A stretch of DNA of 64,000 nt from Candidatus Melainabacteria bacterium SSGW_16 (lineage in GTDB: Bacteria > Cyanobacteriota > Vampirovibrionia > 2-02-FULL-35-15): contig DUDS01000032.1 of assembly GCA_004769085.1 (NCBI GenBank), positions 62,001 to 126,000 of the forward strand, in the 5' to 3' direction. Position 1 is the stretch's first letter. Each line of letters begins with the position of its first letter. Below are positions 1 to 64,000 of this stretch, one piece after another. Below the pieces are notes generated by a model that saw only the letters and a program-made list of their open reading frames with translations, searched no databases and was not told the origin of the DNA. The position numbers and the translations under genes are program-made.

Positions 1-1
1 T

Positions 2-370
2 GTTTCGAGAATAAACCAGGCAAAAAATCAAACCAAAGCTTTAATGACAAATCTGGATATCATAAACCAGAAAATAGAACAGGAAGTAAGGATAGGATAT
101 CTTAAAGTTCAGACTGCAGAAAAACTTTTAGAGGTTTCCAAGAAAAGAGTTGCCGCGAGTTCTGAAGCATTAGAGCTTGCAAAAGCCAGATTAGAGAACG
201 GGGTAGGAATAAATACTGAGCTGTTGAATGCTCAGAAAGAATATAAAGAATCTCTGGCTCAGGAAGTAAGCGCAACTGTAGGGTATAACAATGCACAGGC
301 AGAATTATTACATTGTCTTGGTATTATTAGTATTGAAAGCTTAACAGGCAAGTCAAACAGTGACGGGTAG
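2..370 (+). CDS. TolC-family outer membrane efflux protein, C-terminal part
   Basis: This is the C-terminal end of an outer membrane factor of the TolC family, the trimeric channel that carries substrates from an inner-membrane pump through the outer membrane. The frame is open from the first bases of the window, upstream of the first ATG at 44, so the gene starts outside. The visible part is a long amphipathic helix pair with the family pattern: a heptad-like run with ERK/AAS-type spacing, then ALELAKARLENGVG, then LLNAQKEY and a final alanine-rich helix ending near a LG motif. It sits 17 nt before a small exported Cys-rich protein and is probably co-transcribed with it. The family is clear; the transported substrate cannot be told. 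Confidence 0.8.
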   Translation, partial: VSRINQAKNQTKALMTNLDIINQKIEQEVRIGYLKVQTAEKLLEVSKKRVAASSEALELAKARLENGVGINTELLNAQKEYKESLAQEVSATVGYNNAQAELLHCLGIISIESLTGKSNSDG

Positions 371-387
371 TCACTAAAGGAGAAATT

Positions 388-786
388 ATGAAAATAGCAT
401 GGTTACAAGTTTTTCTGGCATTAATTTTAGGCTTTGCAGCAGGCCTTGTGTTTGAAAAAGGTCTGATTCCTGGTTGTCATTGTTTCAAAAAACACTGTTG
501 TCAGTCCAAGGAAAATGTTTTCAAGAAAAATAAGCTTGAAAAGTTTTCAAAAGAACTTAGTTTAACTGAGGATCAAAGGACAAAAGTTGCAGCAATCTTT
601 GAAGCCAAACACAGTGACATGAAAAAACTTCGTGAAGAAATAAGTCCACAGTTTGAGGCTATAAAGAAATCTGCTCATGAAAAAATAAACAAACTCTTAA
701 CCCCGGAACAGCAGGCAAAGTTTGAAAAATTTGAAGCTAAAATAGGACAGTTTCATGGCAAGTGCAGAAAATGTTTTGATGATTAA
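388..786 (+). CDS. Exported LTxxQ (Spy/CpxP/CnrX-like) Cys-rich protein
   Basis: A 132-residue protein with an N-terminal hydrophobic segment (about residues 4-22) acting as signal or anchor. It has two LTxxQ motifs (LTEDQ 59-63 and LTPEQ 104-108) in a helical domain, the hallmark of Spy/CpxP periplasmic chaperones and metal-sensing CnrX/ZraP relatives. Unusual for that family are clustered cysteines: C30, C32, C37 and C38 next to the membrane segment and C126/C129 at the end, with histidines between them, which suggests metal binding. A strong AAAGGAG site lies just before the ATG, 17 nt after the TolC-like gene. The inferred role is periplasmic metal binding or sensing beside an efflux system; the metal is unknown. 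Confidence 0.65.
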   Translation: MKIAWLQVFLALILGFAAGLVFEKGLIPGCHCFKKHCCQSKENVFKKNKLEKFSKELSLTEDQRTKVAAIFEAKHSDMKKLREEISPQFEAIKKSAHEKINKLLTPEQQAKFEKFEAKIGQFHGKCRKCFDD

Positions 787-834
787 TCTTCTGCTATTGA
801 CATTCCAGTACAAATTTTGACACTATAGGGATAT

Positions 835-999
835 ATGAGAGTATCGCTACTTGGACCTGTTCAGCCAAAATCGCTTGACTGGGTTAATCATATTAGTAAA
901 GCAGTAGCCATCTTTTAACCAAAATTAGTTCAAGAAATCAAACCTGATAACCATTTTTATAATGATTCTGGATTTGTTAAAATAAGGAGAGTCATTTAA
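835..999 (+). pseudogene. Probable gene remnant with in-frame stop
   Basis: An ATG at 835 opens a frame reading MRVSLLGPVQPKSLDWV and ending in TAA at 916-918. The same frame then continues without a break, reading PKLVQEIKPDNHFYNDSGF, to a second stop at 997-999. Both halves look like real protein rather than random translation, so this may be a decayed small gene or the scar of a larger one. No family was recognised. It fills most of the gap before the dioxygenase/FAD fusion gene. Confidence 0.3.
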
Positions 1000-1018
1000 G
1001 CAGAAGGTTTTTAACTAC

Positions 1019-2923
1019 ATGAGCATTATAAACATTGATACATTAAAGAGTTTTTTAGAAAGTCAGTATGCAAGACAGCTTATATTTAAAACAGATAATG
1101 TTGAATTAATTTTAATGTGCTGGCTACCAGGACAGGGAACTCCTGTTCATAATCATGGTAAATCAGATGCAATTACACTTGTTTTAGAAGGAGAGATGGC
1201 ATATACCACTTATTACCCTGAAGACAGAAAAGTTTCAGGTACACTTTGCCCAGGAGATATTGAACATATACCAATAGGCATAGAACATGAGGTGAAAAAT
1301 AATTCAAATAAAAAACTTGTTACCTTGCATGTTTATTCCCCACCGCTTGAAGTGGATTTATTACCTCAAACATTAGGATATTCAAACGAAGTAACTCTGA
1401 AGAAAGTACAGGTCTGTGAAAAAGTAGTTAGTTATCTTGTAGCTGATAAACCTATGGTTACTAGTACAGTAAGCAAAAATAAAACACCGATAGCATACCC
1501 GGTTTCAGGGAATGGAACTTCTAAGAAACCTACCATGGTAATAATCGGTGGGGGTTTTAGCGGATCTTTAGTTGCTACTCATTTGATGAAAAAATCAGTC
1601 AGTGAACATTTACAGATAATTTTAATAGAAAGAGCACCAAGGTTTGCAAGAGGATTTGCATATTCTACTAATAGTCCTCTTCATCTGTTAAATGTCCCTG
1701 CAGGAAAAATGAGTGCATTCCCAAATGACCCTGAACACTTTCTGAGATGGGTTCAAAACCGTGATTTAAACATACATTCAAACTCTTTTGTATCAAGAAT
1801 GCTTTATGGAGAATACCTGGAGTCAGTACTTTATGAAGCAGAAACAAATAAGTCTCCATCAACAAGTTTTAAGAGGTTAAATGATGAAGCTGTATCCATA
1901 GAAATGGACAGCAATAAAAAAGCAAAAATAACACTGGAGAGTGGGATACAAATACCTGCCGATAAAATTGTTCTTTCAGTAGGGAACTATCTCCCAAGGA
2001 ATCCAAATGTAAAGCAAATGTCTTTCTATAAAAGTAATAGATACATTAGAGACCCATGGTCTAGTAATGCACTGTCAATGATTTCCCCGGATGATTCAAT
2101 TCTTCTTATAGGTACAGGACTTACCATGATAGATAAAGCAATAGAGCTTAAATGCAGAGGACACAGAGGTATTATTCATGCTGTTTCAAGGCATGGTTTA
2201 ATTCCCCAGCCACACAAACTAGATATTAAGCCCATTGATATTAAGTTTGATTTTAATGAGTCGCTAACTATTAGAAAGTTAACCAGGATTATAAGAGAAA
2301 AAATAAAATACGCCATTGAAGCTGGCAGCGACTGGCGCTTAGTATTTGATTCATTACGACCACATATACAAAACCTGTGGGGTAAGTTATCTGTAGATGA
2401 AAAGAAAAAATTCTTCAGGCACCTTAGACCTTATTGGGATATTCATAGACACCGCATGCCACTAGAAGTAGCCAAAGTTATTACTTCGCTTACTGAATCA
2501 AAGCAACTTATAATTCACAAAGGAAGAATAAAAGACTATAAAGAATATGAAGAAAATGTAGATGTTTTAATTAACAAATCAGCCAATAAAACTGAAACTA
2601 TAAAAGTTGCCCGGGTTGTAAACTGCACTGGTTCTGAGCTTGATTTTTGTCAGATTCAGGATCCTCTTATTGTTAATTTGCTTGAACTGGGTTTAATTGC
2701 TCCTGATAAACTTTCTTTAGGTTTGGAGGCAGATATTAGCGGTGCATTAAAAGATATAAATGGAAATATTTCTGAAGTGCTTTATACTCTTGGTCCACCA
2801 CTTAAAGGGCAACTGTGGGAAACAACTGCTGTTCCTGAAATAAGAGAACAAGCATCTCTTTTAGCAAATGAACTTTTAAAATCTTTATCTACCACTGTAA
2901 AAGATAACTTAGTTCAGGTTTAA
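1019..2923 (+). CDS. Cysteine dioxygenase-like cupin fused to FAD/NAD(P)-binding domain
   Basis: A 634-residue two-domain protein. Residues about 1-115 form a cupin like bacterial cysteine dioxygenase: WLPGQGTPVHNHG carries H44 and H46, LVLEGEM follows, and H90 fits the third iron ligand. After a linker of about 50 residues, a Rossmann motif IIGGGFSGS (about 175-183) starts an FAD/NAD(P)-binding domain of the HpyO-like NAD_binding_9 type, with the characteristic ARGFAYSTNSPLHLLNVPAG and a second GTGLTMID motif. Cysteine dioxygenase makes cysteine sulfinate from cysteine and O2. The fusion suggests a coupled oxidation in sulfur amino acid metabolism, but the second reaction is not known. There is no well-placed ribosome site; GAAGG lies about 13 nt upstream of the ATG. 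It looks monocistronic. Confidence 0.75.
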   Translation: MSIINIDTLKSFLESQYARQLIFKTDNVELILMCWLPGQGTPVHNHGKSDAITLVLEGEMAYTTYYPEDRKVSGTLCPGDIEHIPIGIEHEVKNNSNKKLVTLHVYSPPLEVDLLPQTLGYSNEVTLKKVQVCEKVVSYLVADKPMVTSTVSKNKTPIAYPVSGNGTSKKPTMVIIGGGFSGSLVATHLMKKSVSEHLQIILIERAPRFARGFAYSTNSPLHLLNVPAGKMSAFPNDPEHFLRWVQNRDLNIHSNSFVSRMLYGEYLESVLYEAETNKSPSTSFKRLNDEAVSIEMDSNKKAKITLESGIQIPADKIVLSVGNYLPRNPNVKQMSFYKSNRYIRDPWSSNALSMISPDDSILLIGTGLTMIDKAIELKCRGHRGIIHAVSRHGLIPQPHKLDIKPIDIKFDFNESLTIRKLTRIIREKIKYAIEAGSDWRLVFDSLRPHIQNLWGKLSVDEKKKFFRHLRPYWDIHRHRMPLEVAKVITSLTESKQLIIHKGRIKDYKEYEENVDVLINKSANKTETIKVARVVNCTGSELDFCQIQDPLIVNLLELGLIAPDKLSLGLEADISGALKDINGNISEVLYTLGPPLKGQLWETTAVPEIREQASLLANELLKSLSTTVKDNLVQV

Positions 2924-2995
2924 AAAGCTAAAAGTAAGCTTTATCTTGCTAACAATTAGATACAAAACATAAATATTTCAGTCATTATAATCTGT

Positions 2996-3697
2996 ATGAA
3001 AAGAATTTTTATAATTTTTATTTTCATTGGAGCATATTTTTTTACTAGTCAATTTGCTTATGCAGACCCATATTTAGAAGATGACTTTGGTATCTGGTCT
3101 CCGGTTTATATTAGATTACCTATAAATAAAAAATTTAGAACTGAACTAGAAGTAAATCCCCGTATTGAAGAAAATTTAACCCGTATACATCAGCTAATAA
3201 CCCGCCCTTCTTTAGGGTATCAGCTTACAGACAATTTATCTATTTGGTCAGCATATGCATGGACCTTGCATTATGTACCAAGGTTCGTAAGAGAACAAAG
3301 AATTTGGCAACAAATTCTTTATGAAAAATCATTTCAAAAGATTGACTTTATATCAAGACTTAGATTTGAAGAACGTTTTATACAAAACGTTGACGATGTT
3401 TCACTTCGTACAAGATATTTACTAAAAGGGATCTATCCTGTAGGAAGAACCAAAACGTGGGGAATAGTTCTTTCAAACGAACTTTTTGTAAACCTCTTCT
3501 CACATTTTGATGGACCTCAAGGTGGAATAGATCAAAACAGGTTTTTTATTGGTTTGAGCAGAAAAATAAGTAACAATGTCAGAATGGAAAGTGGCTATCA
3601 GCTTCAATATATAAATGATCCTGCACCCACTATAGATAAACTTAATCACTTAATTATGTTTAATTTTTATGTTGCTCTGCCGCGGTTGCTTGAATAA
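2996..3697 (+). CDS. DUF2490 outer membrane beta-barrel protein
   Basis: A 233-residue protein with a signal peptide (cleavage likely after AYA, residue 23). The mature part is a ladder of alternating hydrophobic and polar residues typical of beta strands, with the DUF2490 signature: FGIWSPVYIRLPI, then LEVNPRIEENLTRIHQL, GYQLTDNLSIWSAYAWT, EQRIWQQILYE, RLRFEERF and GIDQNRFFIGL. Members are predicted small outer-membrane barrels of unknown function. This is one of three full DUF2490 genes and one fragment in the window. It faces a paralog at 3848-4552 tail to tail, with 150 nt of sequence between them holding no clear gene. Confidence 0.8.
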   Translation: MKRIFIIFIFIGAYFFTSQFAYADPYLEDDFGIWSPVYIRLPINKKFRTELEVNPRIEENLTRIHQLITRPSLGYQLTDNLSIWSAYAWTLHYVPRFVREQRIWQQILYEKSFQKIDFISRLRFEERFIQNVDDVSLRTRYLLKGIYPVGRTKTWGIVLSNELFVNLFSHFDGPQGGIDQNRFFIGLSRKISNNVRMESGYQLQYINDPAPTIDKLNHLIMFNFYVALPRLLE

Positions 3698-3847
3698 ATA
3701 GATTACCTTTTTAAGATTAAAAACTCCTTGTTATTTCCCAATAAAAAATAATTTGCTCTTTTACCTGCAAAGTTTGAACTAATAACACCCTTACCGATTG
3801 CATGCCCGAAGTAAAAGATAAAATAAAAACTTTTTTTGAAAAAGACA

Positions 3848-4552
3848 TTAATTTTTAACAATGGGAGGCAGAAAAAAGTTGAGATAAAAAAATACAAAAT
3901 GATTTAGTGTTTCAACTTTAGGTCCAGGAAAATGGCGATGTTGCAATTGGTATCCTAAATCTGCACTGATATTTTCATTAAACTTACGATTTATTCCGGC
4001 ATAAATACGATTTTGATCAATACCAGGCTCCGGTCCATCATTAGGAGAATTGAAGTTTATAAATAATTCATCAAATAAAACCAATGACCATTTTTTATTT
4101 TTATCCAATGGATAGATTCCTTTAAGCCTGTATCTTCCTCGAAGTGCAACACCATCAACACCCTGTAAAAATCTTTCTTCAAATCTAAATCTATGTTCAA
4201 AGCACAATTTATCTACATTATGAGAAATTATTGCTTCTTGATAAGGTCTTTGCTCTCTTGTAAAGTTTGGTATATAAAGTGTACTCCAAGCATGACCTTG
4301 GTAGAAAGAAAAATGTTCATTAAACTTATATCCCAATAAACCATGCAAAATAAACTGGTTAAAGTCAGTAGCATTATCAAGCCATCTGGGACTAATTTGA
4401 AATCTTGTTTGTACTTTTTCTGTTATTGGAGCATAAACATTAATTGCAGTCCACAAACCAAAATCATTTGAAAATGTATCTTTTGCACAAGCAGAGTTTA
4501 GACTCCACAAGGGCAAAATTAAAATAACAATCAGTAAAAGAGGATTTTTCAC
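3848..4552 (-). CDS. DUF2490 outer membrane beta-barrel protein
   Basis: A 234-residue paralog of the gene at 2996-3697, transcribed towards it. The signal peptide ends near ACA (residue 23). The same signature strands follow in order: FGLWTAINVYAPI, then RFQISPRWLDNATDFNQF, GYKFNEHFSFYQGHAWS, EQRPYQEAIIS, RFRFEERFLQGVDG, the YPLDKNKKWSLVLFDE strand and GIDQNRIYAGIN. It is more diverged than the other copies; for example it has EQRPYQ where they have RIWQQ. Function is unknown. It diverges from the substrate-binding lipoprotein gene at 4692; the 139-nt gap between them is AT-rich and presumably holds both promoters. Confidence 0.78.
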   Translation of the reverse strand: MKNPLLLIVILILPLWSLNSACAKDTFSNDFGLWTAINVYAPITEKVQTRFQISPRWLDNATDFNQFILHGLLGYKFNEHFSFYQGHAWSTLYIPNFTREQRPYQEAIISHNVDKLCFEHRFRFEERFLQGVDGVALRGRYRLKGIYPLDKNKKWSLVLFDELFINFNSPNDGPEPGIDQNRIYAGINRKFNENISADLGYQLQHRHFPGPKVETLNHFVFFYLNFFLPPIVKN

Positions 4553-4691
4553 TTTTCTTAGAGACTATTACTTAAACAAAAAAGTTCTCCTCAAAAGACT
4601 TATGCTCACTAAAGCAAAATACATAGTCATTATAATATCTATTATTACTATTAAGGTACATTTTTAATTCTTTCAAGTCTATAATCTAACT

Positions 4692-5672
4692 ATGGGCAGT
4701 TCATTAAAAAAAACGCTTCTCATTTTTATAAGCATTATATTTATTCCTTTTAGTTGTTCATGTGGGAATAAAAATTTGGATAAAAAAACTCTAAGACTTG
4801 GATATATGCCGAACGTGACTCATGCAACAGCACTTATAGGGATTGAAAGAAAGATTTTTCAAAATAAGCTAGAAAATGTTCTGCTGAAACCAATACATTT
4901 TGTTGTTGGGAATAATATTATTGATGCATTTATAACTAATCAAATTGATGTTGCATATATTGGACCGGGACCATTTATCGGGGCAATATCAAAAGGCATA
5001 CCTCTTAAACTTCTTGATTTTGCCTGTAATGGGGGAACACTTATTGTAGGGGAAAGCATAGGTAAAGATTCAAAGATTGCAGTGCCTCAGTTTGGAAATA
5101 CTCAGGATTTACTTCTTAGAATGTACCTTGAAGAAAAGAAACTTTTAAATGATGTAAAAATTGTTGCTATTCCTCCGCAAGACGTTGCTACCACATTTTA
5201 TACAATGTCAATTAATTCTGCTTGCCTTCCAGAGCCTTGGGGTACAGTCATACTGGATAAAGCTAATAGTAGTGATTTGAAAATTAATATTTTAGTTGAT
5301 GAAAAATCAATTTTAGATAATGGCAACTACCCTACAACTATTTTAATAGTAAATAGTGAGTATGCAAAAAACAACAAAGACGCGATAGAAAATTTTTTAT
5401 CAGCACATAAAGAAGCAAATAATTTTATATTAAAAAATCCTGATAAAGCTATAGACAGTATTGCAAAATCTATTTCGAATATAGCTAAAAAAGAAATAAG
5501 CATTGCTATTGTAGAAAAATCTTTTAAAAGATGCAATTATAATGTTCATATTGATTTAAATGCATTAAAAAAAATATTAGCATATGGAATAAAAGCAGGA
5601 TATTATAAAAAAGAGCTTTTTAATGAGTTAGCTAATAGCTGTTATGGAAATTGCACTGATCAAAAAAATTAA
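4692..5672 (+). CDS. ABC-type substrate-binding lipoprotein (SsuA/NMT1-like), orphan
   Basis: A 326-residue periplasmic binding protein. A hydrophobic leader ends in FSCSCG (C22 or C24), fitting a lipoprotein signal. The mature sequence begins LRLGYMPNVTHATALIG, the first strand and loop of the sulfonate/nitrate/taurine/thiamine-precursor binding family, followed by DAFITNQIDVAYIGPGPFI and LPEPWGTVI, which are also family landmarks. The family delivers small anionic or pyrimidine ligands to ABC permeases. No permease or ATPase gene lies nearby, so it either works with a distant transporter or acts as a sensor. It converges on kdpC with only 6 nt between them. The ligand cannot be read from the sequence. 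Confidence 0.75.
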   Translation: MGSSLKKTLLIFISIIFIPFSCSCGNKNLDKKTLRLGYMPNVTHATALIGIERKIFQNKLENVLLKPIHFVVGNNIIDAFITNQIDVAYIGPGPFIGAISKGIPLKLLDFACNGGTLIVGESIGKDSKIAVPQFGNTQDLLLRMYLEEKKLLNDVKIVAIPPQDVATTFYTMSINSACLPEPWGTVILDKANSSDLKINILVDEKSILDNGNYPTTILIVNSEYAKNNKDAIENFLSAHKEANNFILKNPDKAIDSIAKSISNIAKKEISIAIVEKSFKRCNYNVHIDLNALKKILAYGIKAGYYKKELFNELANSCYGNCTDQKN

Positions 5673-5678
5673 CACTGC

Positions 5679-6251
5679 CTAGCGCAAAGCTAAACTATCT
5701 AAATCAATATTTAATTCAAGCACATTAACTCTTTGGCTACCCAATATTCCAAACTGTTCTGATTCAATATACTTATAGAGCAATTTCTGTATCTTCTCTT
5801 CAGGAACACCTCTTACCTTTGAAATCCTTGGGATCTGAAGTTTTGCAGCTTCAGGTGAAATATGGGGATCCAATCCGCTTGCTGAATTGAAAACTAGGTC
5901 AGCAGGTATTTTTGAGTCAGATGAAAGTTTATTTTCATTTCTTATTAATAAAATATTTTTTTTAGTTTCTTCAATCAGTTTTTTACTGGTTGGTCCCAGG
6001 TTAGTTGCACCAGATTTATTACCAGCATAAACTACGTTTGAAGGTCTACCATGAAAATATGCCGGGTTTCTAAACTGCTGACCAACTAATTTTGAACCAA
6101 TTATTTTATTATTTAATTTAATTAAACTTCCATTTGCTTTATTATTCCAGATCAGTTGAGCAATTCCTGTAATAAGCAAAGGATAGAGAAGTCCCGATAA
6201 AACCGTAAAGAACAAAAACACTACAAGCCCGCTTTTAATTTCTTTTTCCAT
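5679..6251 (-). CDS. kdpC: Potassium-transporting ATPase KdpC subunit
   Basis: A 190-residue KdpC with one N-terminal membrane helix (about residues 8-30). The conserved periplasmic segments are present: GSKLVGQQF, YFHGRPSNV, the NLGPTSKKL loop and ASGLDPHISPEAA. KdpC stabilises the KdpFABC high-affinity K+ uptake complex in the inner membrane. It is the last gene of kdpABC, 31 nt after kdpB. Length and motifs are normal. No kdpD/kdpE sensor pair follows; the next gene is the unrelated binding protein on the other strand. Confidence 0.95.
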   Translation of the reverse strand: MEKEIKSGLVVFLFFTVLSGLLYPLLITGIAQLIWNNKANGSLIKLNNKIIGSKLVGQQFRNPAYFHGRPSNVVYAGNKSGATNLGPTSKKLIEETKKNILLIRNENKLSSDSKIPADLVFNSASGLDPHISPEAAKLQIPRISKVRGVPEEKIQKLLYKYIESEQFGILGSQRVNVLELNIDLDSLALR

Positions 6252-6282
6252 AAGTTCTTATTTCAGAGAATACTCCTTTCAG

Positions 6283-8319
6283 CTACACCAAATGCAATGC
6301 TACAAGCAGCATGTCAACTAACTTTATTCCTATAAACGGTAAAATAAGTCCACCAAAACCATACACAAACATATTTGTTTTCAACAGTTTTTCTGCAGGA
6401 ACCGCTTTGTATTTTACTCCCTGTAGAGACAGCGGTATAAGCATAGGAATTACAATTGCATTAAAAATTACAGCTGCCAAAACAGCGCTATGAGGTGTTG
6501 TAAGGTGCATAATATTAAGAACATTTAGGATTGGATATTTTACAGAAAACATAGCAGGGATAATTGCAAAATATTTTGATACATCATTTGCAACACTAAA
6601 TGTAGTTAATGAACCACGGGTAATAAGTATTTGTTTCCCAATTTCAACAATGCTTATTAGTTTTGTAGGATTTGAATCCAGATCAACCATGTTTGAAGCT
6701 TCTCTTGCAGCCTGCGTGCCGGCATTCATTGCAACTCCGACATCTGCCTGAGCAAGCGCAGGTGCATCATTTGTACCATCTCCAATCATTGCAACAAGAT
6801 GTCCTTTTTCCTGGTATTCTCTTATGATTTTTAGTTTTATTTCAGGTTTTGCTTCGGCTACAAAATCATCAACACCAGATTCCTTTGCTATTGAAGCAGC
6901 TGTTAAAGGATTATCACCTGTAATCATTATCGATTTAATACCTAAATGTCTAAGCTGGTTTAATCTGTCACTGATCCCATGTTTAACAACATCTTTTAAA
7001 TAAATAACTCCTATTGCTTTCCCACCTCGCGCAACAACTAAAGGCGTACCTCCTTCTCTGGAAATAAATTCAACAGCATCTTTAATTTTTTTAGATATAG
7101 TTCCCTGTCTTTTATTAACAAACTTTTCTACTGCATCATGTGCGCCTTTTCTTATTTCGCCATCTATATAATCCAAACCACTCATTTTAGTCTGGACACT
7201 AAATGGTATAAAAACAGAACCTTCTGGTATTTGAATCTCACTTCCTCTAACACCTAAATTATTTTTTGCAAGTGTAACAATGCTTCTCCCTTCTGCTGTT
7301 TCATCACTAATAGAAGATAAAAGTGCTGTTTCAGCCAGAAGGTGCGGGTCTACACCATCATCCGAGATAAGCTCTGTAGCAAACCTGTTTCCAAGTGTAA
7401 TAGTTCCGGTTTTATCCAACAGAACCACATCTACATCTCCTGCTGCTTCAATTGCCCTGCCGCTAACTGCAACAACATTGTTTTTTACAAGACGCTCCAT
7501 ACCAGCTATACCAATGGCAGGCAATAAAGCACCAATTGTTGTAGGCATTAAGCAAACCAACAAAGAAATTAAAACCGTTACAGAGATTGCAATATTTAAG
7601 TATTTAGAAAATGCTATCAAAGTAACGATAACCACAACAAAAACAATAGTTAAACCAATTAACAATATCTCAAGAGCTATTTCGCTTGGAGTTTTTTGTC
7701 TGTGTGCACTTTCAACCATTGCTATCATATGGTCTAAAAAAGTATCACCAGGATTAGCTGTTATTTTAATTTTTACATTTCCTGATACTATCTTCGTACC
7801 TATAGTTACTGCATCCCTGTCACCGCCCGATTCCCTGAATACTGCAGCAGATTCTCCAGTAACTGCTGATTCATCAATAAGCGCCTGCCCTTCAACTATC
7901 TGTCCATCACCTGGAATAATTTCATTTTCATGCACCAGTACAATATCTCCTTTTCTTAATAAAAGTGCTGAAATGTTTTCCACATCACCGTTGGCTAATA
8001 ATTTCCTGGCTATAGTTTCACTCCTGGTTTGCTGCAACGATCTTGCCTGAGCTTTACTGCGTCCTTCAGCCAAAGACTCTGCAAAGTTTGAAAACAATAC
8101 AGTAAACCAGAGCCACAGAGTAATCTGAGCATTAAAAGCAAAATATTCTCCATGAATTATATTTTTTATTGTTATTAAGGTAGTAATTATTGCTCCAATT
8201 TCAACAACAAAAATTACTGTATTTCTCCACAGGATAAATGGGTTTAATTTAACAAAGGATTCTATTACTGCTTCTATAAATAGTTTAGAATCCCAGAATT
8301 TGTTTTTATCTGTTGTCAT
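6283..8319 (-). CDS. kdpB: Potassium-transporting ATPase KdpB subunit
   Basis: The 678-residue P-type ATPase subunit of the Kdp K+ uptake complex. The phosphorylation motif DKTGTIT starts at residue 302, the actuator loop TGES is at 154-157 (the Ser that is a known inhibitory phosphorylation site in E. coli KdpB is present), the hinge motif GDGTNDAPALAQAD is intact, and CLMPTTIG in the membrane part matches KdpB. It couples ATP hydrolysis to K+ movement through KdpA. The start follows the kdpA stop by 9 nt with an AGAGGAT site in the gap, so the two are translationally close. The long reading frames on the opposite strand here are only shadows of this gene. Confidence 0.97.
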   Translation of the reverse strand: MTTDKNKFWDSKLFIEAVIESFVKLNPFILWRNTVIFVVEIGAIITTLITIKNIIHGEYFAFNAQITLWLWFTVLFSNFAESLAEGRSKAQARSLQQTRSETIARKLLANGDVENISALLLRKGDIVLVHENEIIPGDGQIVEGQALIDESAVTGESAAVFRESGGDRDAVTIGTKIVSGNVKIKITANPGDTFLDHMIAMVESAHRQKTPSEIALEILLIGLTIVFVVVIVTLIAFSKYLNIAISVTVLISLLVCLMPTTIGALLPAIGIAGMERLVKNNVVAVSGRAIEAAGDVDVVLLDKTGTITLGNRFATELISDDGVDPHLLAETALLSSISDETAEGRSIVTLAKNNLGVRGSEIQIPEGSVFIPFSVQTKMSGLDYIDGEIRKGAHDAVEKFVNKRQGTISKKIKDAVEFISREGGTPLVVARGGKAIGVIYLKDVVKHGISDRLNQLRHLGIKSIMITGDNPLTAASIAKESGVDDFVAEAKPEIKLKIIREYQEKGHLVAMIGDGTNDAPALAQADVGVAMNAGTQAAREASNMVDLDSNPTKLISIVEIGKQILITRGSLTTFSVANDVSKYFAIIPAMFSVKYPILNVLNIMHLTTPHSAVLAAVIFNAIVIPMLIPLSLQGVKYKAVPAEKLLKTNMFVYGFGGLILPFIGIKLVDMLLVALHLV

Positions 8320-8328
8320 TCATATCCT

Positions 8329-10041
8329 CTAAAAAGTCACCCCGGAGTACATAAGCAGATGTTCAAGGATAGGACCTAAAGCTAAAACAGGAAAATAATT
8401 TAGCCCGCCAACTAAAATTACTACTGCAACGAGAAGCCAGACAAACAAAGGAACATCTGTTGAAAAGCTTGCTGAGCTTTCAGGTACAATTTTCTTTTCT
8501 GCAAGCGAGCCAGCGATTGCAAGTGCAGGAATAATTGTGGTAAATCTGCCAATAATCATAGCTAAAGATGTAGTGAAATTATAAAATAAGGTGTTTGCAT
8601 TAATTCCTGCAAATGCTGAACCATTATTACCAGCTGGGGATGCAAATGCATATAAAATTTCAGACAAACCATGGGGCCCAACATTATTTAGTGAAGAAAG
8701 TCCAACAGCAGTAGAAATAGCAATGCCGCTAAATAAAAGAACACATATTGGCATTGATAAGATAGAGACTGCAGACATAAGCATTTCAAAAGGCTCAAGC
8801 TTTTTTCCTAAGAACTCAGGACTCCTCCCAATCATGAGTCCTACAATAAACATTGTTAAAACTGCATTTATTAAAAGTCCAATTAAACCAACTCCCACAC
8901 CGCCAAAGATTATTTCACCTATTGCAATATTAAATAAAAGAACCAAGCCAGTAAGAGGAAGGAAACTATCATGCATACTATTTACACCGCCACATGAGGT
9001 TGAAGTAGTAGTCTGGGCAAATAAAACTGACTGGATTATTCCAAATCTTACTTCTTTTCCCTCCATGTTGGTTCCCATATAGCCATTAGTTATACCTAAT
9101 TTAGCTAAAAGAGGATTTCCCTGAGACTCAGAATAAACTGAAATTGCAAATCCTGTCAGATATAAAATTAACATTACAGAAAATATTGCCCATCCCTGTC
9201 TTCGTTTGTTTATTAGTATTCCAAATGTAAATGGCAAAGCAACAGGTATAAGTAGCATTGCCAGAATCTGAAGAAAATTTGTAACCGGAGTAGGATTTTC
9301 AAAAGGATGGGATGAATTAGCATTAAAGAATCCTCCTCCATTTGTACCAAGAAATTTTATTGCAATTTGCGAAGCTACAGGACCAAATGGAAGAATTTGA
9401 TTTCCTCCTTCAAGTGTCTGAAAACCAGAATATGGTCTCAGATTTTGTATCATTCCTTCAGAGATAAATACAAAGGCTAAAACAATACTAAAAGGCAAAA
9501 GTATATAAATCATTGATCGGGTTAAATCAACCCAGAAGTTTCCAATTGTATTCGTATTGATCCTTGTAAATCCTCTGATAAATGCTATAGCTACAGCAAT
9601 CCCACTGGCAGCAGAGAGAAAGTTTTGTACTGTCAATCCAAGCATCTGGGTTAAATAACTCATTATTTCTTCACCGCTATAAGACTGCCAGTTTGTATTT
9701 GTAACAAAGGAAACAGCAGTATTTAAGGCTGTATCCCATCTGACAGGACCAAACTTTTGCGGGTTAAATGGTAAAAATTCTTGCAGTCCCTGAAGTAAAA
9801 AGAGACAAATAAACCCATAAAAAGTAAAAATCAGAAATGAAAATGTATAAGTTGTCCAGGTCATTTCAGTATTTTCATTAATGCCTGATATCTTATAAAC
9901 TAATTTTTCCAAAGGACTTAATATTCTTGAAAAGAACGTGACTTGTCCTGTAAAAATCTTTGCCATATATCCACCAAGCGGTAAAGCTAAGATGAGAAGC
10001 ATAATTAAAAAAATTATAAGGAAAACTATTTCTTTAAACAT
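8329..10041 (-). CDS. kdpA: Potassium-transporting ATPase KdpA subunit
   Basis: The 570-residue K+-binding channel-like subunit of KdpFABC. Filter-region motifs are visible: SFVTNTNWQSYSGE, TNGGGFFNANSSHPFENP, TSCGGVNSMHDSF and the SPAGNNGSAFAG loop. About ten hydrophobic segments span the protein. It is the first gene of kdpABC. I saw no small kdpF frame upstream; the 196-nt region to corA contains no ATG-started small membrane peptide on this strand. There is no obvious ribosome site, only AACTAAAATTAA before the ATG. No kdpDE genes or recognisable c-di-AMP riboswitch were found, so how the operon is controlled is not visible. Confidence 0.96.
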   Translation of the reverse strand: MFKEIVFLIIFLIMLLILALPLGGYMAKIFTGQVTFFSRILSPLEKLVYKISGINENTEMTWTTYTFSFLIFTFYGFICLFLLQGLQEFLPFNPQKFGPVRWDTALNTAVSFVTNTNWQSYSGEEIMSYLTQMLGLTVQNFLSAASGIAVAIAFIRGFTRINTNTIGNFWVDLTRSMIYILLPFSIVLAFVFISEGMIQNLRPYSGFQTLEGGNQILPFGPVASQIAIKFLGTNGGGFFNANSSHPFENPTPVTNFLQILAMLLIPVALPFTFGILINKRRQGWAIFSVMLILYLTGFAISVYSESQGNPLLAKLGITNGYMGTNMEGKEVRFGIIQSVLFAQTTTSTSCGGVNSMHDSFLPLTGLVLLFNIAIGEIIFGGVGVGLIGLLINAVLTMFIVGLMIGRSPEFLGKKLEPFEMLMSAVSILSMPICVLLFSGIAISTAVGLSSLNNVGPHGLSEILYAFASPAGNNGSAFAGINANTLFYNFTTSLAMIIGRFTTIIPALAIAGSLAEKKIVPESSASFSTDVPLFVWLLVAVVILVGGLNYFPVLALGPILEHLLMYSGVTF

Positions 10042-10237
10042 TTAATTTTAGTTATTTAATAGTTCTAGGTTTACAGCTAATTATCGAGTAGTAATTATAT
10101 CTTTTGTTTCAGTATAGAAAATTTTAATAATCAAGGGAAGGGTCTATACAGAGACCTACAATCTGGCACTTCAGTACCAATATAGAAGTCACTAACTTCA
10201 TAAAGTATATAAGCAAGATGTTTTTATATTTATAACA

Positions 10238-11293
10238 ATGATAAAGAAATCAAAAAAATCAGCCTCTGACAAAAATCCTTTGTCACGTATTATACACGTT
10301 GATTCTCAGGACACAAAAATCGATTTAACCTACTACGACGAATTTAAATTTGAAGAAAAGGAAGTGTCAAATTTAGAAGAGTGTTTTCCACTTGTAGGAA
10401 AAGGTGGAATAGTTTGGATAAATATTAGTGGACCTTTTCGAAGGAATATTCTAGAAAGTTTAGCTGTTTTTTTTGGCATACAACCTGCAGAGCTTCAAGA
10501 GGTATTAGATTCTGAGACCTATGTAACCAGCGAATTATTTAGAGCTAACACTTATATTCCTCTAAATGTTATACAATTCAGCGATGAAATCAATGACATT
10601 GTAAATATTGAAATCGATCTGATTCTTCGTTCAAATTGCGTAATTTCAATATGCAAAAACGCTTCCTGGAAAATATTTGAACCTGTAAGAGATAAAATTA
10701 GAAGTAATAAAGATTCAATAAGGCAGACAGCTATTGATTATCTTACTTGTTCTCTGATAGATACAGTGCTTGACAATTATTTTATAGCACTTGAAAAATT
10801 TGGTAAGAAAATAAAACATATAGAAGAAAATATTATAAAGAAGCCAAGCTCTGAGACACTTGAAGAAGTTCACGGATTAAAGAGAACAATAATACACTTA
10901 CGAAACAATGTTTCATTTTTAAAAGACACTATAAACTGGTTTCATGGCATAAAGAGTATTTCCTTCACAGATAGAACTAAAATACTTTTATCAGAATTAC
11001 TTGATGGTACAAATCGAATTTTTGACAGGGTTCATACGCTACAGGAAATAGTTTCTGCAATACTTGAGATTTACCTGTCAAGTATTACATACAGAACAAA
11101 TGAAGCAGTAAGAACACTAACTATTATTTCTACAATATTTATGCCTCCTACTTTCATAGTAGGAATTTATGGAATGAACTTTAAGTATATGCCAGAGCTT
11201 GACTGGCAGTTTGGCTATCCTTTAACTATGTTTTTTATATTCCTTGTTATATTTTTAATGCTGATTTATTTTAAAACAAAAAAGCTATTCTAA
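10238..11293 (+). CDS. corA: CorA-family magnesium/cobalt transporter
   Basis: A 351-residue CorA-family divalent cation channel. The long N-terminal cytoplasmic alpha/beta and helical region is followed by two C-terminal membrane helices. The signature YGMNF (GMN about 312-314) ends the first helix, and the periplasmic loop MPELDWQFGYP follows, as in CorA. It forms pentamers in the inner membrane that admit Mg2+. The stop codon overlaps the start of the following predicted outer-membrane protein gene by one base (TAATG), so the two are translationally coupled. That suggests a joint role in cation entry across both membranes. Confidence 0.93.
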   Translation: MIKKSKKSASDKNPLSRIIHVDSQDTKIDLTYYDEFKFEEKEVSNLEECFPLVGKGGIVWINISGPFRRNILESLAVFFGIQPAELQEVLDSETYVTSELFRANTYIPLNVIQFSDEINDIVNIEIDLILRSNCVISICKNASWKIFEPVRDKIRSNKDSIRQTAIDYLTCSLIDTVLDNYFIALEKFGKKIKHIEENIIKKPSSETLEEVHGLKRTIIHLRNNVSFLKDTINWFHGIKSISFTDRTKILLSELLDGTNRIFDRVHTLQEIVSAILEIYLSSITYRTNEAVRTLTIISTIFMPPTFIVGIYGMNFKYMPELDWQFGYPLTMFFIFLVIFLMLIYFKTKKLF

Positions 11294-11988
11294 TGTTCAG
11301 AAAAATCAATATAAAAATAATTATTCTACTGACCGTGGTTGTAGTTTTTGTTTTATTTCCAGGAAACAAAGCTCTTGCCCAGCAAACTATTTTTAATGTT
11401 CCATCTGCTGATGTTACTGAAAAAGGAATGATTTTCCTGCAGCAAGAAGCCCAATTCTCAAACAAATTCGGCCTTTTTACAGAGTATGCTGCTTATGGAA
11501 TCGGGAAAAATACTGAACTAGACTTAACCCTGATCGGTATAGGCACAAATAATGTAGCTAATGAAGTTCTGGGAATAGGTTTTAAATCTTTTTTGCCACT
11601 ACATAGAAAGTCAGAAACAAAACTAACTTTTGGTACCTTGATTCCTGTTTCACTTCGTGGAAAAGGTGTAGGGGGATATACTTACTCTCACTTAAGCACA
11701 AGATTGCCAAAGACTAAAACAAGACTGACTTCAGGTGTATTGATTGGAACAACTACTCTTTTTGGAAGAGATGTTGTTTGTTATATTGCAGGACTTGAGC
11801 AGCCTATTACAAAAAACTTTGGATTGGTTGCAGATTGGCACTCTGGTAAACATGCAAACGGATTTTTAATTCCTGGTTTTTATTACAGCTTTCCGAGGAA
11901 CACTACACTATGGGTAGGTTATCAAATACATAATAATAAAGCTAATGGTGATAATGGTTTTGTGATTGAACTATCCAGGATTTTTTAG
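11293..11988 (+). CDS. Predicted outer membrane protein, paralog of 25670-26350
   Basis: A 231-residue exported protein with a signal peptide cleaved after ALA (about residue 29). The mature start QQTIFNVPSADVTEKG and the motifs LIPVSLRGKGVGGYTYSHL, TRLTSGVLIGTTTLFGRD and NGFLIPGFYYSF are nearly repeated in the paralog at 25670-26350. Alternating hydrophobic residues suggest an outer-membrane barrel. I do not recognise a named family. It overlaps corA by one base. The paralog likewise overlaps a DUF2490 gene by one base, so this family seems to be made together with transport genes. Confidence 0.7.
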   Translation: MFRKINIKIIILLTVVVVFVLFPGNKALAQQTIFNVPSADVTEKGMIFLQQEAQFSNKFGLFTEYAAYGIGKNTELDLTLIGIGTNNVANEVLGIGFKSFLPLHRKSETKLTFGTLIPVSLRGKGVGGYTYSHLSTRLPKTKTRLTSGVLIGTTTLFGRDVVCYIAGLEQPITKNFGLVADWHSGKHANGFLIPGFYYSFPRNTTLWVGYQIHNNKANGDNGFVIELSRIF

Positions 11989-12213
11989 AACTCTTTTATC
12001 TTATTGTAAGCAAAATGTTTCCGCTATGTATTTAAATTGATACCAAAAAATGACATAGATAGAATGCAAAATGTCTTAATTACATTACAAGGATCATAAA
12101 TAGTAACCGATGATAAAATACAATTAATTTTCAATTTTAGTTAGGAAGAGTATCTGAGAAGTACCTGCTGAGATGCACAGGTATAAATCTCACAAATTGT
12201 TACTGGATTACAA

Positions 12214-14559
12214 ATGAGTTTAACCATAAGAAAATTGTTTACATGTACTGAGAGTGATTCATTTAGGCCAACAAGGAAAGAATTTGAAAGAGCAAGGACT
12301 GAATCAAATCTAACTCCTGATAATAGCAATCATGAAAACTCTATAACACCAGCTGAATATGAATTATCACTTAGGCTAGCTGTTCAGGAATTTCAAAAGC
12401 CAGGACAAGCAGAAATCTTACAGGTAGAAAATATACTGCCATTTGAAAAATTAATTGATCCAGAACTTATGCGAGGGTATGAAAAAGTCGCAGGGATCAT
12501 GGAAACAAAAACAAAAATATCAAATGAACATCCTAAACGCGAATTTGTAGATATTGAAAGTGAAGAAATAGCCAGTCAAATAGAAAGCTGGACTGAAGAG
12601 CTTGTTAAAAATATAAAAGCAGAAAGAGGAGTTGAAGGTTTAAGCCAGGATGAAATTTACGAACTTGAGGCTTTGGTGTGGTTTCACTTTGACTCTATGG
12701 CTAGTGCTGCTAATGCAAAATCGCTGGAACAGGATATAACTGAGTTCTTCAAGGCATCTAATTATTATAAATCAGACGCAGAAGAACAGGTAGAAATAAG
12801 AAATGAGTTGTTAAAGAGCTTAGCAGAAAGGTATCCGTTAAAAAAAGATGAGCTTGAAATTCTGATTGAACTTATGACATCTGAAAAGGATGGAGACGGC
12901 TTATTCAGAACAATGCTCAGATTGTGGAATCAATATGAACTAGGGAAAAGAAAAGGAGCAATAGCTAAAATTATCTCAAGTTATTTTCTTGCACATACCA
13001 TAAATGGGATTACTCCTTTTTTCTTTCAGTATGGGATTGCTTTACCAACAGTTGGACTTGTTACAGGAAACGGTGTCTCTGCGTATTTTGATTTAGTAGG
13101 AGAAATAAATGAAGCAAAGCTAATGACTGATATCAAATCTAAAATTAACAAAAGGATTTCTCAGTCATTGATTTTTAATAAATATAGGTTTACTCAGGAC
13201 AGATCACTTGGTGAAATTATAGAAACTCTAGATCGTGGAAAAGAATCAACCATCAATTTGCTTTCAAAGTCTATGTCAATTCTTTTACCGCAGTCAGTAG
13301 GAATCGGAACTGCTTTTACTGGTTTAATGCTCATAAACCCTTTGCTTGGTTTAATTAACCTGGCAAGTATTCCTTTAACATTTTTAATAGGCAAAATTTA
13401 TAACCGTAGAGTCAGTCCGGTAAATAGGGATGAAATTAAAGCAAAAGAAAAGGTAGCAAATGAATTAGCTTCTGTAAAGGATGGAGTAGAAACAATACTG
13501 ACTTCTCCCCATACAAAAAAAATAGAACGTTCCGTTAATGACAAAATGGACGAGTTGGATAAGCTGACACTTAAAAGACTTCTTTATGAAACAAAAATGA
13601 GGTATGCAGCATATTTTACATTCAGCACTACTCAAATACTATCTTCAATAGCTGCACTTATACTCCACTGGACGGGTAAAATTTCTGAAGGCGCTGTTTT
13701 TTCAAATGTATTGTATTCGGAAGGCGTAAGTGATCCATTTAAAGAACTCATTAATAAGCTCTGCACTGAATTCCCAAGACATCGTGAAAATATTAAAAGG
13801 ATGGAGAAAATACTGGGAGAATCGGATAAACTTGATTTACCAGATGGAGAAAAAGAAAAAACAAGAATCCCTATATCTGAATTAAAAAATCTCAATATTT
13901 CTATAAAAGGGTTAAAATTTAAGCATATATTAAATGGGGTTAATTTAGATATTCACGAAGGAGATTTTGTAACGATAGCAGGTCCTTCAGGGGTAGGTAA
14001 ATCAACACTTTTGAAAAACATAGCAGGACTTGATCAGCCTGACAGCGGGAGTATAAAAATTGGCGGAGAGGGTAAATCTTCTGGGATTAATACAACTGAT
14101 GTTAAAAGATACGGAGAGAATTCAATTTACTCAATCATGTCTTATTCTAATCAGGATCCGTACATTTTCCCAGAGATGACATTAAGAGAAAACATAGTAT
14201 TTTACAATGAAACTGTTGATGATGAATCTTTAAAAAAGTTGTTGGAATATTTAAACCTGCATAAATTTACTGATAAGCTTGGTGAAAAAATTAATCATTT
14301 TTCCGGTGGTGAACAGGTAAGAGTTGGACTAGCAAGAGCATTATATACAAAACCAAAAATATTACTTCTGGATGAACCTACCCGTGGCTTGGATTCCGAA
14401 TATGCAACAGAGGTCAGAAATATTCTTCAAAAAATACATAGTGAAGGAACAACCATTATCTGCGTCACTCACGATGATGAATTAATTAAATATACTTCAG
14501 CATTGAGAAAACAAGGAAAAGGTAAATCAATTAACCTGGCTAATCGAAAAGCTGCTTAA
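12214..14559 (+). CDS. ABC exporter-type protein with long N-terminal extension
   Basis: A 781-residue fused permease-ATPase. Residues about 1-240 are charged and helical with no recognised domain. About 250-510 hold the membrane domain, including a clear pair of helices at ILLPQSVGIGTAFTGLMLINPLLG. The ATPase follows, with Walker A GPSGVGKST near 590, a Q-loop near SYSNQDPYIFPEM, signature FSGGEQVRVGLARAL near 696, Walker B ILLLDEPTRGLD near 717 and switch VTHDDE. Half-size exporters are usually about 580 residues, so the extension is odd. It ends 3 nt from a convergent hydrolase gene. The substrate is unknown. No ribosome site is visible before the ATG. Confidence 0.8.
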   Translation: MSLTIRKLFTCTESDSFRPTRKEFERARTESNLTPDNSNHENSITPAEYELSLRLAVQEFQKPGQAEILQVENILPFEKLIDPELMRGYEKVAGIMETKTKISNEHPKREFVDIESEEIASQIESWTEELVKNIKAERGVEGLSQDEIYELEALVWFHFDSMASAANAKSLEQDITEFFKASNYYKSDAEEQVEIRNELLKSLAERYPLKKDELEILIELMTSEKDGDGLFRTMLRLWNQYELGKRKGAIAKIISSYFLAHTINGITPFFFQYGIALPTVGLVTGNGVSAYFDLVGEINEAKLMTDIKSKINKRISQSLIFNKYRFTQDRSLGEIIETLDRGKESTINLLSKSMSILLPQSVGIGTAFTGLMLINPLLGLINLASIPLTFLIGKIYNRRVSPVNRDEIKAKEKVANELASVKDGVETILTSPHTKKIERSVNDKMDELDKLTLKRLLYETKMRYAAYFTFSTTQILSSIAALILHWTGKISEGAVFSNVLYSEGVSDPFKELINKLCTEFPRHRENIKRMEKILGESDKLDLPDGEKEKTRIPISELKNLNISIKGLKFKHILNGVNLDIHEGDFVTIAGPSGVGKSTLLKNIAGLDQPDSGSIKIGGEGKSSGINTTDVKRYGENSIYSIMSYSNQDPYIFPEMTLRENIVFYNETVDDESLKKLLEYLNLHKFTDKLGEKINHFSGGEQVRVGLARALYTKPKILLLDEPTRGLDSEYATEVRNILQKIHSEGTTIICVTHDDELIKYTSALRKQGKGKSINLANRKAA

Positions 14560-14562
14560 TAT

Positions 14563-15861
14563 TCATACTAAATTAGACAATTCCTGTGCAAGTTCATACT
14601 CACTAGCTTTAAATGGCAAAGGTAATTTCTGTAGTTCTTCCAGTTCAGATTTTATATCAGAAAGACTAAAATCTATCTCTCTAGATTTAGTTTTTTCCAA
14701 TAGCCACTGTAGATAATTTGACTGTAAAACCCCATTATTAGACGGATGTAAAAGCCGTCGAACATTTCCCACTGCATTCTGCCCCATACCAAACTCAAAA
14801 GCTAAGCTGCCTTTTTCTTCTGAGAAGAAGTATGGAACGTGCCTTACATCCAGGTATGAAAAATGATACCGGTTTCTTTCTGCTCTTTGTCTAAGAAACC
14901 AGGGTGGGTGATCTAATAAAAATCCTATAGGAGTCTGGAAACCTCTTAAAACATTAGCAGCTTTAGCTTTTTTCGGACCTACCTCTATATGATGAGCATT
15001 TGGTATATCGGGGGAAAGACTATTAGGAAGAATTACATCATCTTTTCTGTCCTTTAAATCTATAGCAATTACAGTCGTATCAAGAGGGCATGGTGTTGTT
15101 TTTGCTTTTATAAGTTCAGGGCTCCCAGCCATCAGTTCTCCCACCATTGGGCATACTCTTTTAAGCAGCCATGGTACAGGAATTCTTTCTGGATTTACTC
15201 CATTTGTTGGCATGCCCCAACCAAGAACAATTGAAATATCGTTATTTCCCTCCTGCATAGATTGTAAAGCTGTTAATCCACCCTGACTATGTCCTATGAC
15301 AGCAACTCTTGGTGTAAGCAAATCAAAAACCCTATTAGCAATTTTTCCTCTTTGTATATGATCAGAAGTTAATCCTGTACTACCAAGTTCATCTAATAAA
15401 TTTTCTCTGTAGTCAGTAAGAATACCTGAAAGTCTATTCCCTGATCCAGATCTAAATATCCAGGGAAGAAATCCAGACACTTTTCTATCCAGAAGATTTA
15501 AAACATATTTTTCAACAAACAAAGATAAATCAGAAGCATCTTTCAAAGAACAAAATTCTCTAACCCAATATCTCTTATCACTAACTTCTTTCTTTGACTC
15601 AAGTTCTTTTGCAACAACTCTAAGTCTGGATTTTGCTATTTGTTTTCTGACAGAATCAATTCTTCCTGAAAACCAGTTTTCAGCTGCCTGCATATTTCTG
15701 GCAAACAATATCATTGGATTTACCAGGGGGGTGACTGAACTGTGCTCTCTAAGAAACCTTGTAATATGGCTTATACTACTTCTGCCAGCAAAAAGGCCTG
15801 CCTGAGTAACATACGGTACTCCTTTAGGGAGGAAAGGGTTATTTCCAATTCTTATTGCCAT
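14563..15861 (-). CDS. Alpha/beta hydrolase-like protein (GHSQGG)
   Basis: A 432-residue protein with the nucleophile elbow VAVIGHSQGGLTALQSM at about residues 184-200, which marks an alpha/beta hydrolase such as a lipase or esterase. The Ser in GHSQG would be the catalytic residue. The rest does not match a family I can name, and the Asp/His partners are not certain, although H315 near LLDHPPWFLRQ and later HVPYF are candidates. No signal peptide or membrane helix is evident, so it is probably cytoplasmic. It converges on the ABC exporter gene with 3 nt between stops. The substrate is unknown. Confidence 0.6.
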   Translation of the reverse strand: MAIRIGNNPFLPKGVPYVTQAGLFAGRSSISHITRFLREHSSVTPLVNPMILFARNMQAAENWFSGRIDSVRKQIAKSRLRVVAKELESKKEVSDKRYWVREFCSLKDASDLSLFVEKYVLNLLDRKVSGFLPWIFRSGSGNRLSGILTDYRENLLDELGSTGLTSDHIQRGKIANRVFDLLTPRVAVIGHSQGGLTALQSMQEGNNDISIVLGWGMPTNGVNPERIPVPWLLKRVCPMVGELMAGSPELIKAKTTPCPLDTTVIAIDLKDRKDDVILPNSLSPDIPNAHHIEVGPKKAKAANVLRGFQTPIGFLLDHPPWFLRQRAERNRYHFSYLDVRHVPYFFSEEKGSLAFEFGMGQNAVGNVRRLLHPSNNGVLQSNYLQWLLEKTKSREIDFSLSDIKSELEELQKLPLPFKASEYELAQELSNLV

Positions 15862-15988
15862 TTATAATTGTATAAATTATACAGTAATAGTTTAATCAAG
15901 GGATATTAAGAAAGGACACAAGGAGGCAGCCAGTCTAAAAAAAGAAGAATTAGATTAGTTAAAATAATAACCGTTTGATTTTCATACT

Positions 15989-16546
15989 ATGAAGCAAAAA
16001 AAACCTATCTTCTATGCTGACGATAATACTGAGTCAGTTGGTGTCTTGCTAAAAATACGACTCCCTTATTTATTATTGGGACTAGTATTGGGTATTATAG
16101 TTTCTTTTGTAACTTCTAAATTTGAACAAGTGTTATCGCAAAATGTAAGAGTATCTTTTTTTCTTCCTTTTATTTTGTACATGGCAGATGCTATAGCTAC
16201 TCAAACTCAGTCAATTTATTCAAGAAATTTAAAAACTGGCAAAGCAAAATTTTATATGTATCTAATCAAAGAGTTATCTCTTGGTCTTTTGGTTGGAATA
16301 GCTTTTGGTATTATTTCAGGATTGGTTGTTCAAGTATGGTTTTCTGACAACAAGCTTGCTTTAAGTGTTGGTTTATCTATGTTTACAGTTTTAGCTTCTG
16401 CTCCTGTGGTAGCACTATTAATCACACAAATAGTACAAATGTTACACAATGATCCAGCTGCTGGTGCTGGACCTATTGATTCTGTGATTCAAAGTATGCT
16501 TAGTGTTCTTATCTATGGAACTATATCTAGCTTAATATTTTTATAA
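15989..16546 (+). CDS. MgtE/SLC41-type divalent cation transporter, membrane domain only
   Basis: A 185-residue membrane protein equal to the C-terminal pore domain of MgtE, without its N-terminal and CBS cytoplasmic domains. Family landmarks are LPFILYMADAIATQTQSIYSR (canonical MgtE has P-x-GN-x-G-x-Q there), the GKAKFYMYLIKELSLGLLVG segment and NDPAAGAGPIDSVIQ, matching the conserved DPA-x-x-x-P-x-x-D of the last helices. About five hydrophobic helices fit the domain. MgtE conducts Mg2+ and is gated by its cytoplasmic part; a bare pore must be controlled differently. It lies upstream of the hydrogenase regulator on the same strand, 99 nt away, and probably forms its own transcript. Confidence 0.75.
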   Translation: MKQKKPIFYADDNTESVGVLLKIRLPYLLLGLVLGIIVSFVTSKFEQVLSQNVRVSFFLPFILYMADAIATQTQSIYSRNLKTGKAKFYMYLIKELSLGLLVGIAFGIISGLVVQVWFSDNKLALSVGLSMFTVLASAPVVALLITQIVQMLHNDPAAGAGPIDSVIQSMLSVLIYGTISSLIFL

Positions 16547-16599
16547 ATTTTTAATATGTTTAGTTTGTTATGGAACTAAATTATTGATCATAATATGTT

Positions 16600-16635
16600 C
16601 TTAAATGTTAACATTTAAGGATATGCGAATATTCG
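16600..16635. promoter_or_regulatory. Two perfect palindromes upstream of arsR, putative operator
   Basis: A perfect 20-bp palindrome, CTTAAATGTTAACATTTAAG, lies at 16600-16619, and a perfect 10-bp palindrome, CGAATATTCG, at 16626-16635. They sit 10 to 46 bases before the ATG of an ArsR-type repressor that heads the hydrogenase operon. ArsR-family dimers bind inverted repeats close to their own promoters, so these are good candidates for autoregulatory sites. No binding has been shown. Confidence 0.6.
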
Positions 16636-16645
16636 AAGGTATAAT

Positions 16646-17083
16646 ATGGAGATGAAAAAACTTAGTGAATTTAAGGCAGATTTTTTTAAAGCCCTGGCTA
16701 ATCCCATAAGAATTCAAATTATAGATGCGCTTCGTGATGGAGAACATACTGTCAACCAATTAAGAGAAATATTAAATATTGAAGCGCCAAACGTTTCTCA
16801 ACAACTGGCTATATTAAGAGTTAATAACTTAGTAATCACCCGTAAAGAAGGGAGCAACGTTTTTTATTCAATAAAAGATCCGACTATATTTAAACTTCTT
16901 GATATTGCAAAAATAACATTCAATAACCAGCTTGCCGGAATAAGAGACCTATTAAGCAAAATAAATAACAAGAAAGGAGGACGAGGTACTAAAAATGATC
17001 TTAGAAGCATTATTACTCAAATATTCATTCCTTATATTTGTTCTTGGGGCGATTTTTGTATTCCTTATTTGTCTCAAGTCTAA
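16646..17083 (+). CDS. ArsR-family winged-helix transcriptional regulator
   Basis: A 145-residue regulator. FKALANPIRIQIIDAL (about 14-29) begins the ArsR/SmtB winged helix, EAPNVSQQLAILRVNNLV is the recognition helix, and RKEGSNVFYSIKDP is the wing. The metal-binding CxC of classic ArsR/SmtB proteins is missing, so the inducer is something else, perhaps redox or a metabolite. The last 30 residues are read in a different frame over the first 89 nt of hyfB and are probably a non-conserved tail. GAAGGT precedes the ATG. It is the first gene of the hydrogenase operon, and two perfect palindromes upstream suggest that it controls that operon and itself. Confidence 0.85.
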   Translation: MEMKKLSEFKADFFKALANPIRIQIIDALRDGEHTVNQLREILNIEAPNVSQQLAILRVNNLVITRKEGSNVFYSIKDPTIFKLLDIAKITFNNQLAGIRDLLSKINNKKGGRGTKNDLRSIITQIFIPYICSWGDFCIPYLSQV

Positions 17084-18950
17084 AGTTCTTTCAATTATTG
17101 CATCCAGCATCTTTGCAATCATTGCTTCATCTCTTAGCCTTATCAGTTCTATTTTTTCAATAATTTATCAGCATCCTTTTGCTTTTGCTTTAACTTATAA
17201 TCTTGGATTTCCTTTAGGCAAAATTGAGCTTGTTATAGATCCTCTTTCTGCATTTTTTATTATGATCATTTCAATTCTTGTAATCCCAGTTTCAATTTAT
17301 TCAATTGGGTATCTTAAAAAAGAATATATTGAAAAGAATGTTGGCATTTTAGGATTCTTGTATCAATTATTTATTCTTTCAATGCTGCTTGTAGTATGCT
17401 CTGGTAACGGCTTTCAGTTTCTTATATTTTGGGAATTAATGACACTGATTTCTTTTGCCTTTGTAATTTCTGATATAACAAACTCAGATTCACAAAAAGC
17501 AGGCTTTATTTATCTTTTAATGACTCACATAGGTTCAGCCTTTTTATTATTTACATTTCTAATTTTTGCCAAATATACTGGTAGTTTTTCATTCACATCG
17601 TTTCATGGAATTTCAAATGCTATGCCTGATTGGTTAAAATTAACATTATTTCTATTTATACTTATAGGTTTTGGAACAAAGGCTGGGATTATACCGTTAC
17701 ATATCTGGCTTCCAGAAGCACATCCGGCAGCACCAAGTCACATATCTGCTCTTATGTCTGGGGTAATGATTAAAACCGGAATTTACGGGATTCTAAGATT
17801 TGTATTTGATTTTTTAAGCCCATTTCCATATTGGTGGGGAATTTTATTAGGAATGATTGCAATAATTACAGCCATCTTAGGAATAATTTTTGCTTCATCA
17901 GAAAGTAATATAAAAAGAATTCTAGCTTATAGCAGCATTGAAAACATCGGGATAATTTTGCTCCCAATCGGTGCTAGTATGATATTTTTTGGTTTCGGAC
18001 AAAAAGAACTTGCAGCTTTAACTTTGATACCAGCTTTATTTCATTCCTTAAATCATTCCTTATTTAAAGGTTTGTTATTTACAAGTGTTGGTGCTGTTAT
18101 TTCTGTTACTCATATAAAAAACATTGAAAAGCTTGGTGGATTAATTAAAGTTATTCCGAAAACAGCGTTTTTATTTTTAATTGGAGCATTATCAATTTCT
18201 GCATTCCCTCCGTTTAATGGGTTTATCAGCAAATGGCTGACTTTCCAGTCATTACTCCTTTTATTTCAACTAAAATCAGAAACAATTAAACTGCTTGCCC
18301 CAATTGCTGCCAGTCTTCTTGGCTTTGTAAGTGCAATCTCTGCAGCAACTTTTGTTAAAACATTTAGCGGAATATTTTTAGGAATGCCCAGAACACACAA
18401 ATCAATCAATGCTCAGGAAGCAACTCCGTCTATGATTCTGAGTATGTCAATTTTGGCACTGCTGTGTTTGTTAATAGGGATTTTCCCTAATATACCCTTT
18501 TCACTAATTAAAACAATTACTTATTCAATAATTGGACTTGATTCTGCATCAATAACTGCCTTTAATAATTTGCCTGGCTTTAATAATTTATTTATTTCAC
18601 CGGCTTTAGTTTTTATTTTATTAATAGCAACTCTTTGTTTAACTTACATAGTTGTAAATAACCTAGGTTCTAAAATTCCTATACGAAAGGATGAAACGTG
18701 GAGTTGTGGAGTTAAACCAAAATCAGAATTCGGTCATACTCCAAAAGGATTTAGCCAGCCTCTAAACGTAATATTTTCAGAACTTCATACACCAGAGAGT
18801 TTTTATCATGACTACATATACCTACCAATAACTAATGGGCTAATGAGTTTATCCCATAAAATAAAACCACTACAATCAGGTATTTTACAAATCGATCTAT
18901 TTTATATTTTTCTAACTCTAATTGTTTGTTTGGTATGGCTTAGATTATGA
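16995..18950 (+). CDS. hyfB: Hydrogenase-4-type membrane subunit HyfB (proton-pumping module)
   Basis: A 651-residue multi-spanning protein of the NuoL/MrpA proton-translocating transporter family, HyfB/HycC type. About 15 hydrophobic helices are visible, with the conserved FGTKAGIIPLHIWLPEAHPAAPSHISALMSG block (given here as landmarks FGTKAGIIPLHIWLPEAH and PSHISALMSG) and the ILAYSSIENIG segment. The inferred role is moving H+ or Na+ coupled to the hydrogenase-like peripheral arm. The start is supported by GAGGT 7 nt upstream and overlaps the arsR tail. The stop overlaps hyfC in ATGA. Confidence 0.9.
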   Translation: MILEALLLKYSFLIFVLGAIFVFLICLKSKVLSIIASSIFAIIASSLSLISSIFSIIYQHPFAFALTYNLGFPLGKIELVIDPLSAFFIMIISILVIPVSIYSIGYLKKEYIEKNVGILGFLYQLFILSMLLVVCSGNGFQFLIFWELMTLISFAFVISDITNSDSQKAGFIYLLMTHIGSAFLLFTFLIFAKYTGSFSFTSFHGISNAMPDWLKLTLFLFILIGFGTKAGIIPLHIWLPEAHPAAPSHISALMSGVMIKTGIYGILRFVFDFLSPFPYWWGILLGMIAIITAILGIIFASSESNIKRILAYSSIENIGIILLPIGASMIFFGFGQKELAALTLIPALFHSLNHSLFKGLLFTSVGAVISVTHIKNIEKLGGLIKVIPKTAFLFLIGALSISAFPPFNGFISKWLTFQSLLLLFQLKSETIKLLAPIAASLLGFVSAISAATFVKTFSGIFLGMPRTHKSINAQEATPSMILSMSILALLCLLIGIFPNIPFSLIKTITYSIIGLDSASITAFNNLPGFNNLFISPALVFILLIATLCLTYIVVNNLGSKIPIRKDETWSCGVKPKSEFGHTPKGFSQPLNVIFSELHTPESFYHDYIYLPITNGLMSLSHKIKPLQSGILQIDLFYIFLTLIVCLVWLRL

Positions 18951-19918
18951 ATACACCACAGCTACAAACTATAATTTTGACTTTGCTTCACATAGTGCTA
19001 TTCCTATTACTGGCTCCTTTTATAAATACTTTTATAAAAAAGGTAAAAGCAATATTACAAGGACGTTTCGGTCCTCCAATATTACAGGGTTATTTTGACT
19101 TAAAAAAATATTTCTACAAAGAAACTGTTGTTTCAAATCAAACATCATGGATTTTTCTGGCTACACCATTTATATTTTTTACAACAACACTTGTAGCGTC
19201 TATTCTTATACCTACTTTTACTACCTTATACCTCCCGAATTTGTTTGGAGGAGTCATTCTGCTGATTTATCTTTTTGGCTTAGGAAGATTTTTTATGGCA
19301 ACAAGTTCAATGGAACCACATAGTGGGTTTTGCAGCATGGCAAGCAGCCGTGAAATGATGTTATCAGTATTAATTGAACCTGTAATGTTGCTTTCGTTAT
19401 TTGTTTTTGTTTTAACTAGTGGAAGCAATAACATCTCTGAAATAATAAATCATTTATCGAATAAAGGCATTAGTTTATTTACACCTATTTATTTACTAAC
19501 AATACTTGCATTATTTACAGCTTCTTTAGCTGAGATGTGCAGAATACCTTTTGATAACCCTGAAACACATTACGAACTAACCATGATTCACGAAGGAATG
19601 CTTCTTGAATACTCGGGAAAATCTTTAGGACTAATGCTTTTCTCAAGCTCCCTAAAACAATTGCTCATAATTTCACTAATTGCAAACCTTCTATTTCCCT
19701 GGCATATGTGTAATAACTTTGCTATTTCTTCTATTCTGCTTGCAATTTCAATTTACATTGCAAAAGTTTTATTTCTCTCAACTGTAATTGCTTTTATAGA
19801 AACAGCAATATCCAAGGTCAGGCTTTTTAAAGTAAGAGAAATTCTTATGGCTTCCTTTGTAATATCTATAATTGCTCTTGTCATCGCTGTTCAGAAAGAA
19901 AGCAGGTTTGGATTATGA
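18947..19918 (+). CDS. hyfC: Hydrogenase-4-type membrane subunit HyfC (NuoH-like)
   Basis: A 323-residue membrane subunit homologous to NuoH and to HycD/HyfC, the helix bundle that joins the peripheral arm to the pump. Landmarks are KAILQGRFGPPILQGYFDLKK near the N-terminus, SSMEPHSGFCSMASSREMM in the middle and EMCRIPFDNPETHYELTMIHE, the acidic loop typical of the family. It starts in an ATGA overlap with hyfB and ends in an ATGA overlap with hyfE, so the subunits are translationally coupled. Confidence 0.92.
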   Translation: MNTPQLQTIILTLLHIVLFLLLAPFINTFIKKVKAILQGRFGPPILQGYFDLKKYFYKETVVSNQTSWIFLATPFIFFTTTLVASILIPTFTTLYLPNLFGGVILLIYLFGLGRFFMATSSMEPHSGFCSMASSREMMLSVLIEPVMLLSLFVFVLTSGSNNISEIINHLSNKGISLFTPIYLLTILALFTASLAEMCRIPFDNPETHYELTMIHEGMLLEYSGKSLGLMLFSSSLKQLLIISLIANLLFPWHMCNNFAISSILLAISIYIAKVLFLSTVIAFIETAISKVRLFKVREILMASFVISIIALVIAVQKESRFGL

Positions 19919-20580
19919 GTTCCTTAGAACAACTTTCAGGCTATGCTATCGGAGTAGTACTGGTAGTAAGCATTTTAATGTCTGGCTGCCACCGTCTTGA
20001 AACAATGGTCAGACTTTTTGTTATCCAGTCTTTTGGATTAATTTTAATTTTGCTATTTGCAGGATTAATTAACAACAATTCTGGGACCATAACATTTTGT
20101 GCAATTACCTTTCTTGCTAAATGTATTTTAATTCCTATAATTCTTTTAAAAGTTCTGGAAAATATTCACATAAATAGACAGATAGAGACCTATGTAGGTC
20201 TTCCAACATCAATGCTTATATGTTGTATTTTGACTGCTTTTATATTTGAAGCTATTCCAAACATTGGCATTGAAAAAGAGATCCATGTGTTGTCAAGTGG
20301 ATTACTTAGCAGCTCTATTTCAATGATTATAATTGGTTTATTTATTATGATGACAAGAAAAAAAGCATTTGCTCAGATACTTGGTTTATATGTAATGGAA
20401 AATGGTATTTTTGCTTTAACGATTAACACTATTTTTGAAATGCCACATATTGTTGAAATGGGAATATTCCTGGATTTGCTTATTGGTGCACTTGTTATGG
20501 GAGTATGGGTTTACAGGATAAAACAATCTTTTGAAACTATAAATGTAGAAGATAATGAAGAAGCTAAAAGGATAGGATGA
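19915..20580 (+). CDS. hyfE: Hydrogenase-4-type membrane subunit HyfE
   Basis: A 221-residue membrane protein with about six or seven hydrophobic helices, matching HyfE, the NuoK-like subunit of Hyf-type complexes. The helix carrying FAQILGLYVMENGIFAL resembles the NuoK glutamate helix; E here is a candidate proton-path residue. Assignment rests on this motif, size, and position between hyfC and hyfF. It overlaps both neighbours by ATGA. Confidence 0.85.
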   Translation: MSSLEQLSGYAIGVVLVVSILMSGCHRLETMVRLFVIQSFGLILILLFAGLINNNSGTITFCAITFLAKCILIPIILLKVLENIHINRQIETYVGLPTSMLICCILTAFIFEAIPNIGIEKEIHVLSSGLLSSSISMIIIGLFIMMTRKKAFAQILGLYVMENGIFALTINTIFEMPHIVEMGIFLDLLIGALVMGVWVYRIKQSFETINVEDNEEAKRIG

Positions 20581-22193
20581 TCCATAAAGAAATAATTTTC
20601 TTCCTGAGTGTGCCTGTACTTGCAGCACTGTCTTCTTTGATCATTAAAGACAAAAAAAAGATTGGTAAAGTACAAAGCATATGTATGATTGTTTTATTTT
20701 TCTTAGGGTTAAATCTTATAAGAGAAATCTTAAAAAGCACTAATATTGTCGCTTTTAACAATTTTATTTACCTGGATGCATTAAGTGGATTAATGATTTT
20801 TTTAATTAGCCTGGTAGGTACAATAGCTTCAATCTATTCAATCGGATATATGACGAATGAAGTAGAGGAAAAAATTCATAATATATGGAAACTAAAAGGA
20901 TACTATGTTTTATTTAATATTTTTATCCTTACAATGCTATTAACTGTTATGGTAAACAGCATTGGGATAATATGGATTGCTATTGAGCTTACAACTTTAG
21001 TTTCAGCATTTTTAGTAGGGTACTACAATAAAGAAGCTCCTGTTGAAGCATCCTGGAAATATATAATTCTTTGTACAGTTGGAATTGCATTTGCAATGAT
21101 TGGAATTGTTCTTGGATATTATGCAGTCACACACACAGGCGGAACAAAAGAGTTAGGTTTAAACTGGAATTATTTAACAACAATTGCACCTGAGTTAGAT
21201 CCTGATTTGATGAAAATTGCTTTTGTTTTCATACTTATTGGCTTTGGCACAAAAGCAGGTCTTGCTCCAATGCATTCCTGGTTACCAGATGCTCACAGTG
21301 AAGCGCCTACACCGGTTAGTGCATTGCTTTCGGGTGTCCTTATAAAATGCGGGATTTACGGAATAATAAGGTTTGCGGTTATAACTAATTTAGCAATAGG
21401 AAGCTTATTTACAAGTAAATTGATTTTAGTTTTCGGACTTATTTCACTTGGCATTTCTGTACCATTTATACTTATACAAAAACATATAAAAAGGCTTCTT
21501 GCATACTCTAGTTTAGAACATATTGGAATTATTGCTTGTGGGTTAGGATTTGCAAATCCAATATCAGTATTTGGTGCACTATTTCATATGATAAATCATG
21601 CCATGGTAAAATCCCTGATGTTTTTTACAGCAGGTAATATATCACTGAAATTTCACAGTAAAGATATGGAACATATAAAAGGTGCTATTCAGCTTATGCC
21701 AGTTAGTGGAATTGTTCTCTTAGTGGGTGGACTTGCTCTTGCCGGCTCACCACCATTTTCAATATTTCTTAGTGAGTTTTATATCCTGTGTGGTGGCTTT
21801 GAAGGGAATCACTGGTTTGCAAGCGCACTATTTGTTCTATTTCTAGTAATTGTTTTCGGTGGACTAACTCATCATCTGCTACAAATGGCATTAGGAGAAC
21901 CAAACAATTTAAGTAATAATAAAATTAAGATTTCAAAAGGTGAGATAGGCAGATCAAGTATCTTAAGTTTAGTAATCCCGCTTTTAATGGTCTGCTTACT
22001 TGGCGTTTGGATACCTGGACCTCTTTTTAAACTAATTACTGAAGCAACAAAAATAATTACTCTTGACAGAACAAATTCTTACGCATTTACAAATCATAGA
22101 ATTCACCCCCAAGTTTATATAAAAAACTCGGTGAATCCGATCCTGCTAGAAGGATCAGCAGATGGAAGCTCCAGTTTGTCTGGAGCTATATAA
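20577..22193 (+). CDS. hyfF: Hydrogenase-4-type membrane subunit HyfF (NuoN/M-like)
   Basis: A 538-residue second antiporter-like subunit. The family block is present as FGTKAGLAPMHSWLPDAHSE followed by PTPVSALLSG, then RLLAYSSLEHIGIIACG and AMVKSLMFFTAG. It probably forms another ion channel of the membrane arm. The last 30 or so residues (HRIHPQVYIKNSVNPILLEG onwards) are hydrophilic and are encoded by DNA full of inverted repeats. Its 3' end overlaps the preferred hyfG start by 32 nt. Confidence 0.92.
   Translation: MIHKEIIFFLSVPVLAALSSLIIKDKKKIGKVQSICMIVLFFLGLNLIREILKSTNIVAFNNFIYLDALSGLMIFLISLVGTIASIYSIGYMTNEVEEKIHNIWKLKGYYVLFNIFILTMLLTVMVNSIGIIWIAIELTTLVSAFLVGYYNKEAPVEASWKYIILCTVGIAFAMIGIVLGYYAVTHTGGTKELGLNWNYLTTIAPELDPDLMKIAFVFILIGFGTKAGLAPMHSWLPDAHSEAPTPVSALLSGVLIKCGIYGIIRFAVITNLAIGSLFTSKLILVFGLISLGISVPFILIQKHIKRLLAYSSLEHIGIIACGLGFANPISVFGALFHMINHAMVKSLMFFTAGNISLKFHSKDMEHIKGAIQLMPVSGIVLLVGGLALAGSPPFSIFLSEFYILCGGFEGNHWFASALFVLFLVIVFGGLTHHLLQMALGEPNNLSNNKIKISKGEIGRSSILSLVIPLLMVCLLGVWIPGPLFKLITEATKIITLDRTNSYAFTNHRIHPQVYIKNSVNPILLEGSADGSSSLSGAI
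22101..22187. repeat. Cluster of three inverted repeats at the hyfF/hyfG junction
   Basis: Three inverted repeats are stacked at the hyfF 3' end: ATTCACC (22101-22107) with GGTGAAT (22130-22136); GATCC (22139-22143) with GGATC (22152-22156); and AGCTCC (22167-22172) with GGAGCT (22182-22187). The middle hairpin covers the AGAAGGA ribosome site of the hyfG start at 22162, and the last covers its first codons. This may set the translation of the catalytic subunit relative to the membrane subunits. There is no U-tract, so a terminator is unlikely. Confidence 0.55.
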
Positions 22194-23799
22194 AAAAATG
22201 AAGACAAAAGAAACAAATACTTTAATTGAGCAAATAATAAGTTTTCTAAAAGAATACTCTACTGTTCACAAACTTATTAGTCAAAATCATATTGAGTTTA
22301 CAATCGATAAAAGTATTTTAGCTATAGCATCAGAACATATAACAAAAGAGCCTGAACTTAATGCCTCACTAATCACTATAACTGCAACAGATGAAAGAGA
22401 ATTAAACAACAGCTACGTGATTTATGCAGTTTTCTCTCTAAGAAAAATAAATCATCTACTTACACTAAAAGCAACTATTGATAAATCTAATCCTTCATAT
22501 CCAGCTATAAGCACAAAGATTACATATGCAAACTGGCATGAAAGAGAAATCCATGATCTTTTTGGTATCATACCAGAAGGCATAGAGTTGAGCCCTCTTA
22601 TTTTACATAGGGATTGGCACCCGGGGAAAAACTTTCCAATGCGAAGAGATTTTCCAAAAGACAAAGAAGTACCTATTACCGATCATGAACTGGAATTTCA
22701 GGAACCACATGGAGAAGGTCTTCATCAGATAGCAGTTGGTCCAATTCATGCAGGTATTATCGAGCCAGGGCATCTTAGATTTTCTGCATTAGGTGAAGAA
22801 ATTCACAAATTCGATGTTCAGCTTTTTTATACCCATAAAGGTATAGAAAAGATGTTAGAAGGTAAAACCATAATCGAAGCACTAACATTAGCAGAACATA
22901 CATGCGGAATGTGTTCTTATAGTCACTCAACAGCTTTTTGTATAGCAATTGAATCTCTGGGAAATATCTCAATTCCACCCAGAGCCTTATTTATCAGAAC
23001 ACTTTGCCTTGAACTTGAAAGACTTGGAAGTCATATGGCAGATCTTTTTTCCATCTGCTCAGCTGGTGGGTTTGGCTTTGCATCTGTACATGCAGCAAGA
23101 TTAAGAGAAATAATAATGAGATCAATATATAAACTCACTGGCAGCAGATTTTTTAGAGGATTAAATATAATTGGTGGATTACAAAAAAATATTCCTGATA
23201 AAGTTCTTGATTCATTAGCACAACAACTCTTACTTTTTAAATCAGATTTTAAAGAATTAGAAAAATTGATTTTAAGCACAGATAGTCTGCTGGACAGGCT
23301 GGAATTAACTGGTTTTTTATCAGATGAGCAGGCTATTTCACTTGGGCTTGTAGGTCCAGGTGCACGTGGTTCAGGTATCAATATAGATGTAAGAAGAGAT
23401 AATCCTTATTTAGCTTATAAGAGATATAAAATTAATGTGCCTGTCTATACTACTGGTGATGCATTAGCCAGAACACAGGTAAGAATTGATGAAGTAAATG
23501 AATCTTTAAGGTTAATTAAAGAACTAATAGAAGATTTACCTGATGGAGAAGTTTTAACCGAACAAAAATCTTATTCACAATACACACCTGCCTTAGGAAT
23601 TATTGAATCTCCAAAAGGTGAGCTTGTTCACTGGGTAATGCTCGACAAAGAAAACAAAATCTTTCGTCATCATATACGAAGTGCATCATATATAAACTGG
23701 CGGGGAGTAGCACAGGCAACTATGGGCAAAAACATAATTCCAGATGGCCCTTTAGTAAATAAAAGTTTTAATTTGTGTTATGCATGTGTGGACAGATAA
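22162..23799 (+). CDS. hyfG: Group 4 [NiFe]-hydrogenase-type large subunit HyfG/HycE
   Basis: A 545-residue fusion of a NuoC-like N-terminal domain (about 1-170, with WHEREIHDLFGI and FPMRRDFP) and a NuoD-like catalytic domain. The two Ni-binding CxxC motifs of hydrogenases are kept: EHTCGMCSYSHS (C248, C251) and LCYACVDR (C539, C542). The usual DPC before the last motif is NLC here. The protein ends right after CVDR, so there is no C-terminal extension for the maturation protease to remove. The start at 22162 is favoured by AGAAGGA; an ATG at 22198 is the alternative. The expected role is the H2 or proton active site on the cytoplasmic side, although the partner small subunit is unusual. Confidence 0.9.
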   Translation: MEAPVCLELYKKMKTKETNTLIEQIISFLKEYSTVHKLISQNHIEFTIDKSILAIASEHITKEPELNASLITITATDERELNNSYVIYAVFSLRKINHLLTLKATIDKSNPSYPAISTKITYANWHEREIHDLFGIIPEGIELSPLILHRDWHPGKNFPMRRDFPKDKEVPITDHELEFQEPHGEGLHQIAVGPIHAGIIEPGHLRFSALGEEIHKFDVQLFYTHKGIEKMLEGKTIIEALTLAEHTCGMCSYSHSTAFCIAIESLGNISIPPRALFIRTLCLELERLGSHMADLFSICSAGGFGFASVHAARLREIIMRSIYKLTGSRFFRGLNIIGGLQKNIPDKVLDSLAQQLLLFKSDFKELEKLILSTDSLLDRLELTGFLSDEQAISLGLVGPGARGSGINIDVRRDNPYLAYKRYKINVPVYTTGDALARTQVRIDEVNESLRLIKELIEDLPDGEVLTEQKSYSQYTPALGIIESPKGELVHWVMLDKENKIFRHHIRSASYINWRGVAQATMGKNIIPDGPLVNKSFNLCYACVDR

Positions 23800-23817
23800 A
23801 CTGAGGTAAAGATAAAA

Positions 23818-24390
23818 ATGCTTGATATTTTAAAAATGTGGATAACAAAAGGGGATTTTACTGAAACACCACCAAATATTAGAGATCTTGATATTAACAA
23901 CTGGCAAAAAGATTTAAGCAGAATTAATAACCTAGATAAAAAAATAAAAAATGCATTAAGTCGTTCACTAGCAGTTAGGCACTTAGATTTAGGTTCTTGC
24001 AATGCAGAAGAGGCTGAGCTTATTGCTTTATCAAATCCTTTTTATGATATTAGTCGTTTTGGAATTGAGTTTACAGCTTCACCACGACATGCAGATGTCT
24101 TAGCTGTAACTGGTCCGGTTACCAGACATCTTAAAATAGCAATGGAACGAACCTATAATGCAATGCCAAATCCAAAAATAGTGATAGCAATTGGAGATGG
24201 TGCCTGCAACGGATCAATATATGAAAAGACATACGCTTGTCTGGGAAGAGTAGATCAATTTCTTCCTGTGGATTTTTATATTCCCGGAGATCCACCAACA
24301 CCGGAAGAAATTATAAAAGGATTTTTAGTGTGTAAAATGTTTCTAGCAAACAAGGAGGAGAAAAAATGGATAAGAAAGATGGACTCTTAA
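23818..24390 (+). CDS. hyfI: Hydrogenase-4-type small subunit HyfI (NuoB-like) with altered Fe-S ligands
   Basis: A 190-residue NuoB-like subunit aligned throughout: DLGSCNAEEAE, RFGIEFTASPRHADVLAVTG, MPNPKIVIAIGDG, then LPVDFYIPGDPPTPEE. The family normally binds a proximal [4Fe-4S] cluster through CxxC, GxC and GCPP. Here C61 remains, but the second Cys is E64, the third is G128 (a Cys lies at 130) and GCPP is GDPP with D158. So three canonical ligands are gone while the fold motifs stay. I rechecked these codons in the DNA. Electron transfer to and from the Ni site is therefore doubtful, and no HyfH/HycF ferredoxin-like gene is nearby. TGAGGT precedes the ATG. Confidence 0.88.
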   Translation: MLDILKMWITKGDFTETPPNIRDLDINNWQKDLSRINNLDKKIKNALSRSLAVRHLDLGSCNAEEAELIALSNPFYDISRFGIEFTASPRHADVLAVTGPVTRHLKIAMERTYNAMPNPKIVIAIGDGACNGSIYEKTYACLGRVDQFLPVDFYIPGDPPTPEEIIKGFLVCKMFLANKEEKKWIRKMDS

Positions 24391-24953
24391 AAATTGATGT
24401 CTTGTCAGTTGGACTTTTTGGGCTTGCTGTAGGTGCCCTAACGTTAGGGTTTGTACAAATAGGAATAATTCCACACAATGATGATTTGGCTATATCAATT
24501 ATTTGTCTTATTTTCGGAGGATTAGTTCAAGTGGTTGCCGGGATGGTTGACATAAAATATCACGACCAGCTTGGTGGAACCGCACTTACAATGTATGGTT
24601 TTTACTGGACCTCAATTTTTGTCGTTAAGATTTTAGGACTAGTAGAAGGTTTTCACTGGGATAATATTCTTTTTCTTCCAATTGTAGCTATCTATACAAT
24701 TTTTTCTCTTATTATGATTTATCTTACTGGACATAAGTCATTTACCTTAATGCTACTGCATGTCTTTATTACAGCTGTTTTTACGATTGATATTTTTATT
24801 AAATTAAACTATCCATTTGAATATTATGCAGGAATTGACCACATAATAATTGGCTCAATTGCACTTTATCATGCAATGGTAACACTGGTAAATAAATACA
24901 CCGGCAAGGCTGGATATCTACTGGGCAAGGCGCCATTCAGCTTTAAACAATAA
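24366..24953 (+). CDS. GPR1/FUN34/YaaH-family acetate transporter-like protein
   Basis: A 195-residue protein with six predicted helices, matching the SatP/YaaH acetate-succinate transporter family: FGGLVQVVAGMVDIKYHD and LGGTALTMYGFYWTS align with the GGLxQxxAGM and FxxYGxFW signatures. The usual N-terminal NPxPLG motif is replaced by a shorter, divergent start. A strong AGGAGG site lies inside the end of hyfI, which it overlaps by 25 nt, so it belongs to the hydrogenase operon. That links the complex with uptake or release of acetate or a similar acid; this link is inference. Confidence 0.8.
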   Translation: MDKKDGLLKIDVLSVGLFGLAVGALTLGFVQIGIIPHNDDLAISIICLIFGGLVQVVAGMVDIKYHDQLGGTALTMYGFYWTSIFVVKILGLVEGFHWDNILFLPIVAIYTIFSLIMIYLTGHKSFTLMLLHVFITAVFTIDIFIKLNYPFEYYAGIDHIIIGSIALYHAMVTLVNKYTGKAGYLLGKAPFSFKQ

Positions 24954-24962
24954 TAATTCAAA

Positions 24963-25670
24963 GTGAATATTTGGAAAAATTTGTTAATTTTATTGCTGGT
25001 TGTAATATGCAATTTAATCATTTTTCCCGTCCTGGCAGTTGAAAATGATTTAGGCTTATGGACACCTATTTACATAAAGCTACCTGTTACTGAGAAAATA
25101 ATAACTCAACTTGAAATCAATCCACGTATACAGGAAAACATTACTCACATTAATCAGCTACTTGTAAGACCTTCAGTTGGATATCAGTTAACTAAAAATC
25201 TTTCTATCTGGCAAGGATATGCATGGGTTACAAATTATATTCCTAGCTTTGTGAATGAAAATAGAATCTGGCAACAAATACTTTATGAAAAGGAAATAGG
25301 CAGATTTGTTTTTTCCAGCAGGTCACGTTTAGAAGAAAGATTTATTGAAAATGTTCACGGTACACCAGTAAGATTTCGTAATATGTTTAGAGCCCAGTAT
25401 GCTTTAGATAAAAATAAGCACTGGGCATTTGTAATTTATGATGAACCGTTTATAAATATTGGATCACATTTTCAGGGTCCACAATCCGGGATAGATCAAA
25501 ACAGATTTTTTGTAGGGTTAAATAAAAAATTTACCCAAAATACAAGTATTGAAGGTGGATATTTAATGCAATATTTAAATGTTGCTTCACCAATTCAAGA
25601 TAGGTTAAATCATAATATTTTAGTTAACCTTTATTTGACTTTGCCACAGGTTATAAAAAGAAAAGAATAA
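24963..25670 (+). CDS. DUF2490 outer membrane beta-barrel protein (GTG start)
   Basis: A 235-residue DUF2490 protein starting at GTG, 9 nt after the acetate-transporter-like gene, so it is co-transcribed with the hydrogenase operon. The signal peptide ends near LAV (about residue 22). Signature strands: LGLWTPIYIKLPV, LEINPRIQENITHINQL, GYQLTKNLSIWQGYAWV, ENRIWQQILYE, RSRLEERF and GIDQNRFFVGLN. It is closest to the copy at 2996-3697. No clear ribosome site precedes the GTG, which fits translational coupling. Its stop overlaps the next gene by one base. Confidence 0.8.
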   Translation: MNIWKNLLILLLVVICNLIIFPVLAVENDLGLWTPIYIKLPVTEKIITQLEINPRIQENITHINQLLVRPSVGYQLTKNLSIWQGYAWVTNYIPSFVNENRIWQQILYEKEIGRFVFSSRSRLEERFIENVHGTPVRFRNMFRAQYALDKNKHWAFVIYDEPFINIGSHFQGPQSGIDQNRFFVGLNKKFTQNTSIEGGYLMQYLNVASPIQDRLNHNILVNLYLTLPQVIKRKE

Positions 25671-26350
25671 TGAAAAAGATATTAAATATTTTACTTTTCA
25701 CAATAATAGCTTTAGTTTCTTTCAGCACTAACGTTTATGCCCAGCAAACCATATTTAACGTTCCTTCAGCTGATCTTACAGAAAAAGGAATGATATTTTT
25801 CCAGCACCAAAGTTCTTTTTCAAACAAATTTGCAGGTTTTGACAATAATTTTGTGCTAGGTGTTGGAAAAAACTCTGAGTTAGATATAACACTGTTTGAC
25901 GTAGGAACAAAAAATATTCAAAATGAAGTACTTGCATTAGGATTTAAATCGGTTATTCCACTTTTTGAGAAGAACTATACTAAGCTTACTTTTGGACATT
26001 TAATTCCGATATCACTACGAGGAAATGGCGTAGGTGGTTACACATATTCTCATTTAAGTACTGTTTTACCTCGTATAAACACAAGGCTTACTTCAGGAAT
26101 AGCCATTGGCACAACTACATTATTTGACAGGGACTTTGTTTGTTACATTGCAGGTGTTGAACAACCAATAACAAAAAGACTTAGTTTAGTTATGGATTGG
26201 TATTCAGGCAGACATAGTAATGGATTTTTAATTCCTGGATTTTATTATAGCTTCACACCAAAAACTATATTATCTCTTGGTTATAGGATCAGAAATAAAA
26301 CACAAAACGGACCAAATGGTTTTATTGTTGAGATTTCGAAATTTTTTTAA
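25670..26350 (+). CDS. Predicted outer membrane protein, paralog of 11293-11988
   Basis: A 226-residue exported protein with a signal peptide cleaved near VYA (residue 24); the mature start QQTIFNVPSADLTEKGMIF is nearly identical to that of the protein at 11293. Shared blocks include LIPISLRGNGVGGYTYSHL and NGFLIPGFYYSF. It is coupled by TAATG to the DUF2490 gene, just as its paralog is coupled to corA. It is the last gene of the ten-gene arsR-hyf operon, whose end meets the convergent secreted protein gene 13 nt later. Function is unknown. Confidence 0.7.
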   Translation: MKKILNILLFTIIALVSFSTNVYAQQTIFNVPSADLTEKGMIFFQHQSSFSNKFAGFDNNFVLGVGKNSELDITLFDVGTKNIQNEVLALGFKSVIPLFEKNYTKLTFGHLIPISLRGNGVGGYTYSHLSTVLPRINTRLTSGIAIGTTTLFDRDFVCYIAGVEQPITKRLSLVMDWYSGRHSNGFLIPGFYYSFTPKTILSLGYRIRNKTQNGPNGFIVEISKFF

Positions 26351-26362
26351 AGGTAAGGTACT

Positions 26363-28012
26363 TCAGTCAATAGGCGCCCCAGCCATTTCTGCTGCAGCTT
26401 TATCCATATAGACTTCTATTTCTGCCATGCCTTCAGTATTCATTATTGGATCACTGTGCACACCATCACGAAAGCCAACCATACCATCCATATTTTCATC
26501 AAGATCGATAACCATCCCAGTTTGTGGTTCTACAAAGACTATTCCACCACTGGTTGTAGGATGAACATCTGTTACAGCATGTCCATCCATGCCATTATTT
26601 CTCCATATAAGAGTAAATGTAGTGTCAAATCCCTTCCCTTGAAGTTCCATCCCAAGATCATGTGCAAAATCATCACAGTCATAAGTAGTAGCCATGTATG
26701 GCATGCCTCCTTGCATAACTGGCACAGTGCTCATGCTTAGTGCATCCTGAAGCATGGCAGTAAAATCACCACTGCTTGTACCTACAGTACCACCAGAAGA
26801 AGTAGTTACAACTCCACCACTAGATGAAGATCCACCTGAAGTATTTCCACTTGAAGAGCCCACAGGGCTACGACAACTACCATCAAAATCAAGATCTGCA
26901 AAAATATCAAAGAAAGAATCCACAAACACCATATTATTTTGCGGGTCAACAAATAATGAAAGGCCAAGCTGATCATTCATTTGCGAATCAAAAGGAAAAT
27001 TGTTTAAAGGAATTACAAAACTCATATCACCGGTAATTTGAACTGTACTACGAGGTCCTGTTTCAACACCATTTGCTGCAGGACCAAGCTCAAAAATGCC
27101 ACCAGGAAAACCAGGTGGAGGAGTAAGAGTAATATCAAGATCATCACAGTTAAAATCACTAAATCCCATTAAAACAGCTTGCGAATTATCAAATGGGAAA
27201 AAGCCTGTATCAATCATAATCGTTGAAGGAGTTGCACCAGTACCAAAGTTAATGAAATTCCTAATATGGCTGGATATTTGATTAAGTACTGTAGGTGTAA
27301 ATGTAATCTCATCATCACTACCTTTTCCTTTGCTAGGACCACCTGTTTTAGGTGCAATACATCCGATCACTATATTCCCTTCTTCACTACAGGATTTAAT
27401 TGTTTTTCTTTTACACTTTTCAATAGGGAAAGTCAAGCTGCTATCTTCACAGCAAAGGAACAAATCACATGCATCCCCAATGCCATCTTTATCAACATCT
27501 TTTTGTTCTGGATTACTCACAAGAGGACAGTTATCATTTTTTCCAAGGATCCCGTCACCATCTGGGTCTTCACTGCAAATATCAGGTATCCCATTTCCAT
27601 CACCATCTAATGATGTTGTTTCCCTAAGACCATCTATTGCATCCTGAAGGCGAGCTAAAACATCATCAGCTAAATTATCCTGAATACAGTTTTTCTTTCT
27701 TGAATTACTACATTTTCTGTCTGTAAGCACCTTTGCTATACGATCTAATTTTGAAAGAGCAACATTCAATCCTACAGTACATGAGGAACTAGTTTGAGAG
27801 ATGGCATTATTTAATTGTTTTATAGCAGAATTAATGACTCTTGAAATACTTCTTGTGCTGCTTGAGGATGAAAGTTCTGACTGTATATCATTAAGTGAAA
27901 AAATATCATCCGATACAGAATTAACATCATCCTCGTTAAGTGCAGATACGGCCATAATTGTAAAAAGGATAAATACCAATATTACTGTTATATGTTTTAT
28001 AGTTACATTCAT
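26363..28012 (-). CDS. Secreted calcium-repeat protein with Cys-His domain
   Basis: A 549-residue exported protein. Order: signal peptide (about 1-24), a helical Cys-containing domain to about residue 140, then acidic thrombospondin type 3-like repeats such as [20 protein letters not shown] and [10 protein letters not shown] that should bind Ca2+. A middle beta-rich part (about 230-380) and a Ser/Gly-rich linker follow. The C-terminal domain is shared with 43946-44803: DCDDFA (C446) and GHAVTDVH (H478), spaced as in transglutaminase-like or BTLCP-type cysteine enzymes. The N-terminal half is a paralog of 44821-45507. GGAGAG precedes the ATG. The Cys-His fold call is inference; the substrate is unknown. 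Confidence 0.7.
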
Positions 28013-28177
28013 GCTTTCTCTCCTAATAATTCTCTATAAATCAAACTAACTTATGTTAGCCCGATTTTACAAATCATAAGTACTTACGTGAATAGTATTA
28101 AACACGAGAGAATATCCACGCAGGAAGGAAAGCACTAAATTGTATTTAAAAAATGAAAGCGTTGTAAATCCTATAAT

Positions 28178-28350
28178 TTAACTATTAGGCACACATGTGC
28201 ATTCATCTGCAGTTGATCTACAACTGCCTATTTGATTATCATCCAACCTGCATTCACCTTCTTGACAAATACTCTATAATCTAATTAAGCAGAAATACCT
28301 ACTGGTAATAACCCTAAAAGTAACAAAGATGAAGCAAAGACAATTAGATC
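28178..28350 (-). pseudogene. Remnant of a small secreted Cys-rich protein
   Basis: Reading the minus strand, one frame just after the desaturase stop gives a signal-peptide-like run, DLIVFASSLLLLGLLPVG, ending in TAA at about 28288. A nearby frame, closed by a stop at 28274-28276, then reads SICQEGECRLDDNQIGSC and ends CTCVPNS with a stop at 28178-28180. A leader followed by a Cys-rich tail fits the small secreted proteins of this region, broken by stops and a frameshift and lacking an ATG. The rest of 28013-28361 holds nothing I recognise. Confidence 0.35.
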
Positions 28351-28361
28351 CAGTTTATTAA

Positions 28362-29483
28362 CTATGCCTTTGGCAACAGACAATTAAATTGGTTGCTGCC
28401 ATCATAATTAACAAGACTAGTGTTGTTATTATATATCCTTGGTGTTGTACAAAGTAGTTTTACGGCATCAAACATTGGAATTAGCTGAAAGCGGCTCGGA
28501 TATAAATCTAAAAGTAACTTTCTAACTTTTGGGTAGTGTGATGAACTCATTGCTGGAAACAGATGATGTTCCACATGGTGAGAAAAGTTTAAAAATATCT
28601 TATCTACAAACCAGCTATTCTTCAAGGAAAGCGAATTGAGCAGAGGGTCATCTGTCTCCATTGTAAGTGGTGAAAGAAAATGATTAGTGTGAATATACAA
28701 CATATTTATAAAATGCGATATTAGTACAGGAAAAAGTGAAATAAGAAAATAACTTAAGAGATTACTCTTTGCAACAACAGTAAACAAAAATCCCTGGAAT
28801 GAAAAGATCAAAAGTAATTCTCCAAAAACAATAAGCACATCTTTAGCTTTAAAAAGTTTATTTATCCTTTGATATTGGCTTGTTTTTTTGAAGTTAGTTC
28901 TTCTTTGCAACAGAGCATAAACCATTGTAGAGAAGTACCAAAAGAATCCGAAAGACATTCCAATCAAACTTAAGAAAGCATTGTACGAATCCCTGGAAAT
29001 CCTTAATTTGTAGATAAACCTCTCAAATGCATTTTTAGGTTTCTCGTCCCATATATATATGCGATCAGGATCATCTACATTCCCGGCTCTTGCATGATGG
29101 AAATTGTGCACTCTTTGCCATAAGAGTGGTGCAAAAAAGTTCAGCAACCCTATTGATAATCCAGTAAAATAAGTAATTTTTTTTGATTTTATGATTGCTC
29201 CATGCATCAGATCGTGCATAAAGAAAGTCAATGAAGCAAGTGATATGCCCATAACAATTGATATAAATATTTTTACTGGTAAAAAAAGAAGTTGAAGATG
29301 TACCAAGCTATAAATCCCGGATAGAAATACAAGCATGGGTACAAAATAATAAAAGAGCTCCTTTTTATCAGGATTAAAATCTTTACTAGAGATGTACTTT
29401 CTTAATACAGAACGATATTCATTCTTAGAAATAAGTTTTAGCTCTTTATTTGAGTTAGGGTTATTAACTGTAGCTGTCGACAT
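28362..29483 (-). CDS. Membrane fatty acid desaturase
   Basis: A 373-residue integral membrane di-iron desaturase. The three histidine boxes are present: HDLMH at 90-94, HNFHH at 126-130 and HHVEHH at 302-307, with two pairs of membrane helices between them. The last box, HxxHH followed by LFP, is typical of front-end and omega-type acyl-lipid desaturases. It introduces double bonds into membrane lipids using O2 and reductant, usually in response to cold or stress. GGAAG lies upstream of the ATG. A copy of the 32-bp box found in the stress island lies 127 nt upstream, in the same orientation relative to this gene as to qNOR. Confidence 0.9.
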   Translation of the reverse strand: MSTATVNNPNSNKELKLISKNEYRSVLRKYISSKDFNPDKKELFYYFVPMLVFLSGIYSLVHLQLLFLPVKIFISIVMGISLASLTFFMHDLMHGAIIKSKKITYFTGLSIGLLNFFAPLLWQRVHNFHHARAGNVDDPDRIYIWDEKPKNAFERFIYKLRISRDSYNAFLSLIGMSFGFFWYFSTMVYALLQRRTNFKKTSQYQRINKLFKAKDVLIVFGELLLIFSFQGFLFTVVAKSNLLSYFLISLFPVLISHFINMLYIHTNHFLSPLTMETDDPLLNSLSLKNSWFVDKIFLNFSHHVEHHLFPAMSSSHYPKVRKLLLDLYPSRFQLIPMFDAVKLLCTTPRIYNNNTSLVNYDGSNQFNCLLPKA

Positions 29484-30095
29484 AGAAAATATCTTCCGAA
29501 CTTTACAGGACTCAAATTAATCCAATCAGTACCGACTAAGATTTAACTTTAAACTTTAAAGGTAACTTTTTCATCTACACTGATCATTATAAATCTTTCC
29601 TTAAGAGAGAAAATCCTACTTCTGGATAATCAAAAGGATGATTTTTGTTTACCTAGATATATTAATTATACCCTTAATTATAATCTTTCTATTATGTTAA
29701 GTAGGAATAAGCCTATTTGTGGATGTGTTCTTGTAATCTTCTTAAAGAAAGAGATTTGAAAGACAGTGTGGTTTTGAGATTACTTTTATTGCAATTTTCA
29801 TAAAACCAGTATTTATGAGCTTTTCAAAGACTTAGTCATAAACACAAAATCATTATCACTATTTCTTACAAGTTCAATAATTAATTAATTATAAAAATCG
29901 TTCAGAAAACATTTAAAGAATCCGATTTTGAATAAAATATCAATGGCCAATTTTATGCAGATGATATACTTGTAAGCCTAAAAATGATTTTTAATGGATG
30001 CTCGCTAACTACAAATAAAATTAACTTCAACAATTAATACTAAGGGTTTCTGTTTCAATAAGTTTTTAAGAAAAAATAAATTAAGGAAAATAAAT
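29484..30095. other. Long intergenic region between desaturase and helicase
   Basis: This 612-nt AT-rich gap carries no reading frame I can support. It contains one 32-bp regulatory box (29611-29642) on the desaturase side. The rest, including the 150 nt before the helicase start, may be a long 5' leader, as is common for cold-induced RNA helicases, but no specific structure was seen. Confidence 0.5.
29611..29642 (-). promoter_or_regulatory. 32-bp stress box, desaturase copy
   Basis: On the minus strand this reads ATCATCCTTTTGATTATCC and ends GTAGGATTT, with the same 32-nt length as the boxes at 50074, 55640, 58279 and 61352. The dyad is ATCCTT-N15-TAGGAT. It lies 127 nt before the desaturase ATG. 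It is the only copy found outside the 50-61 kb island. Confidence 0.6.
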
Positions 30096-31286
30096 ATGCA
30101 GGAAAAAGCATTTAAGTTTAACTATTCTTTTAAAAATAGGAGAAGAAATAACAATCCAAGGAGAAGATCCTCGTTTAATAATCAAGAAGAGATACAAGTA
30201 TCCAGGTATGTAAAAAGATCTGTAGAAAAAGTTGCTAAGGAAGAATATATACCAAAGATTCTGTTCTCTGACTTAGAAATAAACTCACAACTAAAAAATA
30301 ACATTTTAAATCGGGGCTATGTTAAACCAACTCCTATACAGGATCAGGCTATTCCAATAATTTCAGAAGGTAAAGATATTCTTGGAATTGCAAATACCGG
30401 AACAGGTAAAACAGCTTCATTTTTAATCCCTTTAATTGAGAAGGCATTAAAAAATAAAAATGAAAGAGTGTTAATTATGGCTCCTACAAGGGAGCTTGCA
30501 TTACAAATAATTGATGATTTAAAATTATTTTCGAAATCTCTGGGTATTTATTCTGTAGCATGTATCGGGGGTTTAAGCATTAGGGAACAAATCTTTGGAT
30601 TGAGAAGAAATCCTGATTTTGTAATAGGAACTCCAGGTAGATTAAAAGACCTGGTTAACAGAAAGTGCTTGAATCTTTCCAGATTTCCTAATGTAGTATT
30701 GGATGAAGTTGACAGAATGCTTGATATGGGATTTATTAACGATATTAAGTATCTAATATCCTTACTTCCTGCAAAAAGGCAATCGTTATTTTTCTCAGCA
30801 ACTGTTCCACAAGAAGCTGATAATTTGATCAAAGGATTCTTAAATAATCCTATTAAAATTTCAGTAAAATCAGGGGATACTGCCGAGAATATAGATCAGG
30901 ATATAGTAAGAGTAAAAGACAAAAGCAAGAAAATTGAAAGCTTGCATGATTTGTTAATAAAAGATGAATTTAAAAAAGTGCTGATATTCGGCAGGACAAA
31001 AAGAGGTGTTGAAGGATTATCAAGAACTTTACAGGAAAGAGGATTTAAGGCAGGCTCAATACATGGAGACAAATCCCAATCAAAAAGAGAAAGAGTTTTA
31101 AAGCTTTTCAAAACAAACCAGCTCCAAACCCTTGTAGCCACTGATGTTGCAGCACGAGGATTAGATATTGCTGATATAACGCATGTTATTAACTATGATC
31201 TACCTGCTACATATAACGACTATATCCACAGAATAGGAAGAACAGGCAGAGCAAATAAAACAGGAAAAGCATTAACTTTTGTTTAA
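30096..31286 (+). CDS. DEAD-box RNA helicase (RhlE-like), DEVD variant, short C-terminus
   Basis: A 396-residue ATP-dependent RNA helicase. A basic Arg/Asn-rich N-terminus precedes the Q motif PTPIQDQAIP, motif I ANTGTGKT, Ia PTRELA, motif II DEVD in place of DEAD, motif III SAT, and motif VI HRIGRTGR. The protein stops at GKALTFV, straight after motif VI, without the usual C-terminal basic tail. It may still be active, because the core motifs are complete. Likely roles are RNA unwinding in cold adaptation or ribosome assembly. AAGGA precedes the ATG. A perfect 8-bp hairpin lies 30 nt after the stop. Confidence 0.9.
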   Translation: MQEKAFKFNYSFKNRRRNNNPRRRSSFNNQEEIQVSRYVKRSVEKVAKEEYIPKILFSDLEINSQLKNNILNRGYVKPTPIQDQAIPIISEGKDILGIANTGTGKTASFLIPLIEKALKNKNERVLIMAPTRELALQIIDDLKLFSKSLGIYSVACIGGLSIREQIFGLRRNPDFVIGTPGRLKDLVNRKCLNLSRFPNVVLDEVDRMLDMGFINDIKYLISLLPAKRQSLFFSATVPQEADNLIKGFLNNPIKISVKSGDTAENIDQDIVRVKDKSKKIESLHDLLIKDEFKKVLIFGRTKRGVEGLSRTLQERGFKAGSIHGDKSQSKRERVLKLFKTNQLQTLVATDVAARGLDIADITHVINYDLPATYNDYIHRIGRTGRANKTGKALTFV

Positions 31287-31316
31287 CTAGCAATATCTTT
31301 TTCTTCAGTAGTTAAA

Positions 31317-31341
31317 AACATGTCCACATCGTTGACATGTT
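31317..31341 (+). terminator. Hairpin downstream of the helicase gene
   Basis: A perfect inverted repeat, AACATGTC then a 9-nt loop then GACATGTT, lies 30 nt after the helicase stop. There is no run of T directly behind it, so it is a weak intrinsic terminator or an RNA-end stabiliser. Confidence 0.4.
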
Positions 31342-31396
31342 CAAGGTCTAATTATTATTAGGTTCTTCCTTATAATATAATATCGTTATTAGTCTA

Positions 31397-32680
31397 ATGA
31401 AAAATAATACACAACTACTTAATTATTTATTAGTCTTTTCAATAATAGTTGCAGGGATTTCTTTTTTAGAAGACTTTAGATTATCAAAAAAAACATTCAA
31501 CGATGATTTATTTAAAAGGGTATACTCTGCAAAATTGTTGCAGTCAGGAATAAATCCTTATACAGTGATTTATAGTGAGGATAAGGAAACTGTTTCTTAC
31601 TATGGCATAGCCGATGATCATTCAATAGTAACCAATGCAACACCTTCGTCTTTATTTTTGCACATATTATTAATGAGTAAAGATTATATTACTCAGCAAA
31701 AATTATGGTTTTATCTTCAATGGGCAATGTTGTTATTAATTTTATTAGTTCTTTATAAAATGGAAGGACTAACTACAAAGTCACAAATTGTTTTTATTTA
31801 TGTACTTGCTTTTATAGCTGGAAGCTACTTTTGGAGACTGCACGTAGAAAGGGGGCAAATTTATATATTGCATTGTTTGTTTATTATTATTTCTTATTAT
31901 TTTATTATGCAGAAGAGTAAGAATGAATTCTTAAGTGGTTTGATTCTTGGTATTGCTGCATCATTTAGATTACATACAATATTCATTTCAATTCCATTTA
32001 TCTTATTTAAATCTTATAGGGTTGTGGCAGGAATTATTATTGGGTTCGTTTCATCAGTCTGTTTTATCATATATAATTATGGGCTTAAAATCTGGACTGG
32101 ATACTTTGATGGGATTAATTTATATAACAATTCTTTTTTTAATCTTATAAAAGATACAAAACCAATAATTAAATGCATTGACAATGCCTTTTGTACAGTT
32201 CCAGACGGGGTTTCTGTTCTTTTGCCACTCCTATATTCTAATTCATCCATTCAGCATATCTTGAAAGACAAATATAATATTTTAGTCTCACCTTTAATGT
32301 TGATATTGTTTTTGTTTATAACATTTATTGCTTATATTTTTGTTATTAAAAGATTTAAGGTTCAGGCACTAAATTACAGTGAGCTTTTTTTCACCGGCAG
32401 TTGCTTTGTCTTACTAAGTGAATACTTTACAGTTATTTGCAGATATTCTTATTGTAATGTTATTTGGATTTTAACTTTTGCACTTGCTGTTTTTTCATAT
32501 AGGTCATTAACAGACTTATTTTATTCAAAATCAATAATAATTTTATTATTAGGGATATATTTCAGTTTAAATCCTGGTATTTTCCCTGATGCAATTCTAT
32601 TAAGCGACTATTTAATGCTTATTTATTTTATAACTATCAACATACTTCTGTTTAGAAAGTTGAACAATGCTACAAGTTAA
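31397..32680 (+). CDS. GT87/DUF2029-like membrane glycosyltransferase
   Basis: A 427-residue multi-spanning protein with about ten helices. Near the N-terminus NDDLFKRVYSAKLLQSGINPY resembles the D-x-x-YY-x-AA-x-LL-x-G-x-x-PY loop of polyprenol-phosphate-mannose-dependent GT87 enzymes (key residues D36, Y44 region and NPY), and NATPSSLFLHILL fits the second periplasmic motif. Such enzymes add sugars from lipid carriers on the outer face of the inner membrane. It precedes a GT39-like gene by 3 nt, so the two form a small glycosylation operon. The acceptor is unknown. Confidence 0.65.
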   Translation: MKNNTQLLNYLLVFSIIVAGISFLEDFRLSKKTFNDDLFKRVYSAKLLQSGINPYTVIYSEDKETVSYYGIADDHSIVTNATPSSLFLHILLMSKDYITQQKLWFYLQWAMLLLILLVLYKMEGLTTKSQIVFIYVLAFIAGSYFWRLHVERGQIYILHCLFIIISYYFIMQKSKNEFLSGLILGIAASFRLHTIFISIPFILFKSYRVVAGIIIGFVSSVCFIIYNYGLKIWTGYFDGINLYNNSFFNLIKDTKPIIKCIDNAFCTVPDGVSVLLPLLYSNSSIQHILKDKYNILVSPLMLILFLFITFIAYIFVIKRFKVQALNYSELFFTGSCFVLLSEYFTVICRYSYCNVIWILTFALAVFSYRSLTDLFYSKSIIILLLGIYFSLNPGIFPDAILLSDYLMLIYFITINILLFRKLNNATS

Positions 32681-32683
32681 TAT

Positions 32684-34105
32684 ATGGAATCAGAAAAAAC
32701 ATCTTTAAAGGAAAAACTTTTTTTAATTCTGATTGTTTCACTATTTTTACGGGTTTATGATTTAGGAAATGCTCAAATATGGTTTGATGAAGGTCAATCA
32801 ATCTGGATATCAAGCTTAAACAATGTTCATCAAATTATTAAAGAACTGGTAGTATGCGGTCAGCAACCTTTGCATTACATACTTCTGCATTTATGGATTA
32901 ATTTTTTTGGGAAATCAGAATTTTCAGCAAGATCCTTGTCAGTTATTTTTGGTGTTTTAACTATTTTAATGAGTTGTAAGATCAGTAAATTAATTTTTGA
33001 TAGAAATACAGGAGCTTTATGTGCTTTTTTAATTGGGATTTCCACATTCCATATATATTACTCCCAAGAAGCTAGACCTTATATGCTAACTTTGTTTTTA
33101 TCTCTTTTATCCATTTATTTTTTTATAAGATTATCAGAGAATCAGGATATTAAAATTCTGGCTGGCTTTATAATTTCAAATACGTTATTAATCTACAATC
33201 ATTATTCAGGGATTTCAATAATACTGGCACAAAATATCTATGTTTTAACTCAATACTTTTTCAATAAAAATTTAAAGCTCAATATTAAAACGTGGATCAT
33301 TTCACAAGGTTTAATTCTAACCTTATTTGTGCCGTGGATTATAATTATAGTGACCTATTACAAGGAGAAGAGTGCTTCACTTTTTTTCTGGGTGCCTCCC
33401 ATCTCAATAGACGGTGTAATTAAAACATTTATTAGTTTTTCCGGTTCAGAATCTTTGCTTTTAATTTTTGCAATATTATTTCTTTTAAATAAAAAAACGC
33501 TTAGCCTTAAAAAAAATATTTATTATTTATTATTTTTATGGTTATTAACACCTTTTATAATCCTACTTGCTATATCAAAAATATTCTTCCCGATTTACCA
33601 TGAGAGATATGTGCTTATAGCTTTAATCCCATTTTATCTTCTTGTCTCAAAAGGATTAATGAATACAAGCTCAACAGTCAGGACAATAATACTTACTGTA
33701 ATTATTGCACTTTCTCTAACCAATCTTACAAATTATTATTCAACACCAAAAAAATATCCCTGGAAAGAAGTAGTAAGTTTTATAGAAGAACAGGCAACCA
33801 GTCAGGATTTAATTGTGTTTAATGCTGCAAGATCCAGGAAGTATAATTTTGACTACTATTCAAAAAGAAATGACTTAACTAAGATCGGCTTCCCATTCAG
33901 TCCTTATGAAGAAGAATTACCAGTTGAAGAAAACAATATAAAAGATCTGGAAAAGCTTATACGCGATTATAAAGTTGTTTGGATTATAAAATCTCATTCT
34001 TACGATCCTAATAGGTTAATTGAGAAAACACTTAATAAAACATTTAATTTACGTACGGAGAAAAATTATCGTGGTATTCAGGTGATGTTATTTTTAAAAA
34101 ATTAA
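32684..34105 (+). CDS. GT39/ArnT-like (PMT_2) membrane glycosyltransferase
   Basis: A 473-residue protein with about eleven membrane helices. The first outer loop reads QIWFDEGQSIWISS, with the catalytic-type Asp-Glu pair of the GT-C superfamily, followed by QQPLHYILLHLWINFFG and SARSLSVIFG, as in PMT_2/ArnT relatives. HIYYSQEARPYML is another family signature. The C-terminal 110 residues form a soluble domain. The predicted action is transfer of a sugar from a polyprenyl carrier to lipid or protein outside the inner membrane. It follows the GT87-like gene by 3 nt. Confidence 0.8.
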   Translation: MESEKTSLKEKLFLILIVSLFLRVYDLGNAQIWFDEGQSIWISSLNNVHQIIKELVVCGQQPLHYILLHLWINFFGKSEFSARSLSVIFGVLTILMSCKISKLIFDRNTGALCAFLIGISTFHIYYSQEARPYMLTLFLSLLSIYFFIRLSENQDIKILAGFIISNTLLIYNHYSGISIILAQNIYVLTQYFFNKNLKLNIKTWIISQGLILTLFVPWIIIIVTYYKEKSASLFFWVPPISIDGVIKTFISFSGSESLLLIFAILFLLNKKTLSLKKNIYYLLFLWLLTPFIILLAISKIFFPIYHERYVLIALIPFYLLVSKGLMNTSSTVRTIILTVIIALSLTNLTNYYSTPKKYPWKEVVSFIEEQATSQDLIVFNAARSRKYNFDYYSKRNDLTKIGFPFSPYEEELPVEENNIKDLEKLIRDYKVVWIIKSHSYDPNRLIEKTLNKTFNLRTEKNYRGIQVMLFLKN

Positions 34106-34220
34106 ACTCCTCTTAGCTTCCTCCTTTAGCGGAAAGGCTGCTCAAACTTGCATATATAAAAGTAGCTTGAGTTTCTGCTGAAAATTATATTTCATGTTAA
34201 GCTGAACCTGGTTTAAGAAA

Positions 34221-34745
34221 ATGAGAAATAACATTTACTTTTTAATTAGATCACTTCTTATCTCATTATTGTTTTTCCTTTTATTACCTTTGCTTTCATT
34301 TGCCCAGGGTCTTGCCCCAATTCCAGATGTAGGCGAAGGAGTATGCGTATCAAATTGTGGGGGTAGCACATCTATGGATTCACAGCCTACAATGACATCA
34401 GAACCATTGACTATTTCTATAATAACCAACAGTTTGCAAACCATTATTAGTTTAGAAAATCAGGCATTAAAGAAAATAAAAGAAAAAGAATATGCTGAAG
34501 CTGAGTTATTGATTAATAATTCAATTGAATCCTTAAATGATGCTAAAACTATTCTTTATATATATCCTGAATTAGAACAATTTAGAAATGAGAAACCAGA
34601 AGTAGTATCAAAACTAAATAAGTCTATAGACAAATCATTAAAGAGCCTTGAAAAAGCATCTTCACTCATTGTTCGTGTAAACAATCCCGAAACAGAAGAA
34701 GGATTACTATCAAAACTAATAAAGGGTATAAAAAAGCCTTGCTAG
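34221..34745 (+). CDS. Small secreted helical protein, possible 3' frameshift
   Basis: A 174-residue exported protein. Its first 45 residues (NNIYFL, the LLLPLLSFAQ leader and LAPIPDVGEGVCVSNC) are nearly the same as the start of the EGF-like protein at 43946-44803. The rest is a helical domain, NQALKKIKEKEYAEAE and following, like the end of 38207-39034. After KKPC the frame stops, but the +1 frame runs on as LLDGRRNVRVTSSIAVAGVR to a TAA at 34802, which looks like real protein; a frameshift near 34735 is possible. Interspersed repeat copy A begins right at that second stop. Confidence 0.55.
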   Translation: MRNNIYFLIRSLLISLLFFLLLPLLSFAQGLAPIPDVGEGVCVSNCGGSTSMDSQPTMTSEPLTISIITNSLQTIISLENQALKKIKEKEYAEAELLINNSIESLNDAKTILYIYPELEQFRNEKPEVVSKLNKSIDKSLKSLEKASSLIVRVNNPETEEGLLSKLIKGIKKPC

Positions 34746-34798
34746 ATGGAAGAAGAAATGTGCGAGTAACAAGTAGTATTGCTGTAGCTGGTGTTAGA

Positions 34799-34893
34799 GG
34801 ATAACTCCCCTAGTTTCCGCCGAAGGCGGACCCGCCTGTGGCGGGAAGGAAGTTCGAATTTGCATCTACGATTAGAAACCTTATATTTTTACG
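34799..34893. repeat. Interspersed repeat copy A with double GC palindrome
   Basis: A member of the repeat family described at 45608. It has the left part AACTCCCCTAGT, then a GC-rich insert of two palindromes (TCCGCC-GAA-GGCGGA and CCCGCC-TGT-GGCGGG), then GGAAGTTCGAATTTGCAT and ACCTTATATTTTTACGGAAAG. Its right end coincides with the break in the truncated DUF2490 gene that follows. Confidence 0.7.
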
Positions 34894-35223
34894 GAAAGAT
34901 TTATAACTCAAGTTGAAGGAGTTTCACTGCGGGGAAGGCATTTATTAAGAACAATGTATCCTTTAGGCAATAAAAAGAAGTGGTTACTTGTTATTTCAAA
35001 CGAATTATTTTTAAACCTGAACTCTCATTTTAAAGGACCTCAAGCTAGAATTGACCAAAACAAATTTTTTACTGGCATTAACAAAAAAATCAGTGATAAT
35101 ATAAACCTGGAAGGTGGTTATCAGCTCCAATATATTAATCAGAAAGGTCCACAAGCTGACAAATTAAATCATATAGTACTATTCAACCTCTATATTCCAT
35201 TACCACAACTCATTGAGGATTAA
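34894..35223 (+). pseudogene. Truncated DUF2490 gene (C-terminal fragment)
   Basis: Homology to the DUF2490 paralogs begins abruptly at ERFITQVEGVSLRGRHLL and runs to the normal end, with RTMYPLGNKKKW, GPQARIDQNKFFTGIN and LNHIVLFNLYIPLPQL. About 120 residues including the signal peptide are missing. An in-frame TAG lies a few codons before the homologous part. An ATG at 34954 could give an 89-residue product, but it would lack an export signal, so it is probably not functional. The break point meets repeat copy A. Confidence 0.75.
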
Positions 35224-35224
35224 T

Positions 35225-37981
35225 ATGACTTTAAGTGACAACATTAATCTTCTTGGAAGCTTACTAGGAGAAGTGATTTCAGAACACGCCGGAAAAGATA
35301 TATTTAATATTGTTGAAAGGCTAAGGAAAACCAGCAAAGAATTAAGAAAAAAAACATCACTAATAGAACATTCTGAAATTGCAAATATAATACAAGATTT
35401 AGATACCTGTACCTTAGCAAGTGTAATTAAAGCATTTACTGTATATTTCCATTTGGTAAATGAAGCAGAAAAAATTGAGATTATAAAAGTAAATAAAGAA
35501 CGTGAATTAGTTTCTACATATGATAAGCCAAAGAAGGAATCAATTCTTGAAGCAATTCATTCTATGAAACTTGAAGGGATGACAACTGAAGAATTACAAA
35601 CCATAATAAAAAATCTCAATATTGAACCAGTGTTTACTGCACATCCTACAGAAGCTAAAAAGTTAGATGTAATATCAGCATTAAATAGAATATCTTTATT
35701 AATCTTTAACTACCAAATGAAGGAGCTCACGCTTAAGGAAAAGAAAGATTTAATAGCAGAAATTAAAAGACAAATGACCTTACTTTGGTTAACTGATGAA
35801 TTAAGGTATGTATTACCTACAGTACAAGAAGAAGCTGAAAGTATTTTATATTTTCTTGGTAAGACTTTTTTCCCCTTAATAGCAACGTTACATACTGACT
35901 TGAAATATGCACTTGACCTATATTATCCCAATTGCCAGTTCAATATCCCACCAATCCTTAAAGGTGGCTCATGGGTTGGTGGAGACCGTGATGGCAATCC
36001 AAATGTATCACTTGAAACCACAAAAAATATTATGATACTTCAAGCCTCTACAATTTTAAAAAAATATATTGAACAAATTAAAGTTCTTATAGATGAGTTA
36101 AGTATTGTAATTGATGCTAGTGAAGAATTAATCAGCTCAATTCAAGAAGATTTAAAAGTAATTAATTTAGATACTAAAATTAAAGAGTTATACAAAAATG
36201 AGCCCTTTAGGATAAAGTTTTTGCTCATTGAAGAAAAACTAAAAAATACTTTGATTGATATAGAGGTTACTTCAAAGACATCAAAAGATGTCATATATAA
36301 TAATCCAAGTGACTTTCTCAAAGATTTAAATCTAGTAACAAAGAGTTTAATTAAATCAAATGTTTCTGTGATTGTAAATAGCGGAACATTAGCTAACCTT
36401 ATTTTACAAGTAAAAACCTTTGGCTTTCATTTTGTTGAACTAGATATAAGGCAACACAGTGATGAACATGAAACAGTGGTTGACGAGATTCTTTCTTACG
36501 CAGGAAGTTTATCCCATTCTTATAAAAAACTAAGTGAGCCTCAAAAAATAAAATTACTCACAGAATTATTAATCAAACCACAAAATATAGATTCAAAGAG
36601 TATTAAACTATCTGATAACAGCAAAAAAGTTTTTGAGGTATTTAAACTTATTAAAGATATGCATCAAAGAATCAGTGCTGACTGCATAAGATGTTACATC
36701 ATAAGCTTTACACATGAAGTAAGTGATTTATTAGAGGTTTTGTTTTTAGCTAAAGAAGCTGAACTAATTAAAATACTCCTAGAAAATGGTGAGATTATAG
36801 TAAAAAGTGAGATTGATATAGTCCCTTTATTTGAAACCTTAGAAGATTTAAGAGGTGCTCCACTACTTCTTGAGAATCTATTTACTAATCTTATTTACTC
36901 AAAGCAGTTGCATTCTCGAAATAATTTTCAGGAAATAATGCTTGGCTATTCAGATAGTAATAAAGACAGTGGATATTTAGCTGCAAATATCGGTTTGTTT
37001 AATGCGCAGATAAATATGATTGATGTTTGTAAAAAACATAATATAAAATGGCGATTCTTTCATGGTCGTGGAGGAAGTATAGGCCGAGGTGGGGGGCAAG
37101 CAGGAAAAGCAATACAAGCTCTTCCTTATAGTAGTGTAGGAGGACAATTCCGATTTACCGAGCAAGGAGAAGTACTTTCTTCTAGATATTCTTTAGCAGA
37201 ATTAGCACATCGCCATCTTGAAACTATTTCTAATGCAATCCTACTTGTAAGTTCTAGGAAAAAGAACTCTTTAAAAGACTTTGACCAAGAGTGGTTAAAA
37301 ATAATTAGTAGCTTGGCTGAGATTTCATGTAGGCATTACAGAAAATTAGTTTATGAAGATATAGACTTTTGGAATTTCTATACTCAATTAACACCAATTC
37401 AATTTATAAGTCAGTTAAGAATAGGTTCACGTCCAACAAGCAGATTAAATATTGGTAGGATAGAAGATTTGCGTGCTATACCCTGGGTATTTAGCTGGAC
37501 CCAAACAAGGATAATGCTGCCTACTTGGTACGGTGTAGGGACTGCATTAAACGAAATCGGCATCCATGATAACAGATTTGATTCTCTCCAAAAAATGTAC
37601 AATAATTGGTCTTTTTTTAGAACGCTAATTAATAATTGTCAAACTGCTTTAGCAAAAGCTGATATGAACACTGCAAGTCAGTATGTTGCATTCGTTGAGC
37701 CAGCTACATTGGGCGAAAGAATTTTTGGAAATATAATCAAAGAATATGAACTGACTTGTAAAATGATACTTGAAATTACAAATCAAGAACAACTTCTTGA
37801 AATTGCACCAGTCATCCAAAAATCCATCAGCCTAAGAAATCCTTATACTGACCCTCTAAACTATATTCAAGTTGAATTATTGAGAAGATTAAAGCAGTCT
37901 AACGAAAAGATAAATGAGTTGAACCCAGCAATCCTTGCAAGCATAAATGGAGTAGCTGCAGCAATGCAAGAGACTGGTTAG
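35225..37981 (+). CDS. ppc: Phosphoenolpyruvate carboxylase
   Basis: A 918-residue PEP carboxylase, making oxaloacetate from PEP and bicarbonate to refill the TCA pool. Catalytic landmarks: FTAHPTEAKK near residue 138, GGSWVGGDRDGNPNV near 250, GYSDSNKDSGY, FHGRGGSIGRGGG near 611, TEQGEVLSSRY, and the end NGVAAAMQETG in place of the usual GIAAGMRNTG. I chose the ATG at 35225, preceded by GAGG at 7 nt, over an in-frame TTG at 35213. It starts 1 nt after the stop of the DUF2490 fragment. The family and completeness are clear. Confidence 0.95.
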   Translation: MTLSDNINLLGSLLGEVISEHAGKDIFNIVERLRKTSKELRKKTSLIEHSEIANIIQDLDTCTLASVIKAFTVYFHLVNEAEKIEIIKVNKERELVSTYDKPKKESILEAIHSMKLEGMTTEELQTIIKNLNIEPVFTAHPTEAKKLDVISALNRISLLIFNYQMKELTLKEKKDLIAEIKRQMTLLWLTDELRYVLPTVQEEAESILYFLGKTFFPLIATLHTDLKYALDLYYPNCQFNIPPILKGGSWVGGDRDGNPNVSLETTKNIMILQASTILKKYIEQIKVLIDELSIVIDASEELISSIQEDLKVINLDTKIKELYKNEPFRIKFLLIEEKLKNTLIDIEVTSKTSKDVIYNNPSDFLKDLNLVTKSLIKSNVSVIVNSGTLANLILQVKTFGFHFVELDIRQHSDEHETVVDEILSYAGSLSHSYKKLSEPQKIKLLTELLIKPQNIDSKSIKLSDNSKKVFEVFKLIKDMHQRISADCIRCYIISFTHEVSDLLEVLFLAKEAELIKILLENGEIIVKSEIDIVPLFETLEDLRGAPLLLENLFTNLIYSKQLHSRNNFQEIMLGYSDSNKDSGYLAANIGLFNAQINMIDVCKKHNIKWRFFHGRGGSIGRGGGQAGKAIQALPYSSVGGQFRFTEQGEVLSSRYSLAELAHRHLETISNAILLVSSRKKNSLKDFDQEWLKIISSLAEISCRHYRKLVYEDIDFWNFYTQLTPIQFISQLRIGSRPTSRLNIGRIEDLRAIPWVFSWTQTRIMLPTWYGVGTALNEIGIHDNRFDSLQKMYNNWSFFRTLINNCQTALAKADMNTASQYVAFVEPATLGERIFGNIIKEYELTCKMILEITNQEQLLEIAPVIQKSISLRNPYTDPLNYIQVELLRRLKQSNEKINELNPAILASINGVAAAMQETG

Positions 37982-38115
37982 CTTTCTTATTTTCAATCAG
38001 CTTTATACATATATAAGAGCTTTTTGTTTATTAATTTTACTCCTTCAAATCCAAACCTAGTTAGAAGAAAAATGCTTATGCACCCAAAGCTAATTTCAAT
38101 GGGCTTTTGAAAAAT

Positions 38116-38195
38116 GAAAAACCCCATTAGTTAAGATTACTCGAACTTGTATTATCCAAGAAAAGCCTTATATTTTTAGGAAAGTTGCTTAGTTT
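38116..38195. repeat. Interspersed repeat copy B
   Basis: Copy without the GC insert: AACCCCATTAGTTAAG, CTCGAACTTGTAT, then CCTTATATTTTTAGGAAAG and TTGCTT. It lies between the ends of the PEP carboxylase gene and the convergent secreted protein gene. Confidence 0.65.
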
Positions 38196-38206
38196 AACTA
38201 CTGTTA

Positions 38207-39034
38207 CTATTTTTCAGACTTAAGTAAAAGCCCTAATTCTTCGAGAATCTTGTTTTTGCAGATTATTGCTTCATCCATTTTTTTCTTTGCTATATCACGA
38301 AATAAGACTCCTTCATTATTTCTACTTTTATCATTTTTTAGAGCTTTAATTGCCTTCCTGTCATTAGTAGTGGCACATTCAAGATTTCTAAGAATTGTTC
38401 TTTTTGATTCATTGCTTGCATTGTGAATAACCGATTCAACTTTAAAATCAACATTTTTAAACTCTTTTAAGAAGCTCAAAGAATTTTCTATATTCTTTAC
38501 AGCAGTCTCATCTTCAAATTCTTTTATATGTTCAAGAGCTCTGTTCTCATTAGATAAGGCTGCATCTATTTTAGTAATCAAAGGATTTTCCGGTAGACAA
38601 CAAACTGAATAATCTACTACGCTCAAATCACAGGACAAACTTTTTCCATTGCCGACTCGCCCACATAAAGTATTTGCTTCTCCGTAACAATCTGACTCCC
38701 CTCCTCCTGTAAAAGTAACTTTTTTCGTTGTACAGTTAACTGAGTAAGAAATAGTCAAGTCATTCAAATCATCCCCTAAACTATCACCAAAAGAAATTGC
38801 ATCTTTTTCATGTTTTTTTACTGGGCAGCATGTAATTGATTTCCCATCTACACTGCAACCGTTAGGATAACTCGGATCAGTAATTGAACCTGCAAGCCTG
38901 GAGTCACAACTCGTGGGCAAAGTAGTATTAGGCAGTGGATTTGCTCCGCTGCTTGAGGATGATTGTCCAATAGCTTGTAAGTTAATAAACAACAAAGACA
39001 CAACAATCAAAACTAATAATAGAAATCTTTTCAT
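38207..39034 (-). CDS. Secreted Cys-rich helical protein
   Basis: A 275-residue exported protein with a signal peptide ending near LQAIGQ (about residue 23) and a Ser/Pro-rich start. The middle has paired cysteines: C43, C59 and C68/C69 in GKSITCCPVKK, and later DYSVCCLPEN, a repeated CC-P pattern. The last 120 residues are helical (NENRALEHIKEFEDETAVKN onwards) and resemble the tail of 34221-34745. No known family is recognised. It converges on ppc and is one of the secreted protein genes flanked by the interspersed repeat. Confidence 0.6.
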   Translation of the reverse strand: MKRFLLLVLIVVSLLFINLQAIGQSSSSSGANPLPNTTLPTSCDSRLAGSITDPSYPNGCSVDGKSITCCPVKKHEKDAISFGDSLGDDLNDLTISYSVNCTTKKVTFTGGGESDCYGEANTLCGRVGNGKSLSCDLSVVDYSVCCLPENPLITKIDAALSNENRALEHIKEFEDETAVKNIENSLSFLKEFKNVDFKVESVIHNASNESKRTILRNLECATTNDRKAIKALKNDKSRNNEGVLFRDIAKKKMDEAIICKNKILEELGLLLKSEK

Positions 39035-39081
39035 ATAAAAATATTATAACCAGTCTAACTAAATTGTCCAATTTAATAATG

Positions 39082-39115
39082 AAAAACTCTCCCCTAGTTA
39101 AGGAAGTTCGAATTA
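39082..39115. repeat. Interspersed repeat copy, left part only
   Basis: A short copy, AACTCTCCCCTAGTTAAGG then AAGTTCGAATT, matching only the left part of the family. It lies in the 265-nt gap upstream of egtB, which otherwise holds nothing recognisable. Confidence 0.6.
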
Positions 39116-39299
39116 AAATTTTCTTAACCAAGGATTTTTGTGAATGTAGCTTAAAAATTGTGTATTTAAAACCATCTTTGTAACTTCTTTTGTTAAATTA
39201 ATTAAAACAAACCAGATCAACACTTTACAGGAATAAAATAGTAGATTGTAATTCCTTTTTTATTAAATAATAAGGATAGAAATTAAAAAGGAGAAAGCT

Positions 39300-40613
39300 A
39301 TTAAATCAAAATTTGAAAATACCATTACAAAAACAGAAAACAAAAAAGAGTTAGGTGCCTTGTTAATTAACTCTTTTAAATCAATAAGAGATCTCACTGA
39401 AGAGCTTTGTAAACCTCTTGAAATTGAGGATTATGTGATTCAAACAATGGAAGATGTAAGTCCCCCGAAGTGGCACCTTGGGCATACGAATTGGTTTTTT
39501 GAAACTTTTGTACTACAAAAATTCAAACCAAATTATAAGGTATATAACAACACTTTTAATTTTATTTTTAACTCTTATTATGAAACCATTGGTCATAGAG
39601 TACAGAGGGGAAAACGTGGTATGTTATCAAGACCAACAGTAAAAGAAGTATATGAATATCGCAGACATATCAATGATCAAGTTATTGAACTTATAGAAAC
39701 TGCTAATGACAAAGTTCAAACACAAATTGCGAACATTGTTGAGCTTGGTTTAAATCATGAACAACAACATCAGGAATTACTCTTAACTGACATTAAAAAT
39801 ATTTTTGCATGTAACCCATTAAAACCAGTTTATATCAAATCAAATCCAGCTCCAGATCTCTTAAATAAAGAGATTAAATCAGAATACGTAGACTTTAAGG
39901 GAGGCGTTTATGAAATCGGACATAGGAATAACGGGTTTGCATTTGATAATGAATCTCCAAGGCATAAGATATTTATTGAAGATTTTAAATTACAAACCAG
40001 ATTAACTACAAACGGTGAATATCTGGAATTTATTAATGACGGGGGGTATTTGGATCACAGGCTTTGGCTTTCAGATGGCTGGGAAAAGGTTCACTGCGAA
40101 AATTGGACATGTCCACTCTACTGGAAAAAGGAAGATAATGAATGGTTCAATATGACATTATTCGGCATGCGAAAACTAGTCTTATCTGAACCAATTTGCC
40201 ATATAAGTTATTACGAAGCAGATGCTTATTCAAAATGGTCAAAAAAACGGTTACTAACTGAATTGGAATGGGAAGTAGCCGCAAGTATTAGTCTTAAAGA
40301 AGACATAAGTGGTAATTTCTTAGAAAGCAGACATTTTCACCCTGTTCCACTCCAAAAGTCAGAAAAAAAATTACACCAAATGTTTGGAGATGTCTGGGAG
40401 TGGACTAATAGTAGCTATCTGGCATATCCTGGTTATAAACAACCTAATGGTGTTTTTGGTGAATATAATGGAAAGTTTATGAGCAATCAAATGGTTCTAA
40501 AAGGCGGTTCTTGTGTTACACCAAAAGATCACATTAGAACAAGTTATCGTAATTTCCTTCAGCCTGAAAAACAGTGGCAATTTAGTGGAATTCGTTTAGC
40601 ATATAGTTTGTAA
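39300..40613 (+). CDS. egtB: Ergothioneine sulfoxide synthase EgtB, probable ATT start
   Basis: The iron enzyme that joins a thiol donor to hercynine with O2 in ergothioneine synthesis. The N-terminal DinB-like part has HLGH (59-62) and HEQQH (153-157), the expected iron-ligand region. The C-terminal formylglycine-enzyme-like domain has FGDVWEWTNSSYLAYPGY, VLKGGSCVTP and SGIRLAYSL. The only ATG-type starts are too late. The frame is open further upstream, and the best ribosome site, AAGGAG at 39288-39293, points to ATT at 39300, giving 437 residues; a TTG at 39360 is the alternative. It is followed 11 nt later by egtD. Confidence 0.88.
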   Translation: MKSKFENTITKTENKKELGALLINSFKSIRDLTEELCKPLEIEDYVIQTMEDVSPPKWHLGHTNWFFETFVLQKFKPNYKVYNNTFNFIFNSYYETIGHRVQRGKRGMLSRPTVKEVYEYRRHINDQVIELIETANDKVQTQIANIVELGLNHEQQHQELLLTDIKNIFACNPLKPVYIKSNPAPDLLNKEIKSEYVDFKGGVYEIGHRNNGFAFDNESPRHKIFIEDFKLQTRLTTNGEYLEFINDGGYLDHRLWLSDGWEKVHCENWTCPLYWKKEDNEWFNMTLFGMRKLVLSEPICHISYYEADAYSKWSKKRLLTELEWEVAASISLKEDISGNFLESRHFHPVPLQKSEKKLHQMFGDVWEWTNSSYLAYPGYKQPNGVFGEYNGKFMSNQMVLKGGSCVTPKDHIRTSYRNFLQPEKQWQFSGIRLAYSL

Positions 40614-40624
40614 AAGGAGCAAAA

Positions 40625-41632
40625 ATGATTTGTACATATAAAGTGCTAGAACAAGACGATATTGGAAAGGCACTGGAAACTAGAGAGGTGCTTGCACTTG
40701 ATATTTTGCTTGGTTTATCTGAATATCCCAAAAAGATTTCTCCAAAGTATTTATATGACAAAGAAGGTAGCCTGATATTCAAGCACATTTGTGATTTAGA
40801 AGAATATTACCTGACGAGATGTGAGTTTGAAATTTTAGAAACCTATAAAGATGAGATTTGTCAATTAGTCTCTGGGCAACCATTTAATTTAATTGAACTT
40901 GGAGCTGGTGATGGACGCAAAACAAGTGTTATTTTAAAACACTTCTTAGAATTAAAATTAAACTTTCGATATATCCCTATTGATATCTCTGAACCATCAA
41001 TGCAAGAACTTATTCAATCACTAAAAAACAAACTTCCTGAGGTAGAAACATATGGTCTTGTATCTGAATATTTCAATGGGATTAAATGGCTTGGTAAAAA
41101 AGAAAAAAGAAAAAATATGATTTTATTCTTAGGATCAAATATTGGCAACTTTAGCAAATCAAAATCCTACGTATTTTTAAGAAGTTTATGGAACTCACTA
41201 AATCATGGAGATATAGTCCTGATTGGTTTTGATTTAAAAAAAGATATTGATTTGATGTTAAAAGCTTATAATGATTCAAAGGGATTAACAAGTAAATTCA
41301 ATCTTAATTTGCTTAAACGTATTAATTACGAACTTAATGGCAATTTTGCTCTTGACAAATTTAGACATTTTTCAAATTATGATGTTTACTCAGGAGCAAT
41401 TGAAAGTTATCTTGTAAGTCTTGAAAAACAAACAGTTCTTTTAAAAGAACTTGAGCAATCTTTCTCATTTGATGATTGGGAAGCAATCCACACAGAATAT
41501 TCATATAAATATCTTGAATCAGATATTAAATCATTAGCTAAGGAAACCGGCTTCATTATTGAAACACAGTTTTACGATTCAAAGAAATATTTCGTTGATT
41601 CTGTTTGGAGGGTTAATAAGTTGAATTTATAA
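40625..41632 (+). CDS. egtD: Histidine N-alpha-methyltransferase EgtD
   Basis: A 335-residue SAM-dependent enzyme that trimethylates histidine to hercynine, the first step of ergothioneine synthesis. Family landmarks: SPKYLYDKEGSLIFKHICDL, EEYYLTRCEFEIL, the SAM loop LIELGAGDGRKT (about 93-104) and LFLGSNIGNF. AAAAGGAGC lies just before the ATG. With egtB it forms the minimal two-gene pathway; egtA, egtC and egtE are not nearby, which is common in bacteria that use cysteine directly, but the thiol donor here is not known. Confidence 0.93.
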   Translation: MICTYKVLEQDDIGKALETREVLALDILLGLSEYPKKISPKYLYDKEGSLIFKHICDLEEYYLTRCEFEILETYKDEICQLVSGQPFNLIELGAGDGRKTSVILKHFLELKLNFRYIPIDISEPSMQELIQSLKNKLPEVETYGLVSEYFNGIKWLGKKEKRKNMILFLGSNIGNFSKSKSYVFLRSLWNSLNHGDIVLIGFDLKKDIDLMLKAYNDSKGLTSKFNLNLLKRINYELNGNFALDKFRHFSNYDVYSGAIESYLVSLEKQTVLLKELEQSFSFDDWEAIHTEYSYKYLESDIKSLAKETGFIIETQFYDSKKYFVDSVWRVNKLNL

Positions 41633-41715
41633 AAAACCCCTAGTTTCCGCCAAAGGACGGACCTGTTTTTGGCGAGAAGTTTGCTTTATATTACAGCGTC
41701 AGATTTCGTTTATCA
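41633..41715. repeat. Interspersed repeat copy C with worn GC palindrome
   Basis: Starts right after egtD with AACCCCTAGTTTCCGCC, then AAAGGACGGACC, TTTTTGGCGAGAAG, TTGCTT and CAGCGTCAGATTT. The palindrome is decayed. It shares the right end CAGCGTCAGATTT with copy F. Confidence 0.65.
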
Positions 41716-41831
41716 CACACAGCCCCTAATTTTCCACAAAATCACTAGTAGGGTCTTGCTCTAGGACTATTTACTCTGTTATACTTTTAGCTAATTTTAC
41801 CAAAGTAGGTATTTTAAGTAGCAGGTTATTT

Positions 41832-43355
41832 GTGAGAACAAATGCATCACATACTGTATATGGAGCTGGTTTGCCAAAGCATACTGGCTATAGGAGATTT
41901 CATGACCAAGGTGTTTTAGAACAGGCTAGTGATGCTATTAATAATCTACAGCATCCACAGGATTCAGATCTTTTCACTCGTAGAACTGGAATAAAAGTTG
42001 GTGGATTAGCACTACTTGGCTTAATGTTAGATCGTCTAGGAATAGGTACAAATAGTACTGCTAGAGCGGCTGAAACTACCAGCAGAACTAGACAAACAGA
42101 GTATATTGGTCCACTTAATACTCGAGTTAGTGATCCGGGAATTTCTATGATATTGGTTGTTACTAGTGGTGGTCTAAGTAAGTGGGATACTTTTTCGCCA
42201 CTTTCTGAAACTAGAGGAGCAAACCCTTCATTTATCGGTCCATTTTCAGAGGAGCGTACTTCGCTTCGTGGAGAAACAGTAAACTTTACGGAAGCTATTC
42301 CAAAATTAGCTAGGCAAATGCATAGAATGACGTTAATTAAAAGTTTATTTCATGACAATATTCAATTGGACCACAATTTGACAACAGCTGCAATGTTCAC
42401 TGGTAATCATATGACACAAAATCCTATGGACTCTTATGCTCCTCCAGTTACCCCTCCTCCATTTATAGAACTTGCCGACATGCTATCTAACAGCAACCCA
42501 AATGTTTATGCACTTCTTCATTTCAATGAAGGACCTTTTAGATTTCAAGGGGGAAGATATGGATCACACCCACACCCATTTTCGGGGTTGTATCATAATC
42601 ATAGGCATACGATTTACTCACAATATAACACTGCAAATGGTGCCTTTAACCGCACTCAGAATAATGGGGGTGATATAGCCAGGTACAGATCCAGACGCCC
42701 GCTTCTTGAAGTATTTGACAATGATCCCAAACATAGACCGTTTGGACCTGCAGTAGATAGAGCTATTGCAATAGACAGGCAAGCAGATTTATTTTTAAAT
42801 GGTGACTTTGACAATGCTTTTGATTTAACCAGAGTTCCTGATCGAATCAGGGACAAATTTGGAAAAAATCCTTTTGGAGACTCATTGGTTACAGCTCTTA
42901 GGATGGTTGAAAAGGGAGCAAAAATTATAGTAGTATCTTTCGGTGACTGCGATTTTCATGACCTAATGGAAAGGAATTGCAAAGAATATATGCCTGCATA
43001 TGATCAAGGACTTGCAGCTTTAGTTGAAATGGTTGATATGTTAGATCTTCCAATTGTAGTTGTAGGAACAGATGAATTTAATAGGACACCACGGATAAAT
43101 AATATAATGGGAAGGGATCACTGGGGAGAAGCCAATACAATGGTTCTATCTGGCCGTGGTATACCAAAAGGCAGAGTTATTGGAGGAGTAGATGAAAGGC
43201 ATGGAGTAGCAAACAGACAAAGAATTCCTGCCAAACAAGTACCAGAATTACTTTTAAATCTTTTAGGGTATGCACACTTTGAAATAAATAGTGGGGGTAT
43301 AAGAACCAGGGACAGAACCAAGCCCTCTCCTTTTAATCTAGTAACAGGTTCTTAG
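41832..43355 (+). CDS. DUF1501 Tat-exported protein
   Basis: A 507-residue protein of the DUF1501 family, a sulfatase-like fold often found in Planctomycetes and other bacteria with large secreted proteins. A twin-arginine-type leader is present, DLFTRRTGIKVGGLALLGLM (about residues 47-66), which indicates export folded. Internal signatures are GGLSKWDTFSPL near the start of the domain, SFGDCDFHD and VVGTDEFNRTPRINN, then GRDHWGEANT near the end. The start is GTG at 41832, which leaves a long N-terminal stretch before the leader. It stands alone between repeat copies. Substrate unknown. Confidence 0.85.
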   Translation: MRTNASHTVYGAGLPKHTGYRRFHDQGVLEQASDAINNLQHPQDSDLFTRRTGIKVGGLALLGLMLDRLGIGTNSTARAAETTSRTRQTEYIGPLNTRVSDPGISMILVVTSGGLSKWDTFSPLSETRGANPSFIGPFSEERTSLRGETVNFTEAIPKLARQMHRMTLIKSLFHDNIQLDHNLTTAAMFTGNHMTQNPMDSYAPPVTPPPFIELADMLSNSNPNVYALLHFNEGPFRFQGGRYGSHPHPFSGLYHNHRHTIYSQYNTANGAFNRTQNNGGDIARYRSRRPLLEVFDNDPKHRPFGPAVDRAIAIDRQADLFLNGDFDNAFDLTRVPDRIRDKFGKNPFGDSLVTALRMVEKGAKIIVVSFGDCDFHDLMERNCKEYMPAYDQGLAALVEMVDMLDLPIVVVGTDEFNRTPRINNIMGRDHWGEANTMVLSGRGIPKGRVIGGVDERHGVANRQRIPAKQVPELLLNLLGYAHFEINSGGIRTRDRTKPSPFNLVTGS

Positions 43356-43394
43356 TTTTAAGGACCTGCATAGCAAAGGGTAGTGGTGCAATAT

Positions 43395-43425
43395 GTATAA
43401 AACCTTATATTTTTAGGAAGATGGA
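43395..43425. repeat. Interspersed repeat copy D, right part only
   Basis: AAAACCTTATATTTTTAGG followed by AAGATGG matches the right part of the family. It overlaps the 3' end of the small minus-strand gene 43413-43727. Confidence 0.55.
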
Positions 43426-43727
43426 TTAACGTCTTCGTTTTTCTTGTTCTTAGGATTTGATTTCGTCTTTGTCGCTGTATATGACACACCAGCCATAAGA
43501 CTAGCTATAAAAGCTTCTGCAAGATGTCGATGACAGAAAGACGACATATTAGTGCTTTCTATAATGTTATGGTGACTTGGCTGGCTAGGTTTTAAATCAC
43601 TGGCTTGTGCTGTATTTCTTAGGTCGGTAGACTCTAAAGCATAGATAAAATCCTTAGATACCCCAGTACCATAAGCAGCTAAAGTAGTTGCATAAAATAT
43701 AGACGCCAAGGAGAATTGCAGTTTCAT
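43413..43727 (-). CDS. Hypothetical small protein with leader-like N-terminus
   Basis: A possible 104-residue product. The first 20 residues are weakly hydrophobic and could be a signal peptide; the rest is polar with one Cys-His cluster (SFCHRHLAEAF) and a Lys-rich end. No family was recognised, and there is no ribosome site before the ATG. It lies between two partial copies (D and E) of the interspersed repeat, so it may be a real small gene or sequence carried between repeats. Confidence 0.3.
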   Translation of the reverse strand: MKLQFSLASIFYATTLAAYGTGVSKDFIYALESTDLRNTAQASDLKPSQPSHHNIIESTNMSSFCHRHLAEAFIASLMAGVSYTATKTKSNPKNKKNEDVNPSS

Positions 43728-43831
43728 AAGAATTTTTAATACTTTTCAAGCAATATAACTACATTGCTAAAAAAGAAAAATATGTTCTTGTTTTATTGAA
43801 CTAAGTAATGATAAGTATATCATGGCAATAT

Positions 43832-43925
43832 GAACTCTCTCCCCGTGGCGTATGTCCGCCAAAGGCGGATCCGTCCTTTGGCGGAAAGATTGCTTGATCA
43901 CACAGGGTCGGATTTTGTTTATTGG
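43832..43925. repeat. Interspersed repeat copy E with perfect 11-bp GC palindrome
   Basis: TCCGCCAAAGG at 43855-43865 pairs perfectly with CCTTTGGCGGA at 43875-43885 around a CGGATCCGT centre. It is flanked by ACTCTCTCCCC on the left and GATTGCTTGATCACACAGG and TCGGATTTTGTTTATTG on the right. This is the clearest palindrome of the family and stands out in the AT-rich surroundings. Confidence 0.75.
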
Positions 43926-43945
43926 AAAATGAGAGGATAAAAACT

Positions 43946-44803
43946 TTAATCTATAGGTGCACCTGTCACTTCTGCAGCAGCTCTATCCATATAAACCTCT
44001 ATTTCTGACATGCCCTCTGTAAGCATAGTTGCTGGGCTGTGTGTACTATCTCGAAAACCAACCACCCCATCCATATTTTCATCAAGCTCAATAATCATCC
44101 CAGTTTGAGGTTCTATAAAAATTACTCCTCCGCCAGTAGGATGAACATCGGTTACAGCATGTCCAATATTGTTCATACCATCATGTCTCCAGATTAGGGT
44201 AAACGATGCATCATATCCCTGACCGTCAAGTTCTCTTTCAAGATCACTAGCAAAGTCATCACAATCATAAGTCGTCATGTACGTCATATCTGGCACAGTG
44301 CTCATACTGAGAGCATCCTGAAGCATGGTGTTAAACTCTTCCTTACTTATTGAACAATCACTGCTGCCTGACCACTCAGCATCACAAATACAGTTACCAT
44401 CCATACAGGTACCATGACCTGAACACTTGTTTGGGCAAAGAGTTGAGCAATCATTCCCTGAGTATCCAGGATCACAAATACATTCACCATTACTAGTACA
44501 GAAACCATTATCCGAACAGCTATTTGGGCAGAAAGTGACGAGATTAATTGAGCAATCGCTGCCTGACCACCCCGCATCACAAGAACAGCCTCCAAGAGAA
44601 CGACTACAAAAACCATGACCTGAACAATTATTTGGACAGGAAGTGGTGGTAGGAGTATCATCAGGACAATTACTAACACATACTCCTGGTCCTACATCTG
44701 GAATAGGAGCAAGACTCTGAGCAAATGAATAAAAAGGTAATAATAGGGAGAACAATAACGGGATAAGAAGTAATCTGTTTAAAAAGTAAATGTTATTTTT
44801 CAT
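43946..44803 (-). CDS. Secreted EGF-like repeat protein with Cys-His domain
   Basis: A 285-residue exported protein. The signal peptide (about 1-28) and LAPIPDVGPGVCVSNC start are shared with 34221-34745. Three EGF/tenascin-like modules follow, each with the pattern CPN-x-CS-x-G-x-C, then CxCDxGxSGxDCS (key Cys spacing C-x3-C-x5-C-x4-5-C-x-C-x8-C). The C-terminal domain from about residue 155 is a paralog of the end of 26363-28012: DCDDFA with C181 and GHAVTDVH with H215, then the acidic ELDENMDGVVGFRD. EGF modules usually serve adhesion. A transglutaminase-like or peptidase fold is inferred, not shown. Confidence 0.7.
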   Translation of the reverse strand: MKNNIYFLNRLLLIPLLFSLLLPFYSFAQSLAPIPDVGPGVCVSNCPDDTPTTTSCPNNCSGHGFCSRSLGGCSCDAGWSGSDCSINLVTFCPNSCSDNGFCTSNGECICDPGYSGNDCSTLCPNKCSGHGTCMDGNCICDAEWSGSSDCSISKEEFNTMLQDALSMSTVPDMTYMTTYDCDDFASDLERELDGQGYDASFTLIWRHDGMNNIGHAVTDVHPTGGGVIFIEPQTGMIIELDENMDGVVGFRDSTHSPATMLTEGMSEIEVYMDRAAAEVTGAPID

Positions 44804-44820
44804 TTGGTTATGTATAAATC

Positions 44821-45507
44821 CTATTTCTTAGCCCCTCTTGTCTGACGAGATGGAATACCACCAAGCACAATTCCACCCTCTTTATTGCAAGAATTAATTG
44901 TTTTTCTTTCACACTCTTCAAGTGGAACAGTTAAGCTGCTATCCTGACAACAATAAAATAATTCACATACATCACCAGTTCCATTCTTATCTGCATCAAC
45001 TTGATCAGGATTATTTATAAGAGGACAATTATCCTTTCTTCCAGCTATTCCATCATCATCCGGATCCTCATCACAAACATCAGGTACTTTATTGTCATCT
45101 GTGTCTAGTACAGCTATTTCTTTAAGATCATCTATTGCACCTTGAAGATCACCAAGGATCTGATCTGCTAAATTATCTTGGATACACACTTTTCTTTCGG
45201 AGTTAGCACAACTTCTACTTGCAATTCTACTTGCTGCCTGGTCTAATTTTAATAGACTGGTTTTTAGTTTAGAAACACATGAAGTCCCTGGATTAGAAAC
45301 TGCTGTGCTTAACTGTTTTATAGTCAAGTCAATTATTCTTGATATATCACTTGCACCTTTAATTGTTTTAAGTTTAGATTGAACTTTTGTTAGCGTAGAA
45401 ATACTCTCAGAGATTACATTTGCATCGTTTTCATTAAGTGCAGAGACTGACATAATTGTAAGAAGAGGAAATATTGAAATCAGGATTATAGTTTTAATAG
45501 TCCTCAT
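44821..45507 (-). CDS. Secreted thrombospondin type 3-like repeat protein
   Basis: A 228-residue exported protein that equals the N-terminal half of 26363-28012: signal peptide ending SVSALNE, a helical domain with paired Cys, then acidic Ca2+-binding repeats (DTDDNKVPDVCDEDPDDDGI and DADKNGTGDVCE) and a CC-x-DSSLT-x-P tail. I place the start at 45507, where GGAGG lies 12 nt upstream and the paralog also begins, rather than at the upstream ATG. It is followed 17 nt later by the EGF-like protein that carries the C-terminal half of the same paralog, so the two may act together as a split version. Confidence 0.65.
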   Translation of the reverse strand: MRTIKTIILISIFPLLTIMSVSALNENDANVISESISTLTKVQSKLKTIKGASDISRIIDLTIKQLSTAVSNPGTSCVSKLKTSLLKLDQAASRIASRSCANSERKVCIQDNLADQILGDLQGAIDDLKEIAVLDTDDNKVPDVCDEDPDDDGIAGRKDNCPLINNPDQVDADKNGTGDVCELFYCCQDSSLTVPLEECERKTINSCNKEGGIVLGGIPSRQTRGAKK

Positions 45508-45607
45508 GATGCAATGTACCTCCATTTATTAAGAGCACGATTAATTATTTTACTCTAGTTTTGCAAATTATAGGCATTTTTAATAATGCCGAGTATTAAA
45601 CAGAAAG

Positions 45608-45710
45608 AAAAACTCCCCTAGTTAAGGAAGTTCGAACTTGCATATACGATGAAAACCCTTATACTTTTAAGAAAGTTGCTTGATTGCACAGCGTCAGATT
45701 TTGGTTATTT
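45608..45710. repeat. Interspersed repeat copy F, full-length without GC insert
   Basis: The most complete copy: ACTCCCCTAGTTAAGG, then AAGTTCGAACTT (a perfect 12-bp palindrome), GCATATACGATG, ACCCTTATACTTTTAAG, AAAGTTGCTTGATTGCACAG and CGTCAGATTTTG. It lies between the secreted protein start and the convergent-side end of the beta-CASP gene. Copies A, C and E carry a GC palindrome where this copy has TTAAGG. Confidence 0.7.
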
Positions 45711-45739
45711 AGATTCAAAAAACACTGAACAACTATCAA

Positions 45740-47149
45740 TTAAATGCTATAACCCTCATGTGGCTTTGGCATCTTTACCATATGTCCTCTGACTTTCAAT
45801 TCACTAGCAATACTAGCCATAGCTTCAGGAGCACCATGAACCAGAAAAGTGGTTTCTGGCTTACCGATATTTTTATGCCATTGAAGTAACTCATTACGTC
45901 CAGCATGAGCTGAAAAACCATTTATTGTATAAATCTTTGCACGTACTCCAATTTCTTCTCCATATATATAAACTGTTTTTGCACCATCAATTATTTTTCT
46001 TCCAAGTGTTCCACCTGCTGCAAAGCTAACAAAAATAACACTACATTCTTCTCTCCATAAATTATGTTTTAAGTGTGAGCATATACGACCACCAGTACAC
46101 ATACCTGATCCAGCCATAACTACTGCTCCACTTTTTATATTGTTTATAGCTATTGATTCAGAAACGTCTCTTGTATAAGTTAAAGTAGGCAGATAAAAAG
46201 GATCAATATCGTTTCTAAATAATTTAGTGAACTCTTCATCGTAACATTCTGGATGATGCCTATATATTTCTGTAGCTGAAATTGCCATTGGAGAATCAAG
46301 AAACACCTGCATATTACGTGGCAGTTTACCTTTTTCAACTCCCTCTCTTAGAAAAAAGAGTAACTCTTGAGCTCGTTCAAGAGCGAATGTAGGAATATAA
46401 ACATTACCGCCACGCTTGAACGTATCATTTATAGCTAAATAAAGTTCGCTTACAGATTCTTCAATTGATTTATGAGATCTATCTCCATAAGTTGTTTCCA
46501 TAACTACAAAGTCTGCTTGTGGCAAAGGTACCGGATCACGAATGATTGGTTTATTTTTATTACCAATATCTCCAGAAAATATAATTCTCTTTTTTGATTT
46601 ACCTTCTTCTGTTTCTAATAAAATTGATGCGGCACCGATTATGTGTCCAGCATCAAAGAATGTTGCTTGAATTCCTTTTGAAAGCTTTATTGGTTTTTCA
46701 TATACTGCATTATGCCCAAAATAATCCAGAGAATTAAGTACATCCAAGGTACTGTAAAGTGGTTGAATATTATGCTTACTTTTTTTACGGTGCTTATAAC
46801 TCCTCTTAAAATGTTTTGCACTTCTTTTAGCTTCTTCTTCATGTACACGGGCAGAATCAAGCATAACAAGCTTTGCTAATTCACGAGAAGCACTGGTAGT
46901 AATAATTTCACCCCTAAATCCTTGTTTAACTAAAAGTGGTATTCTTCCGCAATGATCCAAATGGGCATGAGTAAGCAAAAGATAATTAATATTTTTTGGT
47001 TTAAATCCAAATGGTTTTAAATTTTCTTCGGAAAGACCACCTCCACCTTGGTACATTCCACAATCAATTAAAATCTTTATGTTTCCAATTTCGACTAAAT
47101 GGCATGAACCAGTTACTTCTCTTGCTGCTCCGTGAAATGAAAGTTTCAT
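45740..47149 (-). CDS. Beta-CASP metallo-beta-lactamase fold RNase-like protein
   Basis: A 469-residue member of the beta-CASP group. The zinc motif HAHLDH is at 61-66, followed by FDAGHIIGAAS, FSGDIG, then the beta-CASP domain with METTYGDRSH and MAGSGMCTGGR, and the C-terminal FSAHAGRNELLQW and VHGAPEAM. Relatives are RNA-processing nucleases like CPSF/YsxP-type proteins. In stress clusters they occur with universal stress proteins. It is the last gene of the five-gene operon, 2 nt after the P-loop gene. Nuclease activity is family knowledge; the target is unknown. Confidence 0.88.
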   Translation of the reverse strand: MKLSFHGAAREVTGSCHLVEIGNIKILIDCGMYQGGGGLSEENLKPFGFKPKNINYLLLTHAHLDHCGRIPLLVKQGFRGEIITTSASRELAKLVMLDSARVHEEEAKRSAKHFKRSYKHRKKSKHNIQPLYSTLDVLNSLDYFGHNAVYEKPIKLSKGIQATFFDAGHIIGAASILLETEEGKSKKRIIFSGDIGNKNKPIIRDPVPLPQADFVVMETTYGDRSHKSIEESVSELYLAINDTFKRGGNVYIPTFALERAQELLFFLREGVEKGKLPRNMQVFLDSPMAISATEIYRHHPECYDEEFTKLFRNDIDPFYLPTLTYTRDVSESIAINNIKSGAVVMAGSGMCTGGRICSHLKHNLWREECSVIFVSFAAGGTLGRKIIDGAKTVYIYGEEIGVRAKIYTINGFSAHAGRNELLQWHKNIGKPETTFLVHGAPEAMASIASELKVRGHMVKMPKPHEGYSI

Positions 47150-47151
47150 AG

Positions 47152-47703
47152 TTAATTTCCTTTGTGAATATGCTTAATAATAAACTTTGCTCTTTCTGAG
47201 ATAGGAGCAACTGGTACTGTTATTACTTTATAACCAAGCTCTGTGTAACAATTATATAAGGCTTCATGAATTTCTTTAGCTTGTTTACTGGTTTCTGTCC
47301 TTGCATAATCTTTTTCATATCTTGGAAGTAAATCCAAAATAAATATTCCTCTATAGCGTATCCTTCTGCTCATTTCCAGTACACCATTAAGATCACCGCC
47401 ACAATCCTTAAGATAAACTATACTGTCAGGTAACCCTCTTTCCCAAAAAATTAACTCTTCTTTAGAAGCTTTTGTTTCTATTTCAATCTTAATTCTTAAA
47501 ATATCTTCTTCAAATTGCCGTTCATTACCTCTAATCTGAGCAATGGTTTTACCCTTGCTAATTTCATTATCAATTAAAATACGAGCAACTTCAGGTCGTA
47601 TAGAATAACCTAAAAACGCAAGGTGATCTATTGTCTTTGATTTACCAGTTGAAGGACCACCAGTTATGACATACCAGTTTGTTTTTTGAATAACCTCACC
47701 CAT
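47152..47703 (-). CDS. P-loop ATPase/kinase-like protein (AAA_28 type)
   Basis: A 183-residue P-loop protein. The Walker A motif GGPSTGKS is at 15-22, followed by FLGYSIRPEVARILID and later FWERGLPDSIVYLKDCGG, as in AAA_28/NadR-like phosphotransferases that act on small molecules or regulate partners. It has no DNA-binding domain. It lies between the universal stress protein and beta-CASP genes with gaps of 21 and 2 nt, so it is part of the operon. Its substrate is unknown. Confidence 0.75.
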   Translation of the reverse strand: MGEVIQKTNWYVITGGPSTGKSKTIDHLAFLGYSIRPEVARILIDNEISKGKTIAQIRGNERQFEEDILRIKIEIETKASKEELIFWERGLPDSIVYLKDCGGDLNGVLEMSRRIRYRGIFILDLLPRYEKDYARTETSKQAKEIHEALYNCYTELGYKVITVPVAPISERAKFIIKHIHKGN

Positions 47704-47724
47704 AAGCTAATTCACTTAAAGATA

Positions 47725-48594
47725 TTACCTTACAAGCAACACAGGACGCTTTGAAGCTGACAATATAGTCCTTGCAGTACTACCAAATACTAGTTTCATT
47801 AGATTATTCTTGTTCCTGCCGCACATGCCTATTGCTACCAAACCAGCATGGATTTGATGTGCATATTCAAGAATTCCATTCCACGGTTCAAAGGTACCTG
47901 TAGTACTGTAAAAAGTGGATTTAATTCCATAAGGTTTTAAAAACTCTCTAACTTCAACAAATATACTTTCTGATTCAGATTCATTATCAGCAACATTAAT
48001 AACATGCAGTTTACCATCTAATTTTGAAAGAAATGGAGCAAGGAACATTAAAGCCCTTTGTGATGACTCACTTCCGTCATATGCCAGCAAAGTATCAAAA
48101 TGATGCTTAGTTTCTTGAGATACTACTATAACTGGTCTTGCTGTGCTTTTCATAAGTGAGGTTACAGTTCGTCCTGGTTCAACTTCATCTTCCTTATGTT
48201 GTTTCCCTCTTTTTCCTATTACTACAAGATCTACTGTCTTTGACATTTCGCCTATTAATTCTCCTACATCACCCCTTGTAATTGAAAAATATCCTTCAAT
48301 CTTACTCTTAGATAAAGCTTCATTAAACTTTGATTGAAGCTTAAGCTCTTCTTTAACCATTTCAGATTCAATTTCTTTTTGTTCTTTTGTAAACGTTGCT
48401 GATGAAAGTTTTGTAGCAACACTTACAATACTTCTTTTTGCTTCTGGTGGTCGCCAATTAAGTATTCTCTTAATATCCTCAACATACAGACATTTTAACT
48501 TTGCTTGAAATTTTGAAGCTAAATCAATTGCATAATCAAGTGCATAACCAGCATTTTTAGAATCATCTATAGCAACAAGTATACTTTTTGCCAT
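47725..48594 (-). CDS. Tandem universal stress protein (UspA x2)
   Basis: A 289-residue protein of two UspA domains. SILVAIDDSKNAGYALDYA begins the first and LLAYDGSESSQRALMFL the second. The ATP-type glycine motif at the end is GMCG, 11 residues, then GSTAR (the usual spacing is 9), and the first domain ends VVIGKRGKQ. I set the start at 48594, where GGAGG precedes MAKSILVAIDD, since the longer frame would overlap the upstream gene. Tandem USPs often bind ATP and aid survival in hypoxia, NO or stasis. It sits in the operon led by the CBS gene. Confidence 0.9.
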   Translation of the reverse strand: MAKSILVAIDDSKNAGYALDYAIDLASKFQAKLKCLYVEDIKRILNWRPPEAKRSIVSVATKLSSATFTKEQKEIESEMVKEELKLQSKFNEALSKSKIEGYFSITRGDVGELIGEMSKTVDLVVIGKRGKQHKEDEVEPGRTVTSLMKSTARPVIVVSQETKHHFDTLLAYDGSESSQRALMFLAPFLSKLDGKLHVINVADNESESESIFVEVREFLKPYGIKSTFYSTTGTFEPWNGILEYAHQIHAGLVAIGMCGRNKNNLMKLVFGSTARTILSASKRPVLLVR

Positions 48595-48614
48595 TGGTTT
48601 ATCCTCCAAAATAT

Positions 48615-49475
48615 TTACCTTGTAAGAAGAACTGGACAAGTGGCTTGCTTCAATACCTCTTTAGTAGTACTTCCAAAAATTAATTCCATAAGTCTGTTTT
48701 CTCCAAATGCACCTATTACAACTAACCCAGGATCAAAAATCTTTATCTGCTTAGCAATTCCTATCCAGGGCATAGTAGCTCCAAAATCTACCACATATGT
48801 AGCATTTAATTCATAAGGTTCAAGAAACTCTTTTGCTTCATCCAAAGGCTTCTGTGCAGAATCAATATCATTAGCGACACTTATAACTATTACTTCAAAG
48901 TTTAAAAGTTTTGCAAATGAAGCTCCTACACTTAAAGCACGTTGTGAATTTTGGCTACCATCATAGGCAATTAATATTTTATTATTTATCTTTGTATCTT
49001 CAGGTACTACAAGTACAGGTCGTGTAGTAGATCTAAGTAAGTCTTCTGTAACTGGTCCAGGCTCTTTTGAAGCTTCAGGATATGTTTTTCCTCTCCTGCC
49101 AACTACTATAAGATCTACTGTTCTTGTCATTTGTTCAACTGTTTCGTGAACCTTTCCTCTCTTGGTGAAAAATTCACAGTTTACAGCAAACTTTTTACAT
49201 TCTTCTTCAAAACTCTTTTGTATTCTGTTAGCTTCAGCAATAAACTGTTTTTCAACCTCTACTTCTTCCAATGTCGGACGTGAATGAAGGGTAGCTGAAG
49301 TAGCCCCAATTGCTGCACCCATCAATTCAACAGGCTGCCATTCAAGCAAGCGCATAATATCTTCTACATAAAGTCCTTTTACTTTTGCACCACAAATCCT
49401 AGCTAAACCAACTCCGATATTTAGTGCTGATTTGCTTGATTTGGATTCATCCATTGCTATTAATATACTTTTCAT
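48615..49475 (-). CDS. Tandem universal stress protein (UspA x2)
   Basis: A 286-residue tandem UspA protein, paralog of the next gene. It starts SILIAMDESKSSKSALNIG; the second domain starts ILIAYDGSQNSQRALSVG. The C-terminal nucleotide motif GAFG, nine residues, GSTTKEV matches the canonical G-x2-G-x9-G-S/T of ATP-binding USPs. Both paralogs keep a shared insert near GKVHETVEQM. It follows the CBS gene by 43 nt and precedes the second USP by 20 nt. Likely expressed under respiratory or NO stress, judging by the divergent NO reductase and shared promoter box. Confidence 0.92.
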   Translation of the reverse strand: MKSILIAMDESKSSKSALNIGVGLARICGAKVKGLYVEDIMRLLEWQPVELMGAAIGATSATLHSRPTLEEVEVEKQFIAEANRIQKSFEEECKKFAVNCEFFTKRGKVHETVEQMTRTVDLIVVGRRGKTYPEASKEPGPVTEDLLRSTTRPVLVVPEDTKINNKILIAYDGSQNSQRALSVGASFAKLLNFEVIVISVANDIDSAQKPLDEAKEFLEPYELNATYVVDFGATMPWIGIAKQIKIFDPGLVVIGAFGENRLMELIFGSTTKEVLKQATCPVLLTR

Positions 49476-49518
49476 AAGTTTATCCTTTCAATGCTTTGTT
49501 TCCTTAGCCATTTAAATT

Positions 49519-49968
49519 CTATTTACACCTAACATCATCACTTAACTCACGAACCATATCAGAAATGCACTCATCATCAAATTCAACAACTGGTGCAAGA
49601 TCACTCATGGAAATAATACCGACTAATTTCCCGTCTTTTTCCACAGGTAATCTTCTATATCCATAATCACCCATTATGTCCAGTGCTTCTTTACAAGTAG
49701 TTTCTGGAAATATTGTCATAGGCCATCTTGTCATAATTTCATCGGCTGTTGTTGTTCCCAGATCTCTTTTACGTGCAACAACACGAGTAACTATTTGCCT
49801 ATCAGTTATCATTCCAAGTAATTTTTTCTGTTCACCAACTATAAGCACAGTACCTACATTTTCTTCATCCATTAATTTGGAGGCTTCATAAATACTTGTT
49901 TTTGGAGTTATAGTTACAAGATTTATTTGCATTACTTGCTGAACTTTTGTTTCTGTCGCTATTGTCAT
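49519..49968 (-). CDS. CBS-pair protein
   Basis: A 149-residue protein with two CBS domains (VTITPKTSIYEASKLMDEEN and MTIFPETTCKEALDIMGDYG). Stand-alone CBS pairs bind adenosyl ligands such as AMP, ATP or NADH and can sense energy state. The first gene of the operon with the two USPs, the P-loop protein and the beta-CASP protein. AGGAGA precedes the ATG. Its promoter region is shared with the divergent NO reductase gene and holds a 32-bp box. Confidence 0.88.
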   Translation of the reverse strand: MTIATETKVQQVMQINLVTITPKTSIYEASKLMDEENVGTVLIVGEQKKLLGMITDRQIVTRVVARKRDLGTTTADEIMTRWPMTIFPETTCKEALDIMGDYGYRRLPVEKDGKLVGIISMSDLAPVVEFDDECISDMVRELSDDVRCK

Positions 49969-50073
49969 TATTTTATCTCCTACTTTAATTTAATCTACCT
50001 ATAGAATGCCCTGAATTACTAATAGATTCATCAACCAAGAGGATAAACTTAAGGGTAATTTTGGTTGAGAAAA

Positions 50074-50105
50074 ATCATCCTTTTGGCTATTCTTGAGGTC
50101 GATTT
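50074..50105 (+). promoter_or_regulatory. 32-bp stress box, qNOR/USP-operon copy
   Basis: Begins ATCATCCTTTTGGCTATTC and ends GGTCGATTT. It lies 83 nt before the NO reductase ATG and 105 nt before the CBS start of the divergent operon. The left half is conserved; the right half is weaker (GTCGAT in place of AAGGAT). Confidence 0.65.
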
Positions 50106-50188
50106 CATTTATTAAAGCAACAAGTATCTTTAAAAGAAGATAAATTGGGCTAAACTGAAAAACAAACAAGGCAAGAAAGGATTATTTA

Positions 50189-52414
50189 ATGAAGGCTTCC
50201 GAATCGTTATCACCATGGTGGAAAAACACATTAATTCTTACCATGATAGTTGGGTTTACTGTTCTTATCTGGGTATCCACTAAAGCATATAAAGATGCAC
50301 CTCCAATTCCACAACAGGTTATAAATGCAGCAGGTGAAACACTCTTTACTAAAGATGATATTCAAAAAGGTCAACAAGTATTTTTAAAATATGGACTCAT
50401 GGAGAATGGAACAATCTGGGGACATGGTGCTTATCTTGGTCCTGATTTCTCGGCAGAATATTTACATACTCTTGCAGCTTATATAGGAGATCCAAATGAA
50501 GCCAGGAAACTATTAAAGCAAAATCGTTATAATCCAAAAAGTAATACTTTAATTTTTACACAAGAAGAAGAGTCTTCATACAAAGATCAAATCACAAAAT
50601 GGAGAACTTATTTTTCTAATCCAAAGATTAATTATGGACTACCTGCAAAGTATATTAATAATCCAGAAGAACTTAAACAGCTTACTTCATTTTTTGCATG
50701 GTGTAGTTGGGCAAGTGTGGTTAATCGTCCAGGAAAGAACTATACTTACACCAACAATTTTCCATTTGAACCTGCTGTAGGAAATATGCCAAGTGCTGAT
50801 GCACTGTTATGGAGTGCACTTAGTTTAGTAGCATTACTTGGTGGCATAGGATTTATTTTATTCCTTTTTGGAAAGTTTGATTACTTGGGCTGGAAGAATG
50901 GAAAAGAATATTTACAACAACAAATGTTTCCTGGTGCTGCAACTAAAAGCCAGGAAGGGACAATAAAATACTTTGCAATTGTTGCAGTTTTATTTTTACT
51001 GCAATCTTTAGTCGGTGGTGCTACAGCACATTACCGTGCAGATCCTACTGGTTTCTTTGGAATTGATTTGTCATCAATATTACCCAGCAACATAGTAAGA
51101 ACCTGGCATCTTCAGCTTGCTATCTTCTGGATAGCTACTGCTTATATTGCAGGTGGATTATTTCTTGCACCTGCTGTAGGTGGTAAAGAACCTAAAGGAC
51201 AAGCATTTGGTGTTAATTTTTTATTTCTTGCTCTACTTATTGTTGTACTAGGAAGTCTTAGTGGAGAAATTTTAGGAATTAATAACGTGCTTGGGAAACT
51301 GTGGTTTTGGTTTGGGCATCAGGGCTGGGAATATCTTGATCTTGGTAGAGCATGGCAGATTTTGCTTGCAGTTGGACTTGTGATTTGGATAATTTTACTA
51401 TTTAGAGGAATTCTGCCTGCAATTAAAAATCCGGAAAGCAAAGAAATATCGTCTCTTTTTCTTTACTCAGCAGTTGCAATTCCTCTGTTTTACCTGCCTG
51501 CATTCTTTTTTAATAGCACAAGCCACTTGACAGTAGTTGATACCTGGAGATTTTGGATTATACATTTATGGGTTGAAGGCTTCTTTGAACTTTTTGTTAC
51601 TGTCATGGTAGCAATTATTTTTTACAAACTTGGTATTGTTTCTCATAAAACAGCTACAAGAGTTGTTTATCTGGATGCAATCCTTTATCTTGGCAGTGGC
51701 ATTATTGGCACAGGACATCATTGGTATTGGACAGGACAATCAAATATAACAATGGCATTAGGTGCAGTATTTTCAGCACTTGAAGTTGTACCACTTACAT
51801 TACTTACTTTAGATGCCTGGGATTTTATAAAACTTGAAAAAGGTGAGGCAAATATATCAGGGAAAAACATTTTCACCATTCACAAATGGACATTTTATTT
51901 CCTTATGGCAGTTGGTTTTTGGAACTTCCTTGGAGCAGGAGTATTTGGATTTTTAATTAATCTCCCAATAGTAAGCTACTTTGAAGTAGGTACACTACTT
52001 ACTCCTAACCATGGACATGCAGCTATGATGGGAGTATTTGGAATGCTTGCTATTGCTCTTATGGTTTTTGCTTTAAGACAAGTCTTAAATGATGAGAATT
52101 GGAAGAAGATAGAAAAATATATTTGCATTTCATTTTGGGGATTAAATATTGGGCTTATACTTATGGTTGTAACAAACCTATTTCCTGGTGGAATAGCACA
52201 ATTAATAGATGTTTTAAATAATGGTTACTCACATGCAAGAAGTCCAGAGTTTTTAAATCAATCTTTTATGCGAACTATAGAGTGGATTAGATTACCAGCA
52301 GATTTTATATTTATTGTATTTGGATGTATACCTCTTGTAATAGCATCATCTCTAACTTATGTGTATATAAAAGGGTCCTCTTTGGTAAAGCAACCACAAG
52401 AAAAGTTGTTTTAA
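50189..52414 (+). CDS. norB: Quinol-dependent nitric oxide reductase (qNOR)
   Basis: A 741-residue single-subunit NO reductase that reduces NO to N2O with quinol electrons at the inner membrane. The N-terminal extension typical of qNOR is present (TKDDIQKGQQVFLKYGLMEN, HGAYLGPDFSAEYL), then 12 or so helices with heme and non-heme iron His residues in TAHYRADPT, GHQGWEYLDLGRAWQ, HLWVEGFFELF, GTGHHWYWTG and TPNHGHAAMMGVFG. AAAGG lies 8 nt before the ATG. With no denitrification genes nearby its likely task is NO detoxification. It diverges from the USP operon and has the 32-bp box upstream. Confidence 0.95.
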   Translation: MKASESLSPWWKNTLILTMIVGFTVLIWVSTKAYKDAPPIPQQVINAAGETLFTKDDIQKGQQVFLKYGLMENGTIWGHGAYLGPDFSAEYLHTLAAYIGDPNEARKLLKQNRYNPKSNTLIFTQEEESSYKDQITKWRTYFSNPKINYGLPAKYINNPEELKQLTSFFAWCSWASVVNRPGKNYTYTNNFPFEPAVGNMPSADALLWSALSLVALLGGIGFILFLFGKFDYLGWKNGKEYLQQQMFPGAATKSQEGTIKYFAIVAVLFLLQSLVGGATAHYRADPTGFFGIDLSSILPSNIVRTWHLQLAIFWIATAYIAGGLFLAPAVGGKEPKGQAFGVNFLFLALLIVVLGSLSGEILGINNVLGKLWFWFGHQGWEYLDLGRAWQILLAVGLVIWIILLFRGILPAIKNPESKEISSLFLYSAVAIPLFYLPAFFFNSTSHLTVVDTWRFWIIHLWVEGFFELFVTVMVAIIFYKLGIVSHKTATRVVYLDAILYLGSGIIGTGHHWYWTGQSNITMALGAVFSALEVVPLTLLTLDAWDFIKLEKGEANISGKNIFTIHKWTFYFLMAVGFWNFLGAGVFGFLINLPIVSYFEVGTLLTPNHGHAAMMGVFGMLAIALMVFALRQVLNDENWKKIEKYICISFWGLNIGLILMVVTNLFPGGIAQLIDVLNNGYSHARSPEFLNQSFMRTIEWIRLPADFIFIVFGCIPLVIASSLTYVYIKGSSLVKQPQEKLF

Positions 52415-52466
52415 AAGATTAGTCTTTAAGCTGGTACAAAGTCAAGCAACTTTCGTCTTGTAATCT

Positions 52467-53102
52467 ATGCAAGAACAAACACATCATAAAGAGCCACCGT
52501 TTGGACATCATCTGGGTATTTGGTATCCACTTGTATGGCGGCTCTTAGCAACAAATAGATTTTGGTCACCATCTATGTGGCTGCCAAAAGATTCAGCTCT
52601 TGCAATTGATTTATATATTGGTGCATGGTGGGTGTTTGAAATTGTATGCATAGTTTTCTGTGACCTTTTATTTAAACAAAATATCTTTTATATTTGGTTA
52701 TTTACAGCTCTTGCGATTTTTAGATTGACTGACATTATGTTTGTTTTGTTATCTATTCTTATAAAAGGAAATTATAGAAGACAGGGTGACTGGCCTTCTG
52801 TAAGCAGAGTTATTCTTCTGGTAATTTTAAATGCACTAGAAATAATGATTTTGTTTGCTGTGCTTTATTATTCACTAACTTTTTTAAGTCCGGAAGCTGG
52901 TGGTACCTTGCCAAAATTAGAAAATTTCTTTAATAGTTTGTATTTTAGCTTTGTTACAGGTACATCTCTTGGATATGGTATTCCACATCCTGTTGGTAAG
53001 CTCGCAAGATTTCTTTCAATAGTTGAAGCCTCATCTATTATTCTTGTTGTTATTGCAGTAATTGGATACATTACTAATGAAAAAAGAAAATCACAGCATT
53101 AA
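52467..53102 (+). CDS. Ion-channel-like membrane protein (Ion_trans_2 pore)
   Basis: A 211-residue protein with about four helices. The C-terminal part reads FNSLYFSFVTGTSLGYGIPHP followed by a helix with FLSIVEASSIILVVIAVIG (landmarks FSFVTGTSLGYG and the last helix). This is the pore helix, filter and inner helix of two-helix K+ channels; the filter TSLGYG differs from TVGYG. The N-terminal half has two more helices and WHPL/WYPLVWRLL-type aromatic residues. It follows qNOR by 52 nt and is probably co-transcribed. Ion choice and gating are unknown. Confidence 0.7.
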   Translation: MQEQTHHKEPPFGHHLGIWYPLVWRLLATNRFWSPSMWLPKDSALAIDLYIGAWWVFEIVCIVFCDLLFKQNIFYIWLFTALAIFRLTDIMFVLLSILIKGNYRRQGDWPSVSRVILLVILNALEIMILFAVLYYSLTFLSPEAGGTLPKLENFFNSLYFSFVTGTSLGYGIPHPVGKLARFLSIVEASSIILVVIAVIGYITNEKRKSQH

Positions 53103-53112
53103 GTCTGTAAAC

Positions 53113-54135
53113 TTATCTCACTAATTTTAGCTCCTGGGCTTCTTCAACTCCCTTGATTTGCCCTATCTCTTCTAATGTTCTTAGCTGTTTTTCTGACTGG
53201 GCTTCTTGTTCAACACCCCAATCCTCTGGGTTGCCTGCTGAAGATGAAACTCGCCCTTTGTTAGCTGTAACTGCAATAGCTCCTATTTGTGCAAGCAAAG
53301 CAGGATTTAATGCTTGTGTATTTGAGGTTACAACTGTATTTAGCGGTAACTTATTAGCTAAAGGCAGTACTCTTACAGGTTTAAATACTGCTACCTTTAT
53401 TTGACTAGTAAGTGTTGTTAATGGTGTTTTTACCATTGTAAAAGTTCTTGACAAAAGTAAAAGTGTCTTCCTGGTTAAATTCGTTAATGCTTTTGAAGCT
53501 AAAACTGCACTTTGTAGAAAACCTTTAATTAACTTATTTTCATTTATGGTTATTTTCTTTTGTGATTCGTTGATTGATCTCAATGCTTGAGGTAATGAGA
53601 TTCTTTTTTTACTCAACAACTCTGGTTTTGCTGTAACTGTAGCTAGTAATTCCGGATTCTTTCCTAGCATAGCTAATAGTGATGGCTTTGTCTTGAGTAA
53701 AGTTAACAAGTCTAGATTTTCTGTAAGCAAGAAAATCAATTTTGGATTTGCTGCCACCAGTCTCAATAAAACTGGTCGCTTTGCTAATAAAGCTAAAAAA
53801 TCGGGACTAGTTATTGCCAGAAATATTAATGATGGATTTGTTTCAAGTATGGTTAATAATGCAGGATTGCTAATTAACACATTGAGTAGTGCTGGGAACT
53901 GTGAAACCATTGCTAACAGTCTTGGATTTCCTATTAGGATGTTTAGCGATGCAGGGTTAGTGGTGATTGATTCTACTGTTCGAAATATTCCAGGCAGTTG
54001 CCCTTTGGGAAATAATGATTTCTGAATGGGTGCTGATCCTTTGTGTAACCTAAAAGCATGTTCTAAAAGTAACTCGCCCCCAGGTGGTAATACAGGGGAA
54101 CTCTCTATCCTTCTTGTGCTCTGAACTTCACTCAT
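53113..54135 (-). CDS. Protein with about twelve tandem decapeptide repeats
   Basis: A 340-residue protein whose residues 60 to about 179 are an exact 10-residue repeat with the pattern [NKRS]-P-x-L-L-x-x-L-x-x; examples are NPALLTILET, RPVLLRLVAA and KPSLLAMLGK. The repeat has no gaps, and Pro at position 2 with Leu at 4, 5 and 8 suggests a short-helix solenoid. No family was recognised. The rest is basic (residues 180-280) and then Gln/Glu-rich at the end. No signal peptide is seen. GGGAG precedes the ATG, and a half copy of the 32-bp box lies 78 nt upstream. Confidence 0.75.
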   Translation of the reverse strand: MSEVQSTRRIESSPVLPPGGELLLEHAFRLHKGSAPIQKSLFPKGQLPGIFRTVESITTNPASLNILIGNPRLLAMVSQFPALLNVLISNPALLTILETNPSLIFLAITSPDFLALLAKRPVLLRLVAANPKLIFLLTENLDLLTLLKTKPSLLAMLGKNPELLATVTAKPELLSKKRISLPQALRSINESQKKITINENKLIKGFLQSAVLASKALTNLTRKTLLLLSRTFTMVKTPLTTLTSQIKVAVFKPVRVLPLANKLPLNTVVTSNTQALNPALLAQIGAIAVTANKGRVSSSAGNPEDWGVEQEAQSEKQLRTLEEIGQIKGVEEAQELKLVR

Positions 54136-54213
54136 TTTTAACTCCCAAAGTTATATCTACTCATATAATGTTATAAAAAGACTATTAATTTATCCTTCGT
54201 AAGGTTGTTTAAA

Positions 54214-54232
54214 ATCATCCTTTTGGCTAGCT
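54214..54232 (+). promoter_or_regulatory. Half copy of the 32-bp stress box
   Basis: ATCATCCTTTTGGCTAGCT matches the left half of the box; the right half is absent. It lies 78 nt upstream of the decapeptide-repeat gene and touches the stop region of the collagen-like gene. Confidence 0.45.
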
Positions 54233-54233
54233 A

Positions 54234-55535
54234 TTAATCGTCTTCCCCATTACATACGTAGTGGGTACTAGCTATTTCATTAGAATCTAGTACATTGTTT
54301 TGATTTGAATCTAAGCCCATTTGAACTTTTATTCCGCCTTCATCACAATTAGATCCATCTGGCTCATTTGTAACTTTTATTAAGCTAGTTAGACCACTTG
54401 CACCAGTAGCTCCTGTTAAACCTTGTGAGCCTTCACCTTGCATACCTTGAGAGCCTTGGGTACCAATTGGAATTCCAAGTGTTAAATTACAGAGTACCGG
54501 ATCAAAGAATGAAGTTGCTTGACTTCCTGGAGAAAGATTATTAGCAAAAACCATTAATGTATCAGCGGCATTATTACAAATACTCATTCCATCAACACCT
54601 GTAGGACCTTGTGGTCCAATCTCCCCATCTTTGCCAGCAACACCATCTTTACCGTCTTTTCCATCCTTCCCATCCTGTCCAATTTTAGGACCTATATATA
54701 AACCATTAACTAAAGTAGCTAAATTACCTATAAGCAAGTTTGTTATTGTTACATTTCTAAATCCTCTAGATGCTCCTTCAGTTACATATACAGAAACTTT
54801 TAAATCTCCATTATCTGAAGCTTGAATATCTTTTATTTCAATATCGTTTCCTAAATTAATTTGAGTAAATGAATCCAGACTTCTACCTTCAACAGTTAAA
54901 ATACCCTCAACACCAATGTCTAAAATTGATGGCGATATACTATCTATTCTAAATTCTGGCTTTGTTAATATCGTTGTTATTGCATATTGCCCATCGGTAG
55001 TAGAAGCTTTTAAAGTATATGCACCTGGAAGAACCCCTTTTACTGCAATTTTATAAACTTTGTAATCTTTTTCTTTTACAAGATAAGATTTGTTTTCTAT
55101 TCTTTTTAAGTTATAAGTTAACTTAGTTCTAAATATTCTTTCTTCCAAGATTTCTTCACGTTTGCTTGGTTTATTTCTAGGTCTGTGGGGAGTTATTATT
55201 TTCAACCCTTTTTTTAAAAGTTTGTCACTGTCTATTCCAAGCCCAACACCTTCCGCACCTATAACTTCCACTTTAACTATATTTGTTTCTGGACTTAAAA
55301 TTAAATCTATTTCTGCTTTTTCATCAAGTTCAATATCATACCTGTCATATCTAAAAGCAGGATACAGATTTTCTTCACTAGCTATCCGCATAGAAGACTT
55401 CATTTTTTTTATATCTGAGTTTACATGCAAATATGGAAAAGAAGTCCACAGAGCAATTATTAATATAAATAAACTAATAAAAATGTTTATTATTAATAAC
55501 TTTAATATGAGTATCTTTTTAGGTATATTTTCCAT
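54234..55535 (-). CDS. Membrane-anchored collagen-like protein
   Basis: A 433-residue protein. One N-terminal membrane helix (about 12-35) is followed by a beta-rich part with an IPT/Ig-like segment (SPSILDIGVEGILTVEGRSL). Gly-x-y collagen repeats come next in two runs, GQDGKDGKDGKDG onward and GTQGSQGMQGEG onward, separated by a Cys-containing stretch. The end, with GGIKVQMGLDSNQNNVLD and THYVCNGEDD, matches the DUF7151 pattern seen at the end of secreted bacterial proteins. GAGAGGAAAG precedes the ATG. It probably extends into the periplasm or surface. It diverges from the histidine kinase gene, with a 32-bp box between. Confidence 0.75.
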   Translation of the reverse strand: MENIPKKILILKLLIINIFISLFILIIALWTSFPYLHVNSDIKKMKSSMRIASEENLYPAFRYDRYDIELDEKAEIDLILSPETNIVKVEVIGAEGVGLGIDSDKLLKKGLKIITPHRPRNKPSKREEILEERIFRTKLTYNLKRIENKSYLVKEKDYKVYKIAVKGVLPGAYTLKASTTDGQYAITTILTKPEFRIDSISPSILDIGVEGILTVEGRSLDSFTQINLGNDIEIKDIQASDNGDLKVSVYVTEGASRGFRNVTITNLLIGNLATLVNGLYIGPKIGQDGKDGKDGKDGVAGKDGEIGPQGPTGVDGMSICNNAADTLMVFANNLSPGSQATSFFDPVLCNLTLGIPIGTQGSQGMQGEGSQGLTGATGASGLTSLIKVTNEPDGSNCDEGGIKVQMGLDSNQNNVLDSNEIASTHYVCNGEDD

Positions 55536-55639
55536 TATTGTCTTTCCTCTCTACTTAATACATACCTTTAAATAAATAGAATTAACTTATTCCTAAGGCT
55601 GAAATATTTAGTAATAGCCATTAACTATGCATTAAATAA

Positions 55640-55671
55640 ACCATCCTTCAGATTAGCCTTAAGAAGGATTT
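55640..55671 (+). promoter_or_regulatory. 32-bp stress box, histidine-kinase copy
   Basis: ACCATCCTTCAGATTAGCC and ending AGAAGGATTT, with a perfect ATCCTT-N15-AAGGAT dyad. It lies 72 nt before the kinase ATG and 104 nt before the collagen-like gene start. Confidence 0.65.
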
Positions 55672-55743
55672 AGTTACAAAGCTAGGGGATAGCATTATAT
55701 TTGTCGATGAAAAAATACAGAGAAGTAAGGTATCATAATTTGC

Positions 55744-56871
55744 ATGCTTGACTTAGAAAACATTAAAACCACACAAGCTGACTTTCTTAAACTGATTGAG
55801 ATAATCCCTGATGCAATTGTAATTGTAGATAACGAAGGAAAGATTAGATATATAAACTCCCAAACCACAAATACATTTGGATATAGACCTGATGAGTTAA
55901 TTGGGCAAACTATTGAAATATTACTACCTCATCGTTTTAAAAATAAACATGTAGACCATAGAATTAATTATTCTAAGCATCCAGTAAGAAGACCAATGGG
56001 TAGTGGAATTGATCTTTATGGAAGAAAAAAGGATGGTACTGAGTTTTCAGCAGATATAACAATATCACCAATTGAAACAGAAAATGGCACATTGGTAATT
56101 AGTGTAGTCCGTGATATTAGTGAACGTAAAAAAGCTGAAGAAGAAGCAAAAAGACGAGCTAAACAATTAGAAGATTTAGTTAGTACGATGACGCATGATT
56201 TAAGAACACCTTTAGCTGCTGCAGAAACCAGCTATAAACACATGCAAGAAGGTTATTTTGACAAGCTTACTGAAAATCAAAACCAAGTTGTAAATCTGCT
56301 AATGCAAAGCAATGAACATACTTTAAGGTTAGTAAATAATTTACTTTCTGTTTTTAAATATGAGTCACAATCATACAAGCTTTTTTTAAAACAAGTTGAA
56401 GTCTCTGAACTTTTAGATAGAGCACATGATAAAGTTAAGCCGTTTCTTAAAGATAAAGGAATTAATTTAAAAATTATAAAGACAAACTTTCAGTTTATTT
56501 GTGATCCTTTTGAAATAGAAAGAGTAATAGTAAACCTGCTAACAAATTCAATAAAATACACTCCAAGTGGTGGGCAAATAGAGCTTCAGGCAGTTAAAGA
56601 TGCAGATGGAAACGTAATAATTAGTGTTCAGGATACAGGGATTGGAATAGCAAAAAAAGATCTGCCAAATCTTTTTGAAAGGTTTTGGCAATCCACAAGG
56701 TCTAATTCAAGCTCAAATAGTACTGGTCTTGGATTATACTTAAGTAGACAAATTATAGAAGCTCATGGAGGGAGAATTTGGGCAGAAAGCACCTTTGACA
56801 AGGGAACAAAAATAAGTTTGACGGTACCTGGAATTAAAATATTAAGTCTTAGGGATGATGTTTTAGATTAA
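55744..56871 (+). CDS. PAS-domain sensor histidine kinase
   Basis: A 375-residue soluble kinase. The PAS domain (about 15-125) has IPDAIVIVDNEGKIRYIN and ends RDISERKKAEEEA. The dimerisation helix has TMTHDLRTP with the phosphoryl His at 151. The ATPase has NLLTNSIKYTP, DTGIGIAKKDL and STGLGLYLSRQIIEAHGG. It has no membrane helix, so it senses a cytoplasmic signal, possibly through the PAS pocket. It precedes a NarL-type regulator by 23 nt, making a two-component pair, and its promoter has a perfect 32-bp box, consistent with autoregulation. Confidence 0.93.
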   Translation: MLDLENIKTTQADFLKLIEIIPDAIVIVDNEGKIRYINSQTTNTFGYRPDELIGQTIEILLPHRFKNKHVDHRINYSKHPVRRPMGSGIDLYGRKKDGTEFSADITISPIETENGTLVISVVRDISERKKAEEEAKRRAKQLEDLVSTMTHDLRTPLAAAETSYKHMQEGYFDKLTENQNQVVNLLMQSNEHTLRLVNNLLSVFKYESQSYKLFLKQVEVSELLDRAHDKVKPFLKDKGINLKIIKTNFQFICDPFEIERVIVNLLTNSIKYTPSGGQIELQAVKDADGNVIISVQDTGIGIAKKDLPNLFERFWQSTRSNSSSNSTGLGLYLSRQIIEAHGGRIWAESTFDKGTKISLTVPGIKILSLRDDVLD

Positions 56872-56894
56872 AAATCTATGTAAAGTTTAAGTAA

Positions 56895-57626
56895 ATGACA
56901 GAAGATAGTCCAAAAAAAATTAAATTGATGCTTGTAGAAGACCATGTTCTAGCAAGACTTGGTCTTAAAGTTTCTCTTGAAAAATACCCAAACCTTGAAA
57001 TTGTTGCTGAAACAGCAAATGGAAAAGAAGCAATTGAACTTGCTAATAATAAAAAACCTGATTTAATTATCATGGACATAGGCTTAATTCAACTAGATGG
57101 GATTGAGGCTACAAAAAAGATTAAAGAAGCTAACCCAAACATAAAAGTAATAATGCTTACAAGTCATGAAGCAGAGCATGAAATAATGGCAAGTTTAGCA
57201 AGTGGTGCTGATGGATATTGTCTTAAAGACACTTCTCCGGAGCAGCTTTATACAGCAGTCCAATCAGTTAATGAAGGTAATGCATGGCTTTCAAGTCAAG
57301 TGGCTGAAAAAGTATTAAGAAATTTTTATGGGAAAGAGGTGAGTCAAATAAAGCAGTCTGATTTCACTAATCCTCTCCCAGTAAGTGATGAGAAAAAACA
57401 AACTAAATCTACAGGTTCAATCCCAATAGTTCCTTTATCAGATCGTGAAATTGGAGTTCTAGAATTAATAGTCGAGGGTAAGAGCAACCAAGAGATTGGT
57501 GCAAAACTTTTTCTTAGCATAGCCACTGTAAAGTCACATGTTAGAAATATTTTAAACAAATTAAGTGTTGATGACAGAACGCAAGCTGCTGTTAAAGCAA
57601 TGAGAGAAGGCATTATAGCTTTTTAA
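56895..57626 (+). CDS. NarL/LuxR-type response regulator
   Basis: A 243-residue regulator. The receiver domain has LMLVEDHVLARLGL, the phospho-Asp at D61 in IIMDIGL, and the switch Thr/Lys in MLTSHEAE and CLKDTSPE. A longer than usual linker (about 130-178) leads to a LuxR/NarL HTH: LSDREIGVLELIVEGKSNQE and FLSIATVKSHVRNILNKLSV. It follows the PAS kinase by 23 nt. It is the best candidate to bind the 32-bp dyad box near the island's promoters, as DosR does in its own regulon; this is inference. Its end overlaps a convergent CBS gene by 4 nt. Confidence 0.92.
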   Translation: MTEDSPKKIKLMLVEDHVLARLGLKVSLEKYPNLEIVAETANGKEAIELANNKKPDLIIMDIGLIQLDGIEATKKIKEANPNIKVIMLTSHEAEHEIMASLASGADGYCLKDTSPEQLYTAVQSVNEGNAWLSSQVAEKVLRNFYGKEVSQIKQSDFTNPLPVSDEKKQTKSTGSIPIVPLSDREIGVLELIVEGKSNQEIGAKLFLSIATVKSHVRNILNKLSVDDRTQAAVKAMREGIIAF

Positions 57627-58123
57627 CTGCAACACTTTGAATGAACTGAAGATTTACCTAACTCTTTTGCAAAATCAATTAATATGCAATTTGGATCTGG
57701 AGATTTTTTATTGGGGCAAAAATTACTTACACAGGCAATATCTGCCAGTGAAATTATTCCTACCAGCTTATCTCTTTCTACAACAGGTAACCGTCTCACC
57801 CCAAGCTCTGACATGAGCTTTACTGCATCATCACATGAAGCACTTGGAACAATCCTTATTGGATTTGGTGTCATGTATTCACAGACTTTTGCTTTCTTTG
57901 AATCTTTTCCAATTGCAATACACCTTGTTACTATATCTCTGTCATTTATTATGCCAACTAAAATGCCATCTAATGTTCCATTTCTTTTAACGACTGGTAA
58001 GCTGCCAATGTTTTTGCTTGCCATAAAAACTGAAGCATCAAATACGGTAGAGTTAACATCAATTGAGTAAACATTTCTCTGCATGAGTTCTTTCACCAAC
58101 ATTATTTTGGGGTCTTTTTCCAT
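57623..58123 (-). CDS. CBS-pair protein
   Basis: A 166-residue protein with two CBS domains (SIDVNSTVFDASVFMASKNI and NPIRIVPSASCDDAVKLMSE), closely related to the one at 49519. The C-terminal tail has extra cysteines (FCPNKKSPDPNC, SKCCS) not present in the paralog, which could bind metal or sense redox. I start it at 58123, where AGGAGG is 10 nt upstream, rather than at 58177. It converges on the response regulator and diverges from Hsp20, sharing the promoter region that contains a box. Confidence 0.85.
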   Translation of the reverse strand: MEKDPKIMLVKELMQRNVYSIDVNSTVFDASVFMASKNIGSLPVVKRNGTLDGILVGIINDRDIVTRCIAIGKDSKKAKVCEYMTPNPIRIVPSASCDDAVKLMSELGVRRLPVVERDKLVGIISLADIACVSNFCPNKKSPDPNCILIDFAKELGKSSVHSKCCS

Positions 58124-58278
58124 TTCTGTATTACCTCCTAAGTTAAAAGTACCCTTGGGTAATGTCAAAATCCCCAACCTTAGGAGTGATTATGGATCAG
58201 TCTTAGGATTGATTACATTCTATTCCTTCAAATCCAAAACATTTCATCCTCCTTTGGTCTAAGAGTTTAATGTTTAAG

Positions 58279-58310
58279 ATCATCCTTTTGGTTGTTCGGT
58301 AGAAGGATTT
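58279..58310 (+). promoter_or_regulatory. 32-bp stress box, Hsp20/CBS copy
   Basis: ATCATCCTTTTGGTTGTTC and ending AGAAGGATTT, a perfect ATCCTT-N15-AAGGAT dyad. It lies 61 nt before the Hsp20 ATG and 155 nt before the CBS gene. A partial second match, ATCCTCCTTTGGTCTAAG, lies about 35 nt further left. Confidence 0.65.
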
Positions 58311-58371
58311 CATTTTTATATAAAATAGTTATATTTGTGTGTGTAGGTTAAAGAAAAGGAAGGGTATTGAT

Positions 58372-58836
58372 ATGGCACTTACAAAATGGAGACCGTTTAA
58401 TGGTTTAACTGGATTTTTTGATGAAGATTTTCCACTTATGGCGTGGAAACCTTTTGGTGAAAAATTCTTTGAAAAAGATTTCCCGGTTAGTAGATTACCA
58501 AAATTCGGATGGGATTTAGCAGTTGATGTCTACGAAAAAAACGGAAATATAATAGCAGAGATGAATCTGCCTGGTATTGATCCAGAAAAAATTGATATAT
58601 CGGTAGAAGATGACTATCTGACAGTATCTGGTTCAAGGGAAGAAAAGAAAGAAACTAAGGAAGAAGATTACTACAGCAAGGAAATTAGACGTGGTTCCTT
58701 TGAAAGAACAGTTAAATTATCACATGCTGTAAAAAAAGATAAAGCAGATGCCAGTTACAAAGATGGTGTCTTAAAAATAACAATTCCTAAAGATGAAAAG
58801 AAAGAAGGAACAGTCAAGGTAAAAGTAACAAAGTAA
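58372..58836 (+). CDS. Hsp20/alpha-crystallin small heat shock protein
   Basis: A 154-residue small chaperone. After an N-terminal arm with several FDEDFP-type phenylalanines, the alpha-crystallin domain runs from WDLAVDVYEKNGNIIAEMNL to the end of DGVLKITIPKDE, with ISVEDDYLTVSGSREE and GSFERTVKLSHAV. GVLKITIP carries the family's I-x-I-like end. It prevents aggregation of unfolded proteins. I chose the ATG at 58372, preceded by GGAAGG, over an upstream frame start at 58339. It has a perfect box upstream and a terminator downstream. Confidence 0.95.
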   Translation: MALTKWRPFNGLTGFFDEDFPLMAWKPFGEKFFEKDFPVSRLPKFGWDLAVDVYEKNGNIIAEMNLPGIDPEKIDISVEDDYLTVSGSREEKKETKEEDYYSKEIRRGSFERTVKLSHAVKKDKADASYKDGVLKITIPKDEKKEGTVKVKVTK

Positions 58837-58859
58837 CCTTTGACTGGCTTAAAAAGAAA

Positions 58860-58895
58860 AGGCTTGTCTTATGAGGCAAGCCTGATTCTTTTATA
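58860..58895 (+). terminator. Intrinsic terminator after Hsp20
   Basis: AGGCTTG and CAAGCCT form a 7-bp stem around a 10-nt loop, followed by GATTCTTTT. A second imperfect hairpin at 58811-58846 (CAGTCAAGGT with ACCTTTGACTG) spans the Hsp20 stop codon. Confidence 0.65.
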
Positions 58896-58928
58896 AGAGG
58901 TACAAAACATGACGAAGGATGGTTAGAT

Positions 58929-59258
58929 ATGTCAGGAATAGAGTGGGGATTCTACAGAGAACTTAAAAACAAGCTTGCAGCAAATCAACGAAAGACAGTA
59001 CCATTAGTTAAAAAGTGGAATGTAGCAGTTGCTGTTTATGAAGAAGGAAATGATTCCATTCCAACAAAATTAGGCTTTCGCGATATTCAAGCAGAAAGAA
59101 TAAATGTTTGTTTTAAAGATAAATATTTAATAATTTCTGAATTAAATGAAATGCAAGCTATTTTTGAAGATAACAGACAAAGCTCATTTGAAAAAATAAT
59201 TGGATTTCCAAGAACAATTAAAAAGATAGCTTTCTCTGCTACTCAAAATGTAGTTTAA
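58929..59258 (+). CDS. Degenerate Hsp20 paralog
   Basis: A 109-residue protein that aligns to the Hsp20 just upstream: KWNVAVAVYEEGND with WDLAVDVYEKNGN, then INVCFKDKYLIISE with IDISVEDDYLTVSG, then SSFEKIIGFPRTIKK with GSFERTVKLSHAVKK. The end carrying DGVLKITIP, needed for the last strand, is missing, and the loop between is shortened. It may be decaying or may have become a partner of the intact copy. GAAGGAT precedes the ATG. Confidence 0.6.
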   Translation: MSGIEWGFYRELKNKLAANQRKTVPLVKKWNVAVAVYEEGNDSIPTKLGFRDIQAERINVCFKDKYLIISELNEMQAIFEDNRQSSFEKIIGFPRTIKKIAFSATQNVV

Positions 59259-59290
59259 ATTGTAGTGGACAAAAATGAAAGGAGTTATAT

Positions 59291-59704
59291 ATGCAAGTAA
59301 AAGATTTAATGACAAGGGATGTTTTTACACTTAGAGAAGACAGTAAGATATTTAGTGCTTCTGAGGCAATGACTTTTAGGAATATTAGACATATTCCTGT
59401 AGTTGATAAAGAAGATAAACTCGTTGGGATTGTCACGTACAGAGATTTGCTTAGTTCTCTTGCAAGGGAATTAATGCCTCTGCAGGTAAAAGATATTATG
59501 ACAAGAGCAACTATTACTGTAACTCCTGATGTAACTGTAAATATGGCAACTGAAATAATACTTGGTAATAAATTTGGATGCCTTCCTGTCATAGATAAAA
59601 GCAACAAACTTGTGGGGATTATTACTGAAACAGATCTTCTAAGAGAGTTGTTTAAAATGACAAGGACAACAGGTTCATTCAGTAAAGAGAAAATTAGGAG
59701 CTAG
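59291..59704 (+). CDS. CBS-pair protein
   Basis: A 137-residue protein with two CBS domains: MTRDVFTLREDSKIFSASEA with IRHIPVVDKEDKLVGIVTYR, and MTRATITVTPDVTVNMATEI with GCLPVIDKSNKLVGIITETD. The third CBS protein of the island. AAAGGAG lies just before the ATG and it follows the degenerate Hsp20 by 32 nt, so the two are probably co-transcribed. It overlaps the convergent receiver gene by 4 nt at the stop codons. The likely role is binding an adenine nucleotide and reporting energy state. Confidence 0.88.
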   Translation: MQVKDLMTRDVFTLREDSKIFSASEAMTFRNIRHIPVVDKEDKLVGIVTYRDLLSSLARELMPLQVKDIMTRATITVTPDVTVNMATEIILGNKFGCLPVIDKSNKLVGIITETDLLRELFKMTRTTGSFSKEKIRS

Positions 59705-60069
59705 TAAGTTTTCCTACTTTCTATAGCTCTTATAATTTCATTCTCAGAAAAAGGCTTTTCAAGGAAATGAAAATGTCCCCCAGCTTTCATGAATTCTCCT
59801 AGTTTTATTCTTAGATTTTCATCAAGCTTGTCATATGTAAGTATTAAAAATGTTGAAGGGCTTAACACATTAATTTTTTTCATTAAATTAACTCCATTTG
59901 TATCAGGTAAAATCATGTCTACAAATGCAATGTCATATTTTTTCAGTTTAATTCTTATAATGCTTTCCTTCCCATTTGTGGCAATGTCTGCTGTGTGTCC
60001 ATGACTGCTTAAAAGTTTGTGTAAACCTTCTCTAATTTCTTGAATATCGTCAATGATTAATATGTTCAT
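59701..60069 (-). CDS. Stand-alone receiver domain (CheY-like)
   Basis: A 122-residue receiver with no output domain: acidic pair D7/D8 (ILIIDD), phospho-acceptor D51 (AFVDMILPD), switch Thr in LILTYDK and Lys in FLEKPFSENE. Single receivers act in phosphorelays or bind partner proteins. It lies upstream of nothing on its strand but next to MFS and CBS genes of the stress island. The kinase partner could be the PAS kinase at 55744 or one elsewhere. Confidence 0.88.
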   Translation of the reverse strand: MNILIIDDIQEIREGLHKLLSSHGHTADIATNGKESIIRIKLKKYDIAFVDMILPDTNGVNLMKKINVLSPSTFLILTYDKLDENLRIKLGEFMKAGGHFHFLEKPFSENEIIRAIESRKTY

Positions 60070-60097
60070 AAGGTTATTTAAGCAGGTTTTGCTTTAT

Positions 60098-61255
60098 TTA
60101 ATTCTTTCTTGTACTTAACACAAATATGGGTATTGAAACAGCCTGTACTATTACTGAAAATAAAACTAAGTAAGCAATAGAAAAATCATATAGAAATCCC
60201 ATTAAAGCACTTCCTAAAAACCAAAATAATCCACATATTGTATTAAATATTCCAAAAGCTAAACCTCGTCTATTAATTTGAACCATGTTACTAATGGCAG
60301 CTCTCATAATTGATTCCTGTGTACCAATTCCAATTCCCCATAAAATCATACCTATTAGAGCTAAATGAAAATTACCCATAAAAACACACGGAGCAAATAA
60401 TAAAGAGAATAAAGTAACAATCACAAAAGTAAAAATGCCTATCTTATCAAACAAACGACCAAATACAAGTGCACTAATAGCATCAACTCCCATAGCAAGA
60501 GAATAAAAAATCGGAATCCAATTCTCGGGTACTATTGAGACCTTTTTAAAATGATAAGCAATAAGTGCAAAATCAGCATATCCACTAGCAACTAAAGCAA
60601 CCGCTATAATATAAAGCCAAAATGGTTTGGAAAATCCTTTCCTTTGGAGGTTAATTTTTTCTACTTCAAAATCACGAGGATTTGAATAAGTTAACCTTGC
60701 TACAAAAAGTACACTTAATGCTATGAATGCTGGCAGTAAAAGCAGAACAAAACAATTTTGATAACTTCCTTTCAAGTAAAGAATAAAAGCCACTATTAAT
60801 GGACCAAGAACTGAACCAACTTGATCCAATGCTTCATGTAATCCAAAACCAAACCCTTGCCCGATTTTACTATTTGCATGGGAAAGCATTAAATCACGTG
60901 CAGGGGTACGAATAGCTTTTCCTGCTCGTTCAAGAATTATAAAAACAGCAGCAATTTCCCAGCGTCCTGCAAGCGCTAAAAGTGGTACAGCAATTAAGTT
61001 TATTGAGTAACCAACTAATGTTATAGTCCAATACTTTTTTGTTTTGTCTATTAAATAACCAGATATAAGCCTTAGGCAGTATCCTATTAATTCTCCAAAT
61101 CCTGCTGTAACCCCTACAACAGTTCCACTTGCACCAAGGATTGCAAGGTATTGACCATTAATACTCCATGCACCTTCATAGGTTATATCAGCAAAAAGAC
61201 TAACTATTCCAAGCAGAATAATAAATTTTAATGCATTACTTTTTGAAGTATCCAT
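60098..61255 (-). CDS. MFS permease
   Basis: A 385-residue transporter of the major facilitator superfamily with about twelve helices. SLFADITYEGAWSINGQYLA near the start, RPRNG-like loop replaced by ISGYLIDKTKKYW, and RAGKAIRTPARDLMLSHA with GQGFGFGLHEALDQVGSVLGP (landmark GFGLHEALDQVGSVLG) match MFS proteins annotated as drug/sugar-type transporters in metagenomes. The substrate is not visible. It is transcribed away from the YtxH gene; the shared gap holds a 32-bp box 96 nt before its start. It precedes the lone receiver gene by 28 nt on the same strand. Confidence 0.85.
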   Translation of the reverse strand: MDTSKSNALKFIILLGIVSLFADITYEGAWSINGQYLAILGASGTVVGVTAGFGELIGYCLRLISGYLIDKTKKYWTITLVGYSINLIAVPLLALAGRWEIAAVFIILERAGKAIRTPARDLMLSHANSKIGQGFGFGLHEALDQVGSVLGPLIVAFILYLKGSYQNCFVLLLLPAFIALSVLFVARLTYSNPRDFEVEKINLQRKGFSKPFWLYIIAVALVASGYADFALIAYHFKKVSIVPENWIPIFYSLAMGVDAISALVFGRLFDKIGIFTFVIVTLFSLLFAPCVFMGNFHLALIGMILWGIGIGTQESIMRAAISNMVQINRRGLAFGIFNTICGLFWFLGSALMGFLYDFSIAYLVLFSVIVQAVSIPIFVLSTRKN

Positions 61256-61351
61256 TTTACTAAATTTAACCTTAAAAAGAAAAAAAAAGAAAGTAGGGAA
61301 ATAATTAGATTACAACAATATATAAAAAAGTTGTATTTGTTGAGGTTAAAA

Positions 61352-61383
61352 ATCATCCTTTTGATTAGCCTTAAGAGGGATTT
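61352..61383 (+). promoter_or_regulatory. 32-bp stress box, MFS/YtxH copy
   Basis: ATCATCCTTTTGATTAGCC and ending AGAGGGATTT, the dyad ATCCTT-N15-AGGGAT. It lies in the 388-nt gap between the divergent MFS and YtxH genes, 96 nt from the MFS start and 260 nt from the YtxH start. No gene was seen in the rest of that gap. Confidence 0.6.
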
Positions 61384-61643
61384 TGTTTTCTTATCTAAGG
61401 GGTATTCTTATTAATGTAAGTGAGGATAATTTAAAGTGCAAGGGCAACTTTCTCGAAATGAAGTGAAACTCAAAGTAAAGAAAAGCTACAAAACTTAAAT
61501 AAAATATTACTTACAGCAGAGTTTGAAAATTATTTAATCGTAGCTGGATAATAGATCTGGTTTGGTAAAACGAATGTTCTGGTTATTCACCCAAGGTTAT
61601 TTGGTTTCCAAACTCCATTTTTAAAGCAAAGAAGGTGAGAATT

Positions 61644-61958
61644 ATGTTAAAGCAAGTAGGAAATGTTATTAAGTTAGCAACTGTTTTTACCTCTGGTTTA
61701 TTTTTAGGTGTGATGGCAGGATTTCTTACCGCTCCTAAATCAGGGAAAGAACTAAGGAAAGACATAGCTGATGAAACCTTAAAACTAAAAGAACTAACAA
61801 AAGATAAGCTTGAAGAATTTGAAGATGTTGGAGTAAATAAAGTTAGAAAAGCAGGACATGCTATAAGAGATGCTGCAGATAAAATGTGTCTAAGCATAGA
61901 TGAGTTAGGTAGTAAAAGTAAGAAATGTGAAGCTAGTGAAAATCTTCCTGTTTGTTAA
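61644..61958 (+). CDS. YtxH-domain protein
   Basis: A 104-residue protein with the YtxH pattern: a hydrophobic segment LGVMAGFLTAPKSGKELRKD near the N-terminus followed by a long charged helix. YtxH proteins are membrane-anchored and often induced by stress; their exact role is unknown. The tail has several cysteines (MCLSID, KCEASENLPVC). The start is the ATG at 61644, preceded by AAGGTG, rather than the GTG at 61635. Confidence 0.75.
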   Translation: MLKQVGNVIKLATVFTSGLFLGVMAGFLTAPKSGKELRKDIADETLKLKELTKDKLEEFEDVGVNKVRKAGHAIRDAADKMCLSIDELGSKSKKCEASENLPVC

Positions 61959-61965
61959 AGTTAAA

Positions 61966-61990
61966 GAGGAAATGTTTTCCTCGTTGTTTT
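61966..61990 (+). terminator. Intrinsic terminator after the YtxH gene
   Basis: GAGGAAA and TTTCCTC form a perfect 7-bp stem with a 3-nt loop (TGT), followed by GTTGTTTT. Confidence 0.65.
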
Positions 61991-62060
61991 AACGCTTATC
62001 ATTTCTTTTCTATCACTCCTTCAAATCTAATTTGGATCTGCTAATTATCTCTCGAAAATA

Positions 62061-62095
62061 AAAAACCCTCAAAGCTTCTTGCAATGAGGGTTTTT
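62061..62095. terminator. Strong bidirectional terminator
   Basis: AAAAACCCTCA pairs perfectly with TGAGGGTTTTT around a 13-nt loop. The A and T runs on either side let it work on both strands, which suits its place between the YtxH gene and the end of the convergent SBBP gene. Confidence 0.85.
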
Positions 62096-62103
62096 AAGGA
62101 TAC

Positions 62104-62185
62104 GAACTCCCCTTAGTTAAGGAAGTTCGGACTTGTGTATACAAAGAGAAACCTTATATTTTTAGGAAGGTGGCTTGAGCGCACT
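62104..62185. repeat. Interspersed repeat copy G
   Basis: GAACTCCCCTTAGTTAAGG, AAGTTCGGACTTGTGTATAC, then ACCTTATATTTTTAGGAAGG and TGGCTTGAGCGCAC. A full copy without the GC insert, 16 kb from the main group, next to another secreted Cys-rich protein gene. Confidence 0.7.
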
Positions 62186-62233
62186 TGAATTTACTTTTAA
62201 ATGCTATCAAGATCTAAATGTAATTCTTAACTC

Positions 62234-64000
62234 TTAAAATGGAGTACAAACTAGAGGTGCATCTTTTAATGAACCTGCTAAATTAATAGTATTTCCAGAA
62301 GCACATTGAGAAACACAAAAACCATTTATTTCTATAACTGGTAATCCTTCAGGACAAACACATTCTACTGAACCTTCTTGGAAATTTGGGTTAGGGATTA
62401 AATTAGTCGGGCAAAGTGTAGGAGCTGTTTCAACACACCTTTGATCAGTAGGATTTTTTAAGCATATACACTCTAAGCTATCTGGATTAAGTTCACAAGC
62501 AGATTTAGTAGCCTCATCTTTTTTCTCACACTCTTCTGGATGCTTTTTGCAAAACTCTTCCTCAATACATATTTCAGGGTGCTCCCTACAAAAATTTAAC
62601 TTCTCGCATTCCTCTGGTTTCTCTTGACAAATCTTTTCTTTCGCACATTTTTCTGGCTGTTCTTTACAGAAATCTACTTGATTACATTCATCAGGGTGTT
62701 GCCCACAAAGCTCCTCATTTTTACATTGCTCCAGATTCCTTTCACAAAACTTTTTTCTACACTCTTCTGGGTTTCTTTGACAAACTTTTCTTCTAGCACA
62801 CTCCTTCGGATGATTTGAACAAAATTTAATTTCTTCACATCTTTCTGAGTGATTTTTACAGAAAGCTTCTATTTCTTCTTTACAAAGGTCAGAATTTTCT
62901 TTGCATTGTTCTCGATTAGTACAAACTAGTGATTTTGATTGTACTTCACAAGCTTCATCAATTAAACATAAGACTGGATGTCTATGACAAAATATTCTTC
63001 TACATAATTCTGGGTTTTCAGTACATTTCTTTTTATTTTCGCATTCTTCCGGGTGATTGTTACAAAACCCTTTATTTGCACAAATTTCAGGCTCTTCATC
63101 ACATTCAGATTGATTAGATAAAGAATTAGTCTCCTCTGATAAATCTGAAACATCAACTTTTGCTACATAAACATTAAGACTATTTCCTAACTTCTTTTCT
63201 TGAATTGGAAACTTAATAGGAAAATCACTTGAGTTTGTATCTCCAACTATAAATATTTTGCCATTATTATCAACTTCAATGCCTCCTGCATTTTCTGTTC
63301 CACTACCACCATAAAATGAAGAAAATAAAAGATTATCTCCATTCTTCGTTAATTTGACAATGATTGCATCCTGAAAACCACTTTTGGATTGAAGTTCATT
63401 TTTTAGTGGAAAGTCATCTGCACCTGTCCTGCCAAAGATATAGGCATTACCGTTTTTATCTACTTTTATATCTGCAAGACTGTCTTTGTTAAAAATAGAG
63501 GAGCCATCATTACTACCACCAATATAGGTTGAAAAAATTAATGCTGAACCTGTTGGATCTAATTTGGTTACAAAAATATCTCTTGTACCTTTTAAAGATT
63601 TTTGAAATGCATTTTCTGTCACAGGGAAATCATTTGCTATTGTGCTTCCAGCGATATATGCATTTCCATTTGAATCAGCAGCTATTTTTACTGGTGGAAA
63701 AGGCTTTGAATCTGCATCACTTTCTTTACCGCCAATCGTTACAGAATATACTACAGAACCATTAGGCGTGTATTTGGTTATAAAAAAATCATTGTTTCCA
63801 ATTGAAGTAGAACCAACTGGATTTTTGTATGGAGAAAGAGTGGTTGGAAAATCTTCTTGGTTACTAACATTTTGAGTTGTACCGGAAACATAAATCTTCC
63901 CATCAGGATCAACAGCAATCCCGCTTCCAATATCATCATCAAATCCACCAAGATATGTAGAAAAGACCAAGTCTGAACCTTGCGAATTAATTTTAGTAAC
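62234..64000 (-). CDS. Secreted SBBP beta-propeller protein with Cys-Pro-Glu repeat tract, partial
   Basis: The gene enters from the right end of the window; its frame is open to base 64000 and reads VTKINSQGSDLVFSTYLGG there, so the first Met inside is not the start. The first 300 residues in view are SBBP repeats (GNAYIAGSTIANDFPVT, TKLDPTGSALIFSTYIGGS and so on), which fold as beta-propeller blades in exported proteins. They are followed by about 14 tandem units of 12-15 residues with the pattern x-x-x-C-x-x-H/N-P-E-x-C, for example FCSNHPKECARRKVC. A short Cys-containing end follows. The tract may be a disulfide-rich stalk or metal-binding surface. Adhesion or surface display is inferred. 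Confidence 0.75.
   Translation of the reverse strand, partial: VTKINSQGSDLVFSTYLGGFDDDIGSGIAVDPDGKIYVSGTTQNVSNQEDFPTTLSPYKNPVGSTSIGNNDFFITKYTPNGSVVYSVTIGGKESDADSKPFPPVKIAADSNGNAYIAGSTIANDFPVTENAFQKSLKGTRDIFVTKLDPTGSALIFSTYIGGSNDGSSIFNKDSLADIKVDKNGNAYIFGRTGADDFPLKNELQSKSGFQDAIIVKLTKNGDNLLFSSFYGGSGTENAGGIEVDNNGKIFIVGDTNSSDFPIKFPIQEKKLGNSLNVYVAKVDVSDLSEETNSLSNQSECDEEPEICANKGFCNNHPEECENKKKCTENPELCRRIFCHRHPVLCLIDEACEVQSKSLVCTNREQCKENSDLCKEEIEAFCKNHSERCEEIKFCSNHPKECARRKVCQRNPEECRKKFCERNLEQCKNEELCGQHPDECNQVDFCKEQPEKCAKEKICQEKPEECEKLNFCREHPEICIEEEFCKKHPEECEKKDEATKSACELNPDSLECICLKNPTDQRCVETAPTLCPTNLIPNPNFQEGSVECVCPEGLPVIEINGFCVSQCASGNTINLAGSLKDAPLVCTPF

Follow-up and report, generated by a model that had tools for sequence, protein, structure and literature searches.

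The window analyzed here is a stretch of 64,000 nt from Candidatus Melainabacteria bacterium SSGW_16 (assembly GCA_004769085.1, contig DUDS01000032.1, positions 62,001 to 126,000 of the forward strand). It encodes a sensor kinase and a response regulator, and several promoters in it carry copies of a 32-nt box. The genes concerned are the following, in positions of the window:

28362–29483, minus strand: fatty-acid desaturase
45740–49968, minus strand: predicted target operon of a CBS gene (49519–49968), two Usp genes, an AAA protein and a beta-CASP RNase-like gene
50189–52414, plus strand: qNOR-type nitric oxide reductase (qNOR)
53113–54135, minus strand: 340-aa gene with no Pfam match
55744–56871, plus strand: sensor kinase with PAS, HisKA and HATPase domains (Pfam)
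56895–57626, plus strand: response regulator with REC and GerE domains (LuxR/NarL-type), the predicted box-binding protein
57623–58177, minus strand: second CBS-domain gene, divergent from Hsp20, with no box of its own recognized
58339–58836, plus strand: Hsp20 small heat-shock protein
61635–61958, plus strand: YtxH-like protein

The box copies are:

29611–29642, minus strand: desaturase box, -10-like TATAAT at 29586–29591
50028–50059, minus strand: second, degenerate box, of the divergent CBS-Usp-Usp2-AAA-beta-CASP operon, -10-like CATTCT at 50003–50008
50074–50105, plus strand: qNOR box, -10-like TATCTT at 50125–50130
54214–54229, minus strand: half box of the 340-aa gene, reading leftwards, with TAAATT (54187–54192) 19 nt past GATTT
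55640–55671, plus strand: box of the kinase-regulator pair (predicted autoregulation), with TAGCAT (55690–55695) 18 nt past the box
58279–58310, plus strand: Hsp20 box, -10-like TATATT at 58330–58335
61352–61383, plus strand: box of the YtxH-like gene, -10-like TATTCT at 61403–61408, with a predicted leader of about 230 nt

A sequence-only reading of this DNA had placed five full boxes and the half copy at 54214, and we confirmed their coordinates and strands. Its list was incomplete, having missed the degenerate CBS-Usp box, whose promoter we aligned across seven genomes. The common ATCATCC...GGATTT ends that it described hold for most copies, the exceptions being the ACCATCC start at 55640 and the CGATTT end at 50074. 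Its distances from box to start codon stand at 83 nt for qNOR and 72 nt for the kinase, and at 61 nt for Hsp20 if translation starts at the ATG at 58372 (in the ORF list the start is the GTG at 58339).

The box is an inverted repeat of AAATCnTnCTTnnG with its dyad axis at box position 15.5. Over 14 boxes, the mirror correlation of conservation is 0.79 at this center; a 31-nt form of the box (7 boxes) gives 0.73 at 15.0. At position 17, the axis proposed earlier, the value is 0.02. The earlier description of the center as ATCCTT-N15-AAGGAT is right about two perfect copies and wrong by 1.5 bp about the axis. When this reduced motif was searched on its own with up to 3 mismatches, the window held 57 copies where 57.4 were expected, so there is no enrichment.

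The box is also directional: 20 sites out of 33 show TAnnnT at one of two adjacent offsets, 50 or 51, counted from the start of the box, while counts at 60 other offsets average 1.05 and reach at most 4 of 33. These sites were picked inside fetched islands, many of them as orthologues of one another, and p-values therefore overstate their independence; the set was kept whole, including L022:19474, which lies within an ORF and is probably a chance match. The 32-nt form pairs with offset 51 (11 versus 1) and the 31-nt form with offset 50 (5 versus 0; Fisher p 0.001), so among the 21 boxes that show a GAT end, 16 have exactly 19 nt between box and hexamer. Thirteen sites, the half-sites at the 340-aa gene among them, lack TAnnnT at either offset, and 3 of the 20 that have it show no recognizable GAT end. 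The distances found between half-sites are 24, 25, 45 or 46 bp. The promoter-near half mostly stays 19 nt from the -10-like hexamer, and the far half sometimes lies 1 bp nearer (the 31-nt form) or, at three CBS-Usp promoters, 20–21 bp farther away, about two helical turns. A composite of the box halves, the 19-nt gap and the -10 (trained on 16 sites) gave no score of at least 6 in 2 × 349 kb of first-order shuffles. A class II-like geometry, with the operator over the place of the -35 and a fixed distance to a -10-like hexamer, is found at 20 of 33 sites and, by hand count, at 6 of 7 CBS-Usp promoters; as far as sequence can tell, this resembles the layout of promoters that have no -35 and depend on an activator.

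The fixed 19-nt distance, seen in many sites, is also what one would expect if the conserved letters were themselves the promoter of an alternative sigma factor, with the right half as -35, TATTCT as -10 and no activator. We consider this very unlikely: two symmetric halves with mirror-matched conservation, at distances of 24, 25, 45 or 46 bp, are a feature of operators for dimeric proteins, and the left half is better conserved than the right despite its greater distance from the hexamer.

The box pattern is specific. In the genome-wide search proposed earlier (2.25 Mb, up to 3 mismatches, with a full 32-nt pattern built from the window boxes themselves), all five matches were the five boxes of the window, and the backward control gave none. 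When the consensus was rebuilt using the conserved positions, which makes it partly circular, it matched the window eight times (the five boxes and three antiparallel readings of the same dyads) versus 0.31 expected, and none of 100 shuffles reached eight. The first five-box model, made from sequence only, found the half copy and antiparallel readings in the window besides the five boxes, and nothing else convincing. The box is present in 9 of the 11 genomes of the family, the window genome counted, versus 2 of 278 other members of the class, both at 3 mismatches; the order-level scan covered the same set as the family scan. A later model was trained on 20 sites, almost all of which show a -10, and their good scores follow by construction; sites outside this training set are G008:C14:48958, G009:C20:22639, G000:C20:196738 and lower-scoring ones. 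In the scan with this model, 150 of about 2,800–4,700 first-look candidates were scored per genome, and its matches are those listed among them.

Placement in promoters, set beforehand as a test, held: although 88.5% of the DNA examined is coding, 31 of the 33 sites fall in no ORF of at least 100 aa. Conservation at orthologous promoters was likewise borne out for most targets. The box is kept at the counterparts of the CBS-Usp, Hsp20, YtxH (in genome G008) and 340-aa genes (box or half box in five genomes), and in relatives also before a cytochrome operon. The several near-identical copies within one region could be taken for what is left of a mobile repeat, or for an untranslated RNA element, an explanation that we regard as extremely improbable. 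In the aligned sites strong similarity stops at the box and hexamer, the box is maintained at counterpart promoters, and the window has no Rfam match at gathering scores; moreover, with the hexamer downstream of it, the box would not be part of the transcript. We found no description of the box or its regulon in the published literature within reach, which included passages of PMC4040986 and few subscription papers.

The targets themselves narrow the proposed function. The sequence-only reading suggested a regulon of nitric oxide detoxification, stress chaperones and lipid remodeling, of which the stress part stands. A qNOR match (E up to 1e-30) exists in only 2 of the 11 family genomes, and the gene is preceded by a box only in the window genome; at the equivalent place in G001, G003 and G007, what follows the box is an ion-channel or Hsp20 gene. 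The other qNOR locus, in G005, shows no box in the fetched stretch, where the match starts at residue 155 and the promoter may fall outside. The desaturase box is unique to the copy in the window genome: none of 13 other fetched desaturase loci (15 other matches exist) carries one. Neither nitric oxide detoxification nor lipid remodeling is thus supported as the core, and with qNOR and the desaturase boxed only here, "NO regulon" is too narrow a name. A response mainly to nitric oxide, for which the boxed qNOR of the window genome and a boxed hemerythrin gene in G009 speak, is therefore unlikely, since the more widely kept targets are general stress and redox genes.

As for the protein that binds the box, regulator 56895 had been put forward as the likely binder, and this prediction gained support from the regulator's place near box-bearing genes across the family and from its recognition helix. 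An orthologue is present in all 11 family genomes, and the recognition-helix region is near-identical across all 14 family copies, of which that of the window is the most divergent (5 of 34 positions, read from the alignment). The kinase lies directly beside 12 of the 14 regulators, and 7 of 11 genomes have box matches no more than 30 kb away from such a kinase/LuxR-type regulator pair. Of the full-box matches 13 of 15, and of the half-site matches 24 of 32, are at most 30 kb from a regulator-orthologue gene (binomial 4e-15 and 4e-24 for an assumed chance of 5.5%, relatedness ignored). A backward control for the half-sites gave 13 matches (places not shown), so chance alone would account for the 8 half-site matches that are not near a regulator gene. 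In keeping with autoregulation, G002, G003 and G007 have a box, then a cytochrome gene group and then the kinase-regulator pair on the same strand. In G001, G004 and G005 a box or half box precedes the kinase with no kinase-directed hexamer at the fixed distance.

The same survey bears on whether another regulator binds the box, its neighbor being merely close by. Full-box matches in G009 and G010 lie on contigs without a regulator gene, and the best model match in G006, a weak one (E 0.0015), is on a different contig from the regulator. We nevertheless judge this alternative to be quite unlikely: the kinase-regulator pair is the only recognized DNA-binding regulator common to the islands, in which part of the ORFs are annotated, and a second island in G000, on contig C20, has a paralogous pair with boxes of its own. 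Outside the family, relatives of the regulator (at most 51% identity) had no convincing box nearby at 70 loci, drawn from the best 80 of 141, so this wider comparison cannot check binding. One of these loci, L106, is family genome G002 again, and a 15.6-bit match near the relative at L157 was taken as chance.

Together, these observations indicate that the box is probably the operator of regulator 56895, which, once phosphorylated by the PAS kinase 55744, would co-activate stress and redox genes. Units of the regulator would occupy both half-sites on the same face of the DNA, and the near unit would cover the place of the -35 and recruit RNA polymerase with the housekeeping sigma factor, in a class II-like activation. 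The kinase and regulator genes would be among the targets as well, by way of the box in front of them. Paralogous regulators recognizing this box are likely served by a second class of kinase, which has a different sensor part. The functions of the targets and the FixL-like PAS domain suggest oxygen, nitric oxide or redox state as the signal. A bolder reading, which we offer tentatively and hold to be possible rather than probable, is that an oxygen/NO dormancy regulon evolved in these non-photosynthetic relatives of cyanobacteria separately from that of DosR. In it, a FixL-like PAS kinase and the second kinase class would act through paralogous LuxR-type regulators on one helical-phase-locked operator, whose near half keeps its place relative to the -10 and whose far half may shift by two whole turns, in islands round the regulator gene.

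For this lineage of Melainabacteria, whose relatives studied here are all metagenome bins, the analysis supplies a promoter geometry that can be tested, together with a predicted operator and its predicted regulator. It also brings the previously unlinked CBS-Usp-RNase operon, three small c-type cytochromes and the 340-aa protein of unknown function into what is likely one stress response.

It is instructive to compare this system with known ones. FixL/FixJ is an oxygen-sensing pair of a PAS + HisKA kinase and a REC-GerE regulator, the same pairing as in the window. The nearest solved structures to the kinase PAS domain are a multi-sensor kinase (68.4 bits) and FixL (52.6 bits). A His aligned with the haem-ligand residue of FixL is kept in all 8 kinases of the class, and the PAS domain of the multi-sensor, non-FixL kinase has it too. 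In contrast, the window kinase scores 140.6 bits against the FixL family model NF041777, far below its cut-off of 850, and no nif or fix genes are among the targets seen here. Among solved structures the regulator is closest to VraR (143 bits), followed by NarL (108) and DevR (95); VraR has a similar TVKTHV recognition helix. The VraR/LiaR-type regulators of Firmicutes differ from it in targets and host. NarL and DosR have short dyads, unlike the half-site distance of 15–16 bp here, which counts against binding by the regulator. DosS and DosT are GAF kinases, whereas Pfam matches no GAF domain in the window kinase.

The likeness to DosR-type regulons noted earlier holds in several respects. 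In the mycobacterial DevR/DosR system and in that of OsdR in Streptomyces coelicolor, a LuxR/NarL-type regulator lies beside a kinase, a site precedes the regulator's own genes, and universal stress and heat-shock proteins are among the targets (PMC5069765, PMC10034137). The window likewise has a regulator beside its kinase, a box before their own genes and, as judged by box position alone, Usp, heat-shock and redox targets, with sites clustered round the regulator. The operator of these systems is a 16-nt G+C-rich palindrome, AGGGCCGATCGGCCCT in Streptomyces (PMC5069765), whereas that of the window is about 34 bp, A+T-rich and of two spacing forms, its repeat unit and inverse bearing no resemblance to the Streptomyces sequence. 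By its predicted parts, the box regulon would work like the DosR/OsdR dormancy regulons, with a different type of kinase and a different operator, which suggests that this design arose more than once, with unrelated operators.

The sequence-only reading had placed five boxes and one half copy in the window; all were confirmed at their positions, among these features:

29611-29642, minus strand: full 32-nt box
45740-49968, minus strand: CBS-Usp-beta-CASP operon
50074-50105, plus strand: full box
54214: half copy
55640-55671, plus strand: full box
55744-56871, plus strand: PAS-HisKA-HATPase kinase
56895-57626, plus strand: REC-GerE regulator
58279-58310, plus strand: full box
61352-61383, plus strand: full box

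Across the complete genome that contains the window (2,253,012 bases, 46 contigs), ATCATCCTTTTGRYTANNCNNNAGNNGGATTT with up to 3 mismatches gave 5 matches, all inside the window, and its backward control at the same cut-off gave 0. The shorter dyad proposed earlier, ATCCTT-N15-AAGGAT, is no more frequent than chance at up to 3 mismatches. At the 3-mismatch cut-off the box occurs in 9 of 11 family genomes, the window genome included (an order-level search returned the same 11 genomes), and at class level (289 genomes) in 11: these nine and 2 of the 278 others, both with matches at the mismatch limit.

Conservation in fourteen 32-nt boxes is mirror-symmetric about position 15.5 (correlation 0.79, 63% complementary), with C3, C7, G12, C19, G24 and G28 invariant; the dyad axis at 17 suggested by the sequence-only reading gives a correlation of 0.02 and 45% complementarity. 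A 31-nt form (seven boxes) is centred at 15.0 (correlation 0.73, 52% complementary). From these centres, the unit is therefore AAATCnTnCTTnnG and its inverse, spaced 6 or 5 bp.

We studied 33 sites closely: 32 with at most 2 mismatches in fetched stretches, and box 55640. The proposed test, whether copies fall inside genes, came out in favour of the box: 31 of the 33 lie outside ORFs of at least 100 aa, in DNA that is 88.5% coding. Counted from the box start, a -10-like TAnnnT hexamer stands at offset 50 in 9 sites and at offset 51 in 11, against a mean of 1.05 and a maximum of 4 at 60 other offsets; on the divergent side no such peak stands out, 4 of 33 being the highest count at any offset. 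The 32-nt form has the hexamer at 51 in 11 boxes and at 50 in one (55640), the 31-nt form at 50 in 5 and at 51 in none. Thus exactly 19 nt separate box end and hexamer in 16 of 21 boxes (18 nt in one; no hexamer there in four), and this constancy across both forms means that the near half is fixed relative to the hexamer while the far half moves. Three additional sites have the hexamer at 50 without the GAT end. A composite model that joins the two halves, the 19-nt gap and the hexamer, and that was trained on 16 sites, gave no match scoring at least 6 in two shuffled-island sets.

The half-site ATCATCCTTTTGRTTA (1 mismatch) gave 32 matches in 10 of the 11 family genomes, G000 (that of the window) to G010, with none in G004. 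For 24 of them, a gene encoding an orthologue of the window's regulator is no more than 30 kb away (G000 7/9, G001 3/3, G002 1/1, G003 2/2, G005 1/1, G006 0/1, G007 2/2, G008 8/9, G009 0/2, G010 0/2); the other 8 are within the chance level set by the backward control (13 matches). Full-box matches lie equally near in 13 of 15 cases. Among the matches listed in a genome-wide profile-model search, 21 sites fell below E 1e-8, 20 of them training sites themselves, and 20 have a regulator gene no farther than 30 kb away (exception G010:C161, C denoting a contig).

The regulator has orthologues in all 11 family genomes (66-84% identical to the window's copy), 14 copies in total with two each in G000, G009 and G010. 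All 14 share a near-identical recognition-helix stretch, with the largest deviation in the copy of the window itself. A related kinase directly adjoins 12 of them, eight of the window's PAS class and four with another N-terminal part (G000 C20, G008, G009 C5, G010 C233). In a second G000 island (G000:C20:191201-196794) the regulator is a paralogue (69%) and the kinase beside it belongs to a different sensor class; the island also contains a CBS gene and has boxes of its own.

The observed geometry, conservation and co-location of the box fit best with a two-component regulon that is local, probably autoregulated and read from class II-like promoters. In the pair encoded in the window island, the kinase would phosphorylate the regulator, which is predicted to bind the box and activate the genes, probably including its own pair. 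The kinase may sense oxygen, NO or redox state, to judge from the target functions and a FixL-like PAS domain. This PAS scores 68.4 bits with a multi-sensor kinase and 52.6 bits with FixL; a His that lines up with the haem ligand of FixL is conserved in 8 of 8 PAS-class kinases and is also present in the multi-sensor kinase.

Predicted targets, assigned by box position only (L, fetched stretch around a locus)
CBS-Usp-beta-CASP operon
Hsp20: box in G000, G003, G007
Operon of small one-CXXCH proteins (predicted c-type cytochromes): box in G002, G003, G007, G009, G010; loci behind box L018:12283-13876, L020:15141-16616, L017:9594-11107, L022:8502-9992, L023:3850-5353, L184:1614-2523
Kinase gene: own box in G000
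340-aa gene family: G000, G001, G003, G004, G009, mostly half boxes
YtxH: box in G000, G008
Peroxiredoxin-glutaredoxin: G008, weak half-site
Hemerythrin gene: G009, L183:1504-1535, near-perfect dyad box, E 2.3e-5, outside training set
CBS/receiver pair: G004, weak, E 0.0063

The cytochrome-operon proteins, one with a TIG domain, carry one CXXCH each and are predicted monohaem cytochromes c. The kinase-regulator pair follows the boxed operon in G002, G003 and G007; in G006 a weak box lies ahead of the last two genes of the operon, and the operon is not at the corresponding place in the window. In G001, G004 and G005 a box or half box lies ahead of the kinase, but on the side facing the kinase no hexamer stands at the fixed spacing. 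The G009 hemerythrin box is on a different contig from the G009 regulator genes. Boxed qNOR and boxed desaturase occur in G000 only: qNOR was matched in 2 of 11 family genomes, and none of 13 further desaturase loci examined (of 15 matches besides that of the window) has a box. The sole other qNOR match (G005:C79:23893-25611) has two TGA stops within the aligned stretch. Between expected transcript start and gene, YtxH has a predicted leader of ~230 nt (61415-61643), with no Rfam match. The beta-CASP protein (45740-47149) scored 418 bits against the type VII CRISPR Cas14 model (cut-off 800) and 280 bits against the aCPSF1 model (cut-off 580), below both cut-offs.

Several boxes have another on the upstream strand. 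In the window, the divergent CBS-Usp operon has a second box (50028-50059, minus strand) with a degenerate left half and its own CATTCT hexamer. In an alignment of this promoter from seven genomes, the right half has GATGA, or a variant of it, at its end, and a hand count puts CATTCT, CATTAT or GATTAT 19 nt beyond it in six; G005 has AATTAT at 20 nt, and a single box common to the CBS and kinase genes. The halves (C3 to G28) are 45 or 46 bp apart in G001, G004 and G009, as opposed to 25, that is, 20-21 bp farther apart in these three relatives (L016:15066-15117, L059:6843-6895, L022:11913-11965). In G001 the added stretch is in its turn almost a perfect palindrome (GGGGCTTACCATGGTAAGTCCC). Half-site pairs within the islands were counted at distances of 15-90 bp: 35 are spaced 24-25 bp (antiparallel readings of one dyad being counted twice here, and one pair, at window 27000, looking like chance) and 6 are spaced 45-46 bp; five of the six are readings of the G001, G004 and G009 promoters. 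The shift, about two helical turns, suggests that the halves are read on one face of the DNA, although three promoters are few.

The DosR-type likeness drawn by the sequence-only reading holds in part. Kinase type and operator differ from those of the DevR/OsdR regulons, which places the window regulon outside that group, but its way of working resembles theirs: in both, sites are clustered round the regulator, as described for DevR/OsdR in PMC5069765.
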